A stretch of DNA of 64,000 bases from Halorubrum aquaticum (lineage in GTDB: Archaea; Halobacteriota; Halobacteria; Halobacteriales; Haloferacaceae): positions 124,001 to 188,000 of the forward strand of contig NZ_FOPZ01000001.1 in the NCBI RefSeq assembly GCF_900113615.1, in the 5' to 3' direction. Within the stretch, counting starts at the first letter, position 1. Each line of letters begins with the position of its first letter. The notes beneath the pieces were generated by a model. That model ran no database searches. It had not been told where the DNA came from and saw nothing but the letters and a program-made list of their open reading frames with translations. A program made the position numbers and the translations under genes. Below, piece after piece: positions 1-64,000 of this stretch.

Positions 1-1
1 G

Positions 2-424
2 GCGTGGCGGCGGCTCTGGGGATCGATACGGGCCGCGTGGAAGCAGTATCTCGCGTACGCCGTGATCTCCTTTCTGTTGACGGTCGTCGTCGGGCTGGTC
101 GCGTCCATCGCGGTGGGGTTGGTCGCGGTCCTGCTCGCCGTCCCGTTCGTCGTCGTCGCCGGGATCGTCCACTTCTCCGTCTCGTTCTCCTCGACGGTCG
201 GGTTCGTCGCCCTCGTCGGACTCGTCGTCGTGTTCGGTCTGCTCATGCTCGCCGTCTGGGTGCTCGCGCAGGTCCCGGTCGTGACGTACCTCCGGTACTA
301 CGCGCTCCTCGTCCTCGGCGACGTCGAGGAGTCGTTCGACCTCGTCTCCGAGTGGCGGGAGACGGAGGACGGAAACGCCCGAGCAGCCGTTCGCGACGAG
401 GGATCGCCCGAGGACGATGGCTGA
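2..424 (+). CDS. C-terminal part of a haloarchaeal integral membrane protein (5' end outside window)
   Basis: The reading frame is open to the window edge, so the true start lies upstream. Two long hydrophobic segments (about nt 60-160 and 180-290) separated by a short polar stretch are followed by an amphipathic region and an acidic C-terminal tail. The order 'membrane segments, aromatic-rich helix (TYLRYYALLVLG), acidic tail' recalls a haloarchaeal family I believe is DUF7544, known only as predicted membrane proteins. The last codon overlaps the ATG of the next gene (ATGGCTGA), so the two are probably translated together. Function is unknown. The membrane call is solid; the family assignment is tentative because only the C-terminus is visible. 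Confidence 0.7.
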   Translation, partial: AWRRLWGSIRAAWKQYLAYAVISFLLTVVVGLVASIAVGLVAVLLAVPFVVVAGIVHFSVSFSSTVGFVALVGLVVVFGLLMLAVWVLAQVPVVTYLRYYALLVLGDVEESFDLVSEWRETEDGNARAAVRDEGSPEDDG

Positions 425-1277
425 CGGTCCTCGAACGACGACCGATCGGCCGCGAGGGTGGCGGGCGTCCGCCCGCGGTGCGGCGGCGCTGTTCGCGTTC
501 GGAGCCCTCGGCGTCGTCGCGGTCGCGGTCGACGCCGCCCCGAGCCTCCGGGAGATCCCGGAACTCGCCTCCCTGTCGTTCCCGGCACTCGTGCTCCTCG
601 CGGCCGTGAACTCGACCCTGCTGTTGGTCGTTTTCACGGCCCTCGGTTCGGCGGCCGCGCCGCGGGTCGGCCTCACGTCCCACGTCTTCGCGTGGGCGTC
701 GGGCGGAACCCCGGACTGGACGGCCCTCCGGCGGTCGATCCCGATCGCGGTCGTGACGGGCGCGTCGCTGTTCGCCGTCGTCGCCGTCCTCGACGTCGCG
801 TTCGCTCCGTTCGTCCGGCTGCCGGCCGGCGAGGTCGTCGCCGGCGCCGACGGCCTCGACGCGCTCACGCCGTCGATCCCGGTTCGGCTCCTCTACGGCG
901 GGGTCACGGAGGAGATCCTGCTCCGATGGGGCCTCATGGCCCCGATCGCGTTCGTCCTGTGGCGGGTGCGGGCGGCGGTCGGCGACGGAACCGGGGCCGG
1001 CGCTGGGGCCGGGGCCGAGACGCCCTCGGAGACGACGACGTGGGTCGCGATCGTCGCGAGCGCGGTCGTCTTCGGTCTCGGCCACCTCCCGGCGCTGGCG
1101 TCCTCGTTCGGGCTCACGACCGCGCTGGTCGTTCGAACCGTCCTGTTGAACGCGATCGTCGGGGTCGCGCTCGGGTGGCTGTTCTGGCGGCGGTCGCTCG
1201 AGACCGCGATGGTCGCACACGCCGCCTTCCACGTCGCCCTCCTCGTCGTCAGCGCGGTCACGATCCGGTTGCTGTAG
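417..1277 (+). CDS. CPBP family intramembrane glutamic protease (Rce1-like)
   Basis: A 286-aa protein with several membrane helices. The CPBP (ABI/Rce1) signature is visible: the EExxxR motif at E165-E166-R170, a second motif FGLGH with H223, and a late AHAAFH segment supplying further histidine. In this family the glutamates and histidines form the active site inside the membrane and cleave peptide bonds in or near the bilayer, as in CAAX-prenyl endopeptidases. A Gly/Ala-rich low-complexity linker lies around residues 190-203. The start overlaps the stop of the upstream membrane-protein gene, implying an operon. The substrate is unknown. Confidence 0.85.
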   Translation: MADGPRTTTDRPRGWRASARGAAALFAFGALGVVAVAVDAAPSLREIPELASLSFPALVLLAAVNSTLLLVVFTALGSAAAPRVGLTSHVFAWASGGTPDWTALRRSIPIAVVTGASLFAVVAVLDVAFAPFVRLPAGEVVAGADGLDALTPSIPVRLLYGGVTEEILLRWGLMAPIAFVLWRVRAAVGDGTGAGAGAGAETPSETTTWVAIVASAVVFGLGHLPALASSFGLTTALVVRTVLLNAIVGVALGWLFWRRSLETAMVAHAAFHVALLVVSAVTIRLL

Positions 1278-1373
1278 CCGTTGCTCGCCCGCGTCGACGG
1301 TCCGTTTCCGTCCGACCCGTTCCATCCGCCCGCACAACGACACGCCTTTTCCCGACCCGCGTGTGGGGCCCGT

Positions 1374-3557
1374 ATGGACCCGAAGCGGGAGCTATCGAGC
1401 ATCGACCTGAGCGCGCTCGTCACCGAGCTCGGCCGGTACGAGGGCGCGAAGGTCGACAAGGCGTACCTCTACGACGACGATCTGCTCCGGCTGAAGCTGC
1501 GCGACTTCGACCACGGCCGCGTCGAGCTCATGATCGAGGTCGGCGACGTGAAGCGCGCGCACGCCGCGGACCCCGAACACGTCGCCGACGCGCCCGGCCG
1601 GCCGCCGAACTTCGCGAAGATGCTGCGGAACCGCCTGTCGGGCGCGGACTTCGCGGGCGTCACCCAGTACGAGTTCGACCGGATCCTCACCTTCGAGTTC
1701 GAGCGCGAGGACGAGAACACGACGCTCGTCGCGGAGCTGTTCGGCCAGGGCAACGTGGCCGCGCTCGACGAGACCGGCGAGGTCGTCGGATCGCTCTCGA
1801 CGGTCCGGCTCAAGTCCCGTACCGTCGCGCCCGGCGCGCAGTACGAGTACCCGGCATCCCGGCTCAACCCCCTCGACGTGAGCTTCGACGCGTTCGCCCG
1901 CCACATGGACGAGTCCGACACCGACGTGGTCCGGACGCTCGCAACCCAACTCAACCTCGGCGGGCTCTACGCCGAGGAGGTGTGTACCCGCGCGGGCGTC
2001 GAGAAGGAGACCCCGATCGACGAGGCGGACGAGGACACCTATCGGGCGATCCACGGGGCGCTCGAGCGCATCGCCGAACGGCTCCGCTCCGGCGACATCG
2101 ATCCGCGCGTCTACGAGGAGCCGCTCGAGGACTCGGAGCTCGACGACGCGGACGCGGAGCCGGGAGACCGACCCGTCGTCGACGTCACGCCGTTCCCGCT
2201 GTCGGAACGCGAGGGACTCCCGAGCGTCGGGTTCGACTCCTTCAACGCCGCCGTCGACGAGTACTTCTATCGGCTGGCGCGCGACGACGCGGAGGAGGCC
2301 GACGCCCCCGCCGACGCCTCGGCGTCCCGGCCGGACTTCGAGGAGGAGATCGCCAAACAGGAGCGGATCATCGAACAGCAGCGCGGCGCGATCGAGGGGT
2401 TCGAGGAGCAGGCGGAGACGGAGCGCGAGCGCGCGGAGCTCGTCTACGCCCACTACGACCTCGTCGACGAGGTGCTCTCGACGATCCGGGAGGCCCGCGA
2501 GAACGACACCTCGTGGGAGGAGATCGAGGAGACCCTCGCGGCGGGCGCGGAACGCGGGATCGCGGCCGCGGAGGCGGTCGTCGACGTCGACGAGAGCGAG
2601 GGGACGGTCACGGTCGAGCTCGGAGAGAACGACCTCGATGTCGAGCTCGACGCCGACGACGGGGTCGAGGTGAACGCCGACCGGCTCTACCGGGAGGCGA
2701 AGCGGATCGAGGAGAAGAAGGCGGGAGCCGAGGAGGCGATCGAGTCGACCCGGAGGGAGCTGGAGGCGGTCGAGGAGCGGAAGGCCGAGTGGGAGGCGGC
2801 AGACGAGGACGACGGCGGACCGGCGGGCGAGGACGGGGGAAGCGACGGCGACGACGAGGAGTACGAGGTCGACTGGCTCTCGCGCTCGTCGATCCCGATC
2901 CGGAGCCCCGACGACTGGTACGAGCGGTTCCGGTGGTTCCACACCTCGACGGGATACCTCGTCATCGGCGGGCGCAACGCCGACCAGAACGAGGAGCTCG
3001 TCAAGAAGTACATGGGAAAACACGACCGCTTCTTCCACACGCAGGCACACGGCGGCCCGGTGACGCTCCTGAAGGCGGCGGGCCCCTCCGAGTCGGCGGA
3101 CCCCGTGGACTTCTCCGAGGAGACGCTGCGGGAGGCCGCGCAGTTCGCGGTCTCGTACTCCTCGGACTGGAAGGACGGCCGCGGCGCGGGCGACGCGTAC
3201 ATGGTCGAACCCGACCAGGTGTCGAAGACGCCGGAGAGCGGCGAGTACATCGAGAAGGGGAGCTTCGTGATCCGCGGCGACCGCACCTACTTCGAGGACG
3301 TGGCCTGCCGGGTCGCCGTCGGCGTCCAGTGCGAGCCCGTCACCCGGGCGATCGGGGGGCCGCCGTCGGCGATCGCGGACCGGGCGGCCGCCCGCGTCAC
3401 GCTGGAACCGGGGATGTACGCGCAGAACGACGCCGCGATGATGGTGTATCGCCGACTGAAGGAACGGTTCGCCGACCAGTCGTTCGTGCGGAAGGTCGCG
3501 AGCGCGGACCAGCTTCAGGAGTTCCTGCCACCGGGCGGCTCGGAGATCCTGGACTGA
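1374..3557 (+). CDS. rqcH: RqcH/NFACT family ribosome-associated quality control protein
   Basis: A 727-aa Rqc2/RqcH homologue. The N-terminal NFACT-N (FbpA-like) part contains the conserved Asp-Arg pair (D102-R103) used by the family to engage tRNA. A glutamate-rich coiled coil occupies roughly residues 320-470, followed by an acidic linker and the NFACT-R/DUF814 domain around 510-610 (WFHTSTGYLVIGGRNADQNE). Family members bind the large subunit of stalled ribosomes and add alanine tails to nascent chains; archaeal members are assigned the same role. The open frame extends to 1281, but conserved sequence begins at the ATG at 1374 (MDPKRELSS), so that start was chosen. It stands alone between a protease and a DUF5820 gene. 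Confidence 0.9.
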   Translation: MDPKRELSSIDLSALVTELGRYEGAKVDKAYLYDDDLLRLKLRDFDHGRVELMIEVGDVKRAHAADPEHVADAPGRPPNFAKMLRNRLSGADFAGVTQYEFDRILTFEFEREDENTTLVAELFGQGNVAALDETGEVVGSLSTVRLKSRTVAPGAQYEYPASRLNPLDVSFDAFARHMDESDTDVVRTLATQLNLGGLYAEEVCTRAGVEKETPIDEADEDTYRAIHGALERIAERLRSGDIDPRVYEEPLEDSELDDADAEPGDRPVVDVTPFPLSEREGLPSVGFDSFNAAVDEYFYRLARDDAEEADAPADASASRPDFEEEIAKQERIIEQQRGAIEGFEEQAETERERAELVYAHYDLVDEVLSTIREARENDTSWEEIEETLAAGAERGIAAAEAVVDVDESEGTVTVELGENDLDVELDADDGVEVNADRLYREAKRIEEKKAGAEEAIESTRRELEAVEERKAEWEAADEDDGGPAGEDGGSDGDDEEYEVDWLSRSSIPIRSPDDWYERFRWFHTSTGYLVIGGRNADQNEELVKKYMGKHDRFFHTQAHGGPVTLLKAAGPSESADPVDFSEETLREAAQFAVSYSSDWKDGRGAGDAYMVEPDQVSKTPESGEYIEKGSFVIRGDRTYFEDVACRVAVGVQCEPVTRAIGGPPSAIADRAAARVTLEPGMYAQNDAAMMVYRRLKERFADQSFVRKVASADQLQEFLPPGGSEILD

Positions 3558-3609
3558 TCCGCCGGCGAGCGAGCGCGACGTTTTCAAGGCCCGCACTCCG
3601 AGGGGATCC

Positions 3610-3993
3610 ATGAGCTTCGAGGCGCTGCCCGACGGCTGGCGGGTGTGGAACGAGGAGCCGAGCGGCCGGGCCATCCTCGTCTACCGCCCGGACGTCTTCG
3701 ACGGCGACGAGGTCCCCGCCGAGTGCCTGCCGACGATCTACCTGACCAACGGCGCACGGAACGCCCGGCCGGGATCGGGCCAGTACGCGACCGACGAGTG
3801 GCACGTCGTCCTCTTCCTGGAACCCGAGATCGAGGCGGTCACCGAGACGCACGGGAGTCGCGAGGCCGGCGCGGACGCCGCCGTCGACGTCGCCGAGCGG
3901 TTCGCCGCCGGCGACGTGGACTACCGCGGGGCCTATCAGGTCCCCCGCGAGGCGTACTTCGAGCGGTTGGACGACCTCGTCGACGGGGAGTGA
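3610..3993 (+). CDS. Conserved haloarchaeal small protein (DUF5820-like)
   Basis: A 127-aa soluble acidic protein beginning MSFEALPDGWRVWNEEPSG. The opening LPDGW...WNEE and the internal CLPTIYLT element match my memory of the haloarchaeal family DUF5820, whose function is unknown. There is no signal peptide, membrane segment or metal motif (a single Cys). It lies 52 nt after rqcH in the same direction and may share its transcript, though a separate weak T-rich promoter just before 3600 (gttttcaagg) is also possible. Nothing in the sequence supports a biochemical role. Confidence 0.75.
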   Translation: MSFEALPDGWRVWNEEPSGRAILVYRPDVFDGDEVPAECLPTIYLTNGARNARPGSGQYATDEWHVVLFLEPEIEAVTETHGSREAGADAAVDVAERFAAGDVDYRGAYQVPREAYFERLDDLVDGE

Positions 3994-4102
3994 TCCGCCC
4001 GCGGCCGGGCGATTCGATCGGTCGGTCGTTTCACGAGAGCTGATCCATATGTATGTATATTCCGTGTCCCCTCTGGGGGGTCGAAAACCACGAACACGAG
4101 GG

Positions 4103-4109
4103 TTTTTAT
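4103..4109 (+). promoter_or_regulatory. TATA-like box of purF
   Basis: TTTTTAT lies 26 nt before the purF ATG, the spacing expected for a leaderless haloarchaeal transcript. The 70 nt upstream is unusually A/T-rich for this genome (atgtatgtatatt, then cgaaaaccacgaacacg), so regulator sites may be present; none is identified. Confidence 0.6.
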
Positions 4110-4134
4110 CGATTCCCGCCCCACGGTCGCGTAC

Positions 4135-5634
4135 ATGAACGCCGGTGGGGACCACGCCGTCGACGAGCCGCGAGAGAAGTGCGGCGTCGTCGGCGTCTCG
4201 CTCGCGGGGAGAGACGCCGCGCGGCCGTTATACTACGCGCTGTACGCGCTCCAACACCGCGGCCAGGAGTCCGCGGGGATCGTCACGCACGACGGCTTCC
4301 AGCAACACAGCCACGTCGAGCGCGGGCTCGTCGGCGACGCCTTCAAGCCGGGCGACCTGGAGTCGCTGGCCGGCTCGACCGGGATCGGCCACGTCCGGTA
4401 CCCGACTGCCGGGAGCCTCGACAAGAGCTGTGCGCAGCCCTTCTCGGTGTCGTTCAAGTCGGGGTCGCTTGGGCTCTCACACAACGGGAACCTCGTGAAC
4501 GCGGACGAGGTGCGCGAGGAGTTGGCCGCGGCCGGCCACGCGTTCACCTCCGACGGCGACACGGAGGTCATCGCACACGACCTCGCGCGGAACTTACTCG
4601 AGGAGGACCTCGTCCGCGCGGTCAAACACACGATGAACCGGATCCACGGCTCCTACTCGCTGGCCATCACGCACGACGACACCGTCCTCGGCGTGCGCGA
4701 CCCGATGGGGAACCGCCCGCTGTGTCTCGGCGAGCTCGACGACGGCTACGTGCTCGCGAGCGAGTCGGCCGCCATCGACACCCTCGACGGGGAGCTGGTC
4801 CGCGACGTTCGCCCGGGAGAGCTGGTCGTCCTGGAGCCGGACGGCTCCGGCTACGACACCTACCAGCTCGTCGATGCCGACTCGACGGCCCACTGCTTCT
4901 TCGAGCACGTCTACTTCGCGCGGCCCGACTCCGTGATCGACGACGAGCTCGTCTACGAGGTGCGCCGCGAGCTCGGTCGGAAGCTGTGGGAGGAGTCCGG
5001 CGTCGAGTCGGACGTGGTGATGCCCGTCCCCGACTCCGGGCGGGCGTTCGCCTCCGGGTACGCCGACGCGGCCGCCGAGACGACCGCCGACGGCGACCCC
5101 CGTCCCGAGGGTGACGACGTGATCGAGTTCGCGGAGGGACTGATGAAGAACCGGTACGTCGGGCGGACGTTCATCATGCCGACGCAGGACGAGCGCGAGC
5201 GCGCCGTCAGGCTGAAGCTCAACCCGATCCGCTCGACCGTCGAGGGGAAGTCGGTCACCATCATCGACGACTCCATCGTCCGCGGGACGACCTCGACGCA
5301 GCTCGTCGAGTTGGTCCGCGAGGCGGGTGCCGAGGAGGTCCACCTCCGGATCGGCGCGCCGCCCATCGTCGCCCCGTGTTACTTCGGGATCGACATGGCG
5401 ACCCGCGAGGAACTCATCGCCTCCGACAAGTCGACCGAGGAGATCCGCGACCGGATCGAGGCCGACTCGCTCTCGTACCTCTCGATCGACGCGGTCGCGG
5501 AGGCGCTCGACTCGAGCCGTGCGGACCTCTGTCTCGGGTGTGTGACCGGCGAGTACCCCTTCGACGTCGAGGGCGAGGCGACCGACAGACCGGTCGAGAG
5601 CCCGTCGACGGACGCGCCGGCGGCCGACGACTGA
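4135..5634 (+). CDS. purF: Amidophosphoribosyltransferase (glutamine PRPP amidotransferase)
   Basis: A 499-aa enzyme of the first committed step of purine synthesis: it converts PRPP and glutamine to 5-phosphoribosylamine. Cys16 in EKCGVVGVS is the Ntn-hydrolase nucleophile, exposed after removal of a 15-residue propeptide. QHRGQESAGI and the phosphoribosyltransferase loop TIIDDSIVRGTTS are intact. All four cysteine positions that bind a [4Fe-4S] cluster in Bacillus-type PurF appear present: C254 in HCFFEH, one in APCYFG and two in CLGCVTG. An acidic tail of about 30 residues follows. The gene looks monocistronic behind its own TATA box. Confidence 0.95.
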   Translation: MNAGGDHAVDEPREKCGVVGVSLAGRDAARPLYYALYALQHRGQESAGIVTHDGFQQHSHVERGLVGDAFKPGDLESLAGSTGIGHVRYPTAGSLDKSCAQPFSVSFKSGSLGLSHNGNLVNADEVREELAAAGHAFTSDGDTEVIAHDLARNLLEEDLVRAVKHTMNRIHGSYSLAITHDDTVLGVRDPMGNRPLCLGELDDGYVLASESAAIDTLDGELVRDVRPGELVVLEPDGSGYDTYQLVDADSTAHCFFEHVYFARPDSVIDDELVYEVRRELGRKLWEESGVESDVVMPVPDSGRAFASGYADAAAETTADGDPRPEGDDVIEFAEGLMKNRYVGRTFIMPTQDERERAVRLKLNPIRSTVEGKSVTIIDDSIVRGTTSTQLVELVREAGAEEVHLRIGAPPIVAPCYFGIDMATREELIASDKSTEEIRDRIEADSLSYLSIDAVAEALDSSRADLCLGCVTGEYPFDVEGEATDRPVESPSTDAPAADD

Positions 5635-5722
5635 GTCCCGTCGATCGTCCGCGTTCTCCTCCCGCCGAGGGAGAACGCACGAGCGGTTTTTACGCGGCGG
5701 TCCGGTAGCCTCGCCGAGGACC

Positions 5723-6226
5723 ATGCCGGACACCAGAACGCGGGTGCGTCGCCACGTTCGAGAGACGCCCGGCGTCCACTTCAACCGGGTGGGCCGCGAC
5801 CTCGACATCGCCACGGGGCAGGCGCAGTACCACCTCCGGCGGCTCGTCCGCGACGACGAGGTAGCCGTCGAGCGCGTCGCCGGGCGCGCCCACTACTTCG
5901 ATCCGACGTTCGACCCCTGGGAGCGTCGGGCGATCGCGTTCCTCCGGCGGGAGACCGCCCGCGGGATCCTCCTCCGGCTCCACGCGGAGGGGCCGACCCG
6001 GCCGACGACGCTCGCCTCGGACCTCGACCTCGCACGGAGCACGATCGCGTGGCACGTCTCGAACCTCGTCGACGCCGGAACGATCGAGAAGTCCGCGGAC
6101 CGTCCCATGACCGTCGAGCTGGCCCGCCCCGAGCGGACCGCCGAGCTGCTCGACGCCGTCTCGCCGTCGCTGCCCGATCGGCTCGTCGACCGGTTCGTCC
6201 GGACCGTCGACAGCCTCTTCGAGTGA
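5723..6226 (+). CDS. Winged helix-turn-helix transcriptional regulator with two HTH modules
   Basis: A 167-aa protein with two tandem winged-helix units. The first covers residues 1-60 (TPGVHFNRVGRDLDIATGQ then QYHLRRLVRDDEV), the second about 75-130 (LASDLDLARSTIAWHVSNL then DAGTIEKSADR). This double ArsR/MarR-like arrangement is common among haloarchaeal regulators. No ligand domain or membrane segment is present. A TTTTTA box at 5687-5692 sits about 31 nt before the ATG. The next gene in the same direction encodes a DJ-1/PfpI protein 208 nt away; a regulatory link is possible but unsupported. Confidence 0.85.
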   Translation: MPDTRTRVRRHVRETPGVHFNRVGRDLDIATGQAQYHLRRLVRDDEVAVERVAGRAHYFDPTFDPWERRAIAFLRRETARGILLRLHAEGPTRPTTLASDLDLARSTIAWHVSNLVDAGTIEKSADRPMTVELARPERTAELLDAVSPSLPDRLVDRFVRTVDSLFE

Positions 6227-6249
6227 GTCGGGACGGCCCTCCTCCCGCC

Positions 6250-6350
6250 CGTCGCGTTTCGGTCGGCTCGGTCGGTCCGGCAGTCTCGGTCGGTTCGGTG
6301 GTTTCGGCCGATTCGATCAGTTCGGCCGGTTCGGTGGTTTCGGCCGGTTC
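6250..6350. repeat. Low-complexity GGTTCGG-type repeat tract
   Basis: Between the regulator and the DJ-1 gene lies a tract built from roughly 9-nt units of the form tcggttcgg. A perfect 20-bp direct repeat occurs at 6291-6310 and 6327-6346, a period of 36 bp. Read on the minus strand the units resemble the gaaccgaccg units at 62,814-62,921. No start codon or conserved gene is associated with the tract. Confidence 0.7.
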
Positions 6351-6434
6351 TCCGGGGACTGAGCGTCTGGAGGCGGGCGAGTACGCGACTGCCGGAGGGG
6401 GAACGCACATGGTCGACGGCGGCCTTCCGTCCGT

Positions 6435-7067
6435 ATGAAGATCGACGTGCTGCTGTACGACGGCTTCGACGAACTCGACGGGATCGGCCCGTACGAGGTG
6501 TTCGACTACGCGCTCGAGTACGCCGCGGAGGGAGCTCGCGAGAGCGGTCGCGTCCGCTACGTCACCCTCGAGGAGCGCGAGACGGTGACCGCGAGCCACG
6601 GGACCCGGGTCGGCGTCGACGGCGTGCTCCCCGCACCGGACGACGACGACGCCCCCGACCTGCTCGTCGTTCCGGGCGGGGGGTGGAACGCGCGCGACGA
6701 GACCGCGAGCGCGTGGGCGGAGGCGAACCGCGGGGCGATCCCGGCCGCGCTCGCCGACCACCACGACGCGGGGACGCGGATCGCGAGCGTCTGTACCGGG
6801 TCGATGCTGCTCGCGGAGTCGGGGATCACGGACGGTCGCCGGGCGGTCACCCATGCCGGCGCGGTCGACGAGTTGCGCGAGTCGGGCGCGAACGTGGTCG
6901 ACGCCCGCGTCGTCGACGACGGCGACCTCCTGACCGCGGGCGGGGTCACCTCCGGGCTCGATCTGGCGCTCTACGTCGTCGAACTGGAGTTCGGCGAGGA
7001 GATCGCCGACCGGGTCGCGACCGTGATCGAGTACGAGCGGCGGTACGAGGTGGCCGGTCGCGACTGA
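6435..7067 (+). CDS. DJ-1/PfpI family protein
   Basis: A 210-aa DJ-1/PfpI superfamily member with the flavodoxin-like fold pattern. Conserved Glu21 (GPYEVFDYA), the VVPGGGW turn near residue 80 and the nucleophile elbow SVCTGS with C120 are all present. The family includes glutaminase-like hydrolases, chaperones, glyoxalases and regulators. The GPYEVFDYA start and DLALYVVELEFGEEIA end resemble the isonitrile hydratase/AraC-N-terminal branch, but no HTH domain follows. Upstream is a repeat tract rather than an operon partner. Precise activity cannot be assigned. Confidence 0.85.
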   Translation: MKIDVLLYDGFDELDGIGPYEVFDYALEYAAEGARESGRVRYVTLEERETVTASHGTRVGVDGVLPAPDDDDAPDLLVVPGGGWNARDETASAWAEANRGAIPAALADHHDAGTRIASVCTGSMLLAESGITDGRRAVTHAGAVDELRESGANVVDARVVDDGDLLTAGGVTSGLDLALYVVELEFGEEIADRVATVIEYERRYEVAGRD

Positions 7068-7086
7068 CGGAGTGACGGAGCGAGGG

Positions 7087-7518
7087 TCACCCGTCGACGC
7101 TCGAGACGACGCCGCCGGAGCCGTCGACCGTGATCACCGTACAGTCGAGCTGGTCGCGGAGGTAGGTGTCGATGTCGGGGTCGGAGAGCAGCTTCTGGAC
7201 CATGCGCCGCCAGCGACCCGCCTGCTTCGAGCCGATGACGACGACGTCGGCGTCCTCGGCGACGATCTCCTCGAGGATGGTCTCCTCGACGAGGAAGCCG
7301 CGTCGGACGACGAACCGGGCGCGGTCGATCCGGCCGATCCGACCCTCGACGGCGCGTTTGAGTTCGCTTCGCGAGACGCCGCCGCTGTTCTGATACAGGT
7401 CGACGTGGAGGACCGTGAGCTCGGCGTCGCGCTCCTCGGCGACGCGGACGCCCTCCCGGACCGTCGCCTCCGAGTGGGCAGTCAGGGGGTACCGGACCGG
7501 CACCACGACCAGAGTCAT
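7087..7518 (-). CDS. Universal stress protein (UspA) family protein
   Basis: A 143-aa UspA-fold protein. The start MTLVVVPVRYPL gives the expected first beta strand, and VVVIGSKQAGR near the C-terminus matches the ATP-binding G-x2-G region in degraded form. The open frame extends upstream to 7581, but those codons lie inside the promoter region and lack family resemblance, so the ATG at 7518 was chosen. A minus-strand TATA-like box at 7543-7549 is spaced for a leaderless transcript. The gene converges on the DJ-1 gene. Its exact role in stress is unknown. Confidence 0.8.
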   Translation of the reverse strand: MTLVVVPVRYPLTAHSEATVREGVRVAEERDAELTVLHVDLYQNSGGVSRSELKRAVEGRIGRIDRARFVVRRGFLVEETILEEIVAEDADVVVIGSKQAGRWRRMVQKLLSDPDIDTYLRDQLDCTVITVDGSGGVVSSVDG

Positions 7519-7542
7519 GTCGTCACCGACGCGTTCGTCACG

Positions 7543-7549
7543 TAAATAC
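7543..7549 (-). promoter_or_regulatory. TATA-like box of the UspA-family gene
   Basis: On the minus strand GTATTTA lies about 25 nt before the ATG at 7518, fitting a leaderless haloarchaeal promoter. Confidence 0.5.
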
Positions 7550-7753
7550 GCTGTCGATACTCGAGCGGGTCGCGGCTCCACCCGCCCGCGTGCGTCGTTT
7601 CAAGTTCCAAAAACGAGAAAGATGTCATTAAGTACTTGTACGCGCCGAACGTGTCTTCTCGTAACCGACGATCGATCGTGAGAACGCGTCGTCCGGCCGC
7701 GTTCGGCGGTCCGGCGACCGAACGCTCTCGGTCGATCGACGGCGGACCTAATC

Positions 7754-8248
7754 ATGTACGTACCAAACCCGTTCGATTCGGACGACCGCGCGGTCAGCCC
7801 CGTCATCGGAGTCATCCTCATGGTCGCAATTACGGTCATCCTCGCGGCCGTGATCGGCACGTTCGTTCTCGGACTCGGCGACTCGCTCGGCGACAATCAA
7901 CCGACGACGCAGTTAGACGTGAGTGTTGAGGATCGTTCTGATGTCACCCTAAAGAACGTCACCATCGAGCACGGCGGCGGCGACCCGATCGATTCGGAGA
8001 CGCTCGAGATCATCGTCACCGATGAAAATGGTGACGAGGTCTCTACATCGGGTGAATTCTCTGACCGATTTACAGTTGGAGACACTGAATCCGGAGAGTT
8101 TGAAGTGAGTGACAACTCAGGAACCACCCATGATCTCCGAATCCGGATCATCCACCAGCCGAGCGAATCGATCCTCGCTGACAGGACGATCGAAGTTTCG
8201 GGTATTGATGGACTTGATACCGGAGCAAGCGGCATCACGTTCAACTAA
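7754..8248 (+). CDS. Archaeal type IV pilin
   Basis: A 164-aa pilin precursor. The N-terminus DDRAVSPVIGVILMVAITV is the haloarchaeal pilin signature: prepilin peptidase PibD is expected to cut before AVSPVIG, leaving a hydrophobic helix that packs the pilus core. The remaining ~125 residues are acidic and Ser/Thr-rich, with one NVT sequon. The 3' half is visibly lower in GC than its neighbours, which is common for fast-evolving pilins. No pilus assembly genes (pilB, pilC) are nearby, so assembly machinery must be encoded elsewhere. About 230 nt of leader or regulatory DNA separates it from the divergent stress-protein gene. Confidence 0.9.
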   Translation: MYVPNPFDSDDRAVSPVIGVILMVAITVILAAVIGTFVLGLGDSLGDNQPTTQLDVSVEDRSDVTLKNVTIEHGGGDPIDSETLEIIVTDENGDEVSTSGEFSDRFTVGDTESGEFEVSDNSGTTHDLRIRIIHQPSESILADRTIEVSGIDGLDTGASGITFN

Positions 8249-8272
8249 TCACTCGCTTTCCGCGGCGGACGA

Positions 8273-8277
8273 TTTTT
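8273..8277 (+). terminator. Candidate T-tract terminator of the pilin gene
   Basis: A run of five T follows the GC-rich cgcggcggacg about 25 nt after the pilin stop. Archaeal termination commonly uses such T-tracts, but the tract is short and no other support is visible. Confidence 0.35.
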
Positions 8278-8316
8278 GACTACGAGCGAGGATGCGCTTT
8301 TCGTGACACGGTGAAC

Positions 8317-8630
8317 ACGTCCAAAGCCCCAGTCGCGAGGACTCGATGTGCTCGTTGTGGTCCTCGCTCAGTCGCTATCGCTCCTTCGCTGCGGTCCTTA
8401 CGTCGCGCGTCTTCGTCCTCGCGACTGCCCCTTTGAGTCCCACCCAGCCGCGGCCGCACCGCGCCTCATACCTCCCCAGCCTCGCGGGCGGTCGCCGGAC
8501 TACGTCCGGCTGTCAGAGGGACCTTCGGTCCCTCGCTGTTCGCGCCCTCCGGGCGCTCACCGGCGCAGCGAGGCGCTACGCGCCTCTGGCAGCCGGCGGC
8601 TCCGCCGCCGGCGACGCCACAGCCCGAACT
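8317..8630. repeat. Dispersed stem-loop element, copy 1
   Basis: This fills most of the 474-nt gene-free stretch at 8249-8722. A long stem joins 8322-8342 to 8415-8435: 5 bp, a symmetric 3x3 C/C internal loop, then 13 bp, closing a 72-nt loop. The same structure recurs at 51,885-51,997 with a compensatory pair change. A shared tail (ctccccagcctcgcgg) follows. Downstream, this copy has five successive hairpins with 3-nt loops at 8494-8510, 8517-8533, 8542-8556, 8571-8585 and 8592-8612. It has no convincing ORF or transposase. It could be a non-autonomous mobile element, a structured RNA or a transcription-boundary element. Confidence 0.75.
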
Positions 8631-8722
8631 ACTGATCTCCTTTTCGATGGTTCGTTTCGTCCAAAGCCGGCAGCCTCGGACGCGAGCCGTAGGTTTACCT
8701 TCGGCGAGTGGGAGCCGGTGGC

Positions 8723-9958
8723 ATGGCCTCCGACGCGGAACTCGAGACGATAGGCGAGACGGTCGCGGACCTCGAGGACGAGACGGTCGAGTTTCTCCAG
8801 GAGATGGTTCGCACGCCGAGCGTCAACCCGCCGGGCGACTACGCCGCGATCGTCGACCTGCTGGTGGCGCAGTACGAGGAGTACGGCTGGGACGTCGAGG
8901 TCGAGCGGGCACCCGCGGCGCTCGTGGAGGAACTCGGACTCCCGCACCCGCGGCCGAACGTCCTCGCGTACGCGACCCGCGGCGACGGCCCGACGATCGC
9001 GCTCAACGCGCACGTCGACACGGTCCCGGTCGAGGAGTCGAACTGGACGCACGAGCCCTTCGGCGGCACCGTCGAGGACGGCCGGCTCTACGGCCGCGGC
9101 GCGCGCGACTCGAAGGGCCGCATCGCCGCCTACACGCTGGCGGCGCGCGCGCTGGAGGAGACCGGGCTCCTCCCCGAGGACGCCACGCTCGTGCTGGCGC
9201 TGACGGCGGACGAGGAGACCGGCGGGGAGGCGGGCGCGGGCCACGTCGTCGAGAGCGGCGCGCTCGAGGCCGACTACGCGATCGTCGAGGGAAGCACCTA
9301 CGCGGTCGAGTACGCCTCCTCGGGCGTGCTCACGCTCCGGGTCGACGTCGAGGGCGCGTCCGCGCACGCCGGCCTCGAGCCGGAGGAGGGCGCCAACGCG
9401 GTCGTCGCGGCCGCGCGGCTCGTCGAACGCCTCGACGCGCACGGCGACGACCTCGCGGCCCGCGACAGCGAGGTCCCGGGCGTCGGGAGCGCGACGTGTA
9501 CGCCCTCGACGATCGAGGGCGGCGATGCGACCAACGTCGTCCCGCCGACCTGCTCGTTCACGGTCGACCGCCGGGTGCCGCCGGACCACGACGCCGCGGC
9601 CGCGGAGCGCGAGGTCCGCGACGTCGTCGCCGACGCGGACCTCCCGGCAGGCACGTCGGCGACGGTGACCGCGTTGAGCCGGACGAAGCCGTTCCTGTCG
9701 GACCCCGAGGACCCACACGTCCGCGCGGTCGCGGCGAACGCGGAGCGGGTGATCGGCGACGTCCCCGTGCGCGGCACCCGCGGCGGCTCCGACGCCGGCC
9801 ACTTCCACGCCGGCGGGACGAAGGCGGTCAAGTTCGGCCCCGGCGGCCGCGACTCGAACGTCCACGGTCCGGACGAGAACCTCGCGCTCGACCAACTGCG
9901 TGACGCCGCCGTCGTCGTCGCCGCGAGCGTTCGCGACATCGCAGGCGACGGGGTCTGA
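8723..9958 (+). CDS. M20 family metallopeptidase (ArgE/DapE-like deacylase)
   Basis: A 411-aa zinc hydrolase of the M20 family. Metal-binding and catalytic motifs are in order: NAHVDTVPV (His and bridging Asp), ADEETGGEAGAGH (catalytic Glu pair), and a C-terminal GGSDAGHF with the last metal His. The central dimerisation lid runs roughly from residue 195 to 310. The family hydrolyses N-acyl amino acids such as N-acetylornithine or N-succinyl-diaminopimelate; no biosynthetic neighbour identifies the substrate. The ATG at 8723 (MASDAELE) was preferred to one at 8708 because a ggtttacc box lies about 27 nt before it. Confidence 0.85.
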   Translation: MASDAELETIGETVADLEDETVEFLQEMVRTPSVNPPGDYAAIVDLLVAQYEEYGWDVEVERAPAALVEELGLPHPRPNVLAYATRGDGPTIALNAHVDTVPVEESNWTHEPFGGTVEDGRLYGRGARDSKGRIAAYTLAARALEETGLLPEDATLVLALTADEETGGEAGAGHVVESGALEADYAIVEGSTYAVEYASSGVLTLRVDVEGASAHAGLEPEEGANAVVAAARLVERLDAHGDDLAARDSEVPGVGSATCTPSTIEGGDATNVVPPTCSFTVDRRVPPDHDAAAAEREVRDVVADADLPAGTSATVTALSRTKPFLSDPEDPHVRAVAANAERVIGDVPVRGTRGGSDAGHFHAGGTKAVKFGPGGRDSNVHGPDENLALDQLRDAAVVVAASVRDIAGDGV

Positions 9959-10043
9959 ACCGTCGTCACCGGGAGTCACGGCGCTTCGACCGCTGGAGGG
10001 GTGCCGGCCTCGTTTAGGCCCGTCTTCGTCTCCCGCCGCCGTC

Positions 10044-10568
10044 TCACTCGCCGTCCAGTTCCGCCACGATCCGCTCGCGGATCGGGCTCGCGTCGACCGG
10101 GGCCCACGCCTCGATGTCGTAGGTCACGTCGACGAGTACCTCCAGCCGGTCCGCGTCCCCCTCGTTCATCGCCGAGACGGCGTCCGCCGAGAGCCGGTCG
10201 TGGACCGCTTCCGAGAGTCGCTCCCGGTCGACCGCGCGGTCCGGGACGTCGAGGATGTGCGGGAGGTCCGCCGCGTTCTCCGGCAGCGACGGGAACGCGG
10301 CCGGGCCGACCGCGAGCGGATCGGCCGCATCCTCGGGGGCGTTTCCGTCGGTCGATACCGCCGCCGGCGGCACGCGAACCAGCGCGTACTCCGCGACCGC
10401 GGCGTCGATGGCGGCGTCGATCGCGTCCGGGTCGACCTCGGCTCGCCGCTTGAACGCGAGCTCCGAGACCGCCCGCGAGAGCTCCTCGCGGGTGAGCCAC
10501 TCGAAGAGGTCGACGACGCCGGCGAGGTCGTCGCGGGCGGCGACGCTCGGCCCGGATCCCTCGCTCAC
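10044..10568 (-). CDS. Conserved haloarchaeal protein (DUF7109-like)
   Basis: A 174-aa soluble acidic protein starting at a GTG that overlaps the stop of the upstream glycosyltransferase gene (GGTGAG), so it is translationally coupled to it. The early segment VVDLFEWLTREELSRAVSELAFKR resembles a helical, HTH-like fold seen in haloarchaeal proteins I associate with DUF7109; the C-terminal half holds SEAVHDRLSADAVSAM. No catalytic motif is visible. The coupling suggests a role with the GpgS-like enzyme, but the function is unknown. Confidence 0.75.
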   Translation of the reverse strand: MSEGSGPSVAARDDLAGVVDLFEWLTREELSRAVSELAFKRRAEVDPDAIDAAIDAAVAEYALVRVPPAAVSTDGNAPEDAADPLAVGPAAFPSLPENAADLPHILDVPDRAVDRERLSEAVHDRLSADAVSAMNEGDADRLEVLVDVTYDIEAWAPVDASPIRERIVAELDGE

Positions 10569-11776
10569 CGGTCGCCACCTCCGGTCGAGGAACCGTCGCG
10601 GCCGGGAGCCATCGAGGGATCCGTCTCCGCGACCGCGTCCGCGTTCGAGACGGCCTCTGCGTTCGTCTCCGTTTCCACCTCCGCACTCGCGACCGCCTCC
10701 AGGTCCGTCCGGGCCGCCCCGGCGACCGCCCCGGGCGAGAGCGGCGCGTCCTCCCACGCCGGGAGGCGGGCGTCCGTCCCGGGCTCCGAGACGGCGTCGG
10801 CGTACGTCGCCACCTGATCGCGTTCGTCGGTGCGGTCGTACTCGAGCCCGTTGAACGCGGCGTCTGTCGCGTATCGGCGGATCAGCTCCTCCGCGGCCTC
10901 GCGGTACCGTCCGGGAAGCGTGTCGTACTCGACGTCGACGCCCGCGTCGGCGACGGCGCGGAGCGTCGCCTCGCCGACCGCCCGGCTCATGTCGGCGAGG
11001 CCGGTCGGACCGTCGACGGAGCGGTGGTCGTGTTCGTACCGGCCGAGGTCGACCTGTGCGCTCCCCGCGAAGCCGGCGTGTTCGAACGCTTCGCCGAGGG
11101 TGCCGATCTCGAGGCCCCAGCCGCGCTGGACGCGGAGCCTCGAGACGAGGTCGGTCGTCGCCGCGAACTCGCCGGCGAGCGCGTAGCGGAACGACTCGAG
11201 GTACGCCAGCACGTCCGCGTCGTGGGCGTCGGCGAGCGCCCGGACGAGCGGCCGGAAGAAGAGCCGAAACAGCCGCCCGTACAGCGCGCCGTCCTCGACG
11301 CGGGCGTAGTACCCCTTCGCGAACTCGTGGCCGTGGGCGATCGGGAAGAGGAGGCGGTTCACGAACGCGGGCGAGTACGTCGCCGTGTCGGCGTCGTGGA
11401 CGACGACGAACTCCTCCTCGAGTGCTCGCCCGAGCGCGAGCCACACGTCCCGCCCCTTCCCCCGATCGCCGTCGAGGCCGTGCTCGGCGAGCAGGTCGGC
11501 GAGCCGCGGCCCGTCACACCACAGCGTCTCCACGTCGAGGTCGAACCCGTCGAGCCAGGCCGCGAACGACCCGGCCCGGTCCGGCGTGGCCCGCAGGGGG
11601 ACGATCACCCTCGCGGGGTCGACGCTCTCGAGGGCGGTGAGGACCCGTTCGGCCGCGAGCGTCCCGTACTCGCGTTCCGTCATCGGCACCACGACGGCCG
11701 CGCGCCCGGTCGGCGCGTCGGGGCGGTGGTCCGTCAGCGCGTGGAGCGTGGTCACGCGCTCTTGTACGTACTCCAT
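10565..11776 (-). CDS. Glucosyl-3-phosphoglycerate synthase-like glycosyltransferase
   Basis: A 403-aa GT-A fold glycosyltransferase of the GpgS/GT81 type. The nucleotide-sugar site shows VVVHDADTATYSP (DxD motif) near residue 145, followed by a conserved GYYARVEDGALYGR segment and RVQRGWGLEIGTL, typical of GpgS-like enzymes. These transfer glucose to 3-phosphoglycerate on the way to the compatible solute glucosylglycerate; in haloarchaea the acceptor is often undetermined. The last ~70 residues are a low-complexity acidic tail (repeated AVxxAxA) outside the catalytic domain. It heads a two-gene operon with the DUF7109-like gene. Confidence 0.8.
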   Translation of the reverse strand: MEYVQERVTTLHALTDHRPDAPTGRAAVVVPMTEREYGTLAAERVLTALESVDPARVIVPLRATPDRAGSFAAWLDGFDLDVETLWCDGPRLADLLAEHGLDGDRGKGRDVWLALGRALEEEFVVVHDADTATYSPAFVNRLLFPIAHGHEFAKGYYARVEDGALYGRLFRLFFRPLVRALADAHDADVLAYLESFRYALAGEFAATTDLVSRLRVQRGWGLEIGTLGEAFEHAGFAGSAQVDLGRYEHDHRSVDGPTGLADMSRAVGEATLRAVADAGVDVEYDTLPGRYREAAEELIRRYATDAAFNGLEYDRTDERDQVATYADAVSEPGTDARLPAWEDAPLSPGAVAGAARTDLEAVASAEVETETNAEAVSNADAVAETDPSMAPGRDGSSTGGGDR

Positions 11777-11863
11777 TACCCGATCGGAGGGGGACGAGCC
11801 CCTAAATACGCACGATACCCGGGATCCGCGAGCGTGGCATCCACGTCCGAGTCGACGGCCAAC

Positions 11864-13036
11864 TCAGGTGTGGGCGGCACCGCCGGGAACCCGACCCAAG
11901 GCGTTCAACACGGCGTAGACGACCACGAGGACGGCGAGCCCCCCGGCGGAGGTGAGGAAGACGGCGTCGTAGCTCGCGCCGGCCTCGATCGCCTCGCCGA
12001 CGACCCACGAGCCGGCGGCCTGCGTCGTCATCATGCCGGCGGAGTAGACGGCGTACGCCGACGCCCGCGACTCGTCGGGCAGGGAGCCGAGCAGGTACGT
12101 GTCGCCGGCCGGAAACAGCATGTGGACGGAGAAGCCGACGAGCACGCTGGCGAGGACGACCGCGACGATGCTCGACGCGAGGACCGCGAGGACGACGCTG
12201 ACGAGGAAGGCCGTCACGATCCCGAGGATGTACGGGACGTTCGGGAGCCGGTCCGCGATCTCGCCGGAGACGAGGAAGGCGGGGACGCCGGCCGCGAAGA
12301 TCACCGTGAGGAGGTTGCGGGCGGTCGCCGGCGGGAGCCCCTTGTCGATCATGTACAGCTCGTAGAAGTTGAACAGGCCCTGCCAGACGAAACTCGCCAG
12401 CCCGACGAGCACGACGCCGGCGACGATGATCTTCCACTCCGAGCGCGCGCCGCCGAAGAAGTCCGTGTCGCTTCGACCCGCGTCCGGGAGGTCGGTGCGG
12501 CGGGCCAAGACGACGACGAGGACGGTCGTGAGCGCCGCCGCGAGCGCGAGCCCGTAGAACGCGTAGCGCCAGTCGTACCACAGCGAGACGGTGACCACGG
12601 GCGCGGCGATGACGGCGGACAGCTGGCTCGCCATCCCGTGGATCCCCATCACGCGGCCGACGCGCTCGGGGAACAGCTCCGAGACGAACGGGTTCGCGGC
12701 GACGAAGTAGACGCCGGAGGCGCTCCCGACGACGAACGCGGCGAGCATCAGCGTCGGGACGCCGGGCGCGAGCGCGACGCCGAGCGCGCCGAGCGTGAGC
12801 ATGACGCCCGAGACTAACACGATGCTGACGCGGGAGGTCCGGGTGAGCACCCAGCCGGTCGGGATCCGCGGCGAAGCGGAGCCGAGCCACGCGAGCGTGA
12901 CGACCAGTCCGGCGGTCCCCTCGCGGATCGTGAACTCGTCGATGAACTCGCCGACGAGGGGCGCGAACACCACCCGCGCGAAGTTCGCGAGGAAGACCAT
13001 CGCACACAGCGAGCCGAACAGCCGGTTCCGAGACAC
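11864..13036 (-). CDS. Major facilitator superfamily transporter
   Basis: A 390-aa polytopic membrane protein with about twelve hydrophobic segments in two halves. The N-terminus FGSLCAMVFLANFARVVFAP and the loop after helix 2 (TLAWLGSASPRIPTGWVLTR) fit the MFS motif-A region in altered form. A GTG at 13036 (SRNRLFGS) was chosen because the longer frame to 13168 is Arg/Pro-rich and non-membranous. Substrate is unknown; drug efflux or sugar/acid uptake are possible. It is divergent from the HVO_0758-type zinc-finger gene. Confidence 0.85.
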   Translation of the reverse strand: MSRNRLFGSLCAMVFLANFARVVFAPLVGEFIDEFTIREGTAGLVVTLAWLGSASPRIPTGWVLTRTSRVSIVLVSGVMLTLGALGVALAPGVPTLMLAAFVVGSASGVYFVAANPFVSELFPERVGRVMGIHGMASQLSAVIAAPVVTVSLWYDWRYAFYGLALAAALTTVLVVVLARRTDLPDAGRSDTDFFGGARSEWKIIVAGVVLVGLASFVWQGLFNFYELYMIDKGLPPATARNLLTVIFAAGVPAFLVSGEIADRLPNVPYILGIVTAFLVSVVLAVLASSIVAVVLASVLVGFSVHMLFPAGDTYLLGSLPDESRASAYAVYSAGMMTTQAAGSWVVGEAIEAGASYDAVFLTSAGGLAVLVVVYAVLNALGRVPGGAAHT

Positions 13037-13136
13037 GGTGACCGTTCCCGAGGGGCGAGTACAAACGTTGCGGAACCGGCCGCCGCCGCCGAGAGGACTC
13101 CTCGGGCGTCTGACGCTCGTCGTCCGCCGTGCGGGG

Positions 13137-13144
13137 TTTTTATA
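13137..13144 (+). promoter_or_regulatory. TATA-like box of the small zinc-finger gene
   Basis: TTTTTATA is centred about 28 nt before the ATG at 13169, a textbook leaderless haloarchaeal promoter. Confidence 0.7.
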
Positions 13145-13168
13145 CCCTCCGGCGACGAACGTCGCCAC

Positions 13169-13339
13169 ATGAAATCCACGCGCAAGGCGCTACGGGACGG
13201 TGACCTGTTCAAGGACACCTACGAGCGGCTCAACTGCGCGGCGTGCGAGAAGGTACTGAAGAAGAAGAACGACCCCGACGAAGTGTTCTCGGTCCGCACC
13301 TGCCCGGAGTGCGGGGCCGAGTTCAAGGAGCTACGGTAG
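13169..13339 (+). CDS. HVO_0758 family small zinc-finger protein
   Basis: A 56-aa protein, easily missed for its size. It begins MKSTRKALRDGDLFKDTYERL and has two CxxC pairs, CAAC and CPECG, expected to hold one zinc ion. Length, start and spacing match the haloarchaeal family named after Haloferax volcanii HVO_0758, a 56-residue two-pair zinc-finger protein. Such micro-proteins are believed to act in regulation of motility or biofilm behaviour, but the mechanism is unclear. It has its own strong promoter and no operon partner. Confidence 0.9.
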   Translation: MKSTRKALRDGDLFKDTYERLNCAACEKVLKKKNDPDEVFSVRTCPECGAEFKELR

Positions 13340-13383
13340 TCGTCGTCACGCGGTCCGGTCTCTCTTCCTTCTTCCGTCGCCGC

Positions 13384-14490
13384 TCACTCGAAGACGGCGT
13401 CGAACGCCGACGCGCCGAGCGGGTCGAACGTCCCCGCGGCGACGTCCTCCCGCAGGTGATCGGGATCCGTCGTCCCGACGAGCGAACAGGTGACGCCCGG
13501 CGCGCTGCGCGCGAAGTTGAGCGCGCGCTGGGCCGACGTGTCGCCCGAGAGCCGCGCGTCGACGCCCGCCGGGATCGACCCCGCCGCCGCCAGTTCGCCC
13601 CGTCCGATGCTCGCGCTCGTGACCACCGAGAGGCCGGCATCGTGGGCGAACTCGAGCGTCGAGACCGGCTCGCCGTCCGGGTCGTCCGGGGGGCGCTGGT
13701 TCGCCCGCGTGAACGCGTCGGCCATGTGGACGTTGAAGGGGAGCTGTATCGCCGCGAAGCCGTGGTCGTCGTCGGGGCCGACGGCCTCACCGGCCGCCTC
13801 CGCGCGGCCGAGGACTTCCCGGAGCGAGAGGTACGCGTCCGCGCCCTCGGCGACGCGGAACGCGTCCCACGTCGCGACGCCGTACGCCCCGACGTCGCCC
13901 GCGGTCCGCCGGCGCTCGAGGGTTTCGAAGGCGGCCTCCAGGGCGTCGTAGACCGCCTCCCGCGACCGCTCGGCGAGCTGCGTCTCCGGGTTGTGGACGT
14001 AGTAGCAGTCGATCCGATCGAGGCCGAGCCGGTCGAGCGAGCGGTCGAGCGACCGCTCCAGGTAGGCCGGCGCGAGACAGTGCGCGCCGACGAGGTCGGC
14101 CGGGTCGACGATCCCCGGTTCGACGAACCGCTCCCGGAGGTACGCGGCCGGGTCGTCGGGGCGCTCGCCGTCGAACGGGAGGAACCCGCCCTTCGTCGCC
14201 ACCACGACCGCCTCGCGGTCGACCGTCGCGTCCCGGATCGCCTCGCCGACGACCCGCTCGGACCGCCCGCACCGGTAGTTCACGGCGGTGTCGACGTGGT
14301 TCATTCCCGATTCGATCCCGAGTCGGACCGCCTCCCGGAGAGCGTCGTCGACGGCGTCGGTCGGCTCGCCGAGGTACGTCCCTAGGCCGACGCTGGAGGC
14401 GACCCCGAGTCCGAACCGCCTGAAGTAGGTCCGCCCGAAGGCGTCGCCGAACGCGTCGCGGTAGCCCCAGAGGGCGTCTCGGGTGGCCAT
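13384..14490 (-). CDS. Aldo/keto reductase
   Basis: A 368-aa TIM-barrel oxidoreductase. Catalytic tetrad positions are visible: Asp and Tyr in HVDTAVNYRCG, Lys in VVATKGG and His in YYVHNP. The pattern NYRCGRSERVVGEAI is typical of the general aldo/keto reductase family that reduces aldehydes or ketones with NADPH. The ATG at 14490 (MATRDALW) begins the conserved part; upstream codons to 14622 overlap the dacZ promoter region and are not conserved-looking. No neighbour suggests a pathway. Confidence 0.85.
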   Translation of the reverse strand: MATRDALWGYRDAFGDAFGRTYFRRFGLGVASSVGLGTYLGEPTDAVDDALREAVRLGIESGMNHVDTAVNYRCGRSERVVGEAIRDATVDREAVVVATKGGFLPFDGERPDDPAAYLRERFVEPGIVDPADLVGAHCLAPAYLERSLDRSLDRLGLDRIDCYYVHNPETQLAERSREAVYDALEAAFETLERRRTAGDVGAYGVATWDAFRVAEGADAYLSLREVLGRAEAAGEAVGPDDDHGFAAIQLPFNVHMADAFTRANQRPPDDPDGEPVSTLEFAHDAGLSVVTSASIGRGELAAAGSIPAGVDARLSGDTSAQRALNFARSAPGVTCSLVGTTDPDHLREDVAAGTFDPLGASAFDAVFE

Positions 14491-14636
14491 GGTCGTCCGA
14501 CCCGACGGGCGTGACGCATAAAACGTGCGCGACGGACGTCGCGGGGTCGCGATCGGCGAACCGATACCGCTCTCGACGAGCGTGACACGGTGATGAGCGC
14601 TTCGAACGTATGACGCCCGCACGACGCCGTCAAAAC

Positions 14637-14644
14637 GGTTTTAC
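14637..14644 (+). promoter_or_regulatory. TATA-like box of dacZ
   Basis: GGTTTTAC ends about 26 nt before the ATG at 14670, fitting a leaderless transcript covering dacZ and the channel gene. Confidence 0.5.
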
Positions 14645-14669
14645 GTCCTCCCGGAGTCGTGACAGGACG

Positions 14670-15500
14670 ATGGCGTCACTCACCGACCACCTGGCCGAAC
14701 TCGTCGAGGACGCCGACGCGGTGCTCCTGTTCTCGCCGACCGCCTCGTTTCACGACCGATTCGTCGCCGAGGAGGCCGGCGACGGGCGGGACGCTCCCGA
14801 GATCGTCGTCGTCGCGCCCGACAACGACGTCGACGCGGACCCGTTCGTCGAGCTGCCGATCCCGTTCCGCGACGTGCGCGACCGGATCCGGTTCGGGATC
14901 GAGGGCGCGATGGAGTCCGACCTCGTGACCGAGGGCGACGAGGTCGTCTGCGTCGTCTCCGTCTTCGAGGGCGAGTCCGACGCGGTGATCCGCGTCACCG
15001 TCGACGAGACGGTCCACACCGGCATCTACGACCTCTTCGTCGAGTCCCGGGCCGACCCGGGCGTCATCCGCGACGTCCTCGAGGTCGCCATCGAGCTCGG
15101 CAAGAAGGGCCAGAAGGGCAAGCCCGTCGGCGCGCTGTTCGTCGTCGGCGACGCGGGCAAGGTGATGAACAAGTCCCGATCGCTCTCGTACAACCCCTTC
15201 GAGAAGTCGCACGTCCACGTCGGTGACCCCATCGTGAACGTCATGCTCAAGGAGTTCTCCCGGCTCGACGGCGCGTTCGTGATCTCCGATTCGGGCAAGA
15301 TCGTCTCGGCGTATCGCTACCTCGAGCCCGCCGCCGAGGGCGTCGACATCCCGAAGGGCCTCGGGGCCCGCCACATGGCCGGCGGCGCGATCACCCAGGA
15401 CACCAACGCGACCGCGATCGTTCTCTCGGAGTCCGACGGCCTCGTTCGGGCGTTCAAGGGCGGACGACTCGTCTTAGAGGTCGACCCGGAGGAGTACTGA
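14670..15500 (+). CDS. dacZ: Diadenylate cyclase DacZ
   Basis: A 276-aa archaeal diadenylate cyclase that condenses two ATP into cyclic di-AMP. The C-terminal DisA_N/DAC domain shows the nucleotide-binding DGA in RLDGAFVISDSG and the RHMAGG element in GLGARHMAGGAIT. The N-terminal ~120 residues form the separate alpha/beta domain typical of DacZ. In haloarchaea c-di-AMP is essential and linked to osmotic balance. Its stop overlaps the ATG of an MscS-type channel (TGATG), so the two should be made together. The chosen ATG at 14670 is preceded by a promoter at the right distance. Confidence 0.92.
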   Translation: MASLTDHLAELVEDADAVLLFSPTASFHDRFVAEEAGDGRDAPEIVVVAPDNDVDADPFVELPIPFRDVRDRIRFGIEGAMESDLVTEGDEVVCVVSVFEGESDAVIRVTVDETVHTGIYDLFVESRADPGVIRDVLEVAIELGKKGQKGKPVGALFVVGDAGKVMNKSRSLSYNPFEKSHVHVGDPIVNVMLKEFSRLDGAFVISDSGKIVSAYRYLEPAAEGVDIPKGLGARHMAGGAITQDTNATAIVLSESDGLVRAFKGGRLVLEVDPEEY

Positions 15501-16369
15501 TGACCCGGCCGACGGCCCCGAGACTCGTCGAGACGGCGGTTCCCACGGCGCCCGAGCCGGCCGGCCCCGCCTCCGTCGGCACGGGGACGCCGGCCCGGAC
15601 CGCCGGCGAGCTGTTGGGCGTGGTCCCCGACCGGGTCTGGCTCGCGCTGTTCGTGCTCGCGCTCGGGCTCGCCCTGGCCGTCCTCGTCGGGATCGTCAAC
15701 CGCCGGCTGTTGGTCCGGGCGGGCGTTCCGGAGGCGATAGAGGGGACGACCTTCGAGCGCACCGCCCGCGAGTTCGACACGTCGACCGTCCGGATCGTCG
15801 CGAAGCTGTCGACGTACTTCATCGTCGCGGTCACCGTCCTCGTCGCGCTCACGGTCGCGGAGGTGCGGTACGTGGACCTGTTCTGGTCGGACGTGGCCGC
15901 GTTCGTCCCCCGGCTGTTCGTCGCGGTCCTCGTGGTGATCGTCGGGATCGTCGTCGGCGACAAGGCCGAACTGCTCGTCGCCGAGCGGCTCCGCGGGATC
16001 AAGCTCCCGGAGGTGGGCGTGCTCCCGACGCTCGTGAAGTACAGCGTCGTCTACGTCGCCGCGCTCATCGCGCTCGGACAGGTGGGCGTCCAGACGCTCG
16101 CGCTCGTCGTGTTGCTCGCGGCGTACTCGTTCGCGGTCGTCCTCCTGACCGCGCTCGCGACGAAGGACCTCCTCGCGGCGGGCGCTGCCGGCGTCTTCCT
16201 CCTGTTGCGCCAGCCGTACGGCATCGGCGACGAGGTGCGGGTCGCCGGCCAGCGCGGGATCGTCCAGGAGGTCGACCTCTTCGTGACCCACGTCGAGACC
16301 GACGACGGCGAACACGTCATCCCGAACCACGCGGTCTTTCGCGACGGGATCGTGTTGATCCGGGAGTGA
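15500..16369 (+). CDS. MscS-type mechanosensitive ion channel
   Basis: A 289-aa membrane protein with an N-terminal helix (residues ~45-65), a conserved-helix pair around 100-150, the pore region near 180-225 rich in Ala/Gly, and a C-terminal MscS beta domain (PYGIGDEVRVAGQRGIVQEVDLF then VIPNHAVF). It is short and lacks the large cytoplasmic cage of bacterial MscS, as in small archaeal members. Such channels open under membrane tension and release solutes. Coupling to dacZ suggests osmotic signalling by c-di-AMP and tension release are produced together. Confidence 0.88.
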   Translation: MTRPTAPRLVETAVPTAPEPAGPASVGTGTPARTAGELLGVVPDRVWLALFVLALGLALAVLVGIVNRRLLVRAGVPEAIEGTTFERTAREFDTSTVRIVAKLSTYFIVAVTVLVALTVAEVRYVDLFWSDVAAFVPRLFVAVLVVIVGIVVGDKAELLVAERLRGIKLPEVGVLPTLVKYSVVYVAALIALGQVGVQTLALVVLLAAYSFAVVLLTALATKDLLAAGAAGVFLLLRQPYGIGDEVRVAGQRGIVQEVDLFVTHVETDDGEHVIPNHAVFRDGIVLIRE

Positions 16370-16446
16370 GGCCCCGATGCCCGCGGATTCCCACGTCGTG
16401 AAAGTCGTTGTCACGCTATAACCGGGTCGGGGACCGAGGGAGGCAC

Positions 16447-17130
16447 ATGAGCGTCGACACCGACGACCACGGGGACGATACGGGTGCCGCCTGCGGGGGG
16501 TGGGACGGCAGCGAGTGCGAGGGAACGGTCCACTGTCCCCCACGGTGTCCGCGGTTCGTCGACAAGCTCGGGGACCGGTGGACGGTCCGCCCGGTCGAAC
16601 CGGGGGACGCGGACCGCCTCATCGAGATGTACGGGGCGTTCACGATCGAGCACCGCGCGCAGGGGATCCCCCCGGCCGCCCGCAAACGGCGCGTCGAGTG
16701 GGTCGAGTCGCTCTTCGAGCGCGGCAGCAACGTCGTCGCCGAGCGAGGAGACCGCCTCCTCGGACACGCGGTGTACACGCCGACCGACGTCGACCGACCC
16801 GAGATCGCCGTCTTCGTCCACCCGGACGCGCAGGGTCGCGGGGTCGGAACGGAGCTCTGCCGCCACCTGATCGCCGACGCCGCGGCCGCCGGGCGCGAGG
16901 CGCTCGAACTGTACGTGACGGTCGACAACAAGGCCGCCATACACGTCTATCGGACGCTCGGGTTCGAGACCGTCGAGCGCGACGGCGACGTCCACATGGC
17001 GCTCCCGCTGGAGGACCCGATCGCGACCGAGGTCCGGTGGCCGCCGATCGTCCGCGACGGGCCGACCGAACCCGGTGGCGACGATCCGGGCCGACACGAC
17101 ACCCCGCTTCACCCCGACCACAACGATTAG
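16447..17130 (+). CDS. GNAT N-acetyltransferase with Cys-rich N-terminus
   Basis: A 227-aa protein whose GNAT fold covers residues ~45-190. The acetyl-CoA loop VHPDAQGRGVGTELC and the closing strand pattern IHVYRTLGFETVERDGDV are clear. Ahead of it lies a 40-residue extension with four cysteines (C16, C24, C30, C34, the last two as CPPRC) that could bind zinc; this is not part of the GNAT domain. A polar C-terminal tail follows. A ctataacc promoter lies near 16,416 and a gggagg ribosome-binding-like tract just before the ATG. Acceptor substrate is unknown. Confidence 0.85.
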   Translation: MSVDTDDHGDDTGAACGGWDGSECEGTVHCPPRCPRFVDKLGDRWTVRPVEPGDADRLIEMYGAFTIEHRAQGIPPAARKRRVEWVESLFERGSNVVAERGDRLLGHAVYTPTDVDRPEIAVFVHPDAQGRGVGTELCRHLIADAAAAGREALELYVTVDNKAAIHVYRTLGFETVERDGDVHMALPLEDPIATEVRWPPIVRDGPTEPGGDDPGRHDTPLHPDHND

Positions 17131-17159
17131 GCGGGCACGGTCCCCACGGACCCGTAACC

Positions 17160-19616
17160 GTGGGGGACGCCATCGAGTGGCTGCGGAACCGACCCTACTA
17201 CGAGGGACAGATCGCCGAGCACCGCCGACTGCCCGCCCGCGAACCCGAGTACGCCGACGTCGACCTCGAGCCGCGGCTCGCGGACGCGCTCGCGGACCGA
17301 GGCGTCGACCGGCTCTATCGCCACCAGGCCGAGGCGATCGAGGCGGTGCGCGACGGCGACGACGTGGTCCTCGCCACCGAGACCGCGAGCGGGAAGTCGC
17401 TCGCGTACACCGTCCCCGCCTTCGAGGCCGCGATGGACCACGGGGGACGGACGCTGTACGTCGGGCCGCAGAACGCGCTTATCGCCGACCAGGAGGAGTC
17501 GCTCTCGGAGCTCGCGCGGGGACTCGGGTTCGGCAGCCGGGTGTCCGTCGAGTCCTACACCGGCCGGCTCTCGCGGGCGGAGAAACGCGAGGTTCGGGAC
17601 GCCCGCCCGACCGTGCTCCTGTCGAACCCCGACATGCTCCACTACGCGCTGTTGCCGCACGCCGGGCGGCTCTGGGAGTGGTTCCTCTCCTCGCTCGAGC
17701 ACGTCGTGATCGACGAGGTCCACGGCTACCGCGGCGTCTTCGGCACGGGGGTCGCGCTCGCACTGCGCCGGCTCGCGCGGGCCTGCGAGCGGTTCGGGGC
17801 GGACCCGACGTTCGTCTGCTGTTCGGCGACGATCGGCAACCCGGTTGAGCACGCCGCGACGGTCACGGGCCGCGATCCCGACGGGATCACCCTCGTCGAC
17901 GAGGACGCGTCCGGGCGCGGCCCGCGCGACTGGGTGCTGTGGAACCCGCCGGAGTACGACGACGACTGGGCCGACCGCGGGAGCGGCCGCCGCAAGTCGA
18001 GCCACACGGAGAGCAAACGGCTGTTCGTCGACCTGGTCGCGAGCGGCCGACAGACGCTGGCGTTCACGCGGGCGAGACAGACCGCCGAGCAGTACGCCAC
18101 CGACAGCGCGAGCGACCTCCGCGAGCGGGGCGAGAGCGATCTGGCCGCGAGGGTGGGCGCGTACCAGGCGGCCCTGAAGGACGACCGCCGTCGCGAGATC
18201 GAGGCCGACCTCCACGCGGGCGACCTCCGGGGGGTCTGGTCGACGAACGCGCTCGAACTCGGCGTGGACGTGGGCGGGCTCGACGCCGTGGTCCTCGACG
18301 GCTATCCCGGAACGCGGATGTCGGCCCACCAGCGGGCCGGCCGCGCGGGCCGGGGGTCCGACCCCGCGCTCGTCGTGATGGTCGGCGGCGAGGACCAGTT
18401 GGACCAGTACCTGATGACCCACCCCGCGGACTTCTTCGAGGCGCCGCCCGAGGACGCGATCTGCGACCCCGAGAACGACCGGCTCCTCCCGCGACACGTG
18501 GCGTGTGCCGCCGCCGAGAACTGGCTCTCGCCGGCCGACGAGGCGTACTTCGGCGAGTCGTTTCCCGGAGTCGTCGCCGACCTCACGGCCGAGGGAACGC
18601 TGGCCCGAAGGGAGACCGCGGAGGGGATCCGCTGGACGTACGCGGGCTCGGAGAGCCCCCAGCACGCCATGAGCCTCCGGACCGCCGAGGAGCGCGAGGT
18701 CGAACTGGTCGACGGCTCGGACGGGGAGTCGATCGCCTCCCTCGGCTTCGCCGACGCGCTTCGCGACGCCCATCCGGGCGCGATCTACCACCAGCAGGGA
18801 CGCACCTACGAGGTCACCGACCTCGACCTCGACCGGAACGTCGCGGAGCTCCGGTCGTCGTGGGCGGACTACTACACCCAGCCGCTCACCGAGAAGTCGA
18901 TCGTCGTCGAGGAGGACCTCGCGGAGCGGACGCTGTCCGCGCGCCCGGACGTGCCGGTCCGCTTCGCCGACGTGACGGTCACGGAGCGGGTCACCGGGTT
19001 CGTCAGGCGGGACGCCGCGACGGGCGACTCGCTCGGCGAGTCCGCGCTCGACCTCCCGGAGACGACGCTCCGGACGCGAGCGCTGTACTTCCCGGTACCC
19101 GAGGACGTGGAGTCGGAGATGCGCACGATCGGGGCGACGGCGACCGACGGAAACGACGACGCGGACGACGACGACGACGTAGACGACGGCAACGACGCAT
19201 CCTCCGAGGACGTACCCCCCGGCGGGGAGCACGCGTTCAACGGGGGAATCCACGCGGCCGAACACGGGATCATCTCGCTCTTCCCGTTCCACCTGTTGTG
19301 CGACCGCGGCGACGTCGGCGGGATCTCGACGCCGTATCACCCGCACACGGAAGGGCCGGCGGTGTTCGTCTACGACGGCTATCCGGGCGGCGTCGGGCTG
19401 ACCCGCCGAGGACACGCCCGGATCGAGGAGCTGATGGAGCGGACCGCGCGGCTGATCGACGGGTGTGACTGTGCGGACGGCTGTCCGTCCTGCGTCCAGT
19501 CGCCCCACTGCGGCAACGCCAACGAGCCGCTCGCGAAGACACCGGCGGTTCACCTGCTGGAGTCACTGACTGGCACGAGGGAGGTCGACGCGAGCGGGAT
19601 CGAGCCGGCGGAGTGA
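17160..19616 (+). CDS. DEAD/DEAH helicase with C-terminal zinc-binding MZB domain (Hrq1/MrfA/SftH-like)
   Basis: An 818-aa superfamily 2 helicase. Walker A TASGKS has K79, the DEVH box is at residues 185-188, motif III is CCSATIGNP and motif VI HQRAGRAGRG. The C-terminal DUF1998/MZB region carries five cysteines at 769, 771, 775, 778 and 784. Relatives (yeast Hrq1, bacterial MrfA, archaeal SftH) are 3'-to-5' DNA helicases; MrfA acts in mitomycin and crosslink repair. An Asp-rich insert lies near residues 662-680. A GTG at 17160 directly before GDAIEWLRNR was chosen since upstream codons belong to the previous gene in another frame. Confidence 0.88.
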   Translation: MGDAIEWLRNRPYYEGQIAEHRRLPAREPEYADVDLEPRLADALADRGVDRLYRHQAEAIEAVRDGDDVVLATETASGKSLAYTVPAFEAAMDHGGRTLYVGPQNALIADQEESLSELARGLGFGSRVSVESYTGRLSRAEKREVRDARPTVLLSNPDMLHYALLPHAGRLWEWFLSSLEHVVIDEVHGYRGVFGTGVALALRRLARACERFGADPTFVCCSATIGNPVEHAATVTGRDPDGITLVDEDASGRGPRDWVLWNPPEYDDDWADRGSGRRKSSHTESKRLFVDLVASGRQTLAFTRARQTAEQYATDSASDLRERGESDLAARVGAYQAALKDDRRREIEADLHAGDLRGVWSTNALELGVDVGGLDAVVLDGYPGTRMSAHQRAGRAGRGSDPALVVMVGGEDQLDQYLMTHPADFFEAPPEDAICDPENDRLLPRHVACAAAENWLSPADEAYFGESFPGVVADLTAEGTLARRETAEGIRWTYAGSESPQHAMSLRTAEEREVELVDGSDGESIASLGFADALRDAHPGAIYHQQGRTYEVTDLDLDRNVAELRSSWADYYTQPLTEKSIVVEEDLAERTLSARPDVPVRFADVTVTERVTGFVRRDAATGDSLGESALDLPETTLRTRALYFPVPEDVESEMRTIGATATDGNDDADDDDDVDDGNDASSEDVPPGGEHAFNGGIHAAEHGIISLFPFHLLCDRGDVGGISTPYHPHTEGPAVFVYDGYPGGVGLTRRGHARIEELMERTARLIDGCDCADGCPSCVQSPHCGNANEPLAKTPAVHLLESLTGTREVDASGIEPAE

Positions 19617-19625
19617 GCGGAACGG

Positions 19626-20489
19626 CTACGCCTCGGCGGCGCGCTCGATCGTTTCGGGATCGACGTCGGCCTCGAAGAGCCGCGCGCCGCAGGCCTCACA
19701 CGTCGCGGCGAGCACGTCGTACTGCCGACAACAGGACTCGACGACGGTCGTCCCGAGCGTCACGTCCCCGTCGCAGGTCGGACACGTCTCCACGAACAGC
19801 CGGAGGCTGCCGAGCAGTTCGCTGCGGCGCGCGGTCGAGAGGCCCTTCCAGTCGTCCCAGTACGCCTCGAGCACGTCCGCGGCGGCGAGGTCCGCGAGGA
19901 ACGCCTGTCGGGACTCCCACCGACCCGCCGGTTCGTCCTCGATGTACGCCGCGTAGGCGTGCCCGCGGTCGACTAAGGCGATCGATCCGGGATCGAACTC
20001 GAGGAACTCGGCGAGAGCCGCCTCGTCGGCGTCGGCGTCGGCGAGGGTCCGCGCCTCCCGTCGCCACGCGTCGTGGAAGCCCTCCTCGAGGACGAAGTCG
20101 TCGACCACCGGGTCCTCCAGGAGGACGCCCGCCTCGACGAGGGCGGTCGCGGGATCGAACGAGACCTCGTGATCGGACGGTACCTCGTCGGCGACCGCGC
20201 CGCCCGCGCCGCCTCCTCGCTCCGGGCCCTTGTCGAACAGGGCGAGCACGCGATCCGGGAGGTAGCGCTTCGTCAGCGCCGGCGTCCCGGGCACGAGGTA
20301 GCCACGGACCGCGATCGTCGCCGCGGCGACCGCGAACGTCGCGAGCGCCCAGCCGACCGAGACGGTCGCGACGACGAGCGCGAGCCCGGCGGCGATGACG
20401 ACGTTGACGATCGTACACGGCAGACAGCGGTTCGACCCGGTGTAACGCGGGTTCCTGAGCCAGACGGGAAGTCGCGATAACGCGTCCAT
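19626..20489 (-). CDS. Membrane protein with C-terminal zinc-ribbon-like cysteines
   Basis: A 287-aa protein of unknown function. It begins MDALSRLPVWLRNPRYTGSN, with CLPC near residue 25, then two membrane helices (~27-65). A soluble acidic middle follows. The end carries CPTC...CC...CEAC, a probable zinc site. An alternative ATG at 20516 would add nine residues. The RNPRYTGSNRCLPCT start looks conserved in haloarchaea from memory, but I cannot name a family. It converges on the helicase gene with only 9 nt between stops. Confidence 0.7.
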   Translation of the reverse strand: MDALSRLPVWLRNPRYTGSNRCLPCTIVNVVIAAGLALVVATVSVGWALATFAVAAATIAVRGYLVPGTPALTKRYLPDRVLALFDKGPERGGGAGGAVADEVPSDHEVSFDPATALVEAGVLLEDPVVDDFVLEEGFHDAWRREARTLADADADEAALAEFLEFDPGSIALVDRGHAYAAYIEDEPAGRWESRQAFLADLAAADVLEAYWDDWKGLSTARRSELLGSLRLFVETCPTCDGDVTLGTTVVESCCRQYDVLAATCEACGARLFEADVDPETIERAAEA

Positions 20490-20713
20490 GCTCCCGAGAA
20501 GGCGGGGACGAGACATAGGTATGACATCCCTACGGGGGCGGATCGGTCCGCGATCGGGTCCGTGCTTGCGTCCCGTCGACCCCGACGCCGTCACCGAAAA
20601 TCGTCGATCGGACCGCGATTAACGAGTCGTTGTTTTAGGGGACGATGCCGACTCGGGGTCGAACGATCCGGGCTCGATCGAGTCCCGCCGAAGCTCCGAG
20701 GGTCGGAACGAGC

Positions 20714-21247
20714 TCACCCGAAGAGGGCGTTGAGGTACACCCATCGCTCCCTCCACAGCTGGTAGCCGAGGGAGGCCGCAAACGCGGCCAGAAAGAGGCT
20801 GACCCAGAGGATCGGTTCGAACGCGGCGACCATCGGGACGCCGATCAGCGCGGCGAGAACGACGAAAAGCGAGAGCGTGCCGAGCATGCTGTAGTACTCG
20901 CTCCAGGTGATCCCGTAGGGGGTGACGACCTCCATGTACACGTCGACGGAGCGGGCGTCCTCGGTGAGACGGATGGTCTTCCGATCGGACTCGTACTCGA
21001 CGATCCCGCGCCTGTCGAGTTTCGGGAGGTGCGTCTGGTGGAGCGAGTTGTAGACGCTGTTGCGGATGTTCTTCGGCGGCGGCGACTCTCCGGTCTCGTG
21101 TTCGGCGATGGTCTCCGCGAGGTCTCGCAGGGTGGTCGTTCCGACGGTGTCCTGGAGGTGTTTGATCGCTTGACGCCTGCGTTCGTTGCGAAGCAGGTCG
21201 TGTATCTCCGTTTCGGGAATCCCTCCGTATCGATCGGTTATCGCCAT
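20714..21247 (-). CDS. Membrane-anchored winged-helix regulator (DUF7344-like), paralogue 1
   Basis: A 177-aa protein of the haloarchaeal family I know as DUF7344. The N-terminal winged helix (residues ~10-95) has IHDLLRNERRRQAIKHL and the conserved HQTHLPKLDRRGIVEYES wing. A linker ending TPYGITWSEYYSML leads into two membrane helices (~120-170). The layout suggests a DNA-binding domain tethered to the membrane. It is read away from the adjacent surface-protein locus, and three paralogues close that locus on its other side, so regulation of the locus is a reasonable inference, not shown. Confidence 0.85.
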   Translation of the reverse strand: MAITDRYGGIPETEIHDLLRNERRRQAIKHLQDTVGTTTLRDLAETIAEHETGESPPPKNIRNSVYNSLHQTHLPKLDRRGIVEYESDRKTIRLTEDARSVDVYMEVVTPYGITWSEYYSMLGTLSLFVVLAALIGVPMVAAFEPILWVSLFLAAFAASLGYQLWRERWVYLNALFG

Positions 21248-21770
21248 GTGTCGTGGTCCCGGCGTCTATGAACCGGGTCAACGATACCCACACGTCCCCC
21301 CCAAGTAAGTAATCGCAACCTGTAGGGAGCCGGTTCGTGACAGGGTCGTCCAGAGAAACGACAAGCAACGCATGCCGGTTACTGTCGGGGGAACGCCGTC
21401 ACGACCGCGGTCCGGTCCGGATCCCCGCCGCTTCCGTGACCGGCACGTAATCGCTCGTTACGGTCTCGTTCCGCGAGTAGCGGACGCTTGATGGCGTGAC
21501 TTCCCGGAGAAAATCCCACGTGATCGACTGTCTGAGTTCCTCAGAGGGCGATCCCCGGGATCTCTCCGATCCTCGCCGATCCGCCGGAACTGGTCGGTCG
21601 TCTCGAAGGGTCAAACGGGTCTTTCACTCTGAAAAACGACCCGTTTCGGCGAGTAACCCAACGTTCGACCCGTCAACGGCCACGTTTCGTGGACAATGGT
21701 GTGATTGGCTAAGGGGGTGGGTGTTGTGGGCGTCTACCATGCCCGGCAGGAAACGTCGGGCGGATCCACG
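21248..21770. other. Divergent intergenic region upstream of the SipW/TasA-like locus
   Basis: A 523-nt stretch with no convincing gene; a 71-codon minus-strand frame (21399-21614) has no family-like features. It must hold the promoters of the regulator gene (minus) and the first surface-protein gene (plus). A/T-rich patches near 21,303-21,315 and 21,626-21,640 are candidate promoter or regulator sites. Immediately before the first surface gene, gcccg at 21741 and cgggc at 21757 could form a small hairpin. Confidence 0.5.
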
Positions 21771-23138
21771 ATGTCAGACGAGAAATTCGAACTGTCACGG
21801 CGGAACGCATTGATCGGTCTCGGAACGGTGGGTGCCGCATCCGCCGGTGCCGGGCTTGGAACGAGCGCGTACTTCAGCGATCAGGAGGAGTTCACCGGGA
21901 ACATGATGACCGCCGGCGAGCTCGATCTCGCCGTCGATTACGTCGTCCACGAGGACCAGGGCTCCGCGGGAAGTTACACCGTCAACAGCATCACGAACGA
22001 AGTGAACGGGACCGACCCAGGTGAGGATCTGACGGTCAACGGCGACGGGACGGCGATGAGCCAGAACCTCAGTGACGTAAAACCGGGTGACCACGGACAT
22101 TCGTATTTCTGTTTCACTATCGACGACAACCCGGCGTACATCTGGGCGTGTGGAGAGTTGGTGAGCACCAGCGAGAACGGCTATACGGAACCGGAGCCCG
22201 AGGACGACAACGGCGAAGGCGAGCTCGAGGAGAAGATCGAGGTCGACGTCACGTACTGCTACCTCAACGATCAGGGAGAACAGACGGACACCGGCGACAC
22301 GATCTTCTCCGGTTCGCTTCGAGAGGTGCTCGAGAGACTCCAGGCGGGACTCCCACTCGATGGAAGCGCGAACGGCGACGCGGCCGCGGGCGATCAGGCT
22401 GCCTTCGCCGGCACGAGCGGTGAGGACGGAGACAATCCGTGTCTCTGCTTCGACTGGGAACTCCCGACGACAGTCGGAAACGTGATCCAAGGAGACTCCC
22501 TCGAGTTCGACCTGTCGTTCCACGCGGTCCAGTCGCGTCACAACGACGGCGCACACAACCCGTGTGCGGACGAGACGTTCGTCTCGGAGGAAGTATACGT
22601 CCACCGTCAATCCGATCTCGGATTCGGAAACGAGCAGGTCGCCGTCTCGGACATCAACGCCGCCAGCGGGAGCGGTGCGACCGAGCTACGCCCGGTGACG
22701 ATCGACGTATCGTACGGTTCTCAGATGGTCGTGTACCGCATCCAGCCGACTATCGGCATGGAGGATCCGTCCAACATGGCGATCGGATTCGATCCGGAAG
22801 CCGACGGCGGAGCTTGGGACAGCCAAGTCCTCTGGCAGAGTGGCGGAACTGGGTTCACGTATCTCGAAAACGGCGGTATCTCGGACGATCCAGCCAACGT
22901 CACTGGCGTCTCGGCCAGCTACGATAGCGCGACGAACGTATTCATCGTCGCGATCGATCGCACGACGCTCGAGGCGAGTTCGAACGCTTACCGGTTCGCC
23001 ATGCAGTCGATCCACGAGCCGGGCGCGGCCAACAACCCGCTCAACCCGAGCGGATCGAACGCCCGTATCGACGCGGAGCTCCCGAGCGGGTTCGATTGGA
23101 GCGACACGAGCACCTGGCAGGACGACACGCTCGCATAG
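21771..23138 (+). CDS. SipW-type secreted TasA/camelysin-like protein with extra C-terminal domain
   Basis: A 455-aa secreted protein. The leader combines a twin-arginine motif (LSRRNALIGLG) with the SipW-type end GLGTSAYFSDQE, where SipW peptidases cut TasA-like precursors. The TasA-like domain (residues ~35-270) has the motif DVKPGDHGHSYF and the closing SFHAVQSRHNDG, both shared with the next paralogues. About 180 further residues form a beta-rich, acidic, cysteine-free domain unique to this member. In Bacillus, TasA forms biofilm fibres; archaeal homologues form bundling pili. The ATG at 21771 (MSDEKFELSRR) was chosen because the leader begins there. Confidence 0.82.
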   Translation: MSDEKFELSRRNALIGLGTVGAASAGAGLGTSAYFSDQEEFTGNMMTAGELDLAVDYVVHEDQGSAGSYTVNSITNEVNGTDPGEDLTVNGDGTAMSQNLSDVKPGDHGHSYFCFTIDDNPAYIWACGELVSTSENGYTEPEPEDDNGEGELEEKIEVDVTYCYLNDQGEQTDTGDTIFSGSLREVLERLQAGLPLDGSANGDAAAGDQAAFAGTSGEDGDNPCLCFDWELPTTVGNVIQGDSLEFDLSFHAVQSRHNDGAHNPCADETFVSEEVYVHRQSDLGFGNEQVAVSDINAASGSGATELRPVTIDVSYGSQMVVYRIQPTIGMEDPSNMAIGFDPEADGGAWDSQVLWQSGGTGFTYLENGGISDDPANVTGVSASYDSATNVFIVAIDRTTLEASSNAYRFAMQSIHEPGAANNPLNPSGSNARIDAELPSGFDWSDTSTWQDDTLA

Positions 23139-23172
23139 CATAGCCGACGAAACGCCCACTCGGACCACGAGT

Positions 23173-23255
23173 CTCCGGCGCTCCCGGAGGCTCGTGACGC
23201 GGCTTCGCCGCGGCGCGGCGGTTCGACTCCGCCGGTGGGTTTCCCCCTTGGGGGG
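23173..23255 (+). promoter_or_regulatory. Three-hairpin leader before the vWA/TasA-like gene
   Basis: Hairpin A: 6-bp stem 23173-23178/23184-23189, 5-nt loop. Hairpin B: 23216-23234, 6-bp stem with the 7-nt loop TTCGACT, identical to a tRNA T-arm loop. Hairpin C: CCCCC 23243-23247 with GGGGG 23251-23255, whose G strand runs into GGGGTGA, a Shine-Dalgarno-like tract just before the start. The same order A-B-C recurs at 24,954-25,012 before the next paralogue. A role in translation or mRNA processing is inferred. Confidence 0.6.
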
Positions 23256-23264
23256 TGAATGCAA

Positions 23265-24911
23265 ATGAGCGACAAAAACGGAATCGAGATATCACGGCGG
23301 AAGGCACTCGCCGGCATCGGCGGCATCGGCGTCGCGAGCGCCGGCGCCGGGATCGGCACGAGCGCCTACTTCAGCGACACGGAATCGTTCGACGGAAACA
23401 CGCTCACGGCGGGCGAACTGGACCTGAAGGTCGACTGGCAACAGTCGTACTACGGCGCGTCGGAGACGATCGTCCCGATCAACGCGTACCCGGACCACGA
23501 CGGTGACGGGCTCCAGTCGATCGACGACGACACCGAGTACGTACTCGACAACGCCGACGGCGAGAACGAGCCGATCGAGATCACGTGTAACGACCTCGAG
23601 AGTGGTGCGGACCTTCCAGAGGACGTCTTCGCCTCGCCGAACCGTACGCCGGACAACGGCGGACCGATCGACCAGCAGGACTCGCTCGTAGCACTCGACG
23701 ACGTGAAACCCGGCGATTGGGGAGAGGTCACGTTCAGTCTCCACCTCTGTGACAACCCGGGGTACGTCTGGCTCACCGCCGACAACTTCAGCCAGAGCGG
23801 CGGAGCGCTCACCGAGCCCGAGCAGGTCTCGATGAACGAAACGGACCCGAGTTCCGTCGTGGAGGGCGACGACACCGGCGACCTCGCAGACAATACGTAC
23901 GTCGAACTCTGGTACGACGACGACTGCGACAACATCCGAGATACGGGAGGCGAGCAGAACGAAGGTGAGGAACTCGACGTGGTCATCGTCATGGACCGGT
24001 CGGGTTCGATGAGCGGATCGCTCGACGAGGCACAGCAGGGCGCGAACGCGCTCATCTCCGCGCTCAGCCCTGACGATCAGGTCGGCCTCGTCTCGTTCTC
24101 GACGGGTGGATCGGACGGCAGCGGCGGCTCGAACGATTCGACGCTCGATGCCGGGTTGACCACCGATCACGGCTCGGTCCAGACTGCGGTCAACGGCCTC
24201 ACGTCCGGCGGACGGACGAACATGGAGGCGGCGGTCGAGCGCGCCCACGAGGAACTCACGGTTGCGGACACGTTCGCCGAATACGGCGAGAGCGGGGCTG
24301 CCCGCTCCGGTGCGCGGAAGATCATGGTCGTTCTCGGCGACGGGTCGCCGAACGAAGGGACGGACGTGACCGATTCGGACAACAACAGTCCGGTACAGGA
24401 GGCCAACAACGCGAAGAATGATGACAACATCCAGATCTTCACGATCGCCTACGGGACCGGGAGCCCGGGCGGGATACTGGGAGACATGGCCAGTGACCCC
24501 GCGGACTACCCCAACATCGATCAGTTCGCGTTCGACGCGGACGTCTCGGACGTCGTCTCCACGTTCCAGGAGATCGGGGGCGTCATCGGCGGCAGCGAGA
24601 CGCTGATCCTCGGGGAGGGCGACGGCGTACACAACAGTCCCGTTCCGCTCTCGGAGGCCATGGCGATCATGGAACGCAACGACGGCATGATCCCGCTTGA
24701 CGGAACCGGCGACATGGGATACGGCGAGGGTGCCACCTCCGAGGAACGCGATTGCTTCCCGGCGAATTCCCAGAAGTGTATCGGCATGAAGTGGTGGGTG
24801 CCGACCGACGTCGGCAACGAGATCCAGGGCGACTCGGTCAGCTTCGATCTCGGGTTCTACACTGAGCAGTGCCGGCACAACGACGGAGGCGGACAGTCCG
24901 CGTCATCGTAG
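23265..24911 (+). CDS. SipW-type TasA-like protein with inserted von Willebrand A domain
   Basis: A 548-aa secreted protein. The leader has ISRRKALAGIGG plus GTSAYFSDTES. The TasA-like domain starts with LDLKVDWQQSYYG and contains DVKPGDWGEVTFSLHLCDN. At YVELWYDDDCDN it is interrupted by a vWA domain (residues ~240-445) with a complete MIDAS: D244-x-S246-x-S248, T318 and D359. The TasA-like fold then resumes and ends SVSFDLGFYTEQCRHNDG. MIDAS sites bind a divalent metal and protein ligands, so this subunit may mediate adhesion. An ATG at 23259 is possible; 23265 (MSDKNG) matches the start of the next paralogue. Confidence 0.85.
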   Translation: MSDKNGIEISRRKALAGIGGIGVASAGAGIGTSAYFSDTESFDGNTLTAGELDLKVDWQQSYYGASETIVPINAYPDHDGDGLQSIDDDTEYVLDNADGENEPIEITCNDLESGADLPEDVFASPNRTPDNGGPIDQQDSLVALDDVKPGDWGEVTFSLHLCDNPGYVWLTADNFSQSGGALTEPEQVSMNETDPSSVVEGDDTGDLADNTYVELWYDDDCDNIRDTGGEQNEGEELDVVIVMDRSGSMSGSLDEAQQGANALISALSPDDQVGLVSFSTGGSDGSGGSNDSTLDAGLTTDHGSVQTAVNGLTSGGRTNMEAAVERAHEELTVADTFAEYGESGAARSGARKIMVVLGDGSPNEGTDVTDSDNNSPVQEANNAKNDDNIQIFTIAYGTGSPGGILGDMASDPADYPNIDQFAFDADVSDVVSTFQEIGGVIGGSETLILGEGDGVHNSPVPLSEAMAIMERNDGMIPLDGTGDMGYGEGATSEERDCFPANSQKCIGMKWWVPTDVGNEIQGDSVSFDLGFYTEQCRHNDGGGQSASS

Positions 24912-24953
24912 ACGCGTAGTGAGAGCGATCATCGCCCGACACGGGCCGTGCGT

Positions 24954-25012
24954 CCGGGGACGGACCCCGGGCGTCGGCGGTTCGACTCCGCCGACGGGTC
25001 TCCCCTTTGGGG
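24954..25012 (+). promoter_or_regulatory. Three-hairpin leader before the third TasA-like gene
   Basis: Hairpin A: CCGGGG 24954-24959 with CCCCGG 24965-24970. Hairpin B: 24972-24996, a perfect 9-bp stem with the T-arm-type loop TTCGACT. Hairpin C: CCCC 25002-25005 with GGGG 25009-25012, followed by GGTGG before the ATG at 25023. The order and loop match those at 23,173-23,255 while stem lengths differ. Confidence 0.6.
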
Positions 25013-25022
25013 GTGGACACGA

Positions 25023-26543
25023 ATGAGCGACAAAAGCGGACTCAAGATATCACGACGGAAGGCTCTCGCCGGCATCGGCGGCATCGGCGTCGCGAGCGCC
25101 GGTGCCGGTCTCGGCACGAGCGCCTACTTCAGCGACACCGAATCGTTCGAGGACAACGCCATCACGGCGGGCGAGCTCGACCTGAAGGTCGACTGGCAAC
25201 AGACGTACGACGGGCCGGAAGACGATTCGTTCCCGGCGTACGGCGCTGCGGGGTACCCCTGGGTGAACGCTCACCCCGACGAGGGAGAGGGCAACGACCC
25301 GAACGGGATCCAGTCTCTGGACTCCGACCAGTACGACTCGGTTCCCGACGACGGAGTCGTGACCTACGAGGACTATGGAGCTAACATCCAGAGCTACCTC
25401 ACGTGTGAGACGCTGGACCACGACTACGACTTCGGACCGAACGAGAGCCTCATCGAACTCCAGGACGTCAAGCCGGGCGACAGCGGCGAGATCACGTTCA
25501 GCTACCACCTGTGTGACAACCCCGGCTTCGTGTTCTTCTGTGCGGATCTCATCGAAGCAGGGGAGGGCGGGAACCCGGAACCCGAGGAGAACCACTCCGA
25601 CGACACCGGTCCCGCCGATGAAACCGTCACCGACCCGACCGGCGGTGACGAGATCGAACTGCTGGACGCGATTCGCGTCCAGACGTGGTACGACATCGAC
25701 TGCGACAACGAGTTCGACATCGTCGAGGACCCCCTCGTCGGCAGCCAGCCGACCTCGCTCCGGAACTTCCTGAGCGCGTTCGAGGACGCCGAGAACGACA
25801 ACTGTGTCCTGCTCGATCCCACGGCGTACCCGGGTATCAGTACCCCTGGATCGGAGAAGGACTGCGTCGAGTTGGGCGGCGTCGAATTCACCGCTGACGG
25901 GTTCAACGTCATCGGAGACGGGCAAGTCATCAGAGTCGAGCCCGGTGCCTCGGGAGACCCGAACGACAATCTCCAGGTGTGGGTAAACCTGGTGGACCCG
26001 ACCAACGGGGAGAACGTCATCATCAAGTTCGGCGAGATGGAGGTGATAGGGGGGTACGTCGAAACCTACGGAGACGGAGACCTGACCAACGTCACTCAGT
26101 TCGACTGGGACGTCATCGAACCGCCGAGCGCGGGCGGAAACGTGGTCGTCGGCAACCACGGAAACGCCGACGGCCAGGAGTTCGTGTCCAGTGACGTCGG
26201 TATGTGTGAGTCGGTGCTGACCGATGCAGGCGGGGACACGTCGACGGCCGACTTGGTCGGGAACGCGTGCTCGCGCGGGGAAAACGACGTCGGGCCGATG
26301 GACATGGATGCGGTGACGTCATTCGAACTCAGTTACTGTGCCCCTGGGTCTGGTGAGTCGCGGCCGTTCCCGGACGAGGTGACGTTCTGCCTCGGATTCG
26401 AGTGGACGCTGCCCGAGAGTGTCGGGAACGAGATCCAGTCCGACTACGTGAACTTCGATCTCGGCTTCTACACCGAGCAGGCACGCCACAACGACACTCC
26501 GGGTTCGACACTCAGAGACGACGCGAACTCGACCGGCACCTGA
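25023..26543 (+). CDS. SipW-type secreted TasA/camelysin-like protein
   Basis: A 506-aa paralogue of the preceding protein without the vWA insert. Leader: MSDKSGLKISRRKALAGIGG then GLGTSAYFSDTE. The mature part has LDLKVDWQQTYDGPEDD, the motif DVKPGDSGEITFSYHLCDN, the segment RVQTWYDIDCDNEFD (where its neighbour carries the vWA insertion) and the end VNFDLGFYTEQARHNDT. It is acidic and has about ten cysteines, mostly paired in sequence, which suggests disulfides outside the cell. Probably a fibre or surface-layer-associated subunit. Start chosen by leader conservation and the hairpin leader just upstream. Confidence 0.83.
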   Translation: MSDKSGLKISRRKALAGIGGIGVASAGAGLGTSAYFSDTESFEDNAITAGELDLKVDWQQTYDGPEDDSFPAYGAAGYPWVNAHPDEGEGNDPNGIQSLDSDQYDSVPDDGVVTYEDYGANIQSYLTCETLDHDYDFGPNESLIELQDVKPGDSGEITFSYHLCDNPGFVFFCADLIEAGEGGNPEPEENHSDDTGPADETVTDPTGGDEIELLDAIRVQTWYDIDCDNEFDIVEDPLVGSQPTSLRNFLSAFEDAENDNCVLLDPTAYPGISTPGSEKDCVELGGVEFTADGFNVIGDGQVIRVEPGASGDPNDNLQVWVNLVDPTNGENVIIKFGEMEVIGGYVETYGDGDLTNVTQFDWDVIEPPSAGGNVVVGNHGNADGQEFVSSDVGMCESVLTDAGGDTSTADLVGNACSRGENDVGPMDMDAVTSFELSYCAPGSGESRPFPDEVTFCLGFEWTLPESVGNEIQSDYVNFDLGFYTEQARHNDTPGSTLRDDANSTGT

Positions 26544-26571
26544 TCGACTCCGTCGATCTCCCTAAGGGGAG
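26543..26571 (+). promoter_or_regulatory. Two-hairpin leader before the fourth TasA-like gene
   Basis: The hairpin atcgac/gtcgat (26543-26557, loop tcc) overlaps the stop of the previous gene. It is followed by ctccc/ggggag (26558-26571, loop taag) containing a Shine-Dalgarno-like GGGGAG 12 nt before the ATG. It is a shortened version of the B-C part of the two leaders upstream. Confidence 0.45.
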
Positions 26572-26583
26572 CACACACGCCAC

Positions 26584-27294
26584 ATGACGAACGCACCGAT
26601 CTCGCGACGACGGCTGCTCGCCGGGCTTACCGGCGGGAGCGCCGCCGCCCTGGCGGGGGTCGCACTGTCGACCGGCCGGAGCCGCGCGTACACGGACACG
26701 ATGCCGCTTCGGACGGAGGCGATCGAGGGGCTCGTCCTCGACTGGCGGGAGACGTACAACGGGACGGTACTCGAGGACTCGACCGCGGGCACCGCGACCC
26801 CCACGCCGTCGGGGTCGGCCATCGCGCTCGGAAACGTCCTCCCGGGCGACGCCGGGTCGCTGAGCGTCCGCCTCCGGATCGAGACCGACGGGTCGGGGGG
26901 ATCCGACGCCCCGGCGGTCGAACCCGAACTCACGTTCTCGCTGACGGACGGCGCGGAGTCGACCGCGATACGGGAGTTCCTCGACGTCGCGGTGTGGTAC
27001 GACACCGGGCTCCTCGACGTCGACGCGCTGGGCTCGGACAACGCCGACCGCGACCCCGGCGAACGGCTCGTCCACCCCGACGCGAGCGGGACGTTCGGGG
27101 AGGTCGCGGAGGCGCTCGGAGACGGCGTCGTCCTCGACGCCTCGCCGAACACGCCCGGCGCGAGCTGTCTCGGAGCCGACGGGGCGGTGACGGTCACGTT
27201 CGGATGGGCGTTCCCCCCGAACCGGGAGGGGATCAACGCGGCACAGGGCGAGACGATCGAGTTCGACCTGGAGTTCGATGTCACCGAGTGTTAA
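26584..27294 (+). CDS. Small TasA-like secreted protein
   Basis: A 236-aa secreted protein with a twin-arginine leader (ISRRRLLAGLTGG) ending RSRAYTDT, a weaker form of the SipW cleavage pattern. The mature part starts LVLDWRETYNGTV, aligned with the KVDWQQTYDG of its neighbours, has the motif NVLPGDAG in place of DVKPGD, the segment VAVWYDTGLLD, and ends IEFDLEFDVTEC without the Q-RHN signature. It may be a minor or capping subunit. It follows the larger paralogue by 40 nt and is probably cotranscribed. Confidence 0.78.
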   Translation: MTNAPISRRRLLAGLTGGSAAALAGVALSTGRSRAYTDTMPLRTEAIEGLVLDWRETYNGTVLEDSTAGTATPTPSGSAIALGNVLPGDAGSLSVRLRIETDGSGGSDAPAVEPELTFSLTDGAESTAIREFLDVAVWYDTGLLDVDALGSDNADRDPGERLVHPDASGTFGEVAEALGDGVVLDASPNTPGASCLGADGAVTVTFGWAFPPNREGINAAQGETIEFDLEFDVTEC

Positions 27295-27473
27295 CGCGGT
27301 AAGCCCGGTCCGAGTATCGCCACGTACCTCGTATAACGACCTATTGAACGATGCTAACGAGCGATTCAACGAATCCGCCGATCGACGGAGGATCCTCGAG
27401 GACGAACAGCCGGCTCATACACAAGTGGGTGCTCGAGGAAGGGGGATCCGAGGATCTGACGGGGAGATCACGC

Positions 27474-28103
27474 ATGTCCGAGGATGAGGAGTACTCGCGG
27501 CGACGGCTGCTCCGGACGCTCACGGGGACCGGCGCGGTCGGCGCGGCCGGCGGTGCCGCGACCGGCGCGTACCTCTCCGACTGGGAGCCGATCGGCGAGT
27601 CCCTGTTCCGAACGGGATCGTTCGGCCTCGAGATCGCGGCCGTTCCGCGCGACGGAACCAGGGATCCCCCCGCGATCTCGACGGACGACTTCCGGAACGT
27701 CACCACGGTACCGATCGAGTTTCCCGAGATGGAACCCGGAGACACGGGCGTTCTCCGGACCGGAACGCGACTCTGTGAGAGCCCGGGATGGGTCCGGCTG
27801 CGAGCCGAGTCGACGAACGAATCCGGACTCGCGTCGTGGCTCGACGTCACGCTCATGCGACGGCCGAGCTGTGACGGGGGCGGTAGAGAGCTGTTCGTTG
27901 GCACGCTCGCCGGTCTGCTCGATCGGTACGACGAGGCGAGAGTGATCGGAGACGGCTGCCACGGCTGTGAGCCGTCGTGTCTCGACCTCGAGTGGAAACT
28001 CGACGAGGAGGTCCCCGCCGCCTACGCCGGGATGTCGCTGTCCTGCCGGTTCGAGTTCACCGCCGTACAGTGTCGACACATCCAGAACCCCGAGGAACCA
28101 TGA
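27474..28103 (+). CDS. Small TasA-like secreted protein
   Basis: A 209-aa member of the same set. Leader: YSRRRLLRTLTGTG followed by GAATGAYLSDWEP, a divergent SipW-type site. Mature part: FGLEIAAVPRDG, the motif EMEPGDTGVLRTGTRLCESPGW and the ending LSCRFEFTAVQCRHIQN, matching the Q-C-RH close of the larger paralogues. Seven cysteines are present. Codons from 27351 to 27473 in the same frame precede the leader and were excluded. Its stop overlaps an ATG of a possible 39-aa ORF leading to the signal peptidase gene. Confidence 0.78.
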   Translation: MSEDEEYSRRRLLRTLTGTGAVGAAGGAATGAYLSDWEPIGESLFRTGSFGLEIAAVPRDGTRDPPAISTDDFRNVTTVPIEFPEMEPGDTGVLRTGTRLCESPGWVRLRAESTNESGLASWLDVTLMRRPSCDGGGRELFVGTLAGLLDRYDEARVIGDGCHGCEPSCLDLEWKLDEEVPAAYAGMSLSCRFEFTAVQCRHIQNPEEP

Positions 28104-28219
28104 AACCGAACCCGACCACGTCGAAACGAGATCGAGAACGCACCGAGACGACGCCGAGGGCGCCGGTCACGTCCGTCTCCTCGGAGTCGAACGGGGGTGA
28201 ACGTCCGGCATGGCGGTGA
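28100..28219 (+). CDS. Possible 39-aa coupling ORF before the signal peptidase
   Basis: An ATG overlaps the upstream stop (ATGA) and the frame runs 39 codons (MKPNPTTSKRDRERTETTPR...), ending 10 nt inside the signal peptidase gene. It is basic, hydrophilic and resembles nothing known. It could be a leader that passes ribosomes from the TasA-like gene to the peptidase gene, or a chance frame. The overlaps at both ends are the only support. Confidence 0.3.
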   Translation: MKPNPTTSKRDRERTETTPRAPVTSVSSESNGGERPAWR

Positions 28220-29376
28220 GCCTCCCGGAACGCGGACGGGTGCTCGACTGGCTCGGGTTGCTGTTGTTGCTCGCCGTCGTGGTCCCGTTCGTCGTCTACG
28301 CGGTTCCGGGCGTCGTCGGCGCGGAGGGGAGCTACGTCGTCTTGTCCGGGAGCATGGAGCCCTCCATCGGTGTGGGCGACGTCGTGATCGTCGACGGCGC
28401 GGATCCGACCGAGATCGAGGAGGGGGACGTCATCACCTACCTCCGCAGCGACGCGGAGACGCCCACCACCCATCGCGTCATCGAGGTCACGGAGCGGAAC
28501 GGGGAGCGAGCCTTCATAACCCAGGGCGACGCCAACGACGACCCGGACGCCGCGCCCGTCCCGGCGTCGCGCGTCATCGGGGAAGTCGCCGTCGCGGTCC
28601 CGTACATGGGATACGTGATCGAGTTCGTGAACACGCCGGCCGGCTTCCTCGCGCTCGTCGTGGTCCCGTTCGTCCTGCTCGCGCTCTCGGAGGTCCACTC
28701 CGTGCTCGCGGGCGACGGGTCCGGCTCGACCGACTCGGTCGAGGGGGGCGACGAGAGCGACCGGCCGGGCGAACCCGACCCCGATCGATCGGCGAACGGT
28801 CCGGACGGTCCGGACGCTCCGAGCGCCGAGGCCGCCGAGATGCCGCCGATGGGACCGTTCGAGACCGCGGCGGTCGACGGCGACGGTGAACCCGGGGGCC
28901 GTGCGGCGGGTCCCGTGGACGACGGCGTGAACGGCGCGGCGAGCGCGAGCGAGGGCGCGGGCCCGATCGAGGGCGCGAACACGGCGAACACGAGCGAAGA
29001 CGCCGGGACGGGCGAGAACGCGATCGCGTTCACGCGAACGGACCTCCGCCTCTCGGGTCTCGTTCTCTCGGGGACCACCGTGTACACCGGCTGGGTGGTG
29101 TCCCACGTCCAGACCACGTGGTCGTTCGCGGTCGCGTTCGGGTCCGGGTTCGGACTCCTGCTCGTCGGCGGGATGTACTACGCCGCCGGGGAGACCGACC
29201 CCGAAGACGACCTCCCTGCCGAGGAGCGGGCGGACGACCGACATCGCGACGTCGACGACGGCGTTCGCCCCACAGCACCGCACGCGTCCGTCCGAACCGA
29301 CGGGGAGGGGGGATCGGGACCGACGTCCCCGGACCTCGGCATCGAAGACGGGACGCCGGAGGTGGACGATGAGTGA
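28210..29376 (+). CDS. SipW-like (ER/archaeal-type) signal peptidase I with membrane-anchored extension
   Basis: A 388-aa membrane peptidase. Helix 1 spans residues ~12-35; the active-site serine is S48 in VLSGSMEPSIGVGD, and His replaces the bacterial lysine at H88 in TTHRVIEV, as in SipW, Sec11 and archaeal enzymes. A QGDANDDPD segment supplies conserved Asp. A second helix (~137-160) is followed by a long acidic, Gly/Ala-rich extension with two more helices (~280-325). In Bacillus, SipW cuts TasA and TapA precursors; its place directly after five SipW-type substrates argues for the same job here. Confidence 0.9.
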   Translation: MAVSLPERGRVLDWLGLLLLLAVVVPFVVYAVPGVVGAEGSYVVLSGSMEPSIGVGDVVIVDGADPTEIEEGDVITYLRSDAETPTTHRVIEVTERNGERAFITQGDANDDPDAAPVPASRVIGEVAVAVPYMGYVIEFVNTPAGFLALVVVPFVLLALSEVHSVLAGDGSGSTDSVEGGDESDRPGEPDPDRSANGPDGPDAPSAEAAEMPPMGPFETAAVDGDGEPGGRAAGPVDDGVNGAASASEGAGPIEGANTANTSEDAGTGENAIAFTRTDLRLSGLVLSGTTVYTGWVVSHVQTTWSFAVAFGSGFGLLLVGGMYYAAGETDPEDDLPAEERADDRHRDVDDGVRPTAPHASVRTDGEGGSGPTSPDLGIEDGTPEVDDE

Positions 29377-29986
29377 CGACACGCCGTCGAAGGCCCTTGC
29401 GCTCGCCTCCGCGGCCACGTTGGTGCTCGCGGCGATCTCGGGCGGGGCCGTGACGTACGCGTCGTTCACGGACGCCGGAAACGTCGCCGTGACGTTCTCC
29501 GTCGGGAACGTCCCCGAGGATCCGGGTCCCGAGTTCGCGGACGACGGCACGCCGACCGTGGAGACGAGTTCGACCGGAAACGAGACCGGAGGCGACGCGA
29601 ACGGGGACGCCGAGACGGATCAAAGATCGGACGAGGACTCGGTCGACGACCCCAGTCCGGATGGGTCGACGAACGAGACCACCACGACCGACTCAGCCAC
29701 CAACGAGACCACGACGAACGATTCCACCGCGACTGAGTCCACTACAAACGAGACCACTACGAACGAGACCACCACGACCGACTCAGCCACCAACGAGACC
29801 GCCACGACCGAGTCCACTACGAACGAAACCACCACGACCGACACCGCCACCAACGACACGGTGACCAGTGATCGAACCGCGGCTCCGATCGGGGCGGAAT
29901 CGACGAGCCGGCGTGGCGGTCGTGAGGACGCGTCGTTCCGTCTCGGGGCCCGACGCGACGGCGTATCGGGTGACGGAGAACGATGA
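29369..29986 (+). CDS. Thr-rich, sequon-rich secreted protein with SipW-like leader
   Basis: A 205-aa protein overlapping the peptidase gene by 8 nt. Its leader (KALALASAATLVLAAISGG then VTYASFTDAGNVAVTFSVGNV) lacks twin arginines but ends in the ASFTD pattern of SipW substrates. After 60 acidic residues comes a stretch of about 70 residues made of NETTTT/DSATNETT units with about eight N-x-T sequons, likely N- and O-glycosylated as a rigid stalk. The end is Arg-rich, with no membrane anchor visible. It could be a fibre anchor or accessory comparable in position to TapA. Confidence 0.78.
   Translation: MSDDTPSKALALASAATLVLAAISGGAVTYASFTDAGNVAVTFSVGNVPEDPGPEFADDGTPTVETSSTGNETGGDANGDAETDQRSDEDSVDDPSPDGSTNETTTTDSATNETTTNDSTATESTTNETTTNETTTTDSATNETATTESTTNETTTTDTATNDTVTSDRTAAPIGAESTSRRGGREDASFRLGARRDGVSGDGER
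29669..29800 (+). repeat. In-gene direct repeats in the Thr-rich segment
   Basis: A perfect 42-bp direct repeat occurs at 29669-29710 and 29759-29800 (90-bp offset), with shorter degenerate accacgaccga units between and after. Such tracts can change copy number by slippage and so alter stalk length. Confidence 0.8.
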
Positions 29987-30150
29987 CGCCGAAGGACCCG
30001 TCCGACGACCCGCGCCGTGCCGGTATCGGTCGTGCTCGAGTCGACGGCGGCCGGATCGGGGGGCGATTCGTGACGAAACGGAACGTGCTCCGGCTGTTGA
30101 TCCTGCTTTTGGTCCTCGTCCCGGTGGTCGATTACCTCCTCAGCCTGTGA
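29983..30150 (+). CDS. 55-aa basic single-span membrane protein in the signal peptidase operon
   Basis: This small gene starts at an ATG overlapping the stop of the Thr-rich gene (ATGA). The N-terminal 35 residues are basic and polar (MTPKDPSDDPRRAGIGRARV..., then TKRNVLR). The last ~20 are a single hydrophobic helix (LLILLLVLVPVVDYLLSL). Basic residues before the helix predict the N-terminus inside the cell. A GTG at 30070 would give a 26-aa form. It fits no family I recognise. Translational coupling to the SipW-like peptidase and its presumed substrate suggests an assembly or processing helper. Confidence 0.6.
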   Translation: MTPKDPSDDPRRAGIGRARVDGGRIGGRFVTKRNVLRLLILLLVLVPVVDYLLSL

Positions 30151-30252
30151 GTGCGGTTCTTCTCCGTCCGGTCACGGTCGGCTCTGACCGGTCCACGTCG
30201 GGGCGAACCGAACCGGCGCGGGCCGTATCGGATCGCGTCCGGCGTCGTCCGA

Positions 30253-30825
30253 TCACTCCTCGTCGAGGTCGGAACCGAGCCGGTTTCGGTTCGTCTCCCG
30301 GACGCACGCGGCCGACGAGATCAGGAACGCGAGGACGATGAGTCCCAGGAGGAGAACCACCGAGATCGAGTCGAACGGCGGGAGGGCGAGCGCCTCCATC
30401 ACGAGGGCGGCGACGCCGATGAGCGAGAGCCCGAGGAAGTAGTAGCTCCAGGGGATCCGACTCTCGGGGACCGGTTCGAGATAGAACTCCACCTGCCGGG
30501 CTCTCGCGGTGAGTTCGACCCGTCCGGTCTCGGAGTCGTAGTGGATCACCCCGCGGTCCTCGAGCATCGGGAGGTGCGTCTGCGTCAGTCCGGCGTACAC
30601 GCGCTTGCGCTGGACCGAGGTGAGGTCCTCGGCGGTCGTGTCGTTCTCACGCGCCGCCACGTACTCGACGAGGTCCCCGAACGCGACCGGACCGCCGTCG
30701 TGGGCCTTCAGGTATCTGAGGACGTGTCGTCGCCGCTCGTTACGGAGGATCTCGAAGACCGTCTCACGGGGCAACGCTCCCTCCGCGGCCGCGGATCGGT
30801 TCGGTCGGCGGCGGAGCGAGCGCAT
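30253..30825 (-). CDS. Membrane-anchored winged-helix regulator (DUF7344-like), paralogue 2
   Basis: A 190-aa protein. Winged helix at ~20-115: VFEILRNERRRHVLRYL, then QRKRVYAGLTQTHLPMLEDR, then GVIHYDSETGRVEL. The linker VPESRIPWSYYFLGLSLI leads into two membrane helices (~125-175) and a short charged tail. It is the second gene of a minus-strand pair, 10 nt after paralogue 3, and converges on the surface-protein operon. The juxtamembrane WSYYFLGLSL block is shared by all four membrane members in the window and may be a signalling or packing element. Confidence 0.86.
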   Translation of the reverse strand: MRSLRRRPNRSAAAEGALPRETVFEILRNERRRHVLRYLKAHDGGPVAFGDLVEYVAARENDTTAEDLTSVQRKRVYAGLTQTHLPMLEDRGVIHYDSETGRVELTARARQVEFYLEPVPESRIPWSYYFLGLSLIGVAALVMEALALPPFDSISVVLLLGLIVLAFLISSAACVRETNRNRLGSDLDEE

Positions 30826-30835
30826 CCCGGATCAC

Positions 30836-31432
30836 TCAGGTTTTCCGGGGCGTTCGATGAACGTCGTTTCGACGGGTTCGATACGTGTGGACGCTCGAGG
30901 AGACGAGAAACGCCGCGACGACGACCGCCACGGTCGACAGCGAGACGGCACCGTAGACCGTCTCGACGAACGCCGATCCCAGAAAGAGCAGCGCCGCGAT
31001 GAGCGAGAGCCCGAGGTAGTACTGTCCCCACGGGATCTCGTGTTCGGGGACGTAATCGAGGTAGAGCTGGACGTCCTCCATCCCGTCGGTCGGACGCAAC
31101 TCGCCCCGTCGGCTGTCGTACTCGATCACCCCGGTCTCGTGGAGCTTCGGGAGGTGCGTCTGTCGGAGCGCCGTGTACACCCGCTTTCGGTCCGCGTACT
31201 CGATCTCGACGACGTCCTTGTCGTTCTCCCATGCGGCGATCGTGTCGACCATCTCGGAGAGATGGAGGGATTCCTCCGACGACTCCCGGAGGTACTCGAG
31301 CACGTACCGCCGCCGTTCGTTACAGAGGACGTCGAAGATCTCGTCGCGCGTCGGCCCCTCCGAGTCGGTCGAACCGGCGTCTGAGGGGCTCGCCGCTTCG
31401 TTCGAGGCGGTGAGTTCCGTTGATCCCCCCAT
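30836..31432 (-). CDS. Membrane-anchored winged-helix regulator (DUF7344-like), paralogue 3
   Basis: A 198-aa protein with an N-terminal Ser/Glu-rich tail (~25 residues), a winged helix (IFDVLCNERRRYVLEYL; RKRVYTALRQTHLPKLHETG; VIEYDSRRGEL) and two membrane helices (~135-185) after IPWGQYYLGLSLI. It is the promoter-proximal gene of the pair with paralogue 2. The minus-strand TATA-like CTTTAGTG near 31,459-31,466 lies about 28 nt before the ATG, within an unusually A/T-rich block that may hold regulator sites. Confidence 0.86.
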   Translation of the reverse strand: MGGSTELTASNEAASPSDAGSTDSEGPTRDEIFDVLCNERRRYVLEYLRESSEESLHLSEMVDTIAAWENDKDVVEIEYADRKRVYTALRQTHLPKLHETGVIEYDSRRGELRPTDGMEDVQLYLDYVPEHEIPWGQYYLGLSLIAALLFLGSAFVETVYGAVSLSTVAVVVAAFLVSSSVHTYRTRRNDVHRTPRKT

Positions 31433-31909
31433 CGATCCGGAGACTACAGAATGGGGTCACTAAAGTTTAATTAATTTCACATTAGTCAGACAATAATTAG
31501 CGTGACGGGACTTGGATCGCTGACGAGCCGGTCACGCGATCAGTCGAGAAACGACCTCTACACGCCGAATATCGACGGATCGAAGGCGATGTACTCCCCG
31601 AAGGGTTCCGGATTGAGGGACGAGTCCCTTGGTCGTCCGTTCCCGTCGGTCGTATAAGAAAAGAAACGATAGGAACTGTTAATATGTGACGAGGTGTCAA
31701 GTACCTCAACGACGCCGCGGCGGGGTCCACGGAGCGCGGTCGCCTGCGGATCCGTCGCAGAGTCACGCGGGGACGGAAACGCCCCGCCGATCGACGCCTC
31801 CCGTAGTGAACGACGACTGACCGGCCGCGATGAAACGGCCTTTCCGCCTACCGGCGACCGGATCGGTCCGATCGACCTCGACGGGCGAAAGGAAGACGAG
31901 TACCCCGAG
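31433..31909. other. Divergent A/T-rich regulatory region between two regulator genes
   Basis: 477 nt without a supported gene. Two A/T-rich islands stand out in this GC-rich genome: 31,460-31,500 (aagtttaattaatttcac, then agacaataattag) and 31,655-31,690 (ataagaaaagaaacgata, then gttaatatg). The first is placed to drive paralogue 3 on the minus strand. The second could drive paralogue 4, which would then have a leader of about 200 nt or start at an upstream GTG (31694). Confidence 0.55.
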
Positions 31910-32500
31910 ATGGATCAGATATCAACGGAACGAAGCGACGTACCGGACGGCGACCACGACGGATCCGCGGACCCGACACCGACCGACGGCGACTCGGATC
32001 GGATCCCGACCGACGAGGTGTTCGCGCTGTTGAGCAACGGACGACGCAGACACGTCCTGCGGTTCCTCTCCGAGAACGGCGGGGAGATCAAGCTCCGCGA
32101 GTTGGCGACGACGATCGCCGCCGAGGAGAACGGCGTGGACCCGGTCGAGGTGACCTACACCCAGCGGAAGCGCCTCTACACCTCGCTGTACCAGTCGCAC
32201 CTTCCACGGATGGAGCGCAGCGGCGTGATCGAGTACGACCGAAACACCGGGCTGATAACGCTCGCACCGGCTGCGGACGACTTCGAGGCGTACCTCGAGG
32301 TGGTCGGCGAGAACGAGTTCACCTGGTCGGAGTTCTACCTCGGACTGACGGGACTCTTCGCCGCGGTCACCCTCGCGTACGCCACCGGAACGCCGCCGTT
32401 CACCGCGCTCGGCCCGGCCGTCGTGATGGCCGCGATGACGTTCCTCCTGCTCGTCTCGGCGGTCGCTCACGTCCGATACACGCGCGGCCGGCGACTCTGA
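31910..32500 (+). CDS. Membrane-anchored winged-helix regulator (DUF7344-like), paralogue 4
   Basis: A 196-aa protein: acidic N-terminal tail (~35 residues), winged helix (VFALLSNGRRRHVLRFL; QRKRLYTSLYQSHLPRMERS; GVIEYDRNTGLITL), the juxtamembrane ENEFTWSEFYLGLTGLF and two membrane helices (~135-185). It is divergent from paralogue 3. The frame is open up to a GTG at 31694, but those codons are Arg/Ser-rich and unlike family members, so the ATG at 31910 is preferred. The next gene is a photolyase 71 nt downstream, probably separate. Confidence 0.84.
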   Translation: MDQISTERSDVPDGDHDGSADPTPTDGDSDRIPTDEVFALLSNGRRRHVLRFLSENGGEIKLRELATTIAAEENGVDPVEVTYTQRKRLYTSLYQSHLPRMERSGVIEYDRNTGLITLAPAADDFEAYLEVVGENEFTWSEFYLGLTGLFAAVTLAYATGTPPFTALGPAVVMAAMTFLLLVSAVAHVRYTRGRRL

Positions 32501-32571
32501 CCGCCGGAAAGCGGCGCGAGCGTCGACCGGCGTGACGGTGGTTTCACGGTCCCGGCCGCCGTGGCGGACCC

Positions 32572-34059
32572 ATGGAGCTGTTCTGGCATCGACGTGACCT
32601 TCGCGTCGCGGACGACGTCGGACTCGCGGCCGCGGTCGATCGCGACGCGGTCGCGCCGGTCTTCGTCCTCGATCCCGACGTGCTCGCACACGCGAGCGAC
32701 GTTCGCGTGCGTCGCCTGCTCGACGGGCTCGCGGCGCTACGCGACGCCTACCGCGACCGCGGGAGCGAACTCCTCGTGGCTCGCGGCGACCCGACGGCGG
32801 TCCTGCCGGCCGTCGCCGACGGCCTCGACGCGGATCGCGTGGTCTGGAACCGGGACTACTCGGGGCTGGCCCGCGAGCGGGACGCGGCGGTGCGGCGCGC
32901 GCTCGAGGAGGCCGGGATCGCTCGCGAGGCGCACCACGACAGGGTGTTACACACGCCCGACTCGATCCGGACGAACGCGGGCGACCCCTACTCCGTGTAC
33001 TCCTACTATCGAAAGAAGTGGCGGGACCGCGAGAAGGACCCGCCGGCCCCGACGCCCGAGGCGTCGGACCTCGTCGACGGGGGAGTCCTCGCCGATATCG
33101 CGGACCGGATCGGCGAGACGGCCGTCGAGTCCGTCGATCTGATCGCCACCGGCGACCTCCCGACGCCCGACGACCTCGGGTTCGCCGAGCCGGACGCCGC
33201 GGTCGGACCCGCGGGGACCGAGGCGGCTCGGGAACGGCTCGCGGACTTCCTCGACGACGACGTGTTCGGCTACGAGGACGACCGCGACTACCCCGCTCGA
33301 GGGGCGACCTCGCGGCTCTCGACGTTCCTGAAGTACGGCGAGATCGGGGTCCGGGAGGTCTACGCCGCCACCGAGGAGGCGATGGCGGTCGCGGAGTCCG
33401 GCGACCGACCCGAGGACGACGCCGCGGAGAGCGTCGAGGAGTTCCGGGCGCAACTGGCGTGGAGCGAGTTCTACACGCAGGTGCTGTTTCACAACCCCGA
33501 GGTCGTTACTGAGAACTACAAGTCGTACGAGGCGGGGATCGACTGGCGCGACGACCCCGAGGAGATCGCCGCCTGGAAGCGCGGCGAGACGGGCTACCCG
33601 GTCGTCGACGCCGGGATGCGCCAGCTCCGCGAGGAGGCGTACGTCCACAACCGCGTCCGGATGATCGTCGCCTCCTTCCTCACGAAGGACCTGCTGGCCG
33701 ACTGGCGACACGGCTACGATCACTTCCGCGAGAAGCTGGCCGACCACGACACCGGAAACGACAACGGCGGGTGGCAGTGGGCGGCCTCGACCGGCACCGA
33801 CGCGCAGCCGTACTTCCGGATCTTCAACCCGATGACGCAGGGCGAACGCTACGACCCGGACGCCGAGTACGTCGCGGAGTACGTCCCCGAACTTCGCGGC
33901 GTCGACCCCGAGGTCGTCCACGGCTGGCACGAGCTCACCCCGACCCAGCGCACGAACGCCGCGCCCGACTACCCCGACCCGATCGTCGACCACTCCGCGC
34001 GCCGCGAGGAGGCGCTCGCGACGTACAAGCGCGCCCGCGGCGAGGACCCCGAGGAGTAG
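32572..34059 (+). CDS. phr: Deoxyribodipyrimidine photolyase (cryptochrome/photolyase family)
   Basis: A 495-aa class I photolyase that uses blue light and FADH- to split cyclobutane pyrimidine dimers. The N-terminal antenna domain opens FWHRRDLRVADDVGL and has GDPYSVYSYYRKKW. The FAD domain has LKYGEIGVREVY, WSEFYTQVLFHNP, VVDAGMRQLREEAYVHNRVRM and DTGNDNGGWQWAASTGTDAQP; the asparagine in TGNDNGGW is the residue that protonates FAD in CPD photolyases. Such enzymes are prominent in sun-exposed haloarchaea. It appears monocistronic. Confidence 0.93.
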   Translation: MELFWHRRDLRVADDVGLAAAVDRDAVAPVFVLDPDVLAHASDVRVRRLLDGLAALRDAYRDRGSELLVARGDPTAVLPAVADGLDADRVVWNRDYSGLARERDAAVRRALEEAGIAREAHHDRVLHTPDSIRTNAGDPYSVYSYYRKKWRDREKDPPAPTPEASDLVDGGVLADIADRIGETAVESVDLIATGDLPTPDDLGFAEPDAAVGPAGTEAARERLADFLDDDVFGYEDDRDYPARGATSRLSTFLKYGEIGVREVYAATEEAMAVAESGDRPEDDAAESVEEFRAQLAWSEFYTQVLFHNPEVVTENYKSYEAGIDWRDDPEEIAAWKRGETGYPVVDAGMRQLREEAYVHNRVRMIVASFLTKDLLADWRHGYDHFREKLADHDTGNDNGGWQWAASTGTDAQPYFRIFNPMTQGERYDPDAEYVAEYVPELRGVDPEVVHGWHELTPTQRTNAAPDYPDPIVDHSARREEALATYKRARGEDPEE

Positions 34060-34126
34060 AGCGAAGCGGAACCGATCCCACCCGTCGGTCGCGGGACTTT
34101 ATCACGCCCGGACGACAGACGGATCC

Positions 34127-35329
34127 ATGACCGACGAGCGAGCGGGCGAGAGAGGACCCGGCCCGGATCGCGATCGAAGCTTCGAGACGAGGGAGGTCCA
34201 CGCGAGCGCGAGAAACGACCAGTACGGCGCACTCGCGACGCCGATCTACGCCAACTCGACGTACGAGTACGACACGATGGACGGCCCGCGCGGCGGCCAC
34301 CGCTACTCGCGGATCTCGGGGCCGACGAGGGAGGACCTGGAGGGCGCGTTCGCCGACCTGGAGGGCGCGAGCCACGCCGCCGCGTTCGCCAGCGGCATGG
34401 CCGCCATCGACGCGGTGTGCTCGCTCCTGACCGGCGGCGACCACGTCGTCGTGGGCGAGAGCGTCTACGCCGAGACCCACGAACTGTTGACCCGGGTGTA
34501 CGCCGGCTACGGGATCGAGACGACCGTGGTCGACTCGACCGACCCCGGCGCGATCGCCGACGCCATGCGCGAGGAGACCGCGATGGTCTACGCCGAGACG
34601 CCGACGAACCCGACGCTCCGGATCGTCGACATCGAGGCGACCGCCGGCGTCGTCGACGACCATCCCGGGGACCCGCTGCTCGTCGTCGACAACACCTTCG
34701 CGTCGCCGTACCTCCAGCGGCCGCTCGAGCGCGGGGCCGACCTGGTCGTCGAGTCGCTCACGAAGTACGTCGGCGGCCACTCCGACGTCGTCGCCGGCGC
34801 GGTCGCGACCCGCGAGGACGACCTCGCCGAGGAGATCGCCTACTACCAGTACGCCCGCGGCGGCACTCCGGGACCCTTCGCGTGCTTTCTCGCGCTCCGT
34901 GGCATCAAGACGCTCTCGGCGCGAATGGAGCGACACTGCCGGAACGCGACGGCGGTCGCCGCGCTGCTCGACGGCCACGACGCGGTCGAGCGGGCGTACT
35001 ACCCGGGCCTCGAGTCGCACCCGAACCACGCGGTCGCCCGCGAGCAGATGGCCGACTTCGGCGGCATGGTGAGCGCCGAGTTCGCCGGCGGGCGGGAGGC
35101 GGCCGCCGCCTTCGCCGCCGACCTCGACGTGTTCGTCCTCGCGGAGAGCCTCGGCGGGGTCGAGAGCCTCGCCGAACACCCGGCGACGATGACCCATCAG
35201 GACTTCTCGCGGGAGGAGCTGGAACGCGCGGGGATCCCGCCGGGGCTCGTCCGACTCAGCGTCGGTACCGAACACCGGGAGGACCTGCTCCGCGACGTCG
35301 AGGATTCGCTCGACGGACTCACGTCGTGA
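34127..35329 (+). CDS. Cys/Met-metabolism PLP-dependent enzyme (cystathionine gamma-synthase/lyase type)
   Basis: A 400-aa trans-sulfuration enzyme. The PLP lysine is K213 in [12 protein letters not shown]; substrate and cofactor residues lie in [19 protein letters not shown] and [12 protein letters not shown]. Family members make or cleave cystathionine or convert O-acetylhomoserine; motifs alone do not distinguish metB, metC and gamma-lyase activity. The [13 protein letters not shown] start is typical. A polar 25-residue N-terminal extension precedes the fold. A gggactttatcac box lies about 30 nt before the ATG. Confidence 0.88.
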
Positions 35330-35354
35330 GTTCCTTCCGGGACGCAGGTCCCGC

Positions 35355-35939
35355 TCACAACCCCTCGAGCGTCCCCCGGTCGACCGCCTCCGCGTCCATC
35401 GGCTCGCCGCCGTACTCGGCGACGAACGCCTCGACGTCCGCCTCCTCGCCGAACGGGACCAGCTCCGGTCCCATCGATCCGACCACGTCGCTGCCGGCGA
35501 CCACCGTGAGCTCGGTCGTCCGCGAGAACGCCGACGACTCGACGTGCGAGGAGAACGTGACGTCGGACCCCTCCTCGAAGACCTCCTGGTCGACGAGCGA
35601 GTAGTCCGTGAGGAAGGTCACGAGCGGGTCGCGGCCGCCGTCCTCGGCGTCGAACCGGTAGGTGTACGTACAGACGCTGCTACAGAACTGCGCCGGCCTG
35701 CCGCCCTCGGGCTCGTCGTCCGCGAAGTGGACCTGGCCGACCGGCCCGGGGTGATCCCGAACGATCATCCCGCACTGGTCGCAGGCGTGTTCGCCGTCGA
35801 GCGAGACCGGCGAGATCGATCCCTCGCCGTCCCCGCCCGCACCGCCACCGAGACACCCGGCCAGCGCGAGCGGGACACCGCTCGCGATCCCACCCAGCAC
35901 CCGTCGCCGCGACGCCGTCGATCCGTCGTGTGTTTTCAT
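35355..35939 (-). CDS. nosL: NosL-type copper-binding lipoprotein
   Basis: A 194-aa lipoprotein with a twin-arginine leader (ASRRRVLGG) and lipobox LAGC (C29). The NosL motif CDQCGM (C53, C56, M58) binds Cu(I); a second pair C86/C90 in FCSSVC follows. NosL delivers copper to the CuZ site of nitrous oxide reductase. It is divergent from nosD, with promoters between them. No nosZ is present in the window, so its client must be encoded elsewhere or differ from NosZ. Confidence 0.88.
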   Translation of the reverse strand: MKTHDGSTASRRRVLGGIASGVPLALAGCLGGGAGGDGEGSISPVSLDGEHACDQCGMIVRDHPGPVGQVHFADDEPEGGRPAQFCSSVCTYTYRFDAEDGGRDPLVTFLTDYSLVDQEVFEEGSDVTFSSHVESSAFSRTTELTVVAGSDVVGSMGPELVPFGEEADVEAFVAEYGGEPMDAEAVDRGTLEGL

Positions 35940-36017
35940 CGACTAAACGTTCGAATTCGGCCGCCTTAGCCCCTCGGAACGGATCCGCGCGTCCGTTCGA
36001 GGAACGAACCAGATCGG

Positions 36018-36023
36018 CTATAT
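36018..36023 (+). promoter_or_regulatory. TATA-like box of nosDFY
   Basis: CTATAT lies 23-28 nt before the GTG at 36046, fitting a leaderless transcript of the nosD-nosF-nosY operon. Confidence 0.6.
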
Positions 36024-36045
36024 CCGGGCCGATCGAACCGACGAC

Positions 36046-38121
36046 GTGGCGATCCTCGACCCCTACGGCGACCGGTTCGGGCGGCTCCTCGTCGCGGTCG
36101 CGGTCCTCGCGGTCCTCGCCGGGGTCGCGACGGCCGGCGCGTACGCGGCGGACCCGTCGACGGCGACGCCCGCTCCCGTCGCCTACGACGACGCCGTCGA
36201 ACTCGGGCTCTCCTCGGAGACCGACGAGCTGATGGCGGGGTCGGCGCGGATACCCCGCGCTCAGGTCTTCTACTCGCAGCTCCAGTACGTGGTCGGCTAC
36301 AACGGGGTCGAGTCGTTCGCGGCGTCGCTCGACGACGGACGGACCGAGCGCCAGTTCGGCTACCCGCTCGTCGTCTACGTCGAGACGTTCGACGGCGGGA
36401 ACCCCGGCGTGACCGACGACGGGCTCTTCGAGGCGGAGCGGTCGACCGACTGGGTACCCGCGGACGAGGCGACCTACGTCGCCGAAAGCGCGGCGCACAG
36501 TCCCGCGGGCGAGACGGTCGTGCCGTTCGCGGAGCGGACGAACGCCGAACTGTTCGCGGCCGAACACGGGGGGCGCCTCCTCGACTGGGAAGCCGTCCGG
36601 GACCGCTCGTTCGATGTCGACTCCGCGGCGACCGCGCGGTCGATGGCGCCGGCTCGCTGGGCGGCGGCCGACCGTCGGATCGCCGACGCGGAGGCGTCCG
36701 CCGGTGATCGGCATCGAGGGAATCGATCGACCTCGGCCGGCGGCGACGCCCTGATCGTCGTCGGCGAGGACGCCCCGACGATCGACGCGGCGGCGGCGGC
36801 CGCGCCGCCGAACGCGACCGTCGTCGTCCCGGCGGGCACCTACGAGGAGACGGTCGACGTGAACGAGTCGGTGGTGATCGCGGGCGACGGCGCGCGGATC
36901 CGCGGCGACGGGAACGGTTCGGTGATCACGGTCCGCGCGCCGAACGTGACCCTCTCCGGACTGTCGATCGACGGCGTGGGGAACCGAACGCGTGACCCCG
37001 AGGCCGCCGAGGAGGACGGGACCTGGGACACCAACATCCAACTCGGCTACGGCCACGGCGACGCGGGGATCCGCGCGATCGACGCCCCCGGCCTCCTCGT
37101 CGACGACGTCGCGATCGAGACGAACGCGAGCGGCGTGCTCCTCCGAGAGGGCTCGGACGCGGTGCTCCGCGACCTCCGCGTCGACGGCAGCGACGACTGG
37201 CGGGACGGGTTCATGGGCGTCACCGGGATGGAGTCGCGGGTGACCGTGGTCGACAGCCGGTTCGAGGGGGGACGCGACGGGGTCTACCTCCACCGTGCCG
37301 ACGGGTCGGTGATCCGGAACTCGACGTTCGTCGGCAACCGGTACGGCACCCACCTCATGTACACCGGCGACGCCCTGATCGCGGACAACGCCTTCCGGAA
37401 CGCCGAGTTCGGCGGGATAACCGTGATGACTCGCCCGTCCGGGAACGCGATCGTCGGCAACGACGTCCGCGGCTCCGGCGCGGGGATCCAGGCGTCCGGC
37501 ACCCGCTCGTACGTCGGCTACAACACCCTCGCGGACAACGGGCTCGGCTTCTCGACCAGCGCCCGCGGATCGCTCTACGAGCGCAACGTCGCCGTCGACA
37601 ACGAGGTGGGCGCGCACGCCACCACGGTGGTTCCCTCGAGCCGGGTCGTCGCGAACGACTTCGTCGGCAACGAGGTCCACGCGGAGGCCGGCCCCGGCGC
37701 GCTGCGGGTCTGGGCCGTCGGCGACCGCGGGAACCACTGGGAGGGCGCGAGCGTCGGGCTCCACGAGCCCGGCGAGCGGGCGTACCGCCCGACCTCCCCG
37801 GTTGACGCCGCGCTCCACCGCGAGATCGCCGCGGCGGCGCTTCGGGAGTCGCCGGCGGTCGTCCTCCTCGACCGGCTTCGCGGGACCGTCCCCGGCGCTC
37901 GATCCGGGAGCGTCGTCGACCCGTCGCCGGCCCCGAAGCCGCACGCTCCCGAGCGAATCGCCGCGGCGACGGACCCCGACTCGGAACCGGTCCACCCGGA
38001 CTGGCGACGCGAACTCGACCACACGATGAACGCACACGATCGGAACGCGACGGACGGGACGAGGAGCCGGCTATCGAACGTGAGGACACGCGGCCTCGTC
38101 GACGTGGGGGGTCGCCGGTGA
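36046..38121 (+). CDS. nosD: NosD-type periplasmic copper-processing protein with N-terminal NosL-like domain
   Basis: A 691-aa exported protein starting at GTG. A hydrophobic signal segment spans ~12-30. Residues ~45-185 resemble the second half of the NosL protein encoded next door (VPFAERTNAELFAAEHGG versus VPFGEEADVEAFVAEYGG) but lack the CxxCGM motif. From ~235 to 600 is the NosD right-handed beta helix of short repeats (VLRDLRVDGS, VVDSRFEGGRDGVYLHRADG, VIRNSTFVGNRYGTHLMYTG). NosD works with the NosFY transporter to mature the copper-sulfide site of NosZ. Its stop overlaps the nosF GTG (GTGA). Confidence 0.88.
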   Translation: MAILDPYGDRFGRLLVAVAVLAVLAGVATAGAYAADPSTATPAPVAYDDAVELGLSSETDELMAGSARIPRAQVFYSQLQYVVGYNGVESFAASLDDGRTERQFGYPLVVYVETFDGGNPGVTDDGLFEAERSTDWVPADEATYVAESAAHSPAGETVVPFAERTNAELFAAEHGGRLLDWEAVRDRSFDVDSAATARSMAPARWAAADRRIADAEASAGDRHRGNRSTSAGGDALIVVGEDAPTIDAAAAAAPPNATVVVPAGTYEETVDVNESVVIAGDGARIRGDGNGSVITVRAPNVTLSGLSIDGVGNRTRDPEAAEEDGTWDTNIQLGYGHGDAGIRAIDAPGLLVDDVAIETNASGVLLREGSDAVLRDLRVDGSDDWRDGFMGVTGMESRVTVVDSRFEGGRDGVYLHRADGSVIRNSTFVGNRYGTHLMYTGDALIADNAFRNAEFGGITVMTRPSGNAIVGNDVRGSGAGIQASGTRSYVGYNTLADNGLGFSTSARGSLYERNVAVDNEVGAHATTVVPSSRVVANDFVGNEVHAEAGPGALRVWAVGDRGNHWEGASVGLHEPGERAYRPTSPVDAALHREIAAAALRESPAVVLLDRLRGTVPGARSGSVVDPSPAPKPHAPERIAAATDPDSEPVHPDWRRELDHTMNAHDRNATDGTRSRLSNVRTRGLVDVGGRR

Positions 38122-38876
38122 GCGACGGTCCGTTCGCGGAGCTGTCGGGCGTCACCCGAACGTACGGCGGCGTCGCGGTCCTCGAGGACGTCTCGCTCGC
38201 GGTTCGTCCCGGCGTGACTGCCGTGATCGGCCCGAACGGGTCGGGCAAGTCGACCCTGCTCGGCGTCCTCGCCGGGGCGGTCGATCCGACCGACGGACGC
38301 GTGCGGTACGTCGGACCGGCCGTCGACCGGGCGATCGGGTACCTGCCACAGCGGGTCCCGTTCCGCGAGGAGTTCACCGCGCGCGAGACGCTCGCGTTCT
38401 ACGCCCGTCTCGCCGGCGACGACCCCGACGAGTCGCTCGAGCGCGTCGGCCTCTCCGACGCGGCGGACCGACGGGTCGGTGCGCTCTCCGGGGGGATGCG
38501 CCGGCTGCTCGGGATCGCCCAGGCCACCGTCGGCGACCCCCCGCTCGTCGTCCTCGACGAGCCGGCGAGCGGGCTCGATCCGGGAATGTGCGAGCGTGCG
38601 TTCCGGACGGCGGCCGACGCGTCCGGTGCCGACACCGCCGTCGTCGTGAGCTCACACGACCTCGACCTCGTGGACGAGCACGCGGACCGCGTCGTCGTCC
38701 TCGACCGCGGTCGCGTCGTCGCGGCGGGTCCTCGAGACCGACTGTGTTCGGACCGCGGCGTCGACGACGTCGCCGGGCTCTACCGGGCGGTCGTCGCCGG
38801 CGACGCGGTCGGAGCGGACGAGGGGGTTCGCGAGGAGCGGAGCGCGGTCCACGTGACGGGGGTCTCGGAGCGATGA
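38118..38876 (+). CDS. nosF: NosF-type ABC transporter ATPase
   Basis: A 252-aa ATPase with Walker A GPNGSGKST, signature LSGGMRR, Walker B LVVLDEPASGLDPG and H-loop SSHDLD. GTG start overlapping nosD. With NosY it forms the transporter that supplies a sulfur species or energy for NosZ maturation via NosD. A polar ~25-residue C-terminal tail follows the domain. Its stop overlaps the nosY ATG (ATGA), giving tight coupling. Confidence 0.88.
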   Translation: MSDGPFAELSGVTRTYGGVAVLEDVSLAVRPGVTAVIGPNGSGKSTLLGVLAGAVDPTDGRVRYVGPAVDRAIGYLPQRVPFREEFTARETLAFYARLAGDDPDESLERVGLSDAADRRVGALSGGMRRLLGIAQATVGDPPLVVLDEPASGLDPGMCERAFRTAADASGADTAVVVSSHDLDLVDEHADRVVVLDRGRVVAAGPRDRLCSDRGVDDVAGLYRAVVAGDAVGADEGVREERSAVHVTGVSER

Positions 38877-39736
38877 GGGACCGGATCCTCGCGGTCGACA
38901 CCGTGTTCCGTCGCGAGCTGGCGACCGTCCTCCGGACGCCGGGATACGGTGTCCTCGCGGTCGGACTGCTCGCCCTCCTCGGAGGCGTCGTCGCGGTCGG
39001 GGGCGGCGCGGCGACGGGATTCGTTCCCGCCGTCGTCGACCTGCTCCCCGTGACGGAGGTCGTCGTGCCGCTCGTCGCGTTCGTGGTGGGCTATCGTGCG
39101 CTGCTCGTCGACGCCGACAGCGGCGAGCTCGCGGTGATCCGGACGTATCCGGTGGGCGTCGTCGGCTACGTCGCCGGGGTGATGCTCGCCCGCTCGCTCG
39201 CGTTCTTGGCGGTCGTCGTCGTCCCGTACGCGATGGTCGGGGGGTTCGTGTGGGCGACCGCCGCTCCCGATACCGGGATCTTCGCGACCCACTCCGGGGT
39301 CGACTCTCCGCTTCTGTACCTCCGATTCCTCGGACTGCTCGTCCCGTTCGGCGCGGCGTATCTCTCCCTCGCGACCGTCGTTTCCGCGGTCGCCTCGAGC
39401 CGGCGCGGCGCGGTCGCACTCGCCGTCCTCGCGCTCGTCGGCGGCGTTCTCGGCGGCGACCTCGCGGTCCTGCGGTCGCTCGCGACCGGGACCTCCCCCT
39501 CGGCGATCCCCGGACTCCTCGCGCTCACCCCGAACGGGGCGTTCCGCGGGCTCGTCTTCGAGGAGGTGGTCGGCGTCGCGTTCGCGCCGCAGGGCGGCTT
39601 CGTCGACGTCGGTCGGGCGATCGGGTCGCTCCTCGGCTGGACCGTCGTCGGGATCGCCGTCTCGACCGTGACGCTGGCGTACGGCGACCGGCTGGAGGTC
39701 CTCCTCGAGGGCGTCAGAGCGCGACTCGCCGAGTGA
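38873..39736 (+). CDS. nosY: NosY-type ABC transporter permease
   Basis: A 287-aa ABC-2 type permease with six hydrophobic segments, starting MRDRILAVDTVFRRELATVLRT. The motif DADSGELAVIRTYPVGVVGYVAG after helix 2 is characteristic of NosY-like permeases. It completes the nosDFY operon. Its partner ATPase NosF overlaps it by 4 nt. Confidence 0.86.
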   Translation: MRDRILAVDTVFRRELATVLRTPGYGVLAVGLLALLGGVVAVGGGAATGFVPAVVDLLPVTEVVVPLVAFVVGYRALLVDADSGELAVIRTYPVGVVGYVAGVMLARSLAFLAVVVVPYAMVGGFVWATAAPDTGIFATHSGVDSPLLYLRFLGLLVPFGAAYLSLATVVSAVASSRRGAVALAVLALVGGVLGGDLAVLRSLATGTSPSAIPGLLALTPNGAFRGLVFEEVVGVAFAPQGGFVDVGRAIGSLLGWTVVGIAVSTVTLAYGDRLEVLLEGVRARLAE

Positions 39737-39762
39737 TACGCGCGGGACCGGACCGTGAGCCG

Positions 39763-40104
39763 TCACTCCGTCCCGCTCGGGACCGACCCGGGTGCGTACG
39801 CGTACACGGCGTAGAGCACGGTCGCGGCGATCAGGAAGTCGAGACTATGCGCGAGGAAGTGGTGGACCGGCATCGGCACGTAGCCGAGGACGGTCCCCGC
39901 GCCGACGACGGAGCGCGCCAACAGCGCCCCCACGGCGACGCTTATCAGCAAGTGCCGACCGGTGCGACGGCGGCCGTACGCGACGAGGCTCACGAGAAAG
40001 AGGAGGCCCGTCCCGATCCCCGCCACGACGACGACGGCCAGTATCGGGAGCGATCCCTCGACCCCCCACGAGACGGTCGAGAGCGGCGCAGTCGGCGGAA
40101 CCAT
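39763..40104 (-). CDS. Small haloarchaeal membrane protein next to the nos genes
   Basis: A 113-aa protein with three predicted membrane helices (~17-40, 48-70, 78-103) and conserved-looking histidines at VPMPVHHFLAHSLDF between helices 2 and 3. The ATG at 40104 was chosen because codons upstream are Arg/Ser-rich. I associate this type (possibly DUF7471) with haloarchaeal nos clusters, but the function is unknown. It converges on nosY with a 26-nt gap. Confidence 0.68.
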   Translation of the reverse strand: MVPPTAPLSTVSWGVEGSLPILAVVVVAGIGTGLLFLVSLVAYGRRRTGRHLLISVAVGALLARSVVGAGTVLGYVPMPVHHFLAHSLDFLIAATVLYAVYAYAPGSVPSGTE

Positions 40105-40333
40105 GTGTCGGGAGTTACGCGCGCTCGAGTATGAAACCACCTCGGAGTCCCTCGGAGTCCCCCGCGAACGATCCGTCTCTCCCGAACCCGACGGATCTCC
40201 GGTCGGGGTGGACCACCGGTCGGATCGGGCTACCGGTCGGGTTGGATCCCTCCTCACGAACGGGCCGGGGCGTCCGTCCCGAATCCCGGTCCGGGGCCGG
40301 ATCGCGTTCTCAGGCGGCGGAACGTATCGGGAG

Positions 40334-40341
40334 CTTAAATA
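40334..40341 (+). promoter_or_regulatory. TATA-like box of the halocyanin gene
   Basis: CTTAAATA lies 24-31 nt before the ATG at 40365. The 230 nt upstream contain three accggtcgg units and a tandem ctcggagtcc pair but no gene. Confidence 0.6.
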
Positions 40342-40364
40342 CGCCGACCGTCCGACATGCGCGT

Positions 40365-41051
40365 ATGACAGGGAACGCCGACGAGGCGTCGATGAGTCGT
40401 CGCCGACTCCTGCGGGCGGGGAGCGCGACCGCCGTCGCGGCGGCGGGACTCGCCACGGGGACCGGAACCGGGGCCGCCCAGTACGACGGGTGGCTCGAGG
40501 ACGTCGAGAACTACGACGGGACCCACGACTACCGCGGGCAGGGCGAGGTCACGGTCGAGGTCGGCGCGGGCGACACCGGCTTGCTCTTCGGCCCGGCCGC
40601 GATCCTGATCGACCCCGGTACGACGGTGGTGTGGGAGTGGACCGGTCAGGGCGGCGCGCACAACGTGGTCGCCGACGACGGGGCGTTCGACAGCGGCGAG
40701 ACGGTCAGCGAGGAGGGGTATACCTTCGAATACACCTTCGAGGACGCGAGCGAGGGCGACGTCTTCAACTACCTCTGTGTACCCCACGAGGCGGTCAACA
40801 TGAAGGGTTCAGTCGCCATCGGTAGCGTCGACGACGATCTCGTGAGTCCGGGCGACGGTGGAGGCGGCGAGGGTGACGGAAGCGACGACGGCGATGGAGG
40901 CGGCGACGGCAACGAGTCGACGACCGGCGGGGGCGGCCGCGAACTCTCCTCGAGCGACGTCGGCGCGCTCGCACTCGGCCTCGGCGTCGCCGGCTCCCTC
41001 CTCGTGCCGCTGTTCTACGCGGCCCACCGAAAGGCGGAGAAGAACCGGTAG
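40365..41051 (+). CDS. Halocyanin (type 1 copper protein) with C-terminal membrane anchor
   Basis: A 228-aa exported blue copper protein. Twin-arginine leader MSRRRLLRAGSATAVAAAG; plastocyanin fold at ~42-155 with the four copper ligands H99, C138, H141 and M146 (GGAHNVV; YLCVPHEAVNMKG). An acidic Gly-rich linker (~155-195) leads to a C-terminal helix (~203-222) and a basic end, so the domain is tethered to the outer membrane face. It probably passes electrons to a terminal oxidase or reductase; the nos neighbours suggest nitrous oxide reductase. Confidence 0.88.
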   Translation: MTGNADEASMSRRRLLRAGSATAVAAAGLATGTGTGAAQYDGWLEDVENYDGTHDYRGQGEVTVEVGAGDTGLLFGPAAILIDPGTTVVWEWTGQGGAHNVVADDGAFDSGETVSEEGYTFEYTFEDASEGDVFNYLCVPHEAVNMKGSVAIGSVDDDLVSPGDGGGGEGDGSDDGDGGGDGNESTTGGGGRELSSSDVGALALGLGVAGSLLVPLFYAAHRKAEKNR

Positions 41052-41123
41052 CGACGGAACCGTCCGCGGGTCACGACCTCGACGCCGTCACGACCGAACG
41101 CACGTCCCTTCTCGGTCGCGCCG

Positions 41124-41684
41124 TCAGAACGCGTGATACAGCATGACGTAGACGCCGATCCCCATCGCGAAGGAGACGAGCCAGAGGACCGCGGCGACGA
41201 ACCCGACCTGCGCGTGGCGGGTGTGATACAACTCCCCGTGCGGTCGGGTGGCCGCGAGGAGGAGCGCGTAGAAGACGAAGGGGATACACACGATCGCGAA
41301 CAGGACGTGGACCGCGAGAAACGGGAGATAGAGGTAGGTGTAGACGACCTCCGGGCCGGGGAACTCCGCGGTTCCGACGAGGATCAACCGGTAGAGGTAG
41401 CCGGCGAGGAACGCCGAGAACAGCGCGAACGACGCCAGCATGAACGCCCGGTGTCGTCGAACGTTCCCGCGTGAGATCGCTCGCCAGCCGAGGAGGATCG
41501 TGACGATCGCGGTCGCGGAGATCGCGGCGTTCAGGTGCGGGATCGCGGCGAGCGTCGCGTCGCTCGCGCGGGGGAGGACGCTGCTGGGAACGACGCCGCC
41601 GACGGCCCCGAAGACGAGCGCGAGCGACGCGACGGAGGCGACGGCGGTCAGTGTCGGGACGTTCTCGCGGGCCCACTCTCGCAT
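41124..41684 (-). CDS. DUF420 family membrane protein
   Basis: A 186-aa protein with five predicted membrane helices and conserved histidines (AIPHLNAAISATA, RRHRAFMLASFALF, AVHVLFAIVCIPFVFY, HARHAQVG-like HTRHAQVG). DUF420 proteins occur beside heme-copper oxidase and nos genes and are thought to help cofactor assembly. The ATG at 41684 gives the usual family length; the frame extends to 41780. It converges on the halocyanin gene. Confidence 0.85.
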   Translation of the reverse strand: MREWARENVPTLTAVASVASLALVFGAVGGVVPSSVLPRASDATLAAIPHLNAAISATAIVTILLGWRAISRGNVRRHRAFMLASFALFSAFLAGYLYRLILVGTAEFPGPEVVYTYLYLPFLAVHVLFAIVCIPFVFYALLLAATRPHGELYHTRHAQVGFVAAVLWLVSFAMGIGVYVMLYHAF

Positions 41685-41847
41685 GGATCGGAAGTCGGTC
41701 CGGAGCGGCAAACCGGTGCCGGTCCCGGCGCGTTCATCGACGCGAGTTCTCCCGGATCGGTCGGTGCCATCGGTCGGCACGCCGGTATCGAATGGAAGGG
41801 CTTTTAATCAGGGACGGGGTACGACGAAACGCGACAGAACGCAGCGA

Positions 41848-41932
41848 GCGTGGGTAGCCAAGCCAGGCCAACGGCGCAGCGTTGAGGGCGCTGTCCTGTA
41901 GAGGTCCGCCGGTTCAAATCCGGTCCCACGCA
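41848..41932 (+). tRNA. tRNA-Leu (anticodon GAG)
   Basis: An 85-nt class II tRNA. Acceptor GCGTGGG (41848-41854) pairs with CCCACGC (41925-41931), followed by discriminator A. The anticodon stem CAGCG/CGCTG closes the loop TTGAGGG with anticodon GAG at 41884-41886. The variable arm is CCT-GTAG-AGG and the T loop TTCAAAT. CCA is not encoded. A promoter-like cttttaatc lies at 41,801-41,809. Confidence 0.95.
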
Positions 41933-41965
41933 TCGCACGGCGGCACACCCGCCACACCGATGCAC

Positions 41966-41988
41966 GGTGTTGTCTCTACGACAGCACC
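41966..41988 (+). other. Hairpin downstream of tRNA-Leu
   Basis: ggtgttgtc (41966-41974) pairs with gacagcacc (41980-41988) through one G-U pair, 5-nt loop, 33 nt after the tRNA. It might help 3' processing or termination; no T-tract follows. Confidence 0.35.
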
Positions 41989-42080
41989 CACGCACAATTC
42001 CTACGGACGCCACGCTCCGAGCGACGGCGTCGTCGCGTTCGCTCGCCTCTCGTCCGCGTTTCGTTCGTCTCCGTGCGTGA

Positions 42081-42785
42081 TCAACCCGCCTCGAACGTCG
42101 TTGCGATGTCCTCGACGACCGTCGGGTCGTTCGTCCAGAAGCCGGTGTATTCGTCCGAACGCTCCTCGACGACGAGGCCGCAGGCCTGTTCCTCATCGGG
42201 GCCACCGTCGTACGCGAGGACCCAGTAGGGTTCGAATCTCGCGGCCTCCCCGGTGTGGTAGGTGATCCCGGGGATCGCTGGAGGGGCCCAGTCCTCGACG
42301 CCGTGAACGTGGATCTCGAGGCTCGTTTCGGCACCGAGCGTTCGATACACCTCCGTCTGAGACCTGAACGTCGAGAGGGTCTGAAAACTGACCCACAGGG
42401 TGCCGTCGCCGACACGGAACGCGCGGTCCTCGATCTCGCGACTGACTGCGAGGAGCTCTCGGCGGTTCATCCCGGAAAACACCGTCCTCTCGAGGACATC
42501 GAACAGCGCTCGGTATCCGTCGGATATCCCGGTTCGGTCGTCCGGTCGGCGGATCGGCGGCTCGAGCAACGCCTCGACCGCCTCGACTCCGATAACGCCC
42601 GTGACCTCGCCGTCGGTTTCGATCTCGAGGAACGGGTTCGGACCGTCCGCCGGGAGCGATCGCGACTCGACGTCGACGCCGTGATCGGCGAACCACGTCT
42701 CGATCTCGAGTCGGTCACCGCTCCTGTAGACGACGACTCGTTGCCGCCTCCCCTGGATCTCGGCTATCAACGAACTGAACGTCAT
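42081..42785 (-). CDS. DICT sensory domain protein
   Basis: A 234-aa soluble protein resembling haloarchaeal DICT-domain proteins: MTFSSLIAEIQGRRQRVVVY at the start, VSREIEDRAFRVGDGTLWVSFQTLSTF in the middle and a closing ACGLVVEERSDEYTGFWTNDP. DICT domains are presumed light- or redox-linked sensors found with signalling proteins. Its ATG overlaps the stop of an upstream winged-helix gene (ATGA), so sensor and regulator are co-produced. Ligand unknown. Confidence 0.75.
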   Translation of the reverse strand: MTFSSLIAEIQGRRQRVVVYRSGDRLEIETWFADHGVDVESRSLPADGPNPFLEIETDGEVTGVIGVEAVEALLEPPIRRPDDRTGISDGYRALFDVLERTVFSGMNRRELLAVSREIEDRAFRVGDGTLWVSFQTLSTFRSQTEVYRTLGAETSLEIHVHGVEDWAPPAIPGITYHTGEAARFEPYWVLAYDGGPDEEQACGLVVEERSDEYTGFWTNDPTVVEDIATTFEAG

Positions 42786-43177
42786 CCCGATTCGTCAGGT
42801 CGTTCAGCCTCGACGCTCCACCGAATGACGTCCGCGACCCGTGGATGGAGCGATCCACGCCGGACGGTGCCGACGTTCGAGTCGTACTCTATCAGTTCCG
42901 CATCATCGAGTCGCGGCAGGTGGTTGTGGAGGAGTTGGAGGAGGACCTCCGATCGGTCCGCCGACGTGTACATCGTTCCCGTTGTGGTGGCTTCCCACCC
43001 ACTGAGGACCGTCGCGAGCTCCTCGACGGTGGATTCCTCCTTTTCGAGTACGTAATGGAGTAGACGTCGACGGTGGGGCGAGGTGAGCGCCCGATAGAAC
43101 TGGTCCTCCGCTAATCGCGGTGGGATCTCACCCACCGCGTGGTTTCGCCCATCAGGCGCTTCACCTGGATCTCCCAT
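42782..43177 (-). CDS. Winged-helix regulator (DUF7344-like) without membrane anchor
   Basis: A 131-aa relative of the four regulators near 20-32 kb but ending after the DNA-binding part: FYRALTSPHRRRLLHYVLEKEES, then LLQLLHNHLPRLDDAELIEYDSNVG. It lacks the WSYYYLGL block and the membrane helices; the DICT protein coupled to it may replace them as the sensory part. The ATG at 43177 is preceded by TTTATT at the leaderless promoter distance and by a palindrome placed over the start region. Confidence 0.8.
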   Translation of the reverse strand: MGDPGEAPDGRNHAVGEIPPRLAEDQFYRALTSPHRRRLLHYVLEKEESTVEELATVLSGWEATTTGTMYTSADRSEVLLQLLHNHLPRLDDAELIEYDSNVGTVRRGSLHPRVADVIRWSVEAERPDESG

Positions 43178-43190
43178 GCGTGCGCGTATA

Positions 43191-43203
43191 TGTCTCTGAG
43201 ACA
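43191..43203. promoter_or_regulatory. Palindromic operator candidate in the regulator/DICT promoter
   Basis: TGTCTC-T-GAGACA is a perfect inverted repeat lying between the minus-strand TATA-like TTTATT (about 43,203-43,208) and the ATG at 43177. A protein bound here would block transcription start, consistent with autoregulation. It is a single site, so the assignment is tentative. Confidence 0.45.
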
Positions 43204-43298
43204 ATAAATCATCACTCCGCGTTTCGCCGGTCGCTTCCGGACCGACGTTCCGCCCGAACTGCCACCCTTTTAGTCCCGGCCTGCCGGAGTACTGCGTA

Positions 43299-45182
43299 AT
43301 GAGTACGGACGCGACCCCCGAGTACGACCACGAGGAGTTGGGTCTCGTCGCCGGGCTGGAGATCCACCAGCAGCTCGATACGGCGACGAAGCTGTTCTGT
43401 GACTCCCCGACCGTCGAGCGCGACCCCGCCGAGGCCGACCGGGAACTCACCCGGCGGCTCCACCCGACGAAGAGCGAACTCGGCGAGCTCGACCAGGCCG
43501 CCGTAGAGGAGAGCCGGGTCGACCGCGAGTTCACCTACCTCGCGTACGACACCACCTGTCTGGTCGAGGAGGATGACGAGCCGCCCCGCCGCGTCGACGA
43601 GGAGGCGCTGTCGGTGGCGCTCCAGATCGCCGACTTACTCGACGTGAGCGTCGTCGACCAGGCGCACGTGATGCGAAAGCTCGTGATCGACGGCTCGAAC
43701 ACCTCCGGCTTCCAGCGGTCGATCCTGCTCGGACAGGACGGCGAGATCGAGACGGACGACGGGGCCGTCTCCATCGAGGACCTCATGTTGGAGGAGGAGT
43801 CCGCAAAGCGCGTCGAGGAGACCGACGACGGCGTCGTCTACTCGCTCGATCGACTCGGCGTCCCGCTCGTCGAGATCGGGACCGGCCCGGACATCCGGAG
43901 CCCCGAGCAGGCCAAGGAGGCCGCCGAACGCATCGGTATGCTGCTCCGCTCGACGGGGGCGGTGAAACGCGGGCTCGGCACCATCCGACAGGACGTCAAC
44001 GTCTCGATCGCCGAGGGGGCACGCGTGGAGGTGAAAGGCGTCCAAGACCTCCAGGGGATCGAGGACATCGTCCGCGGCGAGGTGGGTCGACAGGCCGAAC
44101 TGCTCGCGATCCGCGACGAACTCCGCGAGCGCGACGCGAGCGTGGGCGACGTACGGGACGTCACCGACGTCCTCGCCGACACCGACTCCGGCGTGATCCG
44201 GGGCGCGCTCGATTCGGGCGGGAAGGTGACCGCCGTCCCGCTGTACGGGTTCGACGGACTCGTGGGTCGGGAGATCCAGCCGGACCGCCGGCTCGGCACG
44301 GAGCTGTCGGACCACGCCAAGCGCCACGGCGCGGGCGGGATCTTCCACACCGACGAGCTGCCCGCCTACGGCGTGACGGAGGGGGAAGTCGACGCCCTCC
44401 GGGAGTCGGTCGGCGCGGGCGAGGACGACGCCGTGGCGATCGTCGCCGCCGACCCGGAGACGGCCGACCTCGCGATCGAGGCCGCCGCGGACCGCGCCGC
44501 CGCCGCCATCGAGGGCGTCCCCGAGGAGACTCGCGGCGCGAACGACGACGGCACCACGCGATACCTCCGGCCGCTGCCGGGCGCGGCACGGATGTACCCC
44601 GAGACGGACGTGCCGCCGGTCGAGCCCGACCCGTCGGACGTCGACCGGCCCGAGCTGCTCGACGAGAAGACCGACCGATACGTCGAGTCGTTCGGCCTCG
44701 ACCGCGGGCTCGCCGAACAGGTGGCGTTCGGCCGGCGCTTCCCGCTGTTCGAGACCGCCGTCGAGCGCGGCGTCGACCCCACCTTCGCCGCCTCCACGCT
44801 GGAGTCGACGACGACGGAGATCAGACGCGACGGCGCGTCCGTCGAGAACCTGACCGACGACCACTTCCTCGCGGTCTTCGAGCTCGTCGAGTCGGGCGAC
44901 CTCGCGAAGGAAGGCGTCCCGGAGGTGCTCTCGACGCTCGCGGCGGATCCCGATCTCTCTGCGGCGGAGGCCGTCGAGGCAGCCGGGCTCTCGGGCGTGA
45001 GCGACGAGGCGGTCCGCGAGGCGGTCCGCGAGGTCGTCGATCGCAACGCCGACCAGGTCGAAGCCGAGGGGATGGGTGCGTTCTCCGGCCTGATGGGCGA
45101 GGCGATGGGCGCGCTCCGCGGGAAGGCGGACGGCGAGGTCGTCTCCGATGCCCTCCGCGAGGAGATCTCGAAGCGCTCGTAG
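43299..45182 (+). CDS. gatE: Glutamyl-tRNA(Gln) amidotransferase subunit E
   Basis: A 627-aa archaeal GatE. With GatD it converts Glu-tRNA(Gln) to Gln-tRNA(Gln). The kinase/transamidase core has VAGLEIHQQLDT, MRKLVIDGSNTSGFQRS, LVEIGTGPDIRSPEQAKEAAERIG and GTIRQDVNVSI; the AspRS-like insert includes RLGTELSDHAKRHGAGGIFHTDELPAYG; a helical YqeY-like tail ends GMGAFSGLMGEAMGAL. gatD is not in the window, as is common in haloarchaea. A CTTTTAG promoter element lies at 43267-43273. Confidence 0.95.
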   Translation: MSTDATPEYDHEELGLVAGLEIHQQLDTATKLFCDSPTVERDPAEADRELTRRLHPTKSELGELDQAAVEESRVDREFTYLAYDTTCLVEEDDEPPRRVDEEALSVALQIADLLDVSVVDQAHVMRKLVIDGSNTSGFQRSILLGQDGEIETDDGAVSIEDLMLEEESAKRVEETDDGVVYSLDRLGVPLVEIGTGPDIRSPEQAKEAAERIGMLLRSTGAVKRGLGTIRQDVNVSIAEGARVEVKGVQDLQGIEDIVRGEVGRQAELLAIRDELRERDASVGDVRDVTDVLADTDSGVIRGALDSGGKVTAVPLYGFDGLVGREIQPDRRLGTELSDHAKRHGAGGIFHTDELPAYGVTEGEVDALRESVGAGEDDAVAIVAADPETADLAIEAAADRAAAAIEGVPEETRGANDDGTTRYLRPLPGAARMYPETDVPPVEPDPSDVDRPELLDEKTDRYVESFGLDRGLAEQVAFGRRFPLFETAVERGVDPTFAASTLESTTTEIRRDGASVENLTDDHFLAVFELVESGDLAKEGVPEVLSTLAADPDLSAAEAVEAAGLSGVSDEAVREAVREVVDRNADQVEAEGMGAFSGLMGEAMGALRGKADGEVVSDALREEISKRS

Positions 45183-45452
45183 GACTCCCGACTCGGTCCG
45201 GACGTCCCCTCCGCTCACTGCTCCGTTCGAACGCTCGTCCGAAGCCCCGTTCTAGGCCGATCCGGTCAATACGGAATAACGCCGTCCCACACCGGTCGTA
45301 CCCGACTCGAGACCTGTCAGGGACGAACTGCTGAACGTGGAGGACGTATCCATCGCGGAGACCTCGTCCGTTCCGTCTTCTTGACGCTGAACTAACCGCG
45401 AAGTGAGTCCGTATCTCGAAACCATCCGCCAGGGTATGCCGAAAACGCCCGA

Positions 45453-45902
45453 TCAGTAGGGGGTTTCGGCACTGAGGCTCTTCTGGAAGGTATAACAATA
45501 CTTCTCCATGTCGAGGTCTTCGTAGAACCGGTGAGCGTCTTCACGCCAGAGACCGGAAGCCAGTTCGACACAGGTACAGTCCCGTTCCTCCGCCCAGTCG
45601 AATACCCAGGAGAGTAGTTTCGACCCGTATCCGTTCCCGCGGGCGGGTTCGTCAACGACGAGGTCATGCACCCAGACGTGGGATCCACTGTAGAGGTTCG
45701 TTTGCTTCACGAAACCCGTGACAGCTACCAGGGACCCGTTCTCATCACGGAGGCCGAACAATCGATACCCGCTTTCATCACGCATTTCAGCGACCAATTC
45801 GAGGAACACCTCTTCTCCGATGGGCCGCAACTGATCGATGATCGGGTATGCTTCGCGAAGTTCGCTCTCAGATCCTAATTCAGTGATGGTCTCGTTTTCC
45901 AT
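45453..45902 (-). CDS. GNAT family acetyltransferase
   Basis: A 149-aa GNAT protein: VWVHDLVVDEPARGNGYGSKLLSW supplies strand 4 and the acetyl-CoA loop, and GLWREDAHRFYEDLDMEKY the C-terminal part. Its DNA is visibly lower in GC than both neighbours, and it is flanked by about 270 nt of gene-free sequence on each side (45,183-45,452 and 45,903-46,180), where I see no ORF, repeat or RNA. This suggests a horizontally acquired gene. Substrate unknown. Confidence 0.85.
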   Translation of the reverse strand: MENETITELGSESELREAYPIIDQLRPIGEEVFLELVAEMRDESGYRLFGLRDENGSLVAVTGFVKQTNLYSGSHVWVHDLVVDEPARGNGYGSKLLSWVFDWAEERDCTCVELASGLWREDAHRFYEDLDMEKYCYTFQKSLSAETPY

Positions 45903-46180
45903 GTCTACATCGGACCGAGCGTGAGAAAATAAGCCTTGTACACCACGCGTCCGCTGACACGACGAGTCCCTCGTGGCGAGTTCCCTAGTACATGTCTTGA
46001 ACGTTCGATCAACCCGAGATCGGTGTCCCAGCGCTGCTACGTTCGCGCCGCGTATCTCGTACGACCACTGGAACGTCCCTTTGACCCGATAGAGATGGCA
46101 ACGGCCGATTCGTAACCTTCAGCGACCTGCCGTTTCGGACGGAAACACGTCCAAAAGAGCGTGTTTCAACGGGGTCGCGC

Positions 46181-46891
46181 TCACCCGTCGAGATACGCGT
46201 CGACGAGCGCCGCCTCCGCCTTCCGGAGGTGTGAACCCGCCGTCGAGGAGGAGCAGTCGAGCGCGTCGGCGACGTCGGCGACGGACCCGGTGCGCGGCAC
46301 GTCGTAGTACCCGGCCCGTCGCGCCGCGCGGAGCGCCTCCGCCTGTCGGTCGGTCACCTCGACACCGGCGAGCCGGCTCCCGCCGTCGTACGAGCCGATC
46401 CGGTCGACGTCGACGTCGATCGCGTCCGGGAGCGCCGAGAGCGCCCCGCGCAGTTGGTCGGGCGGGCCGACGACGCCGAGCGCGAGTCGGCCCTCGGAGC
46501 GGTACACGACGGGCGGAACCGAGAGGAACTCGGTCTCGAGGAACGCGCCGAGGAACGCGTCGAGGGGGCCGTCGAGCGTCTCGTGTGCCCTGAGGTAGAA
46601 GGTCTCGTCTCCCTCCGCGGTCGCGCCGTCGCTACCGTCCCCGTCGCCGTCGGCGGCCGCGGACCCGCTCGCCGGCCCGATCTCGAACCGCTCGATCGAG
46701 TCGACCGCCCGCAGCCGTTCGAGGTACGGCTCTCGCGGCGCGGTGACCCGGAACAGCGTCGCGAGCGTCCCGTCGTCGAGCCGTCGCCAGGTCAGAAGCT
46801 CCGAGCGCCAGCCCTCATCGCAGTCGAGGAAGTCGTGCATCGGGTGTCGGATCGACGGGGGGAACCGGAACTCGACGTGGACGTACCGCAT
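46181..46891 (-). CDS. HTH_10 (bacterio-opsin activator type) transcriptional regulator
   Basis: A 236-aa regulator. The C-terminal HTH_10 domain is clear: LAGVEVTDRQAEALRAARRAGYYDVPR, then VADVADALDCSSSTAGSHLRKAEAALV. The N-terminal ~160 residues match the GAF-like part of Bat-type proteins, interrupted by an acidic Gly/Asp stretch. The ATG at 46891 starts the conserved MRYVHVEFRFP. It is divergent from the cytochrome P450 gene with 121 nt between starts, so it may control that gene. Confidence 0.85.
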   Translation of the reverse strand: MRYVHVEFRFPPSIRHPMHDFLDCDEGWRSELLTWRRLDDGTLATLFRVTAPREPYLERLRAVDSIERFEIGPASGSAAADGDGDGSDGATAEGDETFYLRAHETLDGPLDAFLGAFLETEFLSVPPVVYRSEGRLALGVVGPPDQLRGALSALPDAIDVDVDRIGSYDGGSRLAGVEVTDRQAEALRAARRAGYYDVPRTGSVADVADALDCSSSTAGSHLRKAEAALVDAYLDG

Positions 46892-47012
46892 GCGGGGGTC
46901 GTCGGCCGCCGGCGACTTGAAGGTACGAGCCGATCCGCACGCGTCAACCCAATAAAAACAGGCGGACGTGTCCGCCCCAAGCGTCAGCACGCGGGCGGAT
47001 CGATCCTGACAC

Positions 47013-48497
47013 ATGAGCGACTCCGTTCGGCGACACGATGGCGGAAGCGATCGACCCGCGACCGGCGCGGCGGGTCGCGACGGCGAGGGGAGTGAGACGC
47101 CCGTTCGCCCGCCGGATCCGGACGGGCTTCCGGTCCTCGGCAACGTCCACGCGATCGCCGCCGACGGGCTCGACTTCTACGAGCGTCGGGCGGCCGAACG
47201 CGGCGGCGTCGCCCGGTACGACGTGTTCGGCACGGAGAGCTACCTCCTCACCGACCCGGACGCGATCCGGCGGGTCCTCGTCGAGGACCACGCGACCTAC
47301 GTCAAAGGTGAGATGCCCCGCGAGCAGCTCGGGAACCTCCTCGGCGACGGGCTCTTCCTCGCGGAGGGAAAACGGTGGCGCGAACAGCGGACCGCGGTGC
47401 GGTCGGCGTTCTTCCGCGAGCGCGTCGACGAGTACGGCGACGCCATGGCCGAACACGCCCGGCGGACGGTCGACGGGTGGGACGACGGCGACGCGGTCGA
47501 CCTCCACGAGGCGGCCACGGAGTACGCGTTCTCGGTCCTCGCCGAGGGGCTCCTCGGCGACGACATCGAGGGCGAACGGGAGACGGTGCGGGCGGCCGCC
47601 GAGAGCATCACCGAGCGGTTCGACATGCGGCGGCTGGCCTCCTTTCTGCCGGAGTGGGTTCCGACGCCGACGAACCGGCGGTATCGCCGCCGACTCGACG
47701 CACTCAGGGAGACGTTACGCGACCTCGTCGACGACCGACGCGCGGCCGGTCCGCCGGCCGATCCGGGCTCGGCCGACGACCTCCTCGGGACGCTCGTCGC
47801 CGCCGCGGAGTTGGGAGCGATCGACGACGACGAGCTCGTCGACAACGCGGTGACGTTCCTGTTCGCCGGCCACGAGACGAGCGCGCTCGGCCTGACGTAC
47901 ACGCTCCACGCGCTCGCGACGCACCCCGACATCCAGGAGCGGGTCCGGCGGGAGGTCGCGGCGTTCGACGACGACCCCACGGCCGCCGAGGTCCGCGACT
48001 GCCCGGCGCTCACCGCCGCGATAAACGAGGCGCTCAGGCTGTATCCGCCGGTTCACACCTTCTTCCGGGAGCCGACCGAACCGGTGACGCTCGGCGGGTA
48101 TCGGATCCCCGCCGGCGTGGTGGTGTCGCTCTCGCCGTGGGTGGTCCACCGCGACGGTCGATGGTGGGACGACCCGGAGACGTACCGGCCGGAGCGGTGG
48201 CTTCACGAGTCGCCGTCGGGGGCGGTCTCCGTCGGCGACGAGGCACCCGGCCCGGCCGTCGGCGAGCGTCCGGAGTACGCGTACTTCCCCTTCGGCGGCG
48301 GGCCGCGCCACTGTATCGGCATGCGGTTCGCCCGCCAGGAGCTCCGACTCGCCACGGCGACGCTCCTCCGGCGGGTCCGACTGGAGGCGGTGGACGGGGA
48401 CTTGGAGCTTCGCGCCAGCGCGAACACGCGCCCGGCGGGACCGGTCCGCGTTCGGGTCCGCGAACTGGCCGCCGAGATGGAGGCGGACGACCCCTAG
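47013..48497 (+). CDS. Cytochrome P450
   Basis: A 494-aa P450. The heme ligand is C434 in FGGGPRHCIGMRF, the I-helix oxygen motif is AGHETS and the K-helix ExxR is EALR in NEALRLYPP; the meander WWDDPETYRPERW is also present. A 45-residue polar acidic N-terminal extension without a membrane helix indicates a soluble enzyme. No ferredoxin or reductase gene is adjacent. A caataaaaac box lies about 55 nt before the ATG. The substrate is unknown; haloarchaeal P450s are proposed to act on terpenoids or fatty acids. Confidence 0.93.
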   Translation: MSDSVRRHDGGSDRPATGAAGRDGEGSETPVRPPDPDGLPVLGNVHAIAADGLDFYERRAAERGGVARYDVFGTESYLLTDPDAIRRVLVEDHATYVKGEMPREQLGNLLGDGLFLAEGKRWREQRTAVRSAFFRERVDEYGDAMAEHARRTVDGWDDGDAVDLHEAATEYAFSVLAEGLLGDDIEGERETVRAAAESITERFDMRRLASFLPEWVPTPTNRRYRRRLDALRETLRDLVDDRRAAGPPADPGSADDLLGTLVAAAELGAIDDDELVDNAVTFLFAGHETSALGLTYTLHALATHPDIQERVRREVAAFDDDPTAAEVRDCPALTAAINEALRLYPPVHTFFREPTEPVTLGGYRIPAGVVVSLSPWVVHRDGRWWDDPETYRPERWLHESPSGAVSVGDEAPGPAVGERPEYAYFPFGGGPRHCIGMRFARQELRLATATLLRRVRLEAVDGDLELRASANTRPAGPVRVRVRELAAEMEADDP

Positions 48498-49291
48498 ACG
48501 TACGCCAGCGGGACCATCACCGCCGCGCCGAGGAGTATCCCGCCGGCGAGTTCGCGCTTGCCGCCGTAGGGAAGCCCCTCGCCCGCGTCGAGCGCCTCGG
48601 GAAGGAACTCCGTGAGGACGAGGTAGACCATCGCGCCGGCGGCGAACCCGAACCCGTACGGGAGGAATTCCCGGGCGACCCGGACGAACGCGAACGCGAT
48701 CACCGCGCCGATCGGCTGCGGGAGACTCGAGAACACCGCCCACCACACCATCCGCCACTCGGGCACGTCCATCGCCCGCAGCGGGATCGAGATGGCCGTC
48801 CCCTCGGGGACGTTGTGGATCGAGATCGCGACGGTCATGAAGACCGCGAGCGCGGGGACGGTGAATCCCAGAACGGATACGCCGCCCTCCAACCCGAGGT
48901 CGGCGAACGAGACGCCCACGGCGACGCCCTCGGGGAAGCTGTGAACCGTGAGGACGCCGAGGATCAACACGAGCTTGCGGAAGTCCGCCTCCTCGTACTC
49001 GTGCGGGTCGACCTCCGCGTCCGCGAGGACGCGGTGTGCCACGACCACGAGGACGACGCCGACCGCCATCCCGACCGCGACTTCCACGATCGTCCCCTCG
49101 GCCAATCCCTCGTCGATCAGCCCGAACAGCGACGCGGTCACCATGATACCGGAGGAGAGTCCCCAGAGGACCACGTTTCCGCGGTCGCTGATGGACTCGA
49201 AGAAGAAGAACGGGAGCGCGCCGAGCCCGGTCGCGAGCGCCGTAACGAGTCCCGCGAGGAAGACGAACGTGAGGTTCTCGAGAAGGGCCAT
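48494..49291 (-). CDS. ZIP family divalent metal transporter
   Basis: A 265-aa membrane protein with eight predicted helices. The metal-binding motifs in helices 4 and 5 are HSFPEGVAVG and HNVPEGTAIS. ZIP proteins import zinc or related metals, some acting as exchangers. ATG at 49291 (MALLENLTFV) chosen over an upstream ATG at 49321. Its stop and that of the convergent P450 share one CTAG tetranucleotide. Confidence 0.9.
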   Translation of the reverse strand: MALLENLTFVFLAGLVTALATGLGALPFFFFESISDRGNVVLWGLSSGIMVTASLFGLIDEGLAEGTIVEVAVGMAVGVVLVVVAHRVLADAEVDPHEYEEADFRKLVLILGVLTVHSFPEGVAVGVSFADLGLEGGVSVLGFTVPALAVFMTVAISIHNVPEGTAISIPLRAMDVPEWRMVWWAVFSSLPQPIGAVIAFAFVRVAREFLPYGFGFAAGAMVYLVLTEFLPEALDAGEGLPYGGKRELAGGILLGAAVMVPLAYV

Positions 49292-49398
49292 CCGTGTCAA
49301 GAGTTCTCGTCGTGGCGACAAATCAATGACGGAGGAGGCGGCGCGATCCGGATCAGGGGCTCGGAGTCGCGACCCGCGGCTCGCCGACCCGTCGGGGC

Positions 49399-50169
49399 TT
49401 ACCGCTCCGTGTCGGGCGCACGCTCGGCCAACACGGGGATGTCGGCCAGTTTCTCCCCGTCGAGCGCGTCCCAGTCGACGCCCGCGGGTCGCTCGGCGTC
49501 ACTTCCCGTTCGGATCGCGCGCTCGGGCGTCACGACGAGATCGAGGGGCACGTCGTGGCGGTCGGGTTCGGGGAGCCGTTCGGCGTCTTCGATCGGCGAC
49601 GGTTCCTCGTCGTCTGCGGGCGATGCCGTCTCGTCGACGACCTGGAGTTCGTGGACCGTCGTGGCCACCGTGGTGCCGTCGTCGACCGCGTCGAGTTCGC
49701 GGAGGACCGCCCACTCGAGGTCGCTGTATCCCTCGCCCTTGCCGATCCGGGTCCCGTCCGTCCGCACCGCGACGGAGCCGGAGACGATCAGGTCGATCCC
49801 GGCGACGTCCTCGGGGGCGGTCGGGACGCCGTGCTCGGAGATGCCCGAGACGGTCGTGGCCGCGTCGACGTCGTCGATCTCGGCGGGATCGAGCCGGAGG
49901 AACGGGTCCGGGTCCCGGAGCCGTGGCTGGGCCACGTAGACGGTCTTGCCGGCGCGGAGCGCGGCCCGGCGGACGGGCAGTTGCGGGGCGTCGGGGTTGG
50001 CCTTCACCGTCTCCGCCGACTCCCACTCCGGAGTCTCGGTCAGCCGATCGCGGGCCTCGTCCGCGCCCGCGAAGTTGGGGATCCGGTCGTGCGGCGGGAA
50101 GGGGAATCGAGCGATTCCACGGTCCTCGAGGGCGTCCCACACCGCCTGCCGGACCTCCTGTTTGTCCAT
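49399..50169 (-). CDS. 5-formyltetrahydrofolate cyclo-ligase family protein
   Basis: A 256-aa protein. The family pattern is visible: MDKQEVRQAVWDALEDRGIARFPFP at the start, AETVKANPDAPQLPVRR (folate-side basic patch), VYVAQPRLRD, and the nucleotide loop RTDGTRIGKGEGYSDLEWAVL. Canonical enzymes convert 5-formyl-THF to 5,10-methenyl-THF using ATP. Archaeal homologues may act on methanopterin-like or other substrates. An acidic insert lies at ~185-205. Confidence 0.85.
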   Translation of the reverse strand: MDKQEVRQAVWDALEDRGIARFPFPPHDRIPNFAGADEARDRLTETPEWESAETVKANPDAPQLPVRRAALRAGKTVYVAQPRLRDPDPFLRLDPAEIDDVDAATTVSGISEHGVPTAPEDVAGIDLIVSGSVAVRTDGTRIGKGEGYSDLEWAVLRELDAVDDGTTVATTVHELQVVDETASPADDEEPSPIEDAERLPEPDRHDVPLDLVVTPERAIRTGSDAERPAGVDWDALDGEKLADIPVLAERAPDTER

Positions 50170-50350
50170 ACGCGTCGTGGGAACGGCGGACGATTAAGCG
50201 GTTCGGGGGTGGCGGTTCGGAGGTGGCAGTTCGGGAAAGAGGGATTCGAGTGGGAACGGTTCGGGACCGTCCCGTCGATTCCGATCGTCCCGCCGGTTCC
50301 GATCGGTTGGTCGCCACGCCGGACGAGCCGATCCGGATCGTCGACGCAGA

Positions 50351-50358
50351 TTTATATA
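50351..50358 (+). promoter_or_regulatory. TATA-like box of the DUF4013 gene
   Basis: TTTATATA lies 23-30 nt before the ATG at 50381. The 180 nt upstream is a low-complexity ggttcgg/cgattccgat tract without a gene. Confidence 0.7.
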
Positions 50359-50380
50359 CCTCCTGTGGGATCGTCCGCCC

Positions 50381-51100
50381 ATGCTCGAAGACGGACTCTC
50401 GTACCCGGTACGTGGCGACTGGATAGGGCGTATCCTCATCGGCGGCGTGTTGGGATTCCTCTCCGTGCTCCTGCTCCCCGCGTTCGTCATCCTCGGATAC
50501 CTGGTTCGGGTCCTCGAGACCACCGTCGAGGGGGCGGAGGACCCGCCGGAGTTCGAGGAGTGGGGCGACCTCCTCGTGAAGGGGATCATCGGGACCGTCA
50601 TCACCGTCGCGTACACGTTCGTTCCGGTGCTCGCGTACCTGATCCTCGTCTTCGTCGTGGTCGGTGCCGGCGGGGCGATCGGCGGCGACGCGGGCGCGTT
50701 CGTGGGCGTGCTCGGCGTGCTCATGGCGCTCGCGTTCCTGCCGGTGTTGCTGCTCGTCTACTACGCGGTTCCCGCGGCGCTGACGGCCTACGCGGCCCGC
50801 GGCGAGATCGGCGCGGCCTTCGACGTCGAACTCCTGAAGCCGACCCTGTTGAGCACGGAGTACCTCGTCGCGATCTTCATGCCGCTCGTGGTGACGTTCG
50901 TCCTCTGGATCGCGACCGGCGTCCTCGCGGTCACGATCGTCGGGCTGCTGCTCGTCCCCTTCCTCCAGTTCTACGGACAGGTCGCGGTGTTCCGCATGTT
51001 CGGCTCCGCGTTCGCGAGCGAGAGCGACGAGCTCGACGCCGGTTCCGCGGGGTCCGACGACGCCGGAGCCGCGGACCCCGTCGACCCGACGGCGAACTGA
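50381..51100 (+). CDS. DUF4013 family membrane protein
   Basis: A 239-aa membrane protein with about five helices, starting MLEDGLSYPVRGDWIGRILIGG, the usual DUF4013 opening, with the family's LSTEYLVAIFMPLVVTFVLW late in the protein. An acidic Ala/Asp tail follows the last helix. The family is common in haloarchaea and has no established function. Confidence 0.85.
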   Translation: MLEDGLSYPVRGDWIGRILIGGVLGFLSVLLLPAFVILGYLVRVLETTVEGAEDPPEFEEWGDLLVKGIIGTVITVAYTFVPVLAYLILVFVVVGAGGAIGGDAGAFVGVLGVLMALAFLPVLLLVYYAVPAALTAYAARGEIGAAFDVELLKPTLLSTEYLVAIFMPLVVTFVLWIATGVLAVTIVGLLLVPFLQFYGQVAVFRMFGSAFASESDELDAGSAGSDDAGAADPVDPTAN

Positions 51101-51189
51101 GTTGACCGGTCACCGGACGTGACTCACGCTCGTGAACGCCGTCGAACGTGCGACGCGCCATTTAACCCGCTCGCGGGCCGAGTCACGGT

Positions 51190-51810
51190 ATGTTCGAAGA
51201 CCGGCCGGACCGCGACGCGGAGGTCGTCCTCGTGGGGCGATCGAACGTCGGCAAGTCGACGGTGATGCGCGAGCTGACGGGTCACGACGTCTCCGTCGGG
51301 GGGAAACCCGGCGTCACCCGCCAGCCGAACCACTTCGACTGGACGAGCGAGTCGTTCATGTTCACGGACCTGCCCGGATTCGGCTTCATGTCGGGCGTCG
51401 AGGAGGACCGGCGCGAACAGATCAAGACCGACGTGATCCGGTACGTCGAGGAGAACGCCGAGCATATCCTCGCGGGCGTGGTCGTCCTCGACGGGAAGAG
51501 CGCGGTCGACATCATCGACCGCCACCGCGAGCGCGGGAACGTCCCGCACGACGTGGAGATGTTCGCGTTCCTCGAGGACGTCGGCGTCGACCCGATCGTG
51601 GCGGTGAACAAGACCGACAAGATCGACGACCTCGACGAACGGCTCGACGCGATCTGCGACCGGCTCGGCCTCTACCCGCCGTGGCAGCAGTGGTCCGACA
51701 CGGTCGCGCCGATCTGTGCGAAACGCGGCGACATCGACGCGCTCGAGGAGTGCCTGCGCGATCGGTTCCACGAGCACAACCGCGACGACCTGTTGAAGTT
51801 CGTCTCCTAG
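51190..51810 (+). CDS. engB: GTP-binding protein EngB (YihA-type)
   Basis: A 206-aa GTPase. G1 [10 protein letters not shown]3 TDLPGFGFM (DxxG), G4 NKTD and the switch region [11 protein letters not shown] identify the EngB family, which assists large ribosomal subunit assembly in bacteria; archaeal members are thought to be similar. A TTTAA box at 51161-51165 precedes the ATG by 25 nt. Confidence 0.9.
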
Positions 51811-51879
51811 ATCGGAAACAGAGTGGCATCAACACCCCAGCCTATCGGCAATACGAAGCGGGAATCACGATCGCGGAGA

Positions 51880-52145
51880 ACACCTCCAAAGCCCCAGTCG
51901 TGAGGACTCGCGCGGCTCGGTGCGCTCCTCAGTCGCTCGTTTCACTCGCTCCCTGCGGTGCTTACGTCGCCCGGCTTCGTCCTCACGACTGCCCCTTTGA
52001 GTCCCCCCCGCACCGCTCCGCCCCGCCCCGCACAGCACCACAACCGCACCTCACGCCTCCCCAGCCTCGCGGCTCACTTCGTTCGCCGCGTCCCTCGCGG
52101 GCTCCTCGCGCCCTGCCGGGCGCTCGGAGGCGCGCCGTACGGTGG
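51880..52145. repeat. Dispersed stem-loop element, copy 2
   Basis: Second copy of the element at 8,317-8,630, in the same orientation, filling the 337-nt gap between two converging genes. The stem joins 51885-51905 to 51977-51997 with the same 5 bp, 3x3 C/C internal loop and 13 bp. One pair differs from copy 1 and remains paired (T-A here, C-G there). The loop is 71 nt and clearly related to copy 1. The shared ctccccagcctcgcgg tail is present, but the hairpin array of copy 1 is replaced by shorter palindromes (for example gcgccc-tgcc-gggcgc). Confidence 0.75.
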
Positions 52146-52147
52146 GA

Positions 52148-53194
52148 TTAGAACTCGAAGCCGACCGCGTCGTCGTCGGGTTCGAGCGGGCTCCTCGGGT
52201 ACGGCGGGGACGCGTCGGGGTCGTTGAACGCGCCGGGCGCGACGTCGTTGGGGCCGTCCGGGTAGAACAGCGCCGCGAGCGTCTGGATCGCGGTCCGCCC
52301 GCTCGCCAGTTCGAACTGGCCGCCGCCGTACAGCTCGATCCCCTCCTCGCGACAGTAGGCGATCGTCTCGAAGAGCGACTCGAGCGTTCCGAACCGCGAG
52401 GGCTTGACGTTACACCATCCCGGCTCGACGGGAAGCGACTCGAGCGCGTCGACCCCGTCGATCGGGTAATCGAAGGAGAGCCGGTCGGCCTGCGGTTCGA
52501 GGAGGGGCCGGGTCCCGGTCGTGAACGCCGCGTCCTCGACGACGGCCGTCGGGAAGGCGGCGAGGACGTCGCGGTACAGCTCGGGATCGGCGGGGACGTC
52601 CACGTCGGTCCCCTCGTACCAGCCCTTGAGGTCGGCGATGCGGACCGCGCCGGTCTCGCGCAGCCGCTCGAAGATCGAGTCGGGCCAGTCGGGGGTCGGG
52701 TCGAGTTTGAACTCCAGGTCGTCGTCGAGCGCGAGCAGTTCATCGACGCGATCGGCGGAGGGCGGGTCGCCGAGCCGGGTGGAGACGACGAACCTGACGG
52801 GTTCGGGCTCGATCCCGAGGAACTCCCCGAGGCTCGCGTCGGCCTGTCGGAGCCCCAGGTCCAGCGCGGCGCTCTCGAGCGCCCACCGGCGGTAGTGCCG
52901 GGAGGTCTCCCGTTCGGGCGGCTTCGCCGCGAACAGGTCGACGTCGTCGAGCGCGGCCGAGAGCTCGTCGATCGTCCACTCGCCCTCGAGGTCGATCGGG
53001 TCGGTCCCGGCGAGCGCGTCGTGGTCGGGCGTGTCGTAGGTGACGTCCTCGCCGCGGCCGACGAGGCCGTCGCCGGCGAGCCGGAACTCGGTCGTCGTCC
53101 GCTCGAACCCGCTCGTCGTGTCCGCGGTGTACCGTCGTCTCCCGACCGATTCGATCGTGACCGAGAGGTCCGCGATCCGCTCGTACGCGCTCAT
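52148..53194 (-). CDS. Enolase-superfamily protein (mandelate racemase/muconate lactonizing type)
   Basis: A 348-aa protein with an enolase-like N-terminal capping domain and a barrel domain. The three metal-ligand positions appear to be D188 (RIADLKGWYEG), E220 (VVEDAAF) and D242 (LSFDYPID); K264 in CNVKPSRFGTLESL matches the later catalytic lysine. The usual KxK pair on strand 2 reads K163-L-D165, so one expected lysine is missing. OSB synthase (MenC), dipeptide epimerase and sugar-acid dehydratase are possible relatives; no menaquinone genes are adjacent. Function is left open. Confidence 0.75.
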   Translation of the reverse strand: MSAYERIADLSVTIESVGRRRYTADTTSGFERTTTEFRLAGDGLVGRGEDVTYDTPDHDALAGTDPIDLEGEWTIDELSAALDDVDLFAAKPPERETSRHYRRWALESAALDLGLRQADASLGEFLGIEPEPVRFVVSTRLGDPPSADRVDELLALDDDLEFKLDPTPDWPDSIFERLRETGAVRIADLKGWYEGTDVDVPADPELYRDVLAAFPTAVVEDAAFTTGTRPLLEPQADRLSFDYPIDGVDALESLPVEPGWCNVKPSRFGTLESLFETIAYCREEGIELYGGGQFELASGRTAIQTLAALFYPDGPNDVAPGAFNDPDASPPYPRSPLEPDDDAVGFEF

Positions 53195-53261
53195 GGGTCG
53201 TCCGACGCCGGCCGGGGACTTAAACGGGTGTCGTCGCCGAGACCTTTCCGAAGCCCCGGAC

Positions 53262-53969
53262 TCACGCTCGGGTCCGCAGCGTCTCGACGCGGGTCGCGAG
53301 CGCGAGAAACACCGGCACGACGGTGAGCACGACCGCGCCCGCGGCGGCGACCTGGAGGACCGTCGACGTGAACCAGGGTTGGGCGTCCGAATACGGCAGC
53401 GACGTGTGGGTGACCTCGCCGATCACCGGGACGAAGTAGTCCATCAGCAGGTCGAGGGTGTACCACGCGGTCGCGACCGCGACCGCCCGCACCGGGAAGT
53501 CGGTCATCCGGTGGAGCACGAACGCCTGAACCACCATCCCGAGGTGGCTCACGAACAGGAACGCGTACAGCGCCGGGCCCGAGTTCGCGAGGAACTCGGG
53601 GTAGAAGACGACGAGCACGTACGGCGTCCACAGCCCGAGTTTGATGTTTCCGAAGAAGGCGAGCGCGGCGAGGGTGTCGCTTCCCCGCCCGACCGCCCAC
53701 GACGCGAGCGCGAGCGCGATGAGCAGCGTCGCGCCCGGGCTGTCGGGGACGAACATCCACATCTCGACGGGCACCCGCGCGAACTGGAAGCGGTAGTACC
53801 AGAAGCCGAAGGCCGTCCCGAGGAGGTTGATCGCGACGATGACCCAGACGAACCGGTAGGCGACGTCCTCCAGCGCCGCGGGCAACGGCGCGACCCATCG
53901 GGGAAGCCGGTCGCCATCGGTGGATCCGCGCTCGGGCGGGTCGCGTCCGAGCGCGCCGTCGATGTCCAT
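53262..53969 (-). CDS. DUF1405 family membrane protein
   Basis: A 235-aa polytopic membrane protein with about six helices. VIVAINLLGTAFGFWYYRFQF and GNIKLGLWTPYVLVVFYPEFL are typical DUF1405 segments, and HRMTDFPVRAVAVATAWYTLDLLMDYF follows. The family occurs in archaea and Gram-positive bacteria; its role is unknown. It lies downstream of a short spacer from the enolase-like gene's start, in the same direction upstream of it, so cotranscription is possible. Confidence 0.85.
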   Translation of the reverse strand: MDIDGALGRDPPERGSTDGDRLPRWVAPLPAALEDVAYRFVWVIVAINLLGTAFGFWYYRFQFARVPVEMWMFVPDSPGATLLIALALASWAVGRGSDTLAALAFFGNIKLGLWTPYVLVVFYPEFLANSGPALYAFLFVSHLGMVVQAFVLHRMTDFPVRAVAVATAWYTLDLLMDYFVPVIGEVTHTSLPYSDAQPWFTSTVLQVAAAGAVVLTVVPVFLALATRVETLRTRA

Positions 53970-54085
53970 GTTCGGGAGTCGACCCCGCGGCTCAAAGCCG
54001 TGGCGGTCGCGGGCGGAACCGGTGGGAGCGAAGCGGACCGTCCGCGACGAAAAGGGCTATGGGGGCCCGGCCGGAACCCGAAGGC

Positions 54086-54742
54086 ATGCGCCCGCGAACG
54101 ATGCTCGCGTTGCTCCTCGTCGTCCCCCTCGTCGACGCGTTGTTCCTCGTCTTCGTGGCGACGCGGCTCGGGTGGGTCGTCACCGTCGGGCTCGTCGTGT
54201 TGACGGCGATCCTCGGGATGCTCCTCCTGCGCGCGGAGGGACGGGCAACGCTCGCGCGGGTCCAACGCAAGCTCGCTCGCGGGGAACCGCCGACGGACGA
54301 GCTGCTCGACGGCGGGCTCCTCATCGCCGCCGGCGCGTTCCTGCTCACGCCCGGGCTGGTCACCGACGCGCTCGGGTTCCTCCTCGCGCTGCCGCTCACG
54401 CGAGTCCCGATCCGCATGGCGGTCAAGAAGTACGTCGTCGTGCCGTACATCGACAGCGAGACCGGCGGCTTCGCCACCGGGAACGTGTACATCGGCGGCT
54501 TCCCCGGGGGAGACGCCTCCGGAAGCGGGGGCGGGTTCTCCGGAGACCCCGAGGATTTCCCCGGCGGGTCTCCGGGCTCGCCCGGAGACGACGGCGACGA
54601 CGCTGGTTTCCCGGGCGGCGTCGGCGGCTCCGGTGGCTCCGGATCGGGAGGACGCGCAGGCGACGACGACTCCGAGGACGTCGTCGACGTGGAGTACACG
54701 GTCGAGGACGAGGATCCGGAACGCGAGGAGCGCTCCGGGTGA
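54086..54742 (+). CDS. FxsA family membrane protein
   Basis: A 218-aa protein with FxsA features: MLALLLVVPLVDALFLVFVATRLG, then a second helix, the cytoplasmic RVQRKLARGEPPTDELLDGGLLI and FLLTPGLVTDALGFLL. The C-terminal ~80 residues are Gly/Ser/Asp-rich and low complexity, far longer than the core. The family is named for suppression of phage F exclusion by E. coli FxsA; its native role is unknown. The ATG at 54086 is preferred over 54059 because aaaagggctatg lies at promoter distance. Confidence 0.85.
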   Translation: MRPRTMLALLLVVPLVDALFLVFVATRLGWVVTVGLVVLTAILGMLLLRAEGRATLARVQRKLARGEPPTDELLDGGLLIAAGAFLLTPGLVTDALGFLLALPLTRVPIRMAVKKYVVVPYIDSETGGFATGNVYIGGFPGGDASGSGGGFSGDPEDFPGGSPGSPGDDGDDAGFPGGVGGSGGSGSGGRAGDDDSEDVVDVEYTVEDEDPEREERSG

Positions 54743-54855
54743 CGGTTCGGACCCGTTCGGGTCTCGCGATCCGCTCCGGAACCGCGTGACGGCGGCGCGC
54801 TATTGAAAGGAAACCCTTAAAATCCTACCCACGAAATCATCTGATGCGCTCACCT

Positions 54856-54929
54856 GGGCCAATAGCTCAGTCAGGTTGAGCGCTCGGCTGATAACCGGGA
54901 GGTCCACGGTTCAAATCCGTGTTGGCCCA
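54856..54929 (+). tRNA. tRNA-Ile (anticodon GAU)
   Basis: A 74-nt tRNA: acceptor GGGCCAA (54856-54862) pairs with TTGGCCC (54922-54928), discriminator A. Anticodon loop CTGATAA with GAT at 54890-54892, T loop TTCAAAT. CCA is not encoded. A cttaaaatcc promoter element lies about 35 nt upstream. The following ~250 nt (54,930-55,178) are lower in GC and hold no recognisable gene. Confidence 0.96.
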
Positions 54930-55178
54930 CCTACAACGTCCACGGTCCTTGGCCGTGGCGTGTTAGGGGCCGGGAACTCCCCAGCCACCTAATTCCGTTC
55001 CAACTCTCGATAGTTAGAACCCTCTGTAGCCGTAGAGTTCGACCATTGTTTCCACGCACCCTCCCTACATCACAGATCTATCATTAGCTCCCCTCGTCAT
55101 CGCGTCCTGAATCGTGGTTGTCCTTCATTCTCGTTGTAGCCGAGCTGATCGTTCATCGCTCCACACGTCGTGAAGAGG

Positions 55179-56687
55179 TTACAGCCGTTCTTCCAACGTC
55201 TGTCGGTCGAGCTTTCCGGTGGCGTTCCGCGGGAGCGCGTCGACGAAGGTCACTTGCCGCGGATGTTTGAACGCCGCGAGCTCCGCGAGAACGTGGTCTC
55301 TCACCTCCTCGGCGGTGAGATCGGATCGAGGGTGACGTTCGACGAACGCCACCGGCTTTCTTCCCTTCCACCCGTCGGGTTTCCCGACGACGGCGGCCTC
55401 GCGGACGTCGTCGAGTTCCTCGATGACGCCCTCGACCTCCTGGGGGTAGACGTTCTCGCCACCGGTGATGATCGTGTAGTCGACCCTGTCGAGCACGTAG
55501 ACGTAGCCGTCCTCGTCCACGCGGGCGTAGTCGCCGGTGTGGAACCACTCGCCGGTCCACTCCGCCTCGTGGTCGAGATAGCCCGTCAACAACGCTTCGC
55601 CGCGAACCAGCAGTTCGCCGGGTTCGTTCGTCGGGACCTCCCCGCCGGTCGATCTGTCGACGACCTTCGCCTCGATGAGCCGCCCGGAGGTCCGGCCGAC
55701 GCTCGGGAGCCGCCGCGGCCCGCGTCTGTCCTCCCAGAGGCCGGCGGCGAAGGTTTCGGTCATGCCCCAGCCGTTGAGGACCGGGGCGTCGAGGAACGCC
55801 TCCGAACGCCGTATCAGGTCGGCGGACACGCCCGCCCCGCCGATGACGCCAGTGCGCACCGAGTCGGTGTCGACCGAGCGGTCCGACGCAACGGCCAGCC
55901 AGTCTTTGAACATGGCCGGGACGCCGGAGAAGACGTTCACGCCGTGGGCCTCCACGTCGTCGAGCGCCGCCACCGGGTCCCACTCCTCGCGCAGGAGCAG
56001 TTCGCCGCCCACCTTCAGGGTCGGCCCCAGGATCGTTCCGATACCCGTACAGTGGTACAGCGGCATGACCGCGAGAAAGACGCTCCCCGGTTCCATCTCG
56101 TAGGAGACCACGGAGGCGTCGCTGACGGCGATCAGGTTGGCATGCGTGTGGACCACGCCCTTCGGACGACCGGTCGTTCCGCTCGTATGGAGGACGAACG
56201 CCTCGCGCTCGCCCATCGTCTCGGGGACGGCGACGGCGGGACGTGTCGTGCGGACCGCGACGTCCCACCGTCCGACGTCGTCCGGGGCGTCGTCGGTGCG
56301 AACGCCGAAGACGGCGACGTCGGTGGCGTCGCTCTCGTCGAGCGCGTCGTTGACCACCGGTAGCGTCGCCTCACTCGCGATCGCGGCGCTCGGCTCGACC
56401 TGATCTATCAGTGACACGACTTCTCGCCGCTGGAAACGGGTGTTCACGGGGACGACGACCGCCCGCCGGGCGAGCGACCCGAGTGTGGACGTAACGAAGT
56501 GGTAGGTGTTCGGGAGCATCACCACGACGGCATCACCGGCGTCGACCCCGGCATCGCCGAGGACGGTGGCCGCCGAGCGGGCGTCCTCGAGCAGTTCCGC
56601 GTAGGTCCACGTTACATCACCCTCGCGGACGGCGACCCGATCGGGAAACGCGCGTTCGTTCGATGCCAGATAGTCGAGGTAGTTCAT
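55179..56687 (-). CDS. AMP-forming acyl-CoA synthetase (class I adenylate-forming enzyme)
   Basis: A 502-aa adenylating enzyme. The AMP-binding P-loop LHTSGTTGRPKGVVHTH, the adenine site GWGMTETFA, the hinge YVYVLDRVDYTIITGGENVYPQEVE and the C-terminal lysine motif ALPRNATGKLDR are all intact. It activates a carboxylic acid to its CoA thioester; chain length or aromatic preference cannot be read. It is divergent from an acyl-CoA dehydrogenase gene, so the two probably serve one catabolic route. Confidence 0.9.
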   Translation of the reverse strand: MNYLDYLASNERAFPDRVAVREGDVTWTYAELLEDARSAATVLGDAGVDAGDAVVVMLPNTYHFVTSTLGSLARRAVVVPVNTRFQRREVVSLIDQVEPSAAIASEATLPVVNDALDESDATDVAVFGVRTDDAPDDVGRWDVAVRTTRPAVAVPETMGEREAFVLHTSGTTGRPKGVVHTHANLIAVSDASVVSYEMEPGSVFLAVMPLYHCTGIGTILGPTLKVGGELLLREEWDPVAALDDVEAHGVNVFSGVPAMFKDWLAVASDRSVDTDSVRTGVIGGAGVSADLIRRSEAFLDAPVLNGWGMTETFAAGLWEDRRGPRRLPSVGRTSGRLIEAKVVDRSTGGEVPTNEPGELLVRGEALLTGYLDHEAEWTGEWFHTGDYARVDEDGYVYVLDRVDYTIITGGENVYPQEVEGVIEELDDVREAAVVGKPDGWKGRKPVAFVERHPRSDLTAEEVRDHVLAELAAFKHPRQVTFVDALPRNATGKLDRQTLEERL

Positions 56688-56814
56688 TGGCGACGTCGTC
56701 CACGGGATCCGATGACAGGCGGACCGGTGTCACATCGAGACAAAAGGGTTACGGTGGATCGATCGAGGACTCGGCCGCGGATGGCCGGGGACCGCCGCGT
56801 CGACGCCGCCGGTA

Positions 56815-56821
56815 GTTATAT
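56815..56821 (+). promoter_or_regulatory. TATA-like box of the acyl-CoA dehydrogenase operon
   Basis: GTTATAT lies about 26-32 nt before the ATG at 56847, fitting a leaderless transcript of the dehydrogenase and LLM genes. Confidence 0.6.
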
Positions 56822-56846
56822 CCAGAAAACGTTGATACTGGTTCGC

Positions 56847-57980
56847 ATGGAACTCACCGACGAGGAGCGCTTCATCAGACGACACGTGCGCGAGTTCGGC
56901 CGCGAGGAGATCGAACCGGTTGCGGTCGAGCACGAACGCGAGGGCCGCTACCCCTGGGACGTGATCGAGACCGCCGCCGAGGCGGACCTGCTCGCCCCCC
57001 GACTCGACGAGTCGGTCGGTGGTGCGGAGCTCGACGTCGTGGCCTCGTTACTGGTCAACGAGGAACTCCACCGGGCTGACCCGGGTATCGCCGAGTCGGT
57101 TACGTCGACGACGTTCGGTTGTGAACCGCTCGTCGAGTACGGCCGCGACGAACACGTCGAGGAGTGGGTTCGACCCGCCACCCGAGGCGAGGCGGTCACG
57201 GGGGTCGCGATGACCGAACCCGAAGCGGGTTCCGACTTCGCCACCATCCGGACGACGGCCGAGCGCGACGGCGACGAGTACCTGCTGAACGGCGACAAAG
57301 TGTTCATCAGCAACGGCAGCGTCGCCGACGCGCTCGTCGTGTACGCGCGCACGAGCGAACCGGAGGAACTCCATCGCGGTATCTCGGCCTTCGTCGTCCC
57401 GACGGACCGGGAGGGCGTCGACCGGACGTCGATGGACGGGTATCTCGGACCGGCCCCGACCGACGTCGCTCAAGTCTTCCTGAACGACGTACGCGTGCCC
57501 GTCGAGGACCGCCTCGGGGAGGAAGGCGACGGCTTCTATCAGGCGATGGCCTTCCTCGACGAGGCCCGTCTGGAGGTGGCGGCGGCGTCGATCGGCGCCG
57601 CCCGCGGCGCGATGGACCTGCTCCGCGAGTACGTCACGGAGCGGGAGGCGTTCGGGGACGCCGTCGCCGAGAAGCAGGCCGTTCGCCACCGGGTGGCGGA
57701 CTTGGAGACGCGACTGGACGCCGGTCGGGCGCTCGTCTACGAGGTCGGGCGTGACCTCGAGCGCGAAGGGGAGGTCGACTCCGACCGGTCGGCGAAGGCG
57801 AAGCTGCTCGCAACCACGCTTCTGGAGGACGTCGCGAGCGAGGCCGTCCAACTACACGGCGGGTACGGCGTCTTCGACGAGTACCGCGTCGAGACGTTCT
57901 TCCGCTTCTCGAAGGTCCCACAGATATACGAGGGAACCAACGAGATACTGCGAGAGGTGATCGCGGAGGGGGCGCTATGA
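56847..57980 (+). CDS. Acyl-CoA dehydrogenase
   Basis: A 377-aa FAD enzyme of the acyl-CoA dehydrogenase family: GVAMTEPEAGSDFATI (FAD and substrate loop), NGDKVFISNGSVAD, LDEARLEVAAASIGAARGAMD, AFGDAVAEKQAVRHRVAD and the end QLHGGYGVFDEYRVETFFR...YEGTNEILREV. The glutamate in YEGTNE matches the catalytic base position of many members. It introduces a double bond into an acyl-CoA. Its stop overlaps the next ATG (ATGA). Confidence 0.92.
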   Translation: MELTDEERFIRRHVREFGREEIEPVAVEHEREGRYPWDVIETAAEADLLAPRLDESVGGAELDVVASLLVNEELHRADPGIAESVTSTTFGCEPLVEYGRDEHVEEWVRPATRGEAVTGVAMTEPEAGSDFATIRTTAERDGDEYLLNGDKVFISNGSVADALVVYARTSEPEELHRGISAFVVPTDREGVDRTSMDGYLGPAPTDVAQVFLNDVRVPVEDRLGEEGDGFYQAMAFLDEARLEVAAASIGAARGAMDLLREYVTEREAFGDAVAEKQAVRHRVADLETRLDAGRALVYEVGRDLEREGEVDSDRSAKAKLLATTLLEDVASEAVQLHGGYGVFDEYRVETFFRFSKVPQIYEGTNEILREVIAEGAL

Positions 57981-58972
57981 CGATGAACGTCGGAATCAAC
58001 GTCAGCGACATCGATCACGACCTGACGCTCGACCTCGCCCGTCGCGCCGAACGGGCCGAACTCGAGACCGTTTTGCTCGGCGAGACCTGGGGCTGGGAGG
58101 CGTTCACGTTGCTCGGAGAACTCGCACAGGTGACCGAGACCGTCACGCTCGGAACGGGCATCGTCCCGGTCTACTCGCGATCACCCGCGTTGCTGGGACA
58201 GGCCGCCGCGACGGCCGCTCGTGCTACGGACGGCCGGTTCCTCCTCGGGATCGGCGTCAGCGGTCCCGCCGTCATCGAGAACTGGCACGGCGTCGGGTTC
58301 GACCGTCCCGTCGGCCGGACGGCGGAGACCGTTCGGATCGTAAAGCGGGTCCTTTCCGGCGAGGTCGTGGACCACGACGGTACGGACTTCGACCTCTCGG
58401 GCTTCCGGCTCAGGGTGGACCCGCCGGGCGACGTCCCCGTCTACGTCGGCGCGCTCGGGGAGACGAACGTTCGGATGGCCGGCGCCGAGGCCGACGGTTG
58501 GATGCCCGTGTTCATGCCCGAGGGGCGGTTCGAGGAGCTCTACGAGGAGTTCCGCGACAGTGCGGAGGGACGGGGACGCGACCCGGACGAGCTGGCCGTC
58601 GTCCCGAACACCGTCGCGGCGGTGGCGGAGGACGGGCAAGCCGCTCGCGACATGGTTCGACACCACATCGCGTTCTACGTCGGCACGATGGGGTCGTTCT
58701 ACCACCGGATGCTCTCGGAAGCCGGATACGACGACGAGGCCGACGCGATCCGAGACGCCTGGCGAAACGAGGGCTCGGAGGCCGCGACCGAGCGAGTCCC
58801 CGACGCGGTCGTCGACGCGGCGGCCGTCGCCGGCACGCCCGAACGAGCGGCCGAGCGTCTGGCGGCCTACGAGGACCTCGGCGTCGACGGGCTCTCGCTG
58901 TACTTCCCGCGGCGTGCGGACGCGGACCTCATGCGCGAGACGGTCGACCACCTCGGATCGCTCACGGAGTGA
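57977..58972 (+). CDS. LLM class flavin-dependent (probably F420-dependent) oxidoreductase
   Basis: A 331-aa TIM-barrel protein of the bacterial luciferase-like family: LARRAERAELETVLLGETWGWEAFTLLG, TLGTGIVPVYSRSPALLGQAA, RFLLGIGVSGPAVIENWHGVGFDRP and VPVYVGALGETNVRMAGAEADGWMP. Haloarchaeal members commonly use coenzyme F420, similar to methylene-tetrahydromethanopterin reductase. It is translationally coupled to the acyl-CoA dehydrogenase, so it probably acts on a product of that pathway. Substrate unknown. Confidence 0.88.
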   Translation: MTMNVGINVSDIDHDLTLDLARRAERAELETVLLGETWGWEAFTLLGELAQVTETVTLGTGIVPVYSRSPALLGQAAATAARATDGRFLLGIGVSGPAVIENWHGVGFDRPVGRTAETVRIVKRVLSGEVVDHDGTDFDLSGFRLRVDPPGDVPVYVGALGETNVRMAGAEADGWMPVFMPEGRFEELYEEFRDSAEGRGRDPDELAVVPNTVAAVAEDGQAARDMVRHHIAFYVGTMGSFYHRMLSEAGYDDEADAIRDAWRNEGSEAATERVPDAVVDAAAVAGTPERAAERLAAYEDLGVDGLSLYFPRRADADLMRETVDHLGSLTE

Positions 58973-59003
58973 GCCGGATCGGCCGACTCCGCGGGCTCAC
59001 CCC

Positions 59004-60320
59004 TCAACAGGAGCAGTAGTACTCGCGGTCGATGAACTCCGTCTCGAACAGCTTCGCGGCCGGGCCCGGGTCGGACGGGCGGTAGACGCCGGTCGTGAGG
59101 GTGCCCTCGCGCTCGAAGGAGCCGGAGACGAGCCGCCGCCAGTCGTCGCCCGAAAGCAGGTCCCAGAAGGCGTCGTCGCCGGCGAGAAGCGAGAGGTAGT
59201 CGCGCAGGTACACCCACCGGGTCGTCTCGGTCGGGTCCACCCTGCTCGACTCGTACTCCGCGTCGGTGACGGAGGCGTACGCGGCCATCGGGAGGTTCGC
59301 GCCGGCCGCGACCGGCAGCGAGATCCACTTCCACGGCCGAGTGTTGACGTCGAGCAGCAGGAACTCCTCGCGCTCGTCGTCGTAGACGAACTCCGCCTCG
59401 CTGATCCCGTGGTAGCCGGCGTCGTCGAGCACGGCGAGCGCGCGCTCCTCGATCGCGGGCTCGTCCGCCGTCTCGACGAGACAGGAGGTCCCGAACTGCA
59501 GCGGGTACCGAACCGCGGCGTTGCCGACGACCGCGAGCGCGTCGTCGACGCCGGAGGGCGGGACGTACGACGCCAGCGAGTGGTCCCTCCCGGTTGCGAC
59601 GTCGACGCGTTTCTGCGCCATCACCTCGACGCCCTCCGCGGCCGCGGCGGCGACGACCTCCTCGAACTCCTCGCGGTCGGCGACGGTCAGCACGTTCGTG
59701 CCGAACGCCTCCTCGAACTCGCGTTTGCGGGCGGGTTTCACCACGAGCGGGAAGCCGAGCGCGTCGGCCGCCGCATCGAGGGCGTCCTCGTCGATCCCGC
59801 CGGTATCGCCGGCGTCTCCGTCGGCTCCGCCCCCGAGACGATGCGTCTCCGGGTAGGGGATCCCGAGGTCCTCGCAGGTCGCGTACAGCCGCGACTTGTT
59901 CAACACGTCGTCTATCGTGTCGATCCCCGAGTAGGGGAGCCGGACCCCGTCGGGGTCGGCCTCGGCGTACGCGAGCGCCCACTCGTCCATACAGCCGAAC
60001 GCGACCGCCTCGGTGCCGGCGGCGTCGACTATCGCCTCCACGTCCTCGCGGAAGCCATCGAGGTCCTCGAGCGGGTAGGTGACCGCGCCGGCGAAGTCGA
60101 CGGCCTCGGACGGGGGCGCGAGCCCGTCGTGGGTGACCGGCTCCGTTCCGTCGCCGGCCGCACGGTCGAGCGCGATCACGGGCACGCCGTGGGCGTCGAG
60201 CGCGCGGGCGACGCCGAGCCCGGTGACGTGTGCGTTGCTGACGAGCGCTGGCGGCCGGTCGAACGACGCGTCCGCGAGCGCGTCGATCAGCCCCTCGGTC
60301 GAGCGGAAGCGGTCTGCCAT
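59004..60320 (-). CDS. ATP-grasp carboxylate-amine ligase
   Basis: A 438-aa ATP-grasp enzyme. After an N-terminal Rossmann-like domain (SNAHVTGLGVARALDAHGVPVIALDR), the ATP-grasp part has LGFPLVVKPARKREFEEAFG, VEVMAQKRVD and DDEREEFLLLDVNTRPWKWISLP, where the Glu/Asp/Asn residues bind magnesium-ATP. It ends in an unusual REYYCSC. The fold joins a carboxylate to an amine or thiol; substrates are unknown. A Gly/Asp-rich insert interrupts residues ~163-175. Confidence 0.85.
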   Translation of the reverse strand: MADRFRSTEGLIDALADASFDRPPALVSNAHVTGLGVARALDAHGVPVIALDRAAGDGTEPVTHDGLAPPSEAVDFAGAVTYPLEDLDGFREDVEAIVDAAGTEAVAFGCMDEWALAYAEADPDGVRLPYSGIDTIDDVLNKSRLYATCEDLGIPYPETHRLGGGADGDAGDTGGIDEDALDAAADALGFPLVVKPARKREFEEAFGTNVLTVADREEFEEVVAAAAAEGVEVMAQKRVDVATGRDHSLASYVPPSGVDDALAVVGNAAVRYPLQFGTSCLVETADEPAIEERALAVLDDAGYHGISEAEFVYDDEREEFLLLDVNTRPWKWISLPVAAGANLPMAAYASVTDAEYESSRVDPTETTRWVYLRDYLSLLAGDDAFWDLLSGDDWRRLVSGSFEREGTLTTGVYRPSDPGPAAKLFETEFIDREYYCSC

Positions 60321-60446
60321 ACGGCTCCTCGCGCGTCCGGATACAAAGGCACACCAGTACCGGTCCGACGTGCCCCCATCGGTGACGACCGGCAGCCGTC
60401 ACGCCGCCGACGCGGCCCTTTTGAGGACGCGGACCGAATCCGGGAC

Positions 60447-61031
60447 ATGCGCGAGAGCGACCGCGAGGGCGACGCGAACGAGCGTGGCATGGACGAGCAC
60501 GGCACCGGCGAACGCGACGCCGGGACCGGAGGCGACCTTCCGGGCCGCGTCCGCCGGGCGTTCCGGGACCACGGCTCGTTCGAACCGGCCGGCGACGGCG
60601 TCTGGACCGCGACGACGACCGCCTTCGACGCCGAGGTCGAGGCCGAACCCGCCTCCGAGGACGGTCGGATCCGCTTTTCGGTCACGGTCCACGTCCCGCC
60701 GCTGTCGGCCGTGACCGTCGACGACGTGGCGGACGTGGTCGAGACGGGGTGGTACGAGACCTTCGAGCGCCGCGTGGTCGACGTCGGCGGTCTCACCCGC
60801 GGGAACCACGCGTTCGACCCGCGGGTCGAACGGGACGACCGGGAGATCGTCGTGCGGTTCGAGCTGACCGACATCAACGAGCGCCGCGGCGTCGACGACG
60901 CGGGCGCGCTGGTCGACTTCGTCGAGGGGACCTACGTCCAGGGCGTGATCCCCGGGTACGAGTACACGGAGCCCGTCGAGGGGATCATCTCGTCGGCCAG
61001 ACGGCAGGGCGGCGGATCCGAGGGCTTCTGA
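60447..61031 (+). CDS. Conserved haloarchaeal protein (DUF5813-like)
   Basis: A 194-aa soluble acidic protein. The first 30 residues are a charged low-complexity tail. The core reads VRRAFRDHGSFEPAGDGVWTATTTAFDAEVEA and ends DFVEGTYVQGVIPGYEYTEPV, matching the haloarchaeal family I recall as DUF5813, function unknown. An ATG at 60489 would remove 14 residues of the tail. A cccttttgagg box lies about 28 nt upstream. Confidence 0.75.
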   Translation: MRESDREGDANERGMDEHGTGERDAGTGGDLPGRVRRAFRDHGSFEPAGDGVWTATTTAFDAEVEAEPASEDGRIRFSVTVHVPPLSAVTVDDVADVVETGWYETFERRVVDVGGLTRGNHAFDPRVERDDREIVVRFELTDINERRGVDDAGALVDFVEGTYVQGVIPGYEYTEPVEGIISSARRQGGGSEGF

Positions 61032-61113
61032 CCCGTGAGGGGACGGTCGGCGGGACGAACCGGGACTCGACACGCGGCGATAGGGGCAAAAGCCGGGGGG
61101 CCGTAGTGCGGGT

Positions 61114-61434
61114 ATGATCGCGCTCTTCGGATTCGCGAGCCTCGTCGCGCTCGTCGCATTCCACACGCTCGTGGCCGGCGTGACGACCCGATTCTTCAGG
61201 CTGCGGCTGGCCACCTCGTGGGGATGGGTGGTGTACACGGTCGTGTTGACGCCGATGCTGCTTTTCGTCTCGACGCTGTTCTTCACCGGCATCGGGGTCG
61301 GCGCGGGCGTCGACCTCGTGAGCCCGACGATCGTCGTCTCGGCGCTCGTCGCCCTTCCGATCGTCCTCGGCGTCGCGATCGACTACCTCTACGTGCCGCC
61401 GCCCGACGAGTACGAGCTCCCCGACACGCGGTGA
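61114..61434 (+). CDS. Small haloarchaeal membrane protein
   Basis: A 106-aa protein with three predicted helices (~3-25, 37-62, 70-93) and a short acidic, proline-rich C-terminal tail (PPPDEYELP). The order MIALFGFASLVALVAFHTLVAGV resembles small conserved haloarchaeal membrane proteins (possibly DUF7991), but I am unsure of the name. It is 82 nt downstream of the DUF5813-like gene. Function unknown. Confidence 0.7.
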   Translation: MIALFGFASLVALVAFHTLVAGVTTRFFRLRLATSWGWVVYTVVLTPMLLFVSTLFFTGIGVGAGVDLVSPTIVVSALVALPIVLGVAIDYLYVPPPDEYELPDTR

Positions 61435-61573
61435 AACGACCCCCCTGACACGCGGTGAGGTCCTCCACACCGCCGCGTGAACGCGTCGAGGTCCGCTTCC
61501 GCGTGGGAGTCGTGGTCCGTTTCGCGAGGATATCGTGGGTCCGTCCACGGGGGTGTCATGGAGTCAGATACCG

Positions 61574-62173
61574 CTACTCAGCGTCCGCGAGGAGGGACGC
61601 GACGACCTCCTCGACGCGGGCGATCACGTCCTCGGGGGCCTGCGTGGCGTCGACTCGGACGAACCGGCCGGGCTCGGCGTCGATCAGCCGCTCGTAGTTC
61701 GCTCGGACCTCGGCGAGGTAGCCGTCCCGCTCGAACTTGTCCGTGCGGCCCGCGCGCTCGGCGGCGGTGGCCGCGTCGAGGTCGAGGTAGATCGTCGCGT
61801 CCGGCGGACGCGAGAAGGCGCTGTGGATCCCGCGAACGTACTCCATCGGTCGGGCGATCTCGAGGTCGCTCTCGGCGAGCGTCGCGGCCTGATAGGCGAA
61901 CCGCGAGTCGGAATACCGGTCCGAGACCACGAGGTTCCCCTCGGCGAGCGCGGGCCGAACCGTCCCCGAGAGGTGGTCGGCGTGGTCGGCGGTGTACAAG
62001 AAGAGCTCGGCGAGGGGATCGGCGTCCGCGTCCCCCATCGAGCGGTACACCGCGTCGCCGTACCAGCTGTCGGTCGGCTCGCGGGTGAAGACGGCGTCCG
62101 GTTGGACGTCCTGTAACGCCTCCCACACGGTCGTCTTCCCGCTCCCGTCCAGTCCCTCGAGCGTGATCAGCAT
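61574..62173 (-). CDS. tmk: Thymidylate kinase
   Basis: A 199-aa dTMP kinase phosphorylating dTMP to dTDP. P-loop [10 protein letters not shown] at residues 6-15, the substrate segment [11 protein letters not shown], and the DR motif region [14 protein letters not shown] followed by [18 protein letters not shown]. It is shorter in the LID region than bacterial enzymes. The ATG at 62173 ([10 protein letters not shown]) was chosen; longer frames to 62281 run into the divergent promoter region. It is divergent from gcvH. Confidence 0.92.
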
Positions 62174-62322
62174 GAGTCGCGCTCCGACCCGCCGGGAGAA
62201 TAAACCGTCGGGATCCGGTCGATCGACCGCCGGGAACACACCTTTTATTTCCCCGTCCTCGGTAGGACCACGCACGCGCATCGCGGAGCACGCGCGACCG
62301 ACCGGCGTTCGACCCGAGCCCC

Positions 62323-62348
62323 GTGACGCTCGATCCGAGCGCCGTCAC
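62323..62348 (+). promoter_or_regulatory. Hairpin in the gcvH leader
   Basis: GTGAC-GCTCG (62323-62332) pairs with CGAGC (62336-62340) and GTCAC (62344-62348), a 10-bp stem with a 3-nt bulge and a 3-nt loop. The only clear TATA-like box for gcvH, ttttattt at 62,245-62,252, implies a leader of about 100 nt holding this hairpin, unusual in a genome of mostly leaderless genes. Confidence 0.45.
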
Positions 62349-62376
62349 GGCCGCGTGTGCCGCGATCGATCCCACA

Positions 62377-62760
62377 ATGAGCTTCGAAGTTCCCGACGAG
62401 CTACGATACCTGGAATCGCACGAGTGGACCACCGTCGACGACGAGAGCGTTCGCGTCGGCATCTCCGACTTCGCACAGGACGAGCTCGGCGACGTGGTCT
62501 TCGTCGAACTGCCCGACGCCGGCGACGAGATCGCCGCCGGCGAGGAGTTCGGCGTGGTCGAGTCGATCAAGGCGGTCTCGGACGTGTATTCGCCCGTCTC
62601 CGGCGAGGTCCTCGCCGTCAACGAGGAGCTCTTCGACCGACCCGAGCTCGTCAACGAGGACCCCTACGGCGACGGCTGGATGATCGAGATCGCCCCGAGC
62701 GACGGCGTCGGATACGAGGAGCTGCTCGACGCCGACGAGTACGACGCCCAGATCGCCTGA
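62377..62760 (+). CDS. gcvH: Glycine cleavage system H protein
   Basis: A 127-aa lipoyl carrier of the glycine cleavage complex. The lipoylation site is K65 in [15 protein letters not shown]; the fold begins [23 protein letters not shown] and ends [16 protein letters not shown]. It shuttles the aminomethyl group between P and T proteins. ATG at 62377 chosen; a GTG at 62323 in frame would add 18 unrelated residues. It precedes gcvPA; gcvT is not in the window. Confidence 0.93.
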
Positions 62761-62792
62761 GACATCGTCCCGACACACCGAACCGACACCAC

Positions 62793-62984
62793 ATGACGAG
62801 ACACCAACCCCAGCCGGAACCGACCGGACGATCCGAACCGACCGGACGATACGTATCGACCCGCCCATCCGAACCGACCGGACGATACGTATCGACCCGC
62901 CCATCCGAACCGACCGGACGAACGGAGCCGGACGAGCGCTCCCGACCGAACGCCACGGTCGACGCCGACGCGGGGCACAGATGA
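62793..62984 (+). CDS. 63-aa repeat-built ORF between gcvH and gcvPA
   Basis: An ATG 32 nt after gcvH opens a 63-codon frame ending in a TGA that overlaps the gcvPA ATG (ATGA). The middle is a 12-residue unit, [12 protein letters not shown], present twice in full with partial copies on both sides. It is basic, polar and unlike any family I know. Coupling to gcvPA is compatible with a real gene or a translated spacer. Confidence 0.45.
62814..62921 (+). repeat. 36-bp tandem repeats with internal 12-bp palindromes
   Basis: Two identical 36-bp units (62832-62867 and 62868-62903), flanked by partial units at 62814-62831 and 62904-62921. Each full unit contains the perfect palindrome CGATACGTATCG (62847-62858 and 62883-62894). 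Confidence 0.9.
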
Positions 62985-64000
62985 GCGGGAGCCCGTACGC
63001 GCCACACACCGACGCCGAGACCGCGGCGATGCTGGAGACGATCGGCGTCGACGAGGAGGCGGACCTGTTCGACATCCCGGACGACGTCGCCTTCGACGGC
63101 GAGTTCGGGATCGACGCCCGGACCGAACGCGGCATCCGCGACGAGTGCGCCCGGATCTTCGGCCGCAACGACGACGCGACCGAGTTCCTCGGCCGCGGCC
63201 ACTACGGCCACTACGTACCGAGCGTGGTGGACCACCTCGCCGACCGCGCGGAGTTCCTCACGAGCTACACGCAGTACCAGCCGGAGGTCTCACAGGGGTT
63301 CCTCCAAGCGCTCTTCGAGTACCAGTCGATGCTCGTGGAACTGACGGGCCTCCCGGTCGCGAACTGCTCGATGTACGACGCCGCCACCGCGCTGGCGGAG
63401 GCCGCGACGCTCGCGGACCGCACGCGCTCGACCGACGGCGACGTCGTCCTCGTCCCCGAACACCTCCGGGAGGGGAAGCGGGCGGTCCTCGAGAACTACT
63501 GTGCGGGCGCGGACCTGACCGTCGAGTCGTACCCGATGGACGACGGGATCGCCGACGTCGACGCCCTCGCCGACCGCGTCGACGACGACGTCGTGATGGT
63601 GTACGCGGAGAACCCCACCCTCCGCGGCTGTATCGAGGAGAACCTCGCCGCGATCGGCGAGGTCGCGGCCGAGAACGACGCGCTGTTCACGCTCGGCTCG
63701 GATGTCGTCGCGCTGTCGGTCCTCGAGGAGCCGGCGAACGTCGGGGCCGACGTCGTCGTCGGCGAAGCCGGGGCGCTCGGCCTCCCGACCGCCTACGGCA
63801 TGGGACTCGGGATCTTCGCCTGTCGCGAGGAGCACCTCCGACAGGTGCCCGGCCGGCTCGTCGGCGCGAGCGAGGACGCCGAGGGGGACCGGGCGTTCAC
63901 GCTCACGCTCCAGACCCGCGAACAGCACATCCGCAAGGAGCGGGCGACCTCGAACATCTGTACGAACCAGGCGTGGGTCGCGCTGCGCGCGGCGATCCAC
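62981..64000 (+). CDS. gcvPA: Glycine dehydrogenase (decarboxylating) subunit 1, 3' end outside window
   Basis: The first 340 residues of the P1 (alpha) subunit of the two-subunit archaeal P protein. [63 protein letters not shown] and [15 protein letters not shown] are typical, as is the later [15 protein letters not shown]. With GcvPB it forms the PLP enzyme that decarboxylates glycine and loads GcvH. The PLP lysine lies on the other subunit. The frame stays open to the window end. Confidence 0.93.

Follow-up and report, generated by a model that had tools for sequence, protein, structure and literature searches.

A candidate TasA-type fibre locus with a SipW-type signal peptidase in Halorubrum aquaticum

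The window analysed here, a stretch of 64,000 nucleotides from Halorubrum aquaticum (contig NZ_FOPZ01000001.1, positions 124,001 to 188,000), holds five tandem genes for secreted proteins followed by the gene of a signal peptidase. The first-pass annotation read this arrangement as a TasA-like surface-fibre locus in a more elaborate haloarchaeal version. A literature search found no TasA system for haloarchaea, and the locus raises the question of whether such a system exists in this group and how it would be exported and assembled. We consider it probable that these genes specify an extracellular fibre system of the TasA type, which works by Tat export, processing by the adjoining peptidase, donor-strand exchange, display of attached modules and participation of two partner proteins. 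No match to the locus was found among 50,697 phage records, and a phage origin was therefore rejected.

A TasA-like core in five tandem proteins

The five proteins (B, 21771 to 23138; C, 23265 to 24911; D, 25023 to 26543; E, 26584 to 27294; F, 27474 to 28103; all on the plus strand and with revised gene starts) have a common core, which in B extends to about position 22565. Their shared leader had been described as ending in AYFSD or a variant; B, C and D carry AYFSD and the compact subunit F carries AYLSD, while the AYTDT of E is a true departure. The motif D/E-x-K/E-PGDxG, which had been assigned to all five, is present in B (SDVKPGDHG), C (DDVKPGDWG), D (QDVKPGDSG) and F (PEMEPGDTG), but the PGD of E (GNVLPGDAG) departs from that form. 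The closing motif QxRH was rightly attributed to four of them (QSRH in B, QCRH in C and F, QARH in D) and is absent from E. The model for SipW-dependent signals, TIGR04088, matched B (E value 1e-7), C (1e-6) and D (1e-7), and the likeness is thus not due to chance. Alignment with the core profile by hhalign included both E (99.9%, E value 5e-38) and F (99.9%, 2e-36).

The proposed relationship to TasA extended to the predicted fold, which was compared for the core of B. The model of B had a mean pLDDT of 61, with about 90 in the core, less than 65 in the N-terminal donor segment and low confidence in the tail; it provides evidence on the fold of a monomer, and strand exchange is beyond its reach. 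A Foldseek search of this core model against 350,542 PDB chains returned the TasA structures 8aur (8e-5) and 5of2 (9e-4) as the best two matches, and VIA-align gave Z scores of 9.2, 9.2 and 8.8 for TasA and 6.8 for the next entry. The core profile also matched TasA in the PDB (E value 0.007 to 0.008) over nearly the full core. Matches of the profile to sialoadhesin and nanobodies were discounted, as they rest on a short PGD-like stretch of the Ig domain and TasA was the sole full-core match. A sequence search with the whole of C against the PDB yielded mainly vWA/integrin proteins and no TasA. The identity of the locus proteins to TasA is 15 to 18%, and the TasA equivalog model NF046066 scored 16 bits, far below its cut-off of 450; the proteins are therefore TasA-like rather than TasA itself.

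The same profile alignment placed KPGD on P62 of TasA and the closing Gln on Q232. Together with F29, these are interface residues between the protomers of the TasA fibre (PMC10151520), and the leader Phe, the Pro of PGD and the closing Gln are thus predicted by alignment to fall at the subunit interface. Among 64 aligned proteins, R10 and R11, A33, D37, F41, PGD and the closing Q/R are invariant, and a Phe at position P2' is nearly so. Pfam family PF12389 matched 46 of the 64 at E values below 0.01, mostly over the leader; relative to its gathering score of 22.5 bits, D reached 23.2, B 22.5 and C 20.5, and E and F gave no match. From this homology, we infer that B to F form a fibre.

Display modules and their exchange

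Display modules are attached to the cores in two constant positions, as an insert after WYDxDCDN and as a C-terminal tail. The insert of C (23976 to 24542, plus strand), which follows WYDDDCDN, is a vWA domain (PF00092, 1e-18) with an intact MIDAS (D244RSGS, GGRTNM and LGDG). D has a different insert (about 25719 to 26366) and B a variable C-terminal tail (22566 to 23138, plus strand); neither gave a Pfam match. The commonest type of insert is vWA-like, with DxSxS in 41 of 57. In the structural comparison, the vWA domain of C was most similar to Mfa5, the tip protein of a type V pilus (6tnj), with a Z score of 23.1, and the SpaC pilus adhesin was also in the list. Judged from these models, the insert resembles pilus-tip adhesins, and in Porphyromonas Mfa5 and Lactobacillus SpaC a vWA domain is likewise borne by a fibre component. 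The Mfa5 and SpaC pili have other kinds of shaft subunits and assembly machinery than the system described here.

The display modules are large, and some subunits consist mostly of inserts and tails, as would suit SipW-processed surface proteins of the TasA fold that work as monomers or patches displaying adhesins, without a donor-strand fibre. We regard this as unlikely, since the most conserved positions are interface residues, which lie between protomers in TasA fibres (PMC10151520), and since the array structure and the partner proteins E and H suit polymerisation.

Tails and inserts differ sharply between close relatives. In the comparison with H. cibi, the core is 88% identical and the tail 27%. 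At the DNA level, the homology to H. cibi ends at 22565 in B and sets in again at 23214; in D, it is lost at 25718 and returns at 26367. The sequence comparison thus indicates that tails and inserts are exchanged among close relatives, with sharp DNA break points. Such replacement of tails around conserved cores, and the patchy distribution of the clusters among genomes, some of them on megaplasmids, could also be expected if the clusters served conflict, such as virus evasion or contact-dependent antagonism, by delivering variable surface proteins whose TasA core is no more than a secretion and anchoring module. However, the clusters that were examined contain no recognisable toxin-like or immunity gene, and the prevailing vWA-like insert is an adhesion-type domain, which makes this reading very improbable as an explanation of the locus; a role in conflict and the fibre model are compatible with each other.

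The signal peptidase and the export route

The peptidase G (28210 to 29376, plus strand) is of the SipW/ER type and has a long C-terminal extension. It matched TIGR02228 (E value 1e-35; 123 bits versus a cut-off of 51.85), and both residues named in the first-pass annotation, S48 and H88, are present and invariant across an alignment of 37 peptidases. The Bacillus SipW equivalog NF046067 matched as well (1e-29) but with 103 bits did not reach its cut-off of 190; G is thus related to, and not equal to, the Bacillus protein. By position, the G-type peptidase adjoins substrates with SipW-dependent leaders. Of 145 haloarchaeal genomes, 62 had both a SipW-type peptidase and SipW-type substrates, 4 had one of the two (2 and 2), and 79 had neither (Fisher test, 6e-36; the test ignores phylogeny). 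These data support the assignment of G as the dedicated SipW-type peptidase of the array substrates, which it would cleave. General archaeal peptidases are also of the ER type and belong to the same family, TIGR02228, but it is highly improbable that G is a second housekeeping peptidase placed beside the substrates by accident, given that this genome has three further peptidases, which are more distant, and that 79 of the 81 genomes without SipW-type substrates also lack the SipW-type peptidase.

As had been anticipated, the genes are found together elsewhere: the order of regulator, array, E, F, peptidase and H recurs in dozens of haloarchaeal loci. In H. aquaticum itself, TIGR04088 had nine matches, all of them in this cluster and in a paralogous cluster (L010) of the same gene order.

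The subunit leaders carry a twin-arginine pair that is invariant in the 64 aligned proteins and is followed by a weakly hydrophobic stretch; the spacing between RR and FSD is constant in 96 of 104. Since the pair is invariant, export of the subunits by Tat is likely. As expected for Tat leaders, no membrane segment was predicted in them at a threshold that the leader of H passes. Three clusters have a tatA gene some 3 kb upstream, and relatives outside Halobacteria have Sec-like leaders. The general model TIGR01409 scored below its cut-off on the leaders. The "Pilin" of PDB 9p0a has a similar twin-arginine leader (RRNVLVGLG...GTGAF), a likeness that is limited to the leader.

Partner proteins, proposed assembly and regulators

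E has a TasA-like core without the donor Phe motif and QxRH, both of which are missing from all 25 of its orthologues (0/25 each), and it is a candidate terminal subunit (terminator); alternatively, it may use another donor sequence, such as the YTYAQ-like stretch that is common in its orthologues. H (29369 to 29986, plus strand) bears out the earlier description as a Thr-rich SipW-like substrate: a SipW-type leader (TYA/SFTD, without the twin Arg; weak TIGR04088 match of 19.3 bits) precedes a tail rich in Thr, Asn, Asp and Glu, and Ser and Thr make up 34% of the protein. An H-type gene is located 3' of the peptidase in about 20 loci. With its donor-like leader on a low-complexity tail, H is a candidate TapA-like initiator. 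I (29983 to 30150, plus strand) is, as annotated, a 55-amino-acid membrane protein with a single segment (residues 29 to 55); it occurs in Halorubrum at this site and is kept in congeners without E to H. The genes of G and H overlap by 8 nucleotides and those of H and I by 4.

In the proposed fibre assembly, B, C, D and F would probably leave the cell folded via Tat, as TasA-like self-complemented monomers. G would then cleave before YFSD or its variant and release a donor strand at the N-terminus, with its Phe in position P2', which would complete the beta-sandwich of the next subunit through the conserved Phe/Pro/Gln pocket. H, in which a disordered tail that is probably glycosylated bears a donor-like segment, would start or anchor the fibre like TapA, and E would end it. 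The inserts and tails (vWA in C, other modules in B and D) would be displayed, probably for adhesion. A more specific version, in which the Tat-exported donor-strand fibre is a constant scaffold, recombined tail and insert cassettes vary the display, H is a donor-only initiator and E an acceptor-only terminator, is put forward tentatively, with the balance slightly against it. If the fibre model is correct, about 44% of the sampled haloarchaea have TasA/SipW-type fibres, folded subunits exported by Tat can make up a donor-strand fibre (which fits the self-complemented TasA monomer), this fibre serves to present exchangeable adhesins, and haloarchaeal biofilm, mating and aggregation factors become testable in tractable strains.

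The locus resembles tapA-sipW-tasA of Bacillus subtilis (8aur, 5of2) in the jelly-roll core, the SipW-type peptidase adjoining its substrates, the Phe at mature P2', the interface PGD and closing Gln, and an accessory protein (H) with a donor-like N-terminus, as in TapA; no TapA homologue was recognised in the haloarchaeal locus. It differs from the B. subtilis locus in having several subunits and a DUF7344 regulator, in its twin-arginine leaders, in the vWA and other inserts and the variable tails, and in E, a core-type partner that lacks a donor motif. In the Bacillus cereus operon sipW-calY1-bc_1280-calY2, SipW is likewise accompanied by several substrates of the camelysin/TasA type (PMC10151520); neither display inserts nor E- or H-type genes are described for it there. 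The archaeal bundling pilus AbpA (7ueg) is alike as an archaeal TasA-like donor-strand fibre, and in the VIA-align list of the B core it lies inside the unrelated background (Z score of 5.5, rmsd of 7.0). Twin-arginine leaders, display modules at two sites and exchange of tails go beyond the known TasA systems. These features and the E/H partners uphold the notion of a more elaborate version; its other element, the set of regulators, is reduced to a single array-linked gene.

That gene, A (20714 to 21247, minus strand), encodes a DUF7344 winged-helix regulator (PF24035, E value 2e-29; TM 117 to 161) and is divergent from the array, which it would control. A divergent DUF7344-like gene is directly upstream in 32 of 37 arrays, and gene order indicates that A alone among the regulators is a conserved array part. 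The other DUF7344 regulators, J (30253 to 30825, minus strand; PF24035, 1e-27), K (30836 to 31432, minus strand; 9e-29) and L (31694 to 32500, plus strand, with an uncertain N-terminus; 5e-28), are conserved in the same place in all three congeners that were examined; none was seen as an array part elsewhere. A perfect 9-bp inverted repeat upstream of B was considered as a palindromic operator between A and the array and was rejected, as it is absent from the other loci.

Beyond A lies a gene (19626 to 20489, minus strand) that, like the vWA insert of C, the twin-arginine leaders and the paralogous cluster, was not part of the first-pass annotation. It encodes a 287-amino-acid membrane protein with an N-terminal CxxC and a Cys-rich, zinc-ribbon-like C-terminal end, for which no Pfam or NCBIfam family scored over the cut-off. 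Its family is present in 127 of 145 haloarchaeal genomes, often without a TasA-like array; it was therefore rejected as a dedicated component, and its link to the arrays is by position only: more than 20 further loci in the set have a homologue next to them.

Fold and interface motifs of the tandem proteins

A structure model was predicted for mature B, one of five tandem proteins (B to F; 21771-28103, plus strand), with confidence confined to the core (approximately residues 60 to 235) and not extending to the tail. A Foldseek search of this model against 350,542 PDB chains returned the TasA fibre 8aur at rank 1 and TasA 5of2 at rank 2, and VIA-align gave Z scores of 9.2, 9.2 and 8.8 for TasA entries, with 6.8 for the next entry. 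The TasA-like fold proposed in the first-pass annotation was thereby supported. Evidence independent of the structure search came from a profile built on the sequences of 33 insert-free cores, which matched TasA in the PDB at E values of 0.007 to 0.008 with most of the core covered. By hhalign, E and F are also members of this profile's family (E values of 5e-38 and 2e-36).

In the profile alignment (TasA numbered from mature residue 28), KPGD fell on P62 and the closing Gln on Q232. Since TasA F29, P62 and Q232 lie within a conserved protomer-protomer contact (PMC10151520), the FSD leader, PGD and closing QxRH motifs are predicted to correspond to a TasA-type fibre interface. Among the positions invariant in 64 aligned proteins were an arginine pair, the Ala that precedes the cleavage site, the FSD Asp, the PGD triplet, and the Gln and Arg of the closing motif. 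All locus elements listed in the first-pass annotation are present; its description needs correction for E, which differs in its leader (AYTDT) and in the residues preceding PGD (NVL) and has no QxRH.

Archaeal TasA-like fibres are already known from Pyrobaculum, as cited in other papers. A literature search, with subscription journals mostly outside its scope, returned no paper linking "TasA" with "haloarchaea" and none naming DUF7344. NCBI labels individual genes as "SipW-dependent-type signal peptide-containing"; thus the leader had been recognized and, as far as we found, the haloarchaeal TasA/SipW system had not. We regard the locus as a new variant form of TasA/SipW systems.

The signal peptidase and cluster organization

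The SipW-type peptidase G (S48/H88) scored 123 bits against the archaeal signal peptidase model and an E value of 1e-29 against the Bacillus SipW model. SipW processes TasA in B. subtilis, where Phe occupies P2′ (PMC10269814). Across 145 haloarchaeal genomes, a SipW-type peptidase (counted from 60 bits upward) and substrates of SipW type were both found in 62, neither in 79, and one alone in 2 and 2, a test that ignores phylogeny. This joint presence and absence supports a dedicated peptidase. The pair was also jointly present or missing within genera, and two congeners (G037 and G071) carried neither.

The draft genome comprises 3.18 Mb, and the window covers bases 124001-188000 of contig 1. 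The NCBIfam SipW-dependent signal model matched B, C and D; all nine genome-wide matches lay in this cluster or in its one paralogous counterpart, L010 (contig 11; 376-11994). The latter, a second complete cluster, has the same gene order (divergent DUF7344 gene, B-type gene, more TasA-like subunits, two of them with vWA-type inserts, E, F, peptidase and H), with 35 to 51% protein identity to the window counterparts. Genes of related loci were called with a custom codon-usage caller; the layout matches the one that NCBI annotates for two plasmid-borne clusters. Halorubrum ezzemoulense and Haloarcula halophila likewise carry complete clusters, located on megaplasmids (L167 and L168). A further array, L166, contains a transposase-like gene (10415-11257), and its peptidase gene (13701-14222) appears interrupted.

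Judged by the locus, Halorubrum cibi and H. halodurans are the nearest named relatives, which makes the genome almost certainly that of a Halorubrum. Three congeners (L083; L084/L090, H. cibi; L091, H. halodurans) carry B, C, D and the 55-amino-acid membrane protein I at the same site, where E to H are absent. The missing E-F-peptidase-H block spans 26521-29980, and DNA homology returns at 29981, the start of I. As genomes G008 and G014 each keep one SipW-type peptidase elsewhere, their subunits are likely processed in trans. The divergent regulator was kept in 32 of 37 arrays; the genome contains 17 DUF7344 matches. Another recurrent neighbor of such arrays is an unannotated 287-amino-acid membrane protein (19626-20489) with a CxxC motif and a Cys-rich C terminus, whose family is widespread in haloarchaea and has no Pfam or NCBIfam name.

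Export route and partner proteins

The arginine pair stood at a constant spacing from FSD in 96/104 subunits. Subunit leaders were too weakly hydrophobic for a membrane-segment score, whereas the leader of H, the candidate TapA-like protein, does score. A fixed arginine pair with a weakly hydrophobic leader would constitute a Tat signal pattern; because subunit leaders fell below the cut-off of the general TAT_signal model, we infer Tat export rather than assign it. Three arrays have a TatA-type gene some 3 kb upstream (L050, 4435-4653; L070, 3676-3882; L168, 2444-2668). The TasA monomer is self-complemented ahead of assembly (PMC9674648), which suits Tat export. Outside Halobacteria, three loci (L161, L163 and L164) combine TasA-like genes and a nearby signal peptidase with leaders lacking the arginine pair; L161 has four tandem genes with Sec-like leaders (3057-6589), adjoining the peptidase. 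The simplest reading is therefore that export may have switched from Sec to Tat within Halobacteria. The solved "Pilin" PDB 9p0a has a leader (RR...GLG...GTGAF) like those of B to D, a hint that a further family of pili may be exported by Tat.

Among 25 E orthologues, the FSD donor motif never stood in its usual position and QxRH never occurred, compared to presence in 96/104 and 104/104 array subunits, respectively; as these 104 were selected by a pattern containing the closing Gln, only the leader count is independent. E thus looks like an acceptor without a donor. Genes behind the peptidase were of low complexity in 22/25 cases; within these 22, a SipW-like cleavage motif occurred in 20 and an arginine pair in 2. 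H thus looks like a donor that lacks an acceptor, as has been proposed for TapA (PMC9674648).

Candidate display modules

Cores are extended at two sites, after the WYDxDCDN strand and at the C terminus. A large insert followed the strand in 57/104 proteins (41 of them with DxSxS), and 28/104 had a tail of at least 100 residues. Pfam searches of 64 proteins identified vWA in 21 and PKD, Laminin_B and beta-helix domains once each. In C, a vWA domain overlooked in the first-pass annotation (residues 240-428) has an intact MIDAS, and its nearest structure is the pilus-tip protein Mfa5. Tails move independently of cores: identities were 88% (core) and 27% (tail) between the window and H. cibi, 92 and 28 between loci L060 and L079, and 80 and 88 between L047 and L079, against 18 to 29 in a shuffled control. 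At the DNA level, homology to H. cibi ends in B at 22565, just beyond the core, and returns at 23214, past the gene; in D it ends at 25718 and returns at 26367.
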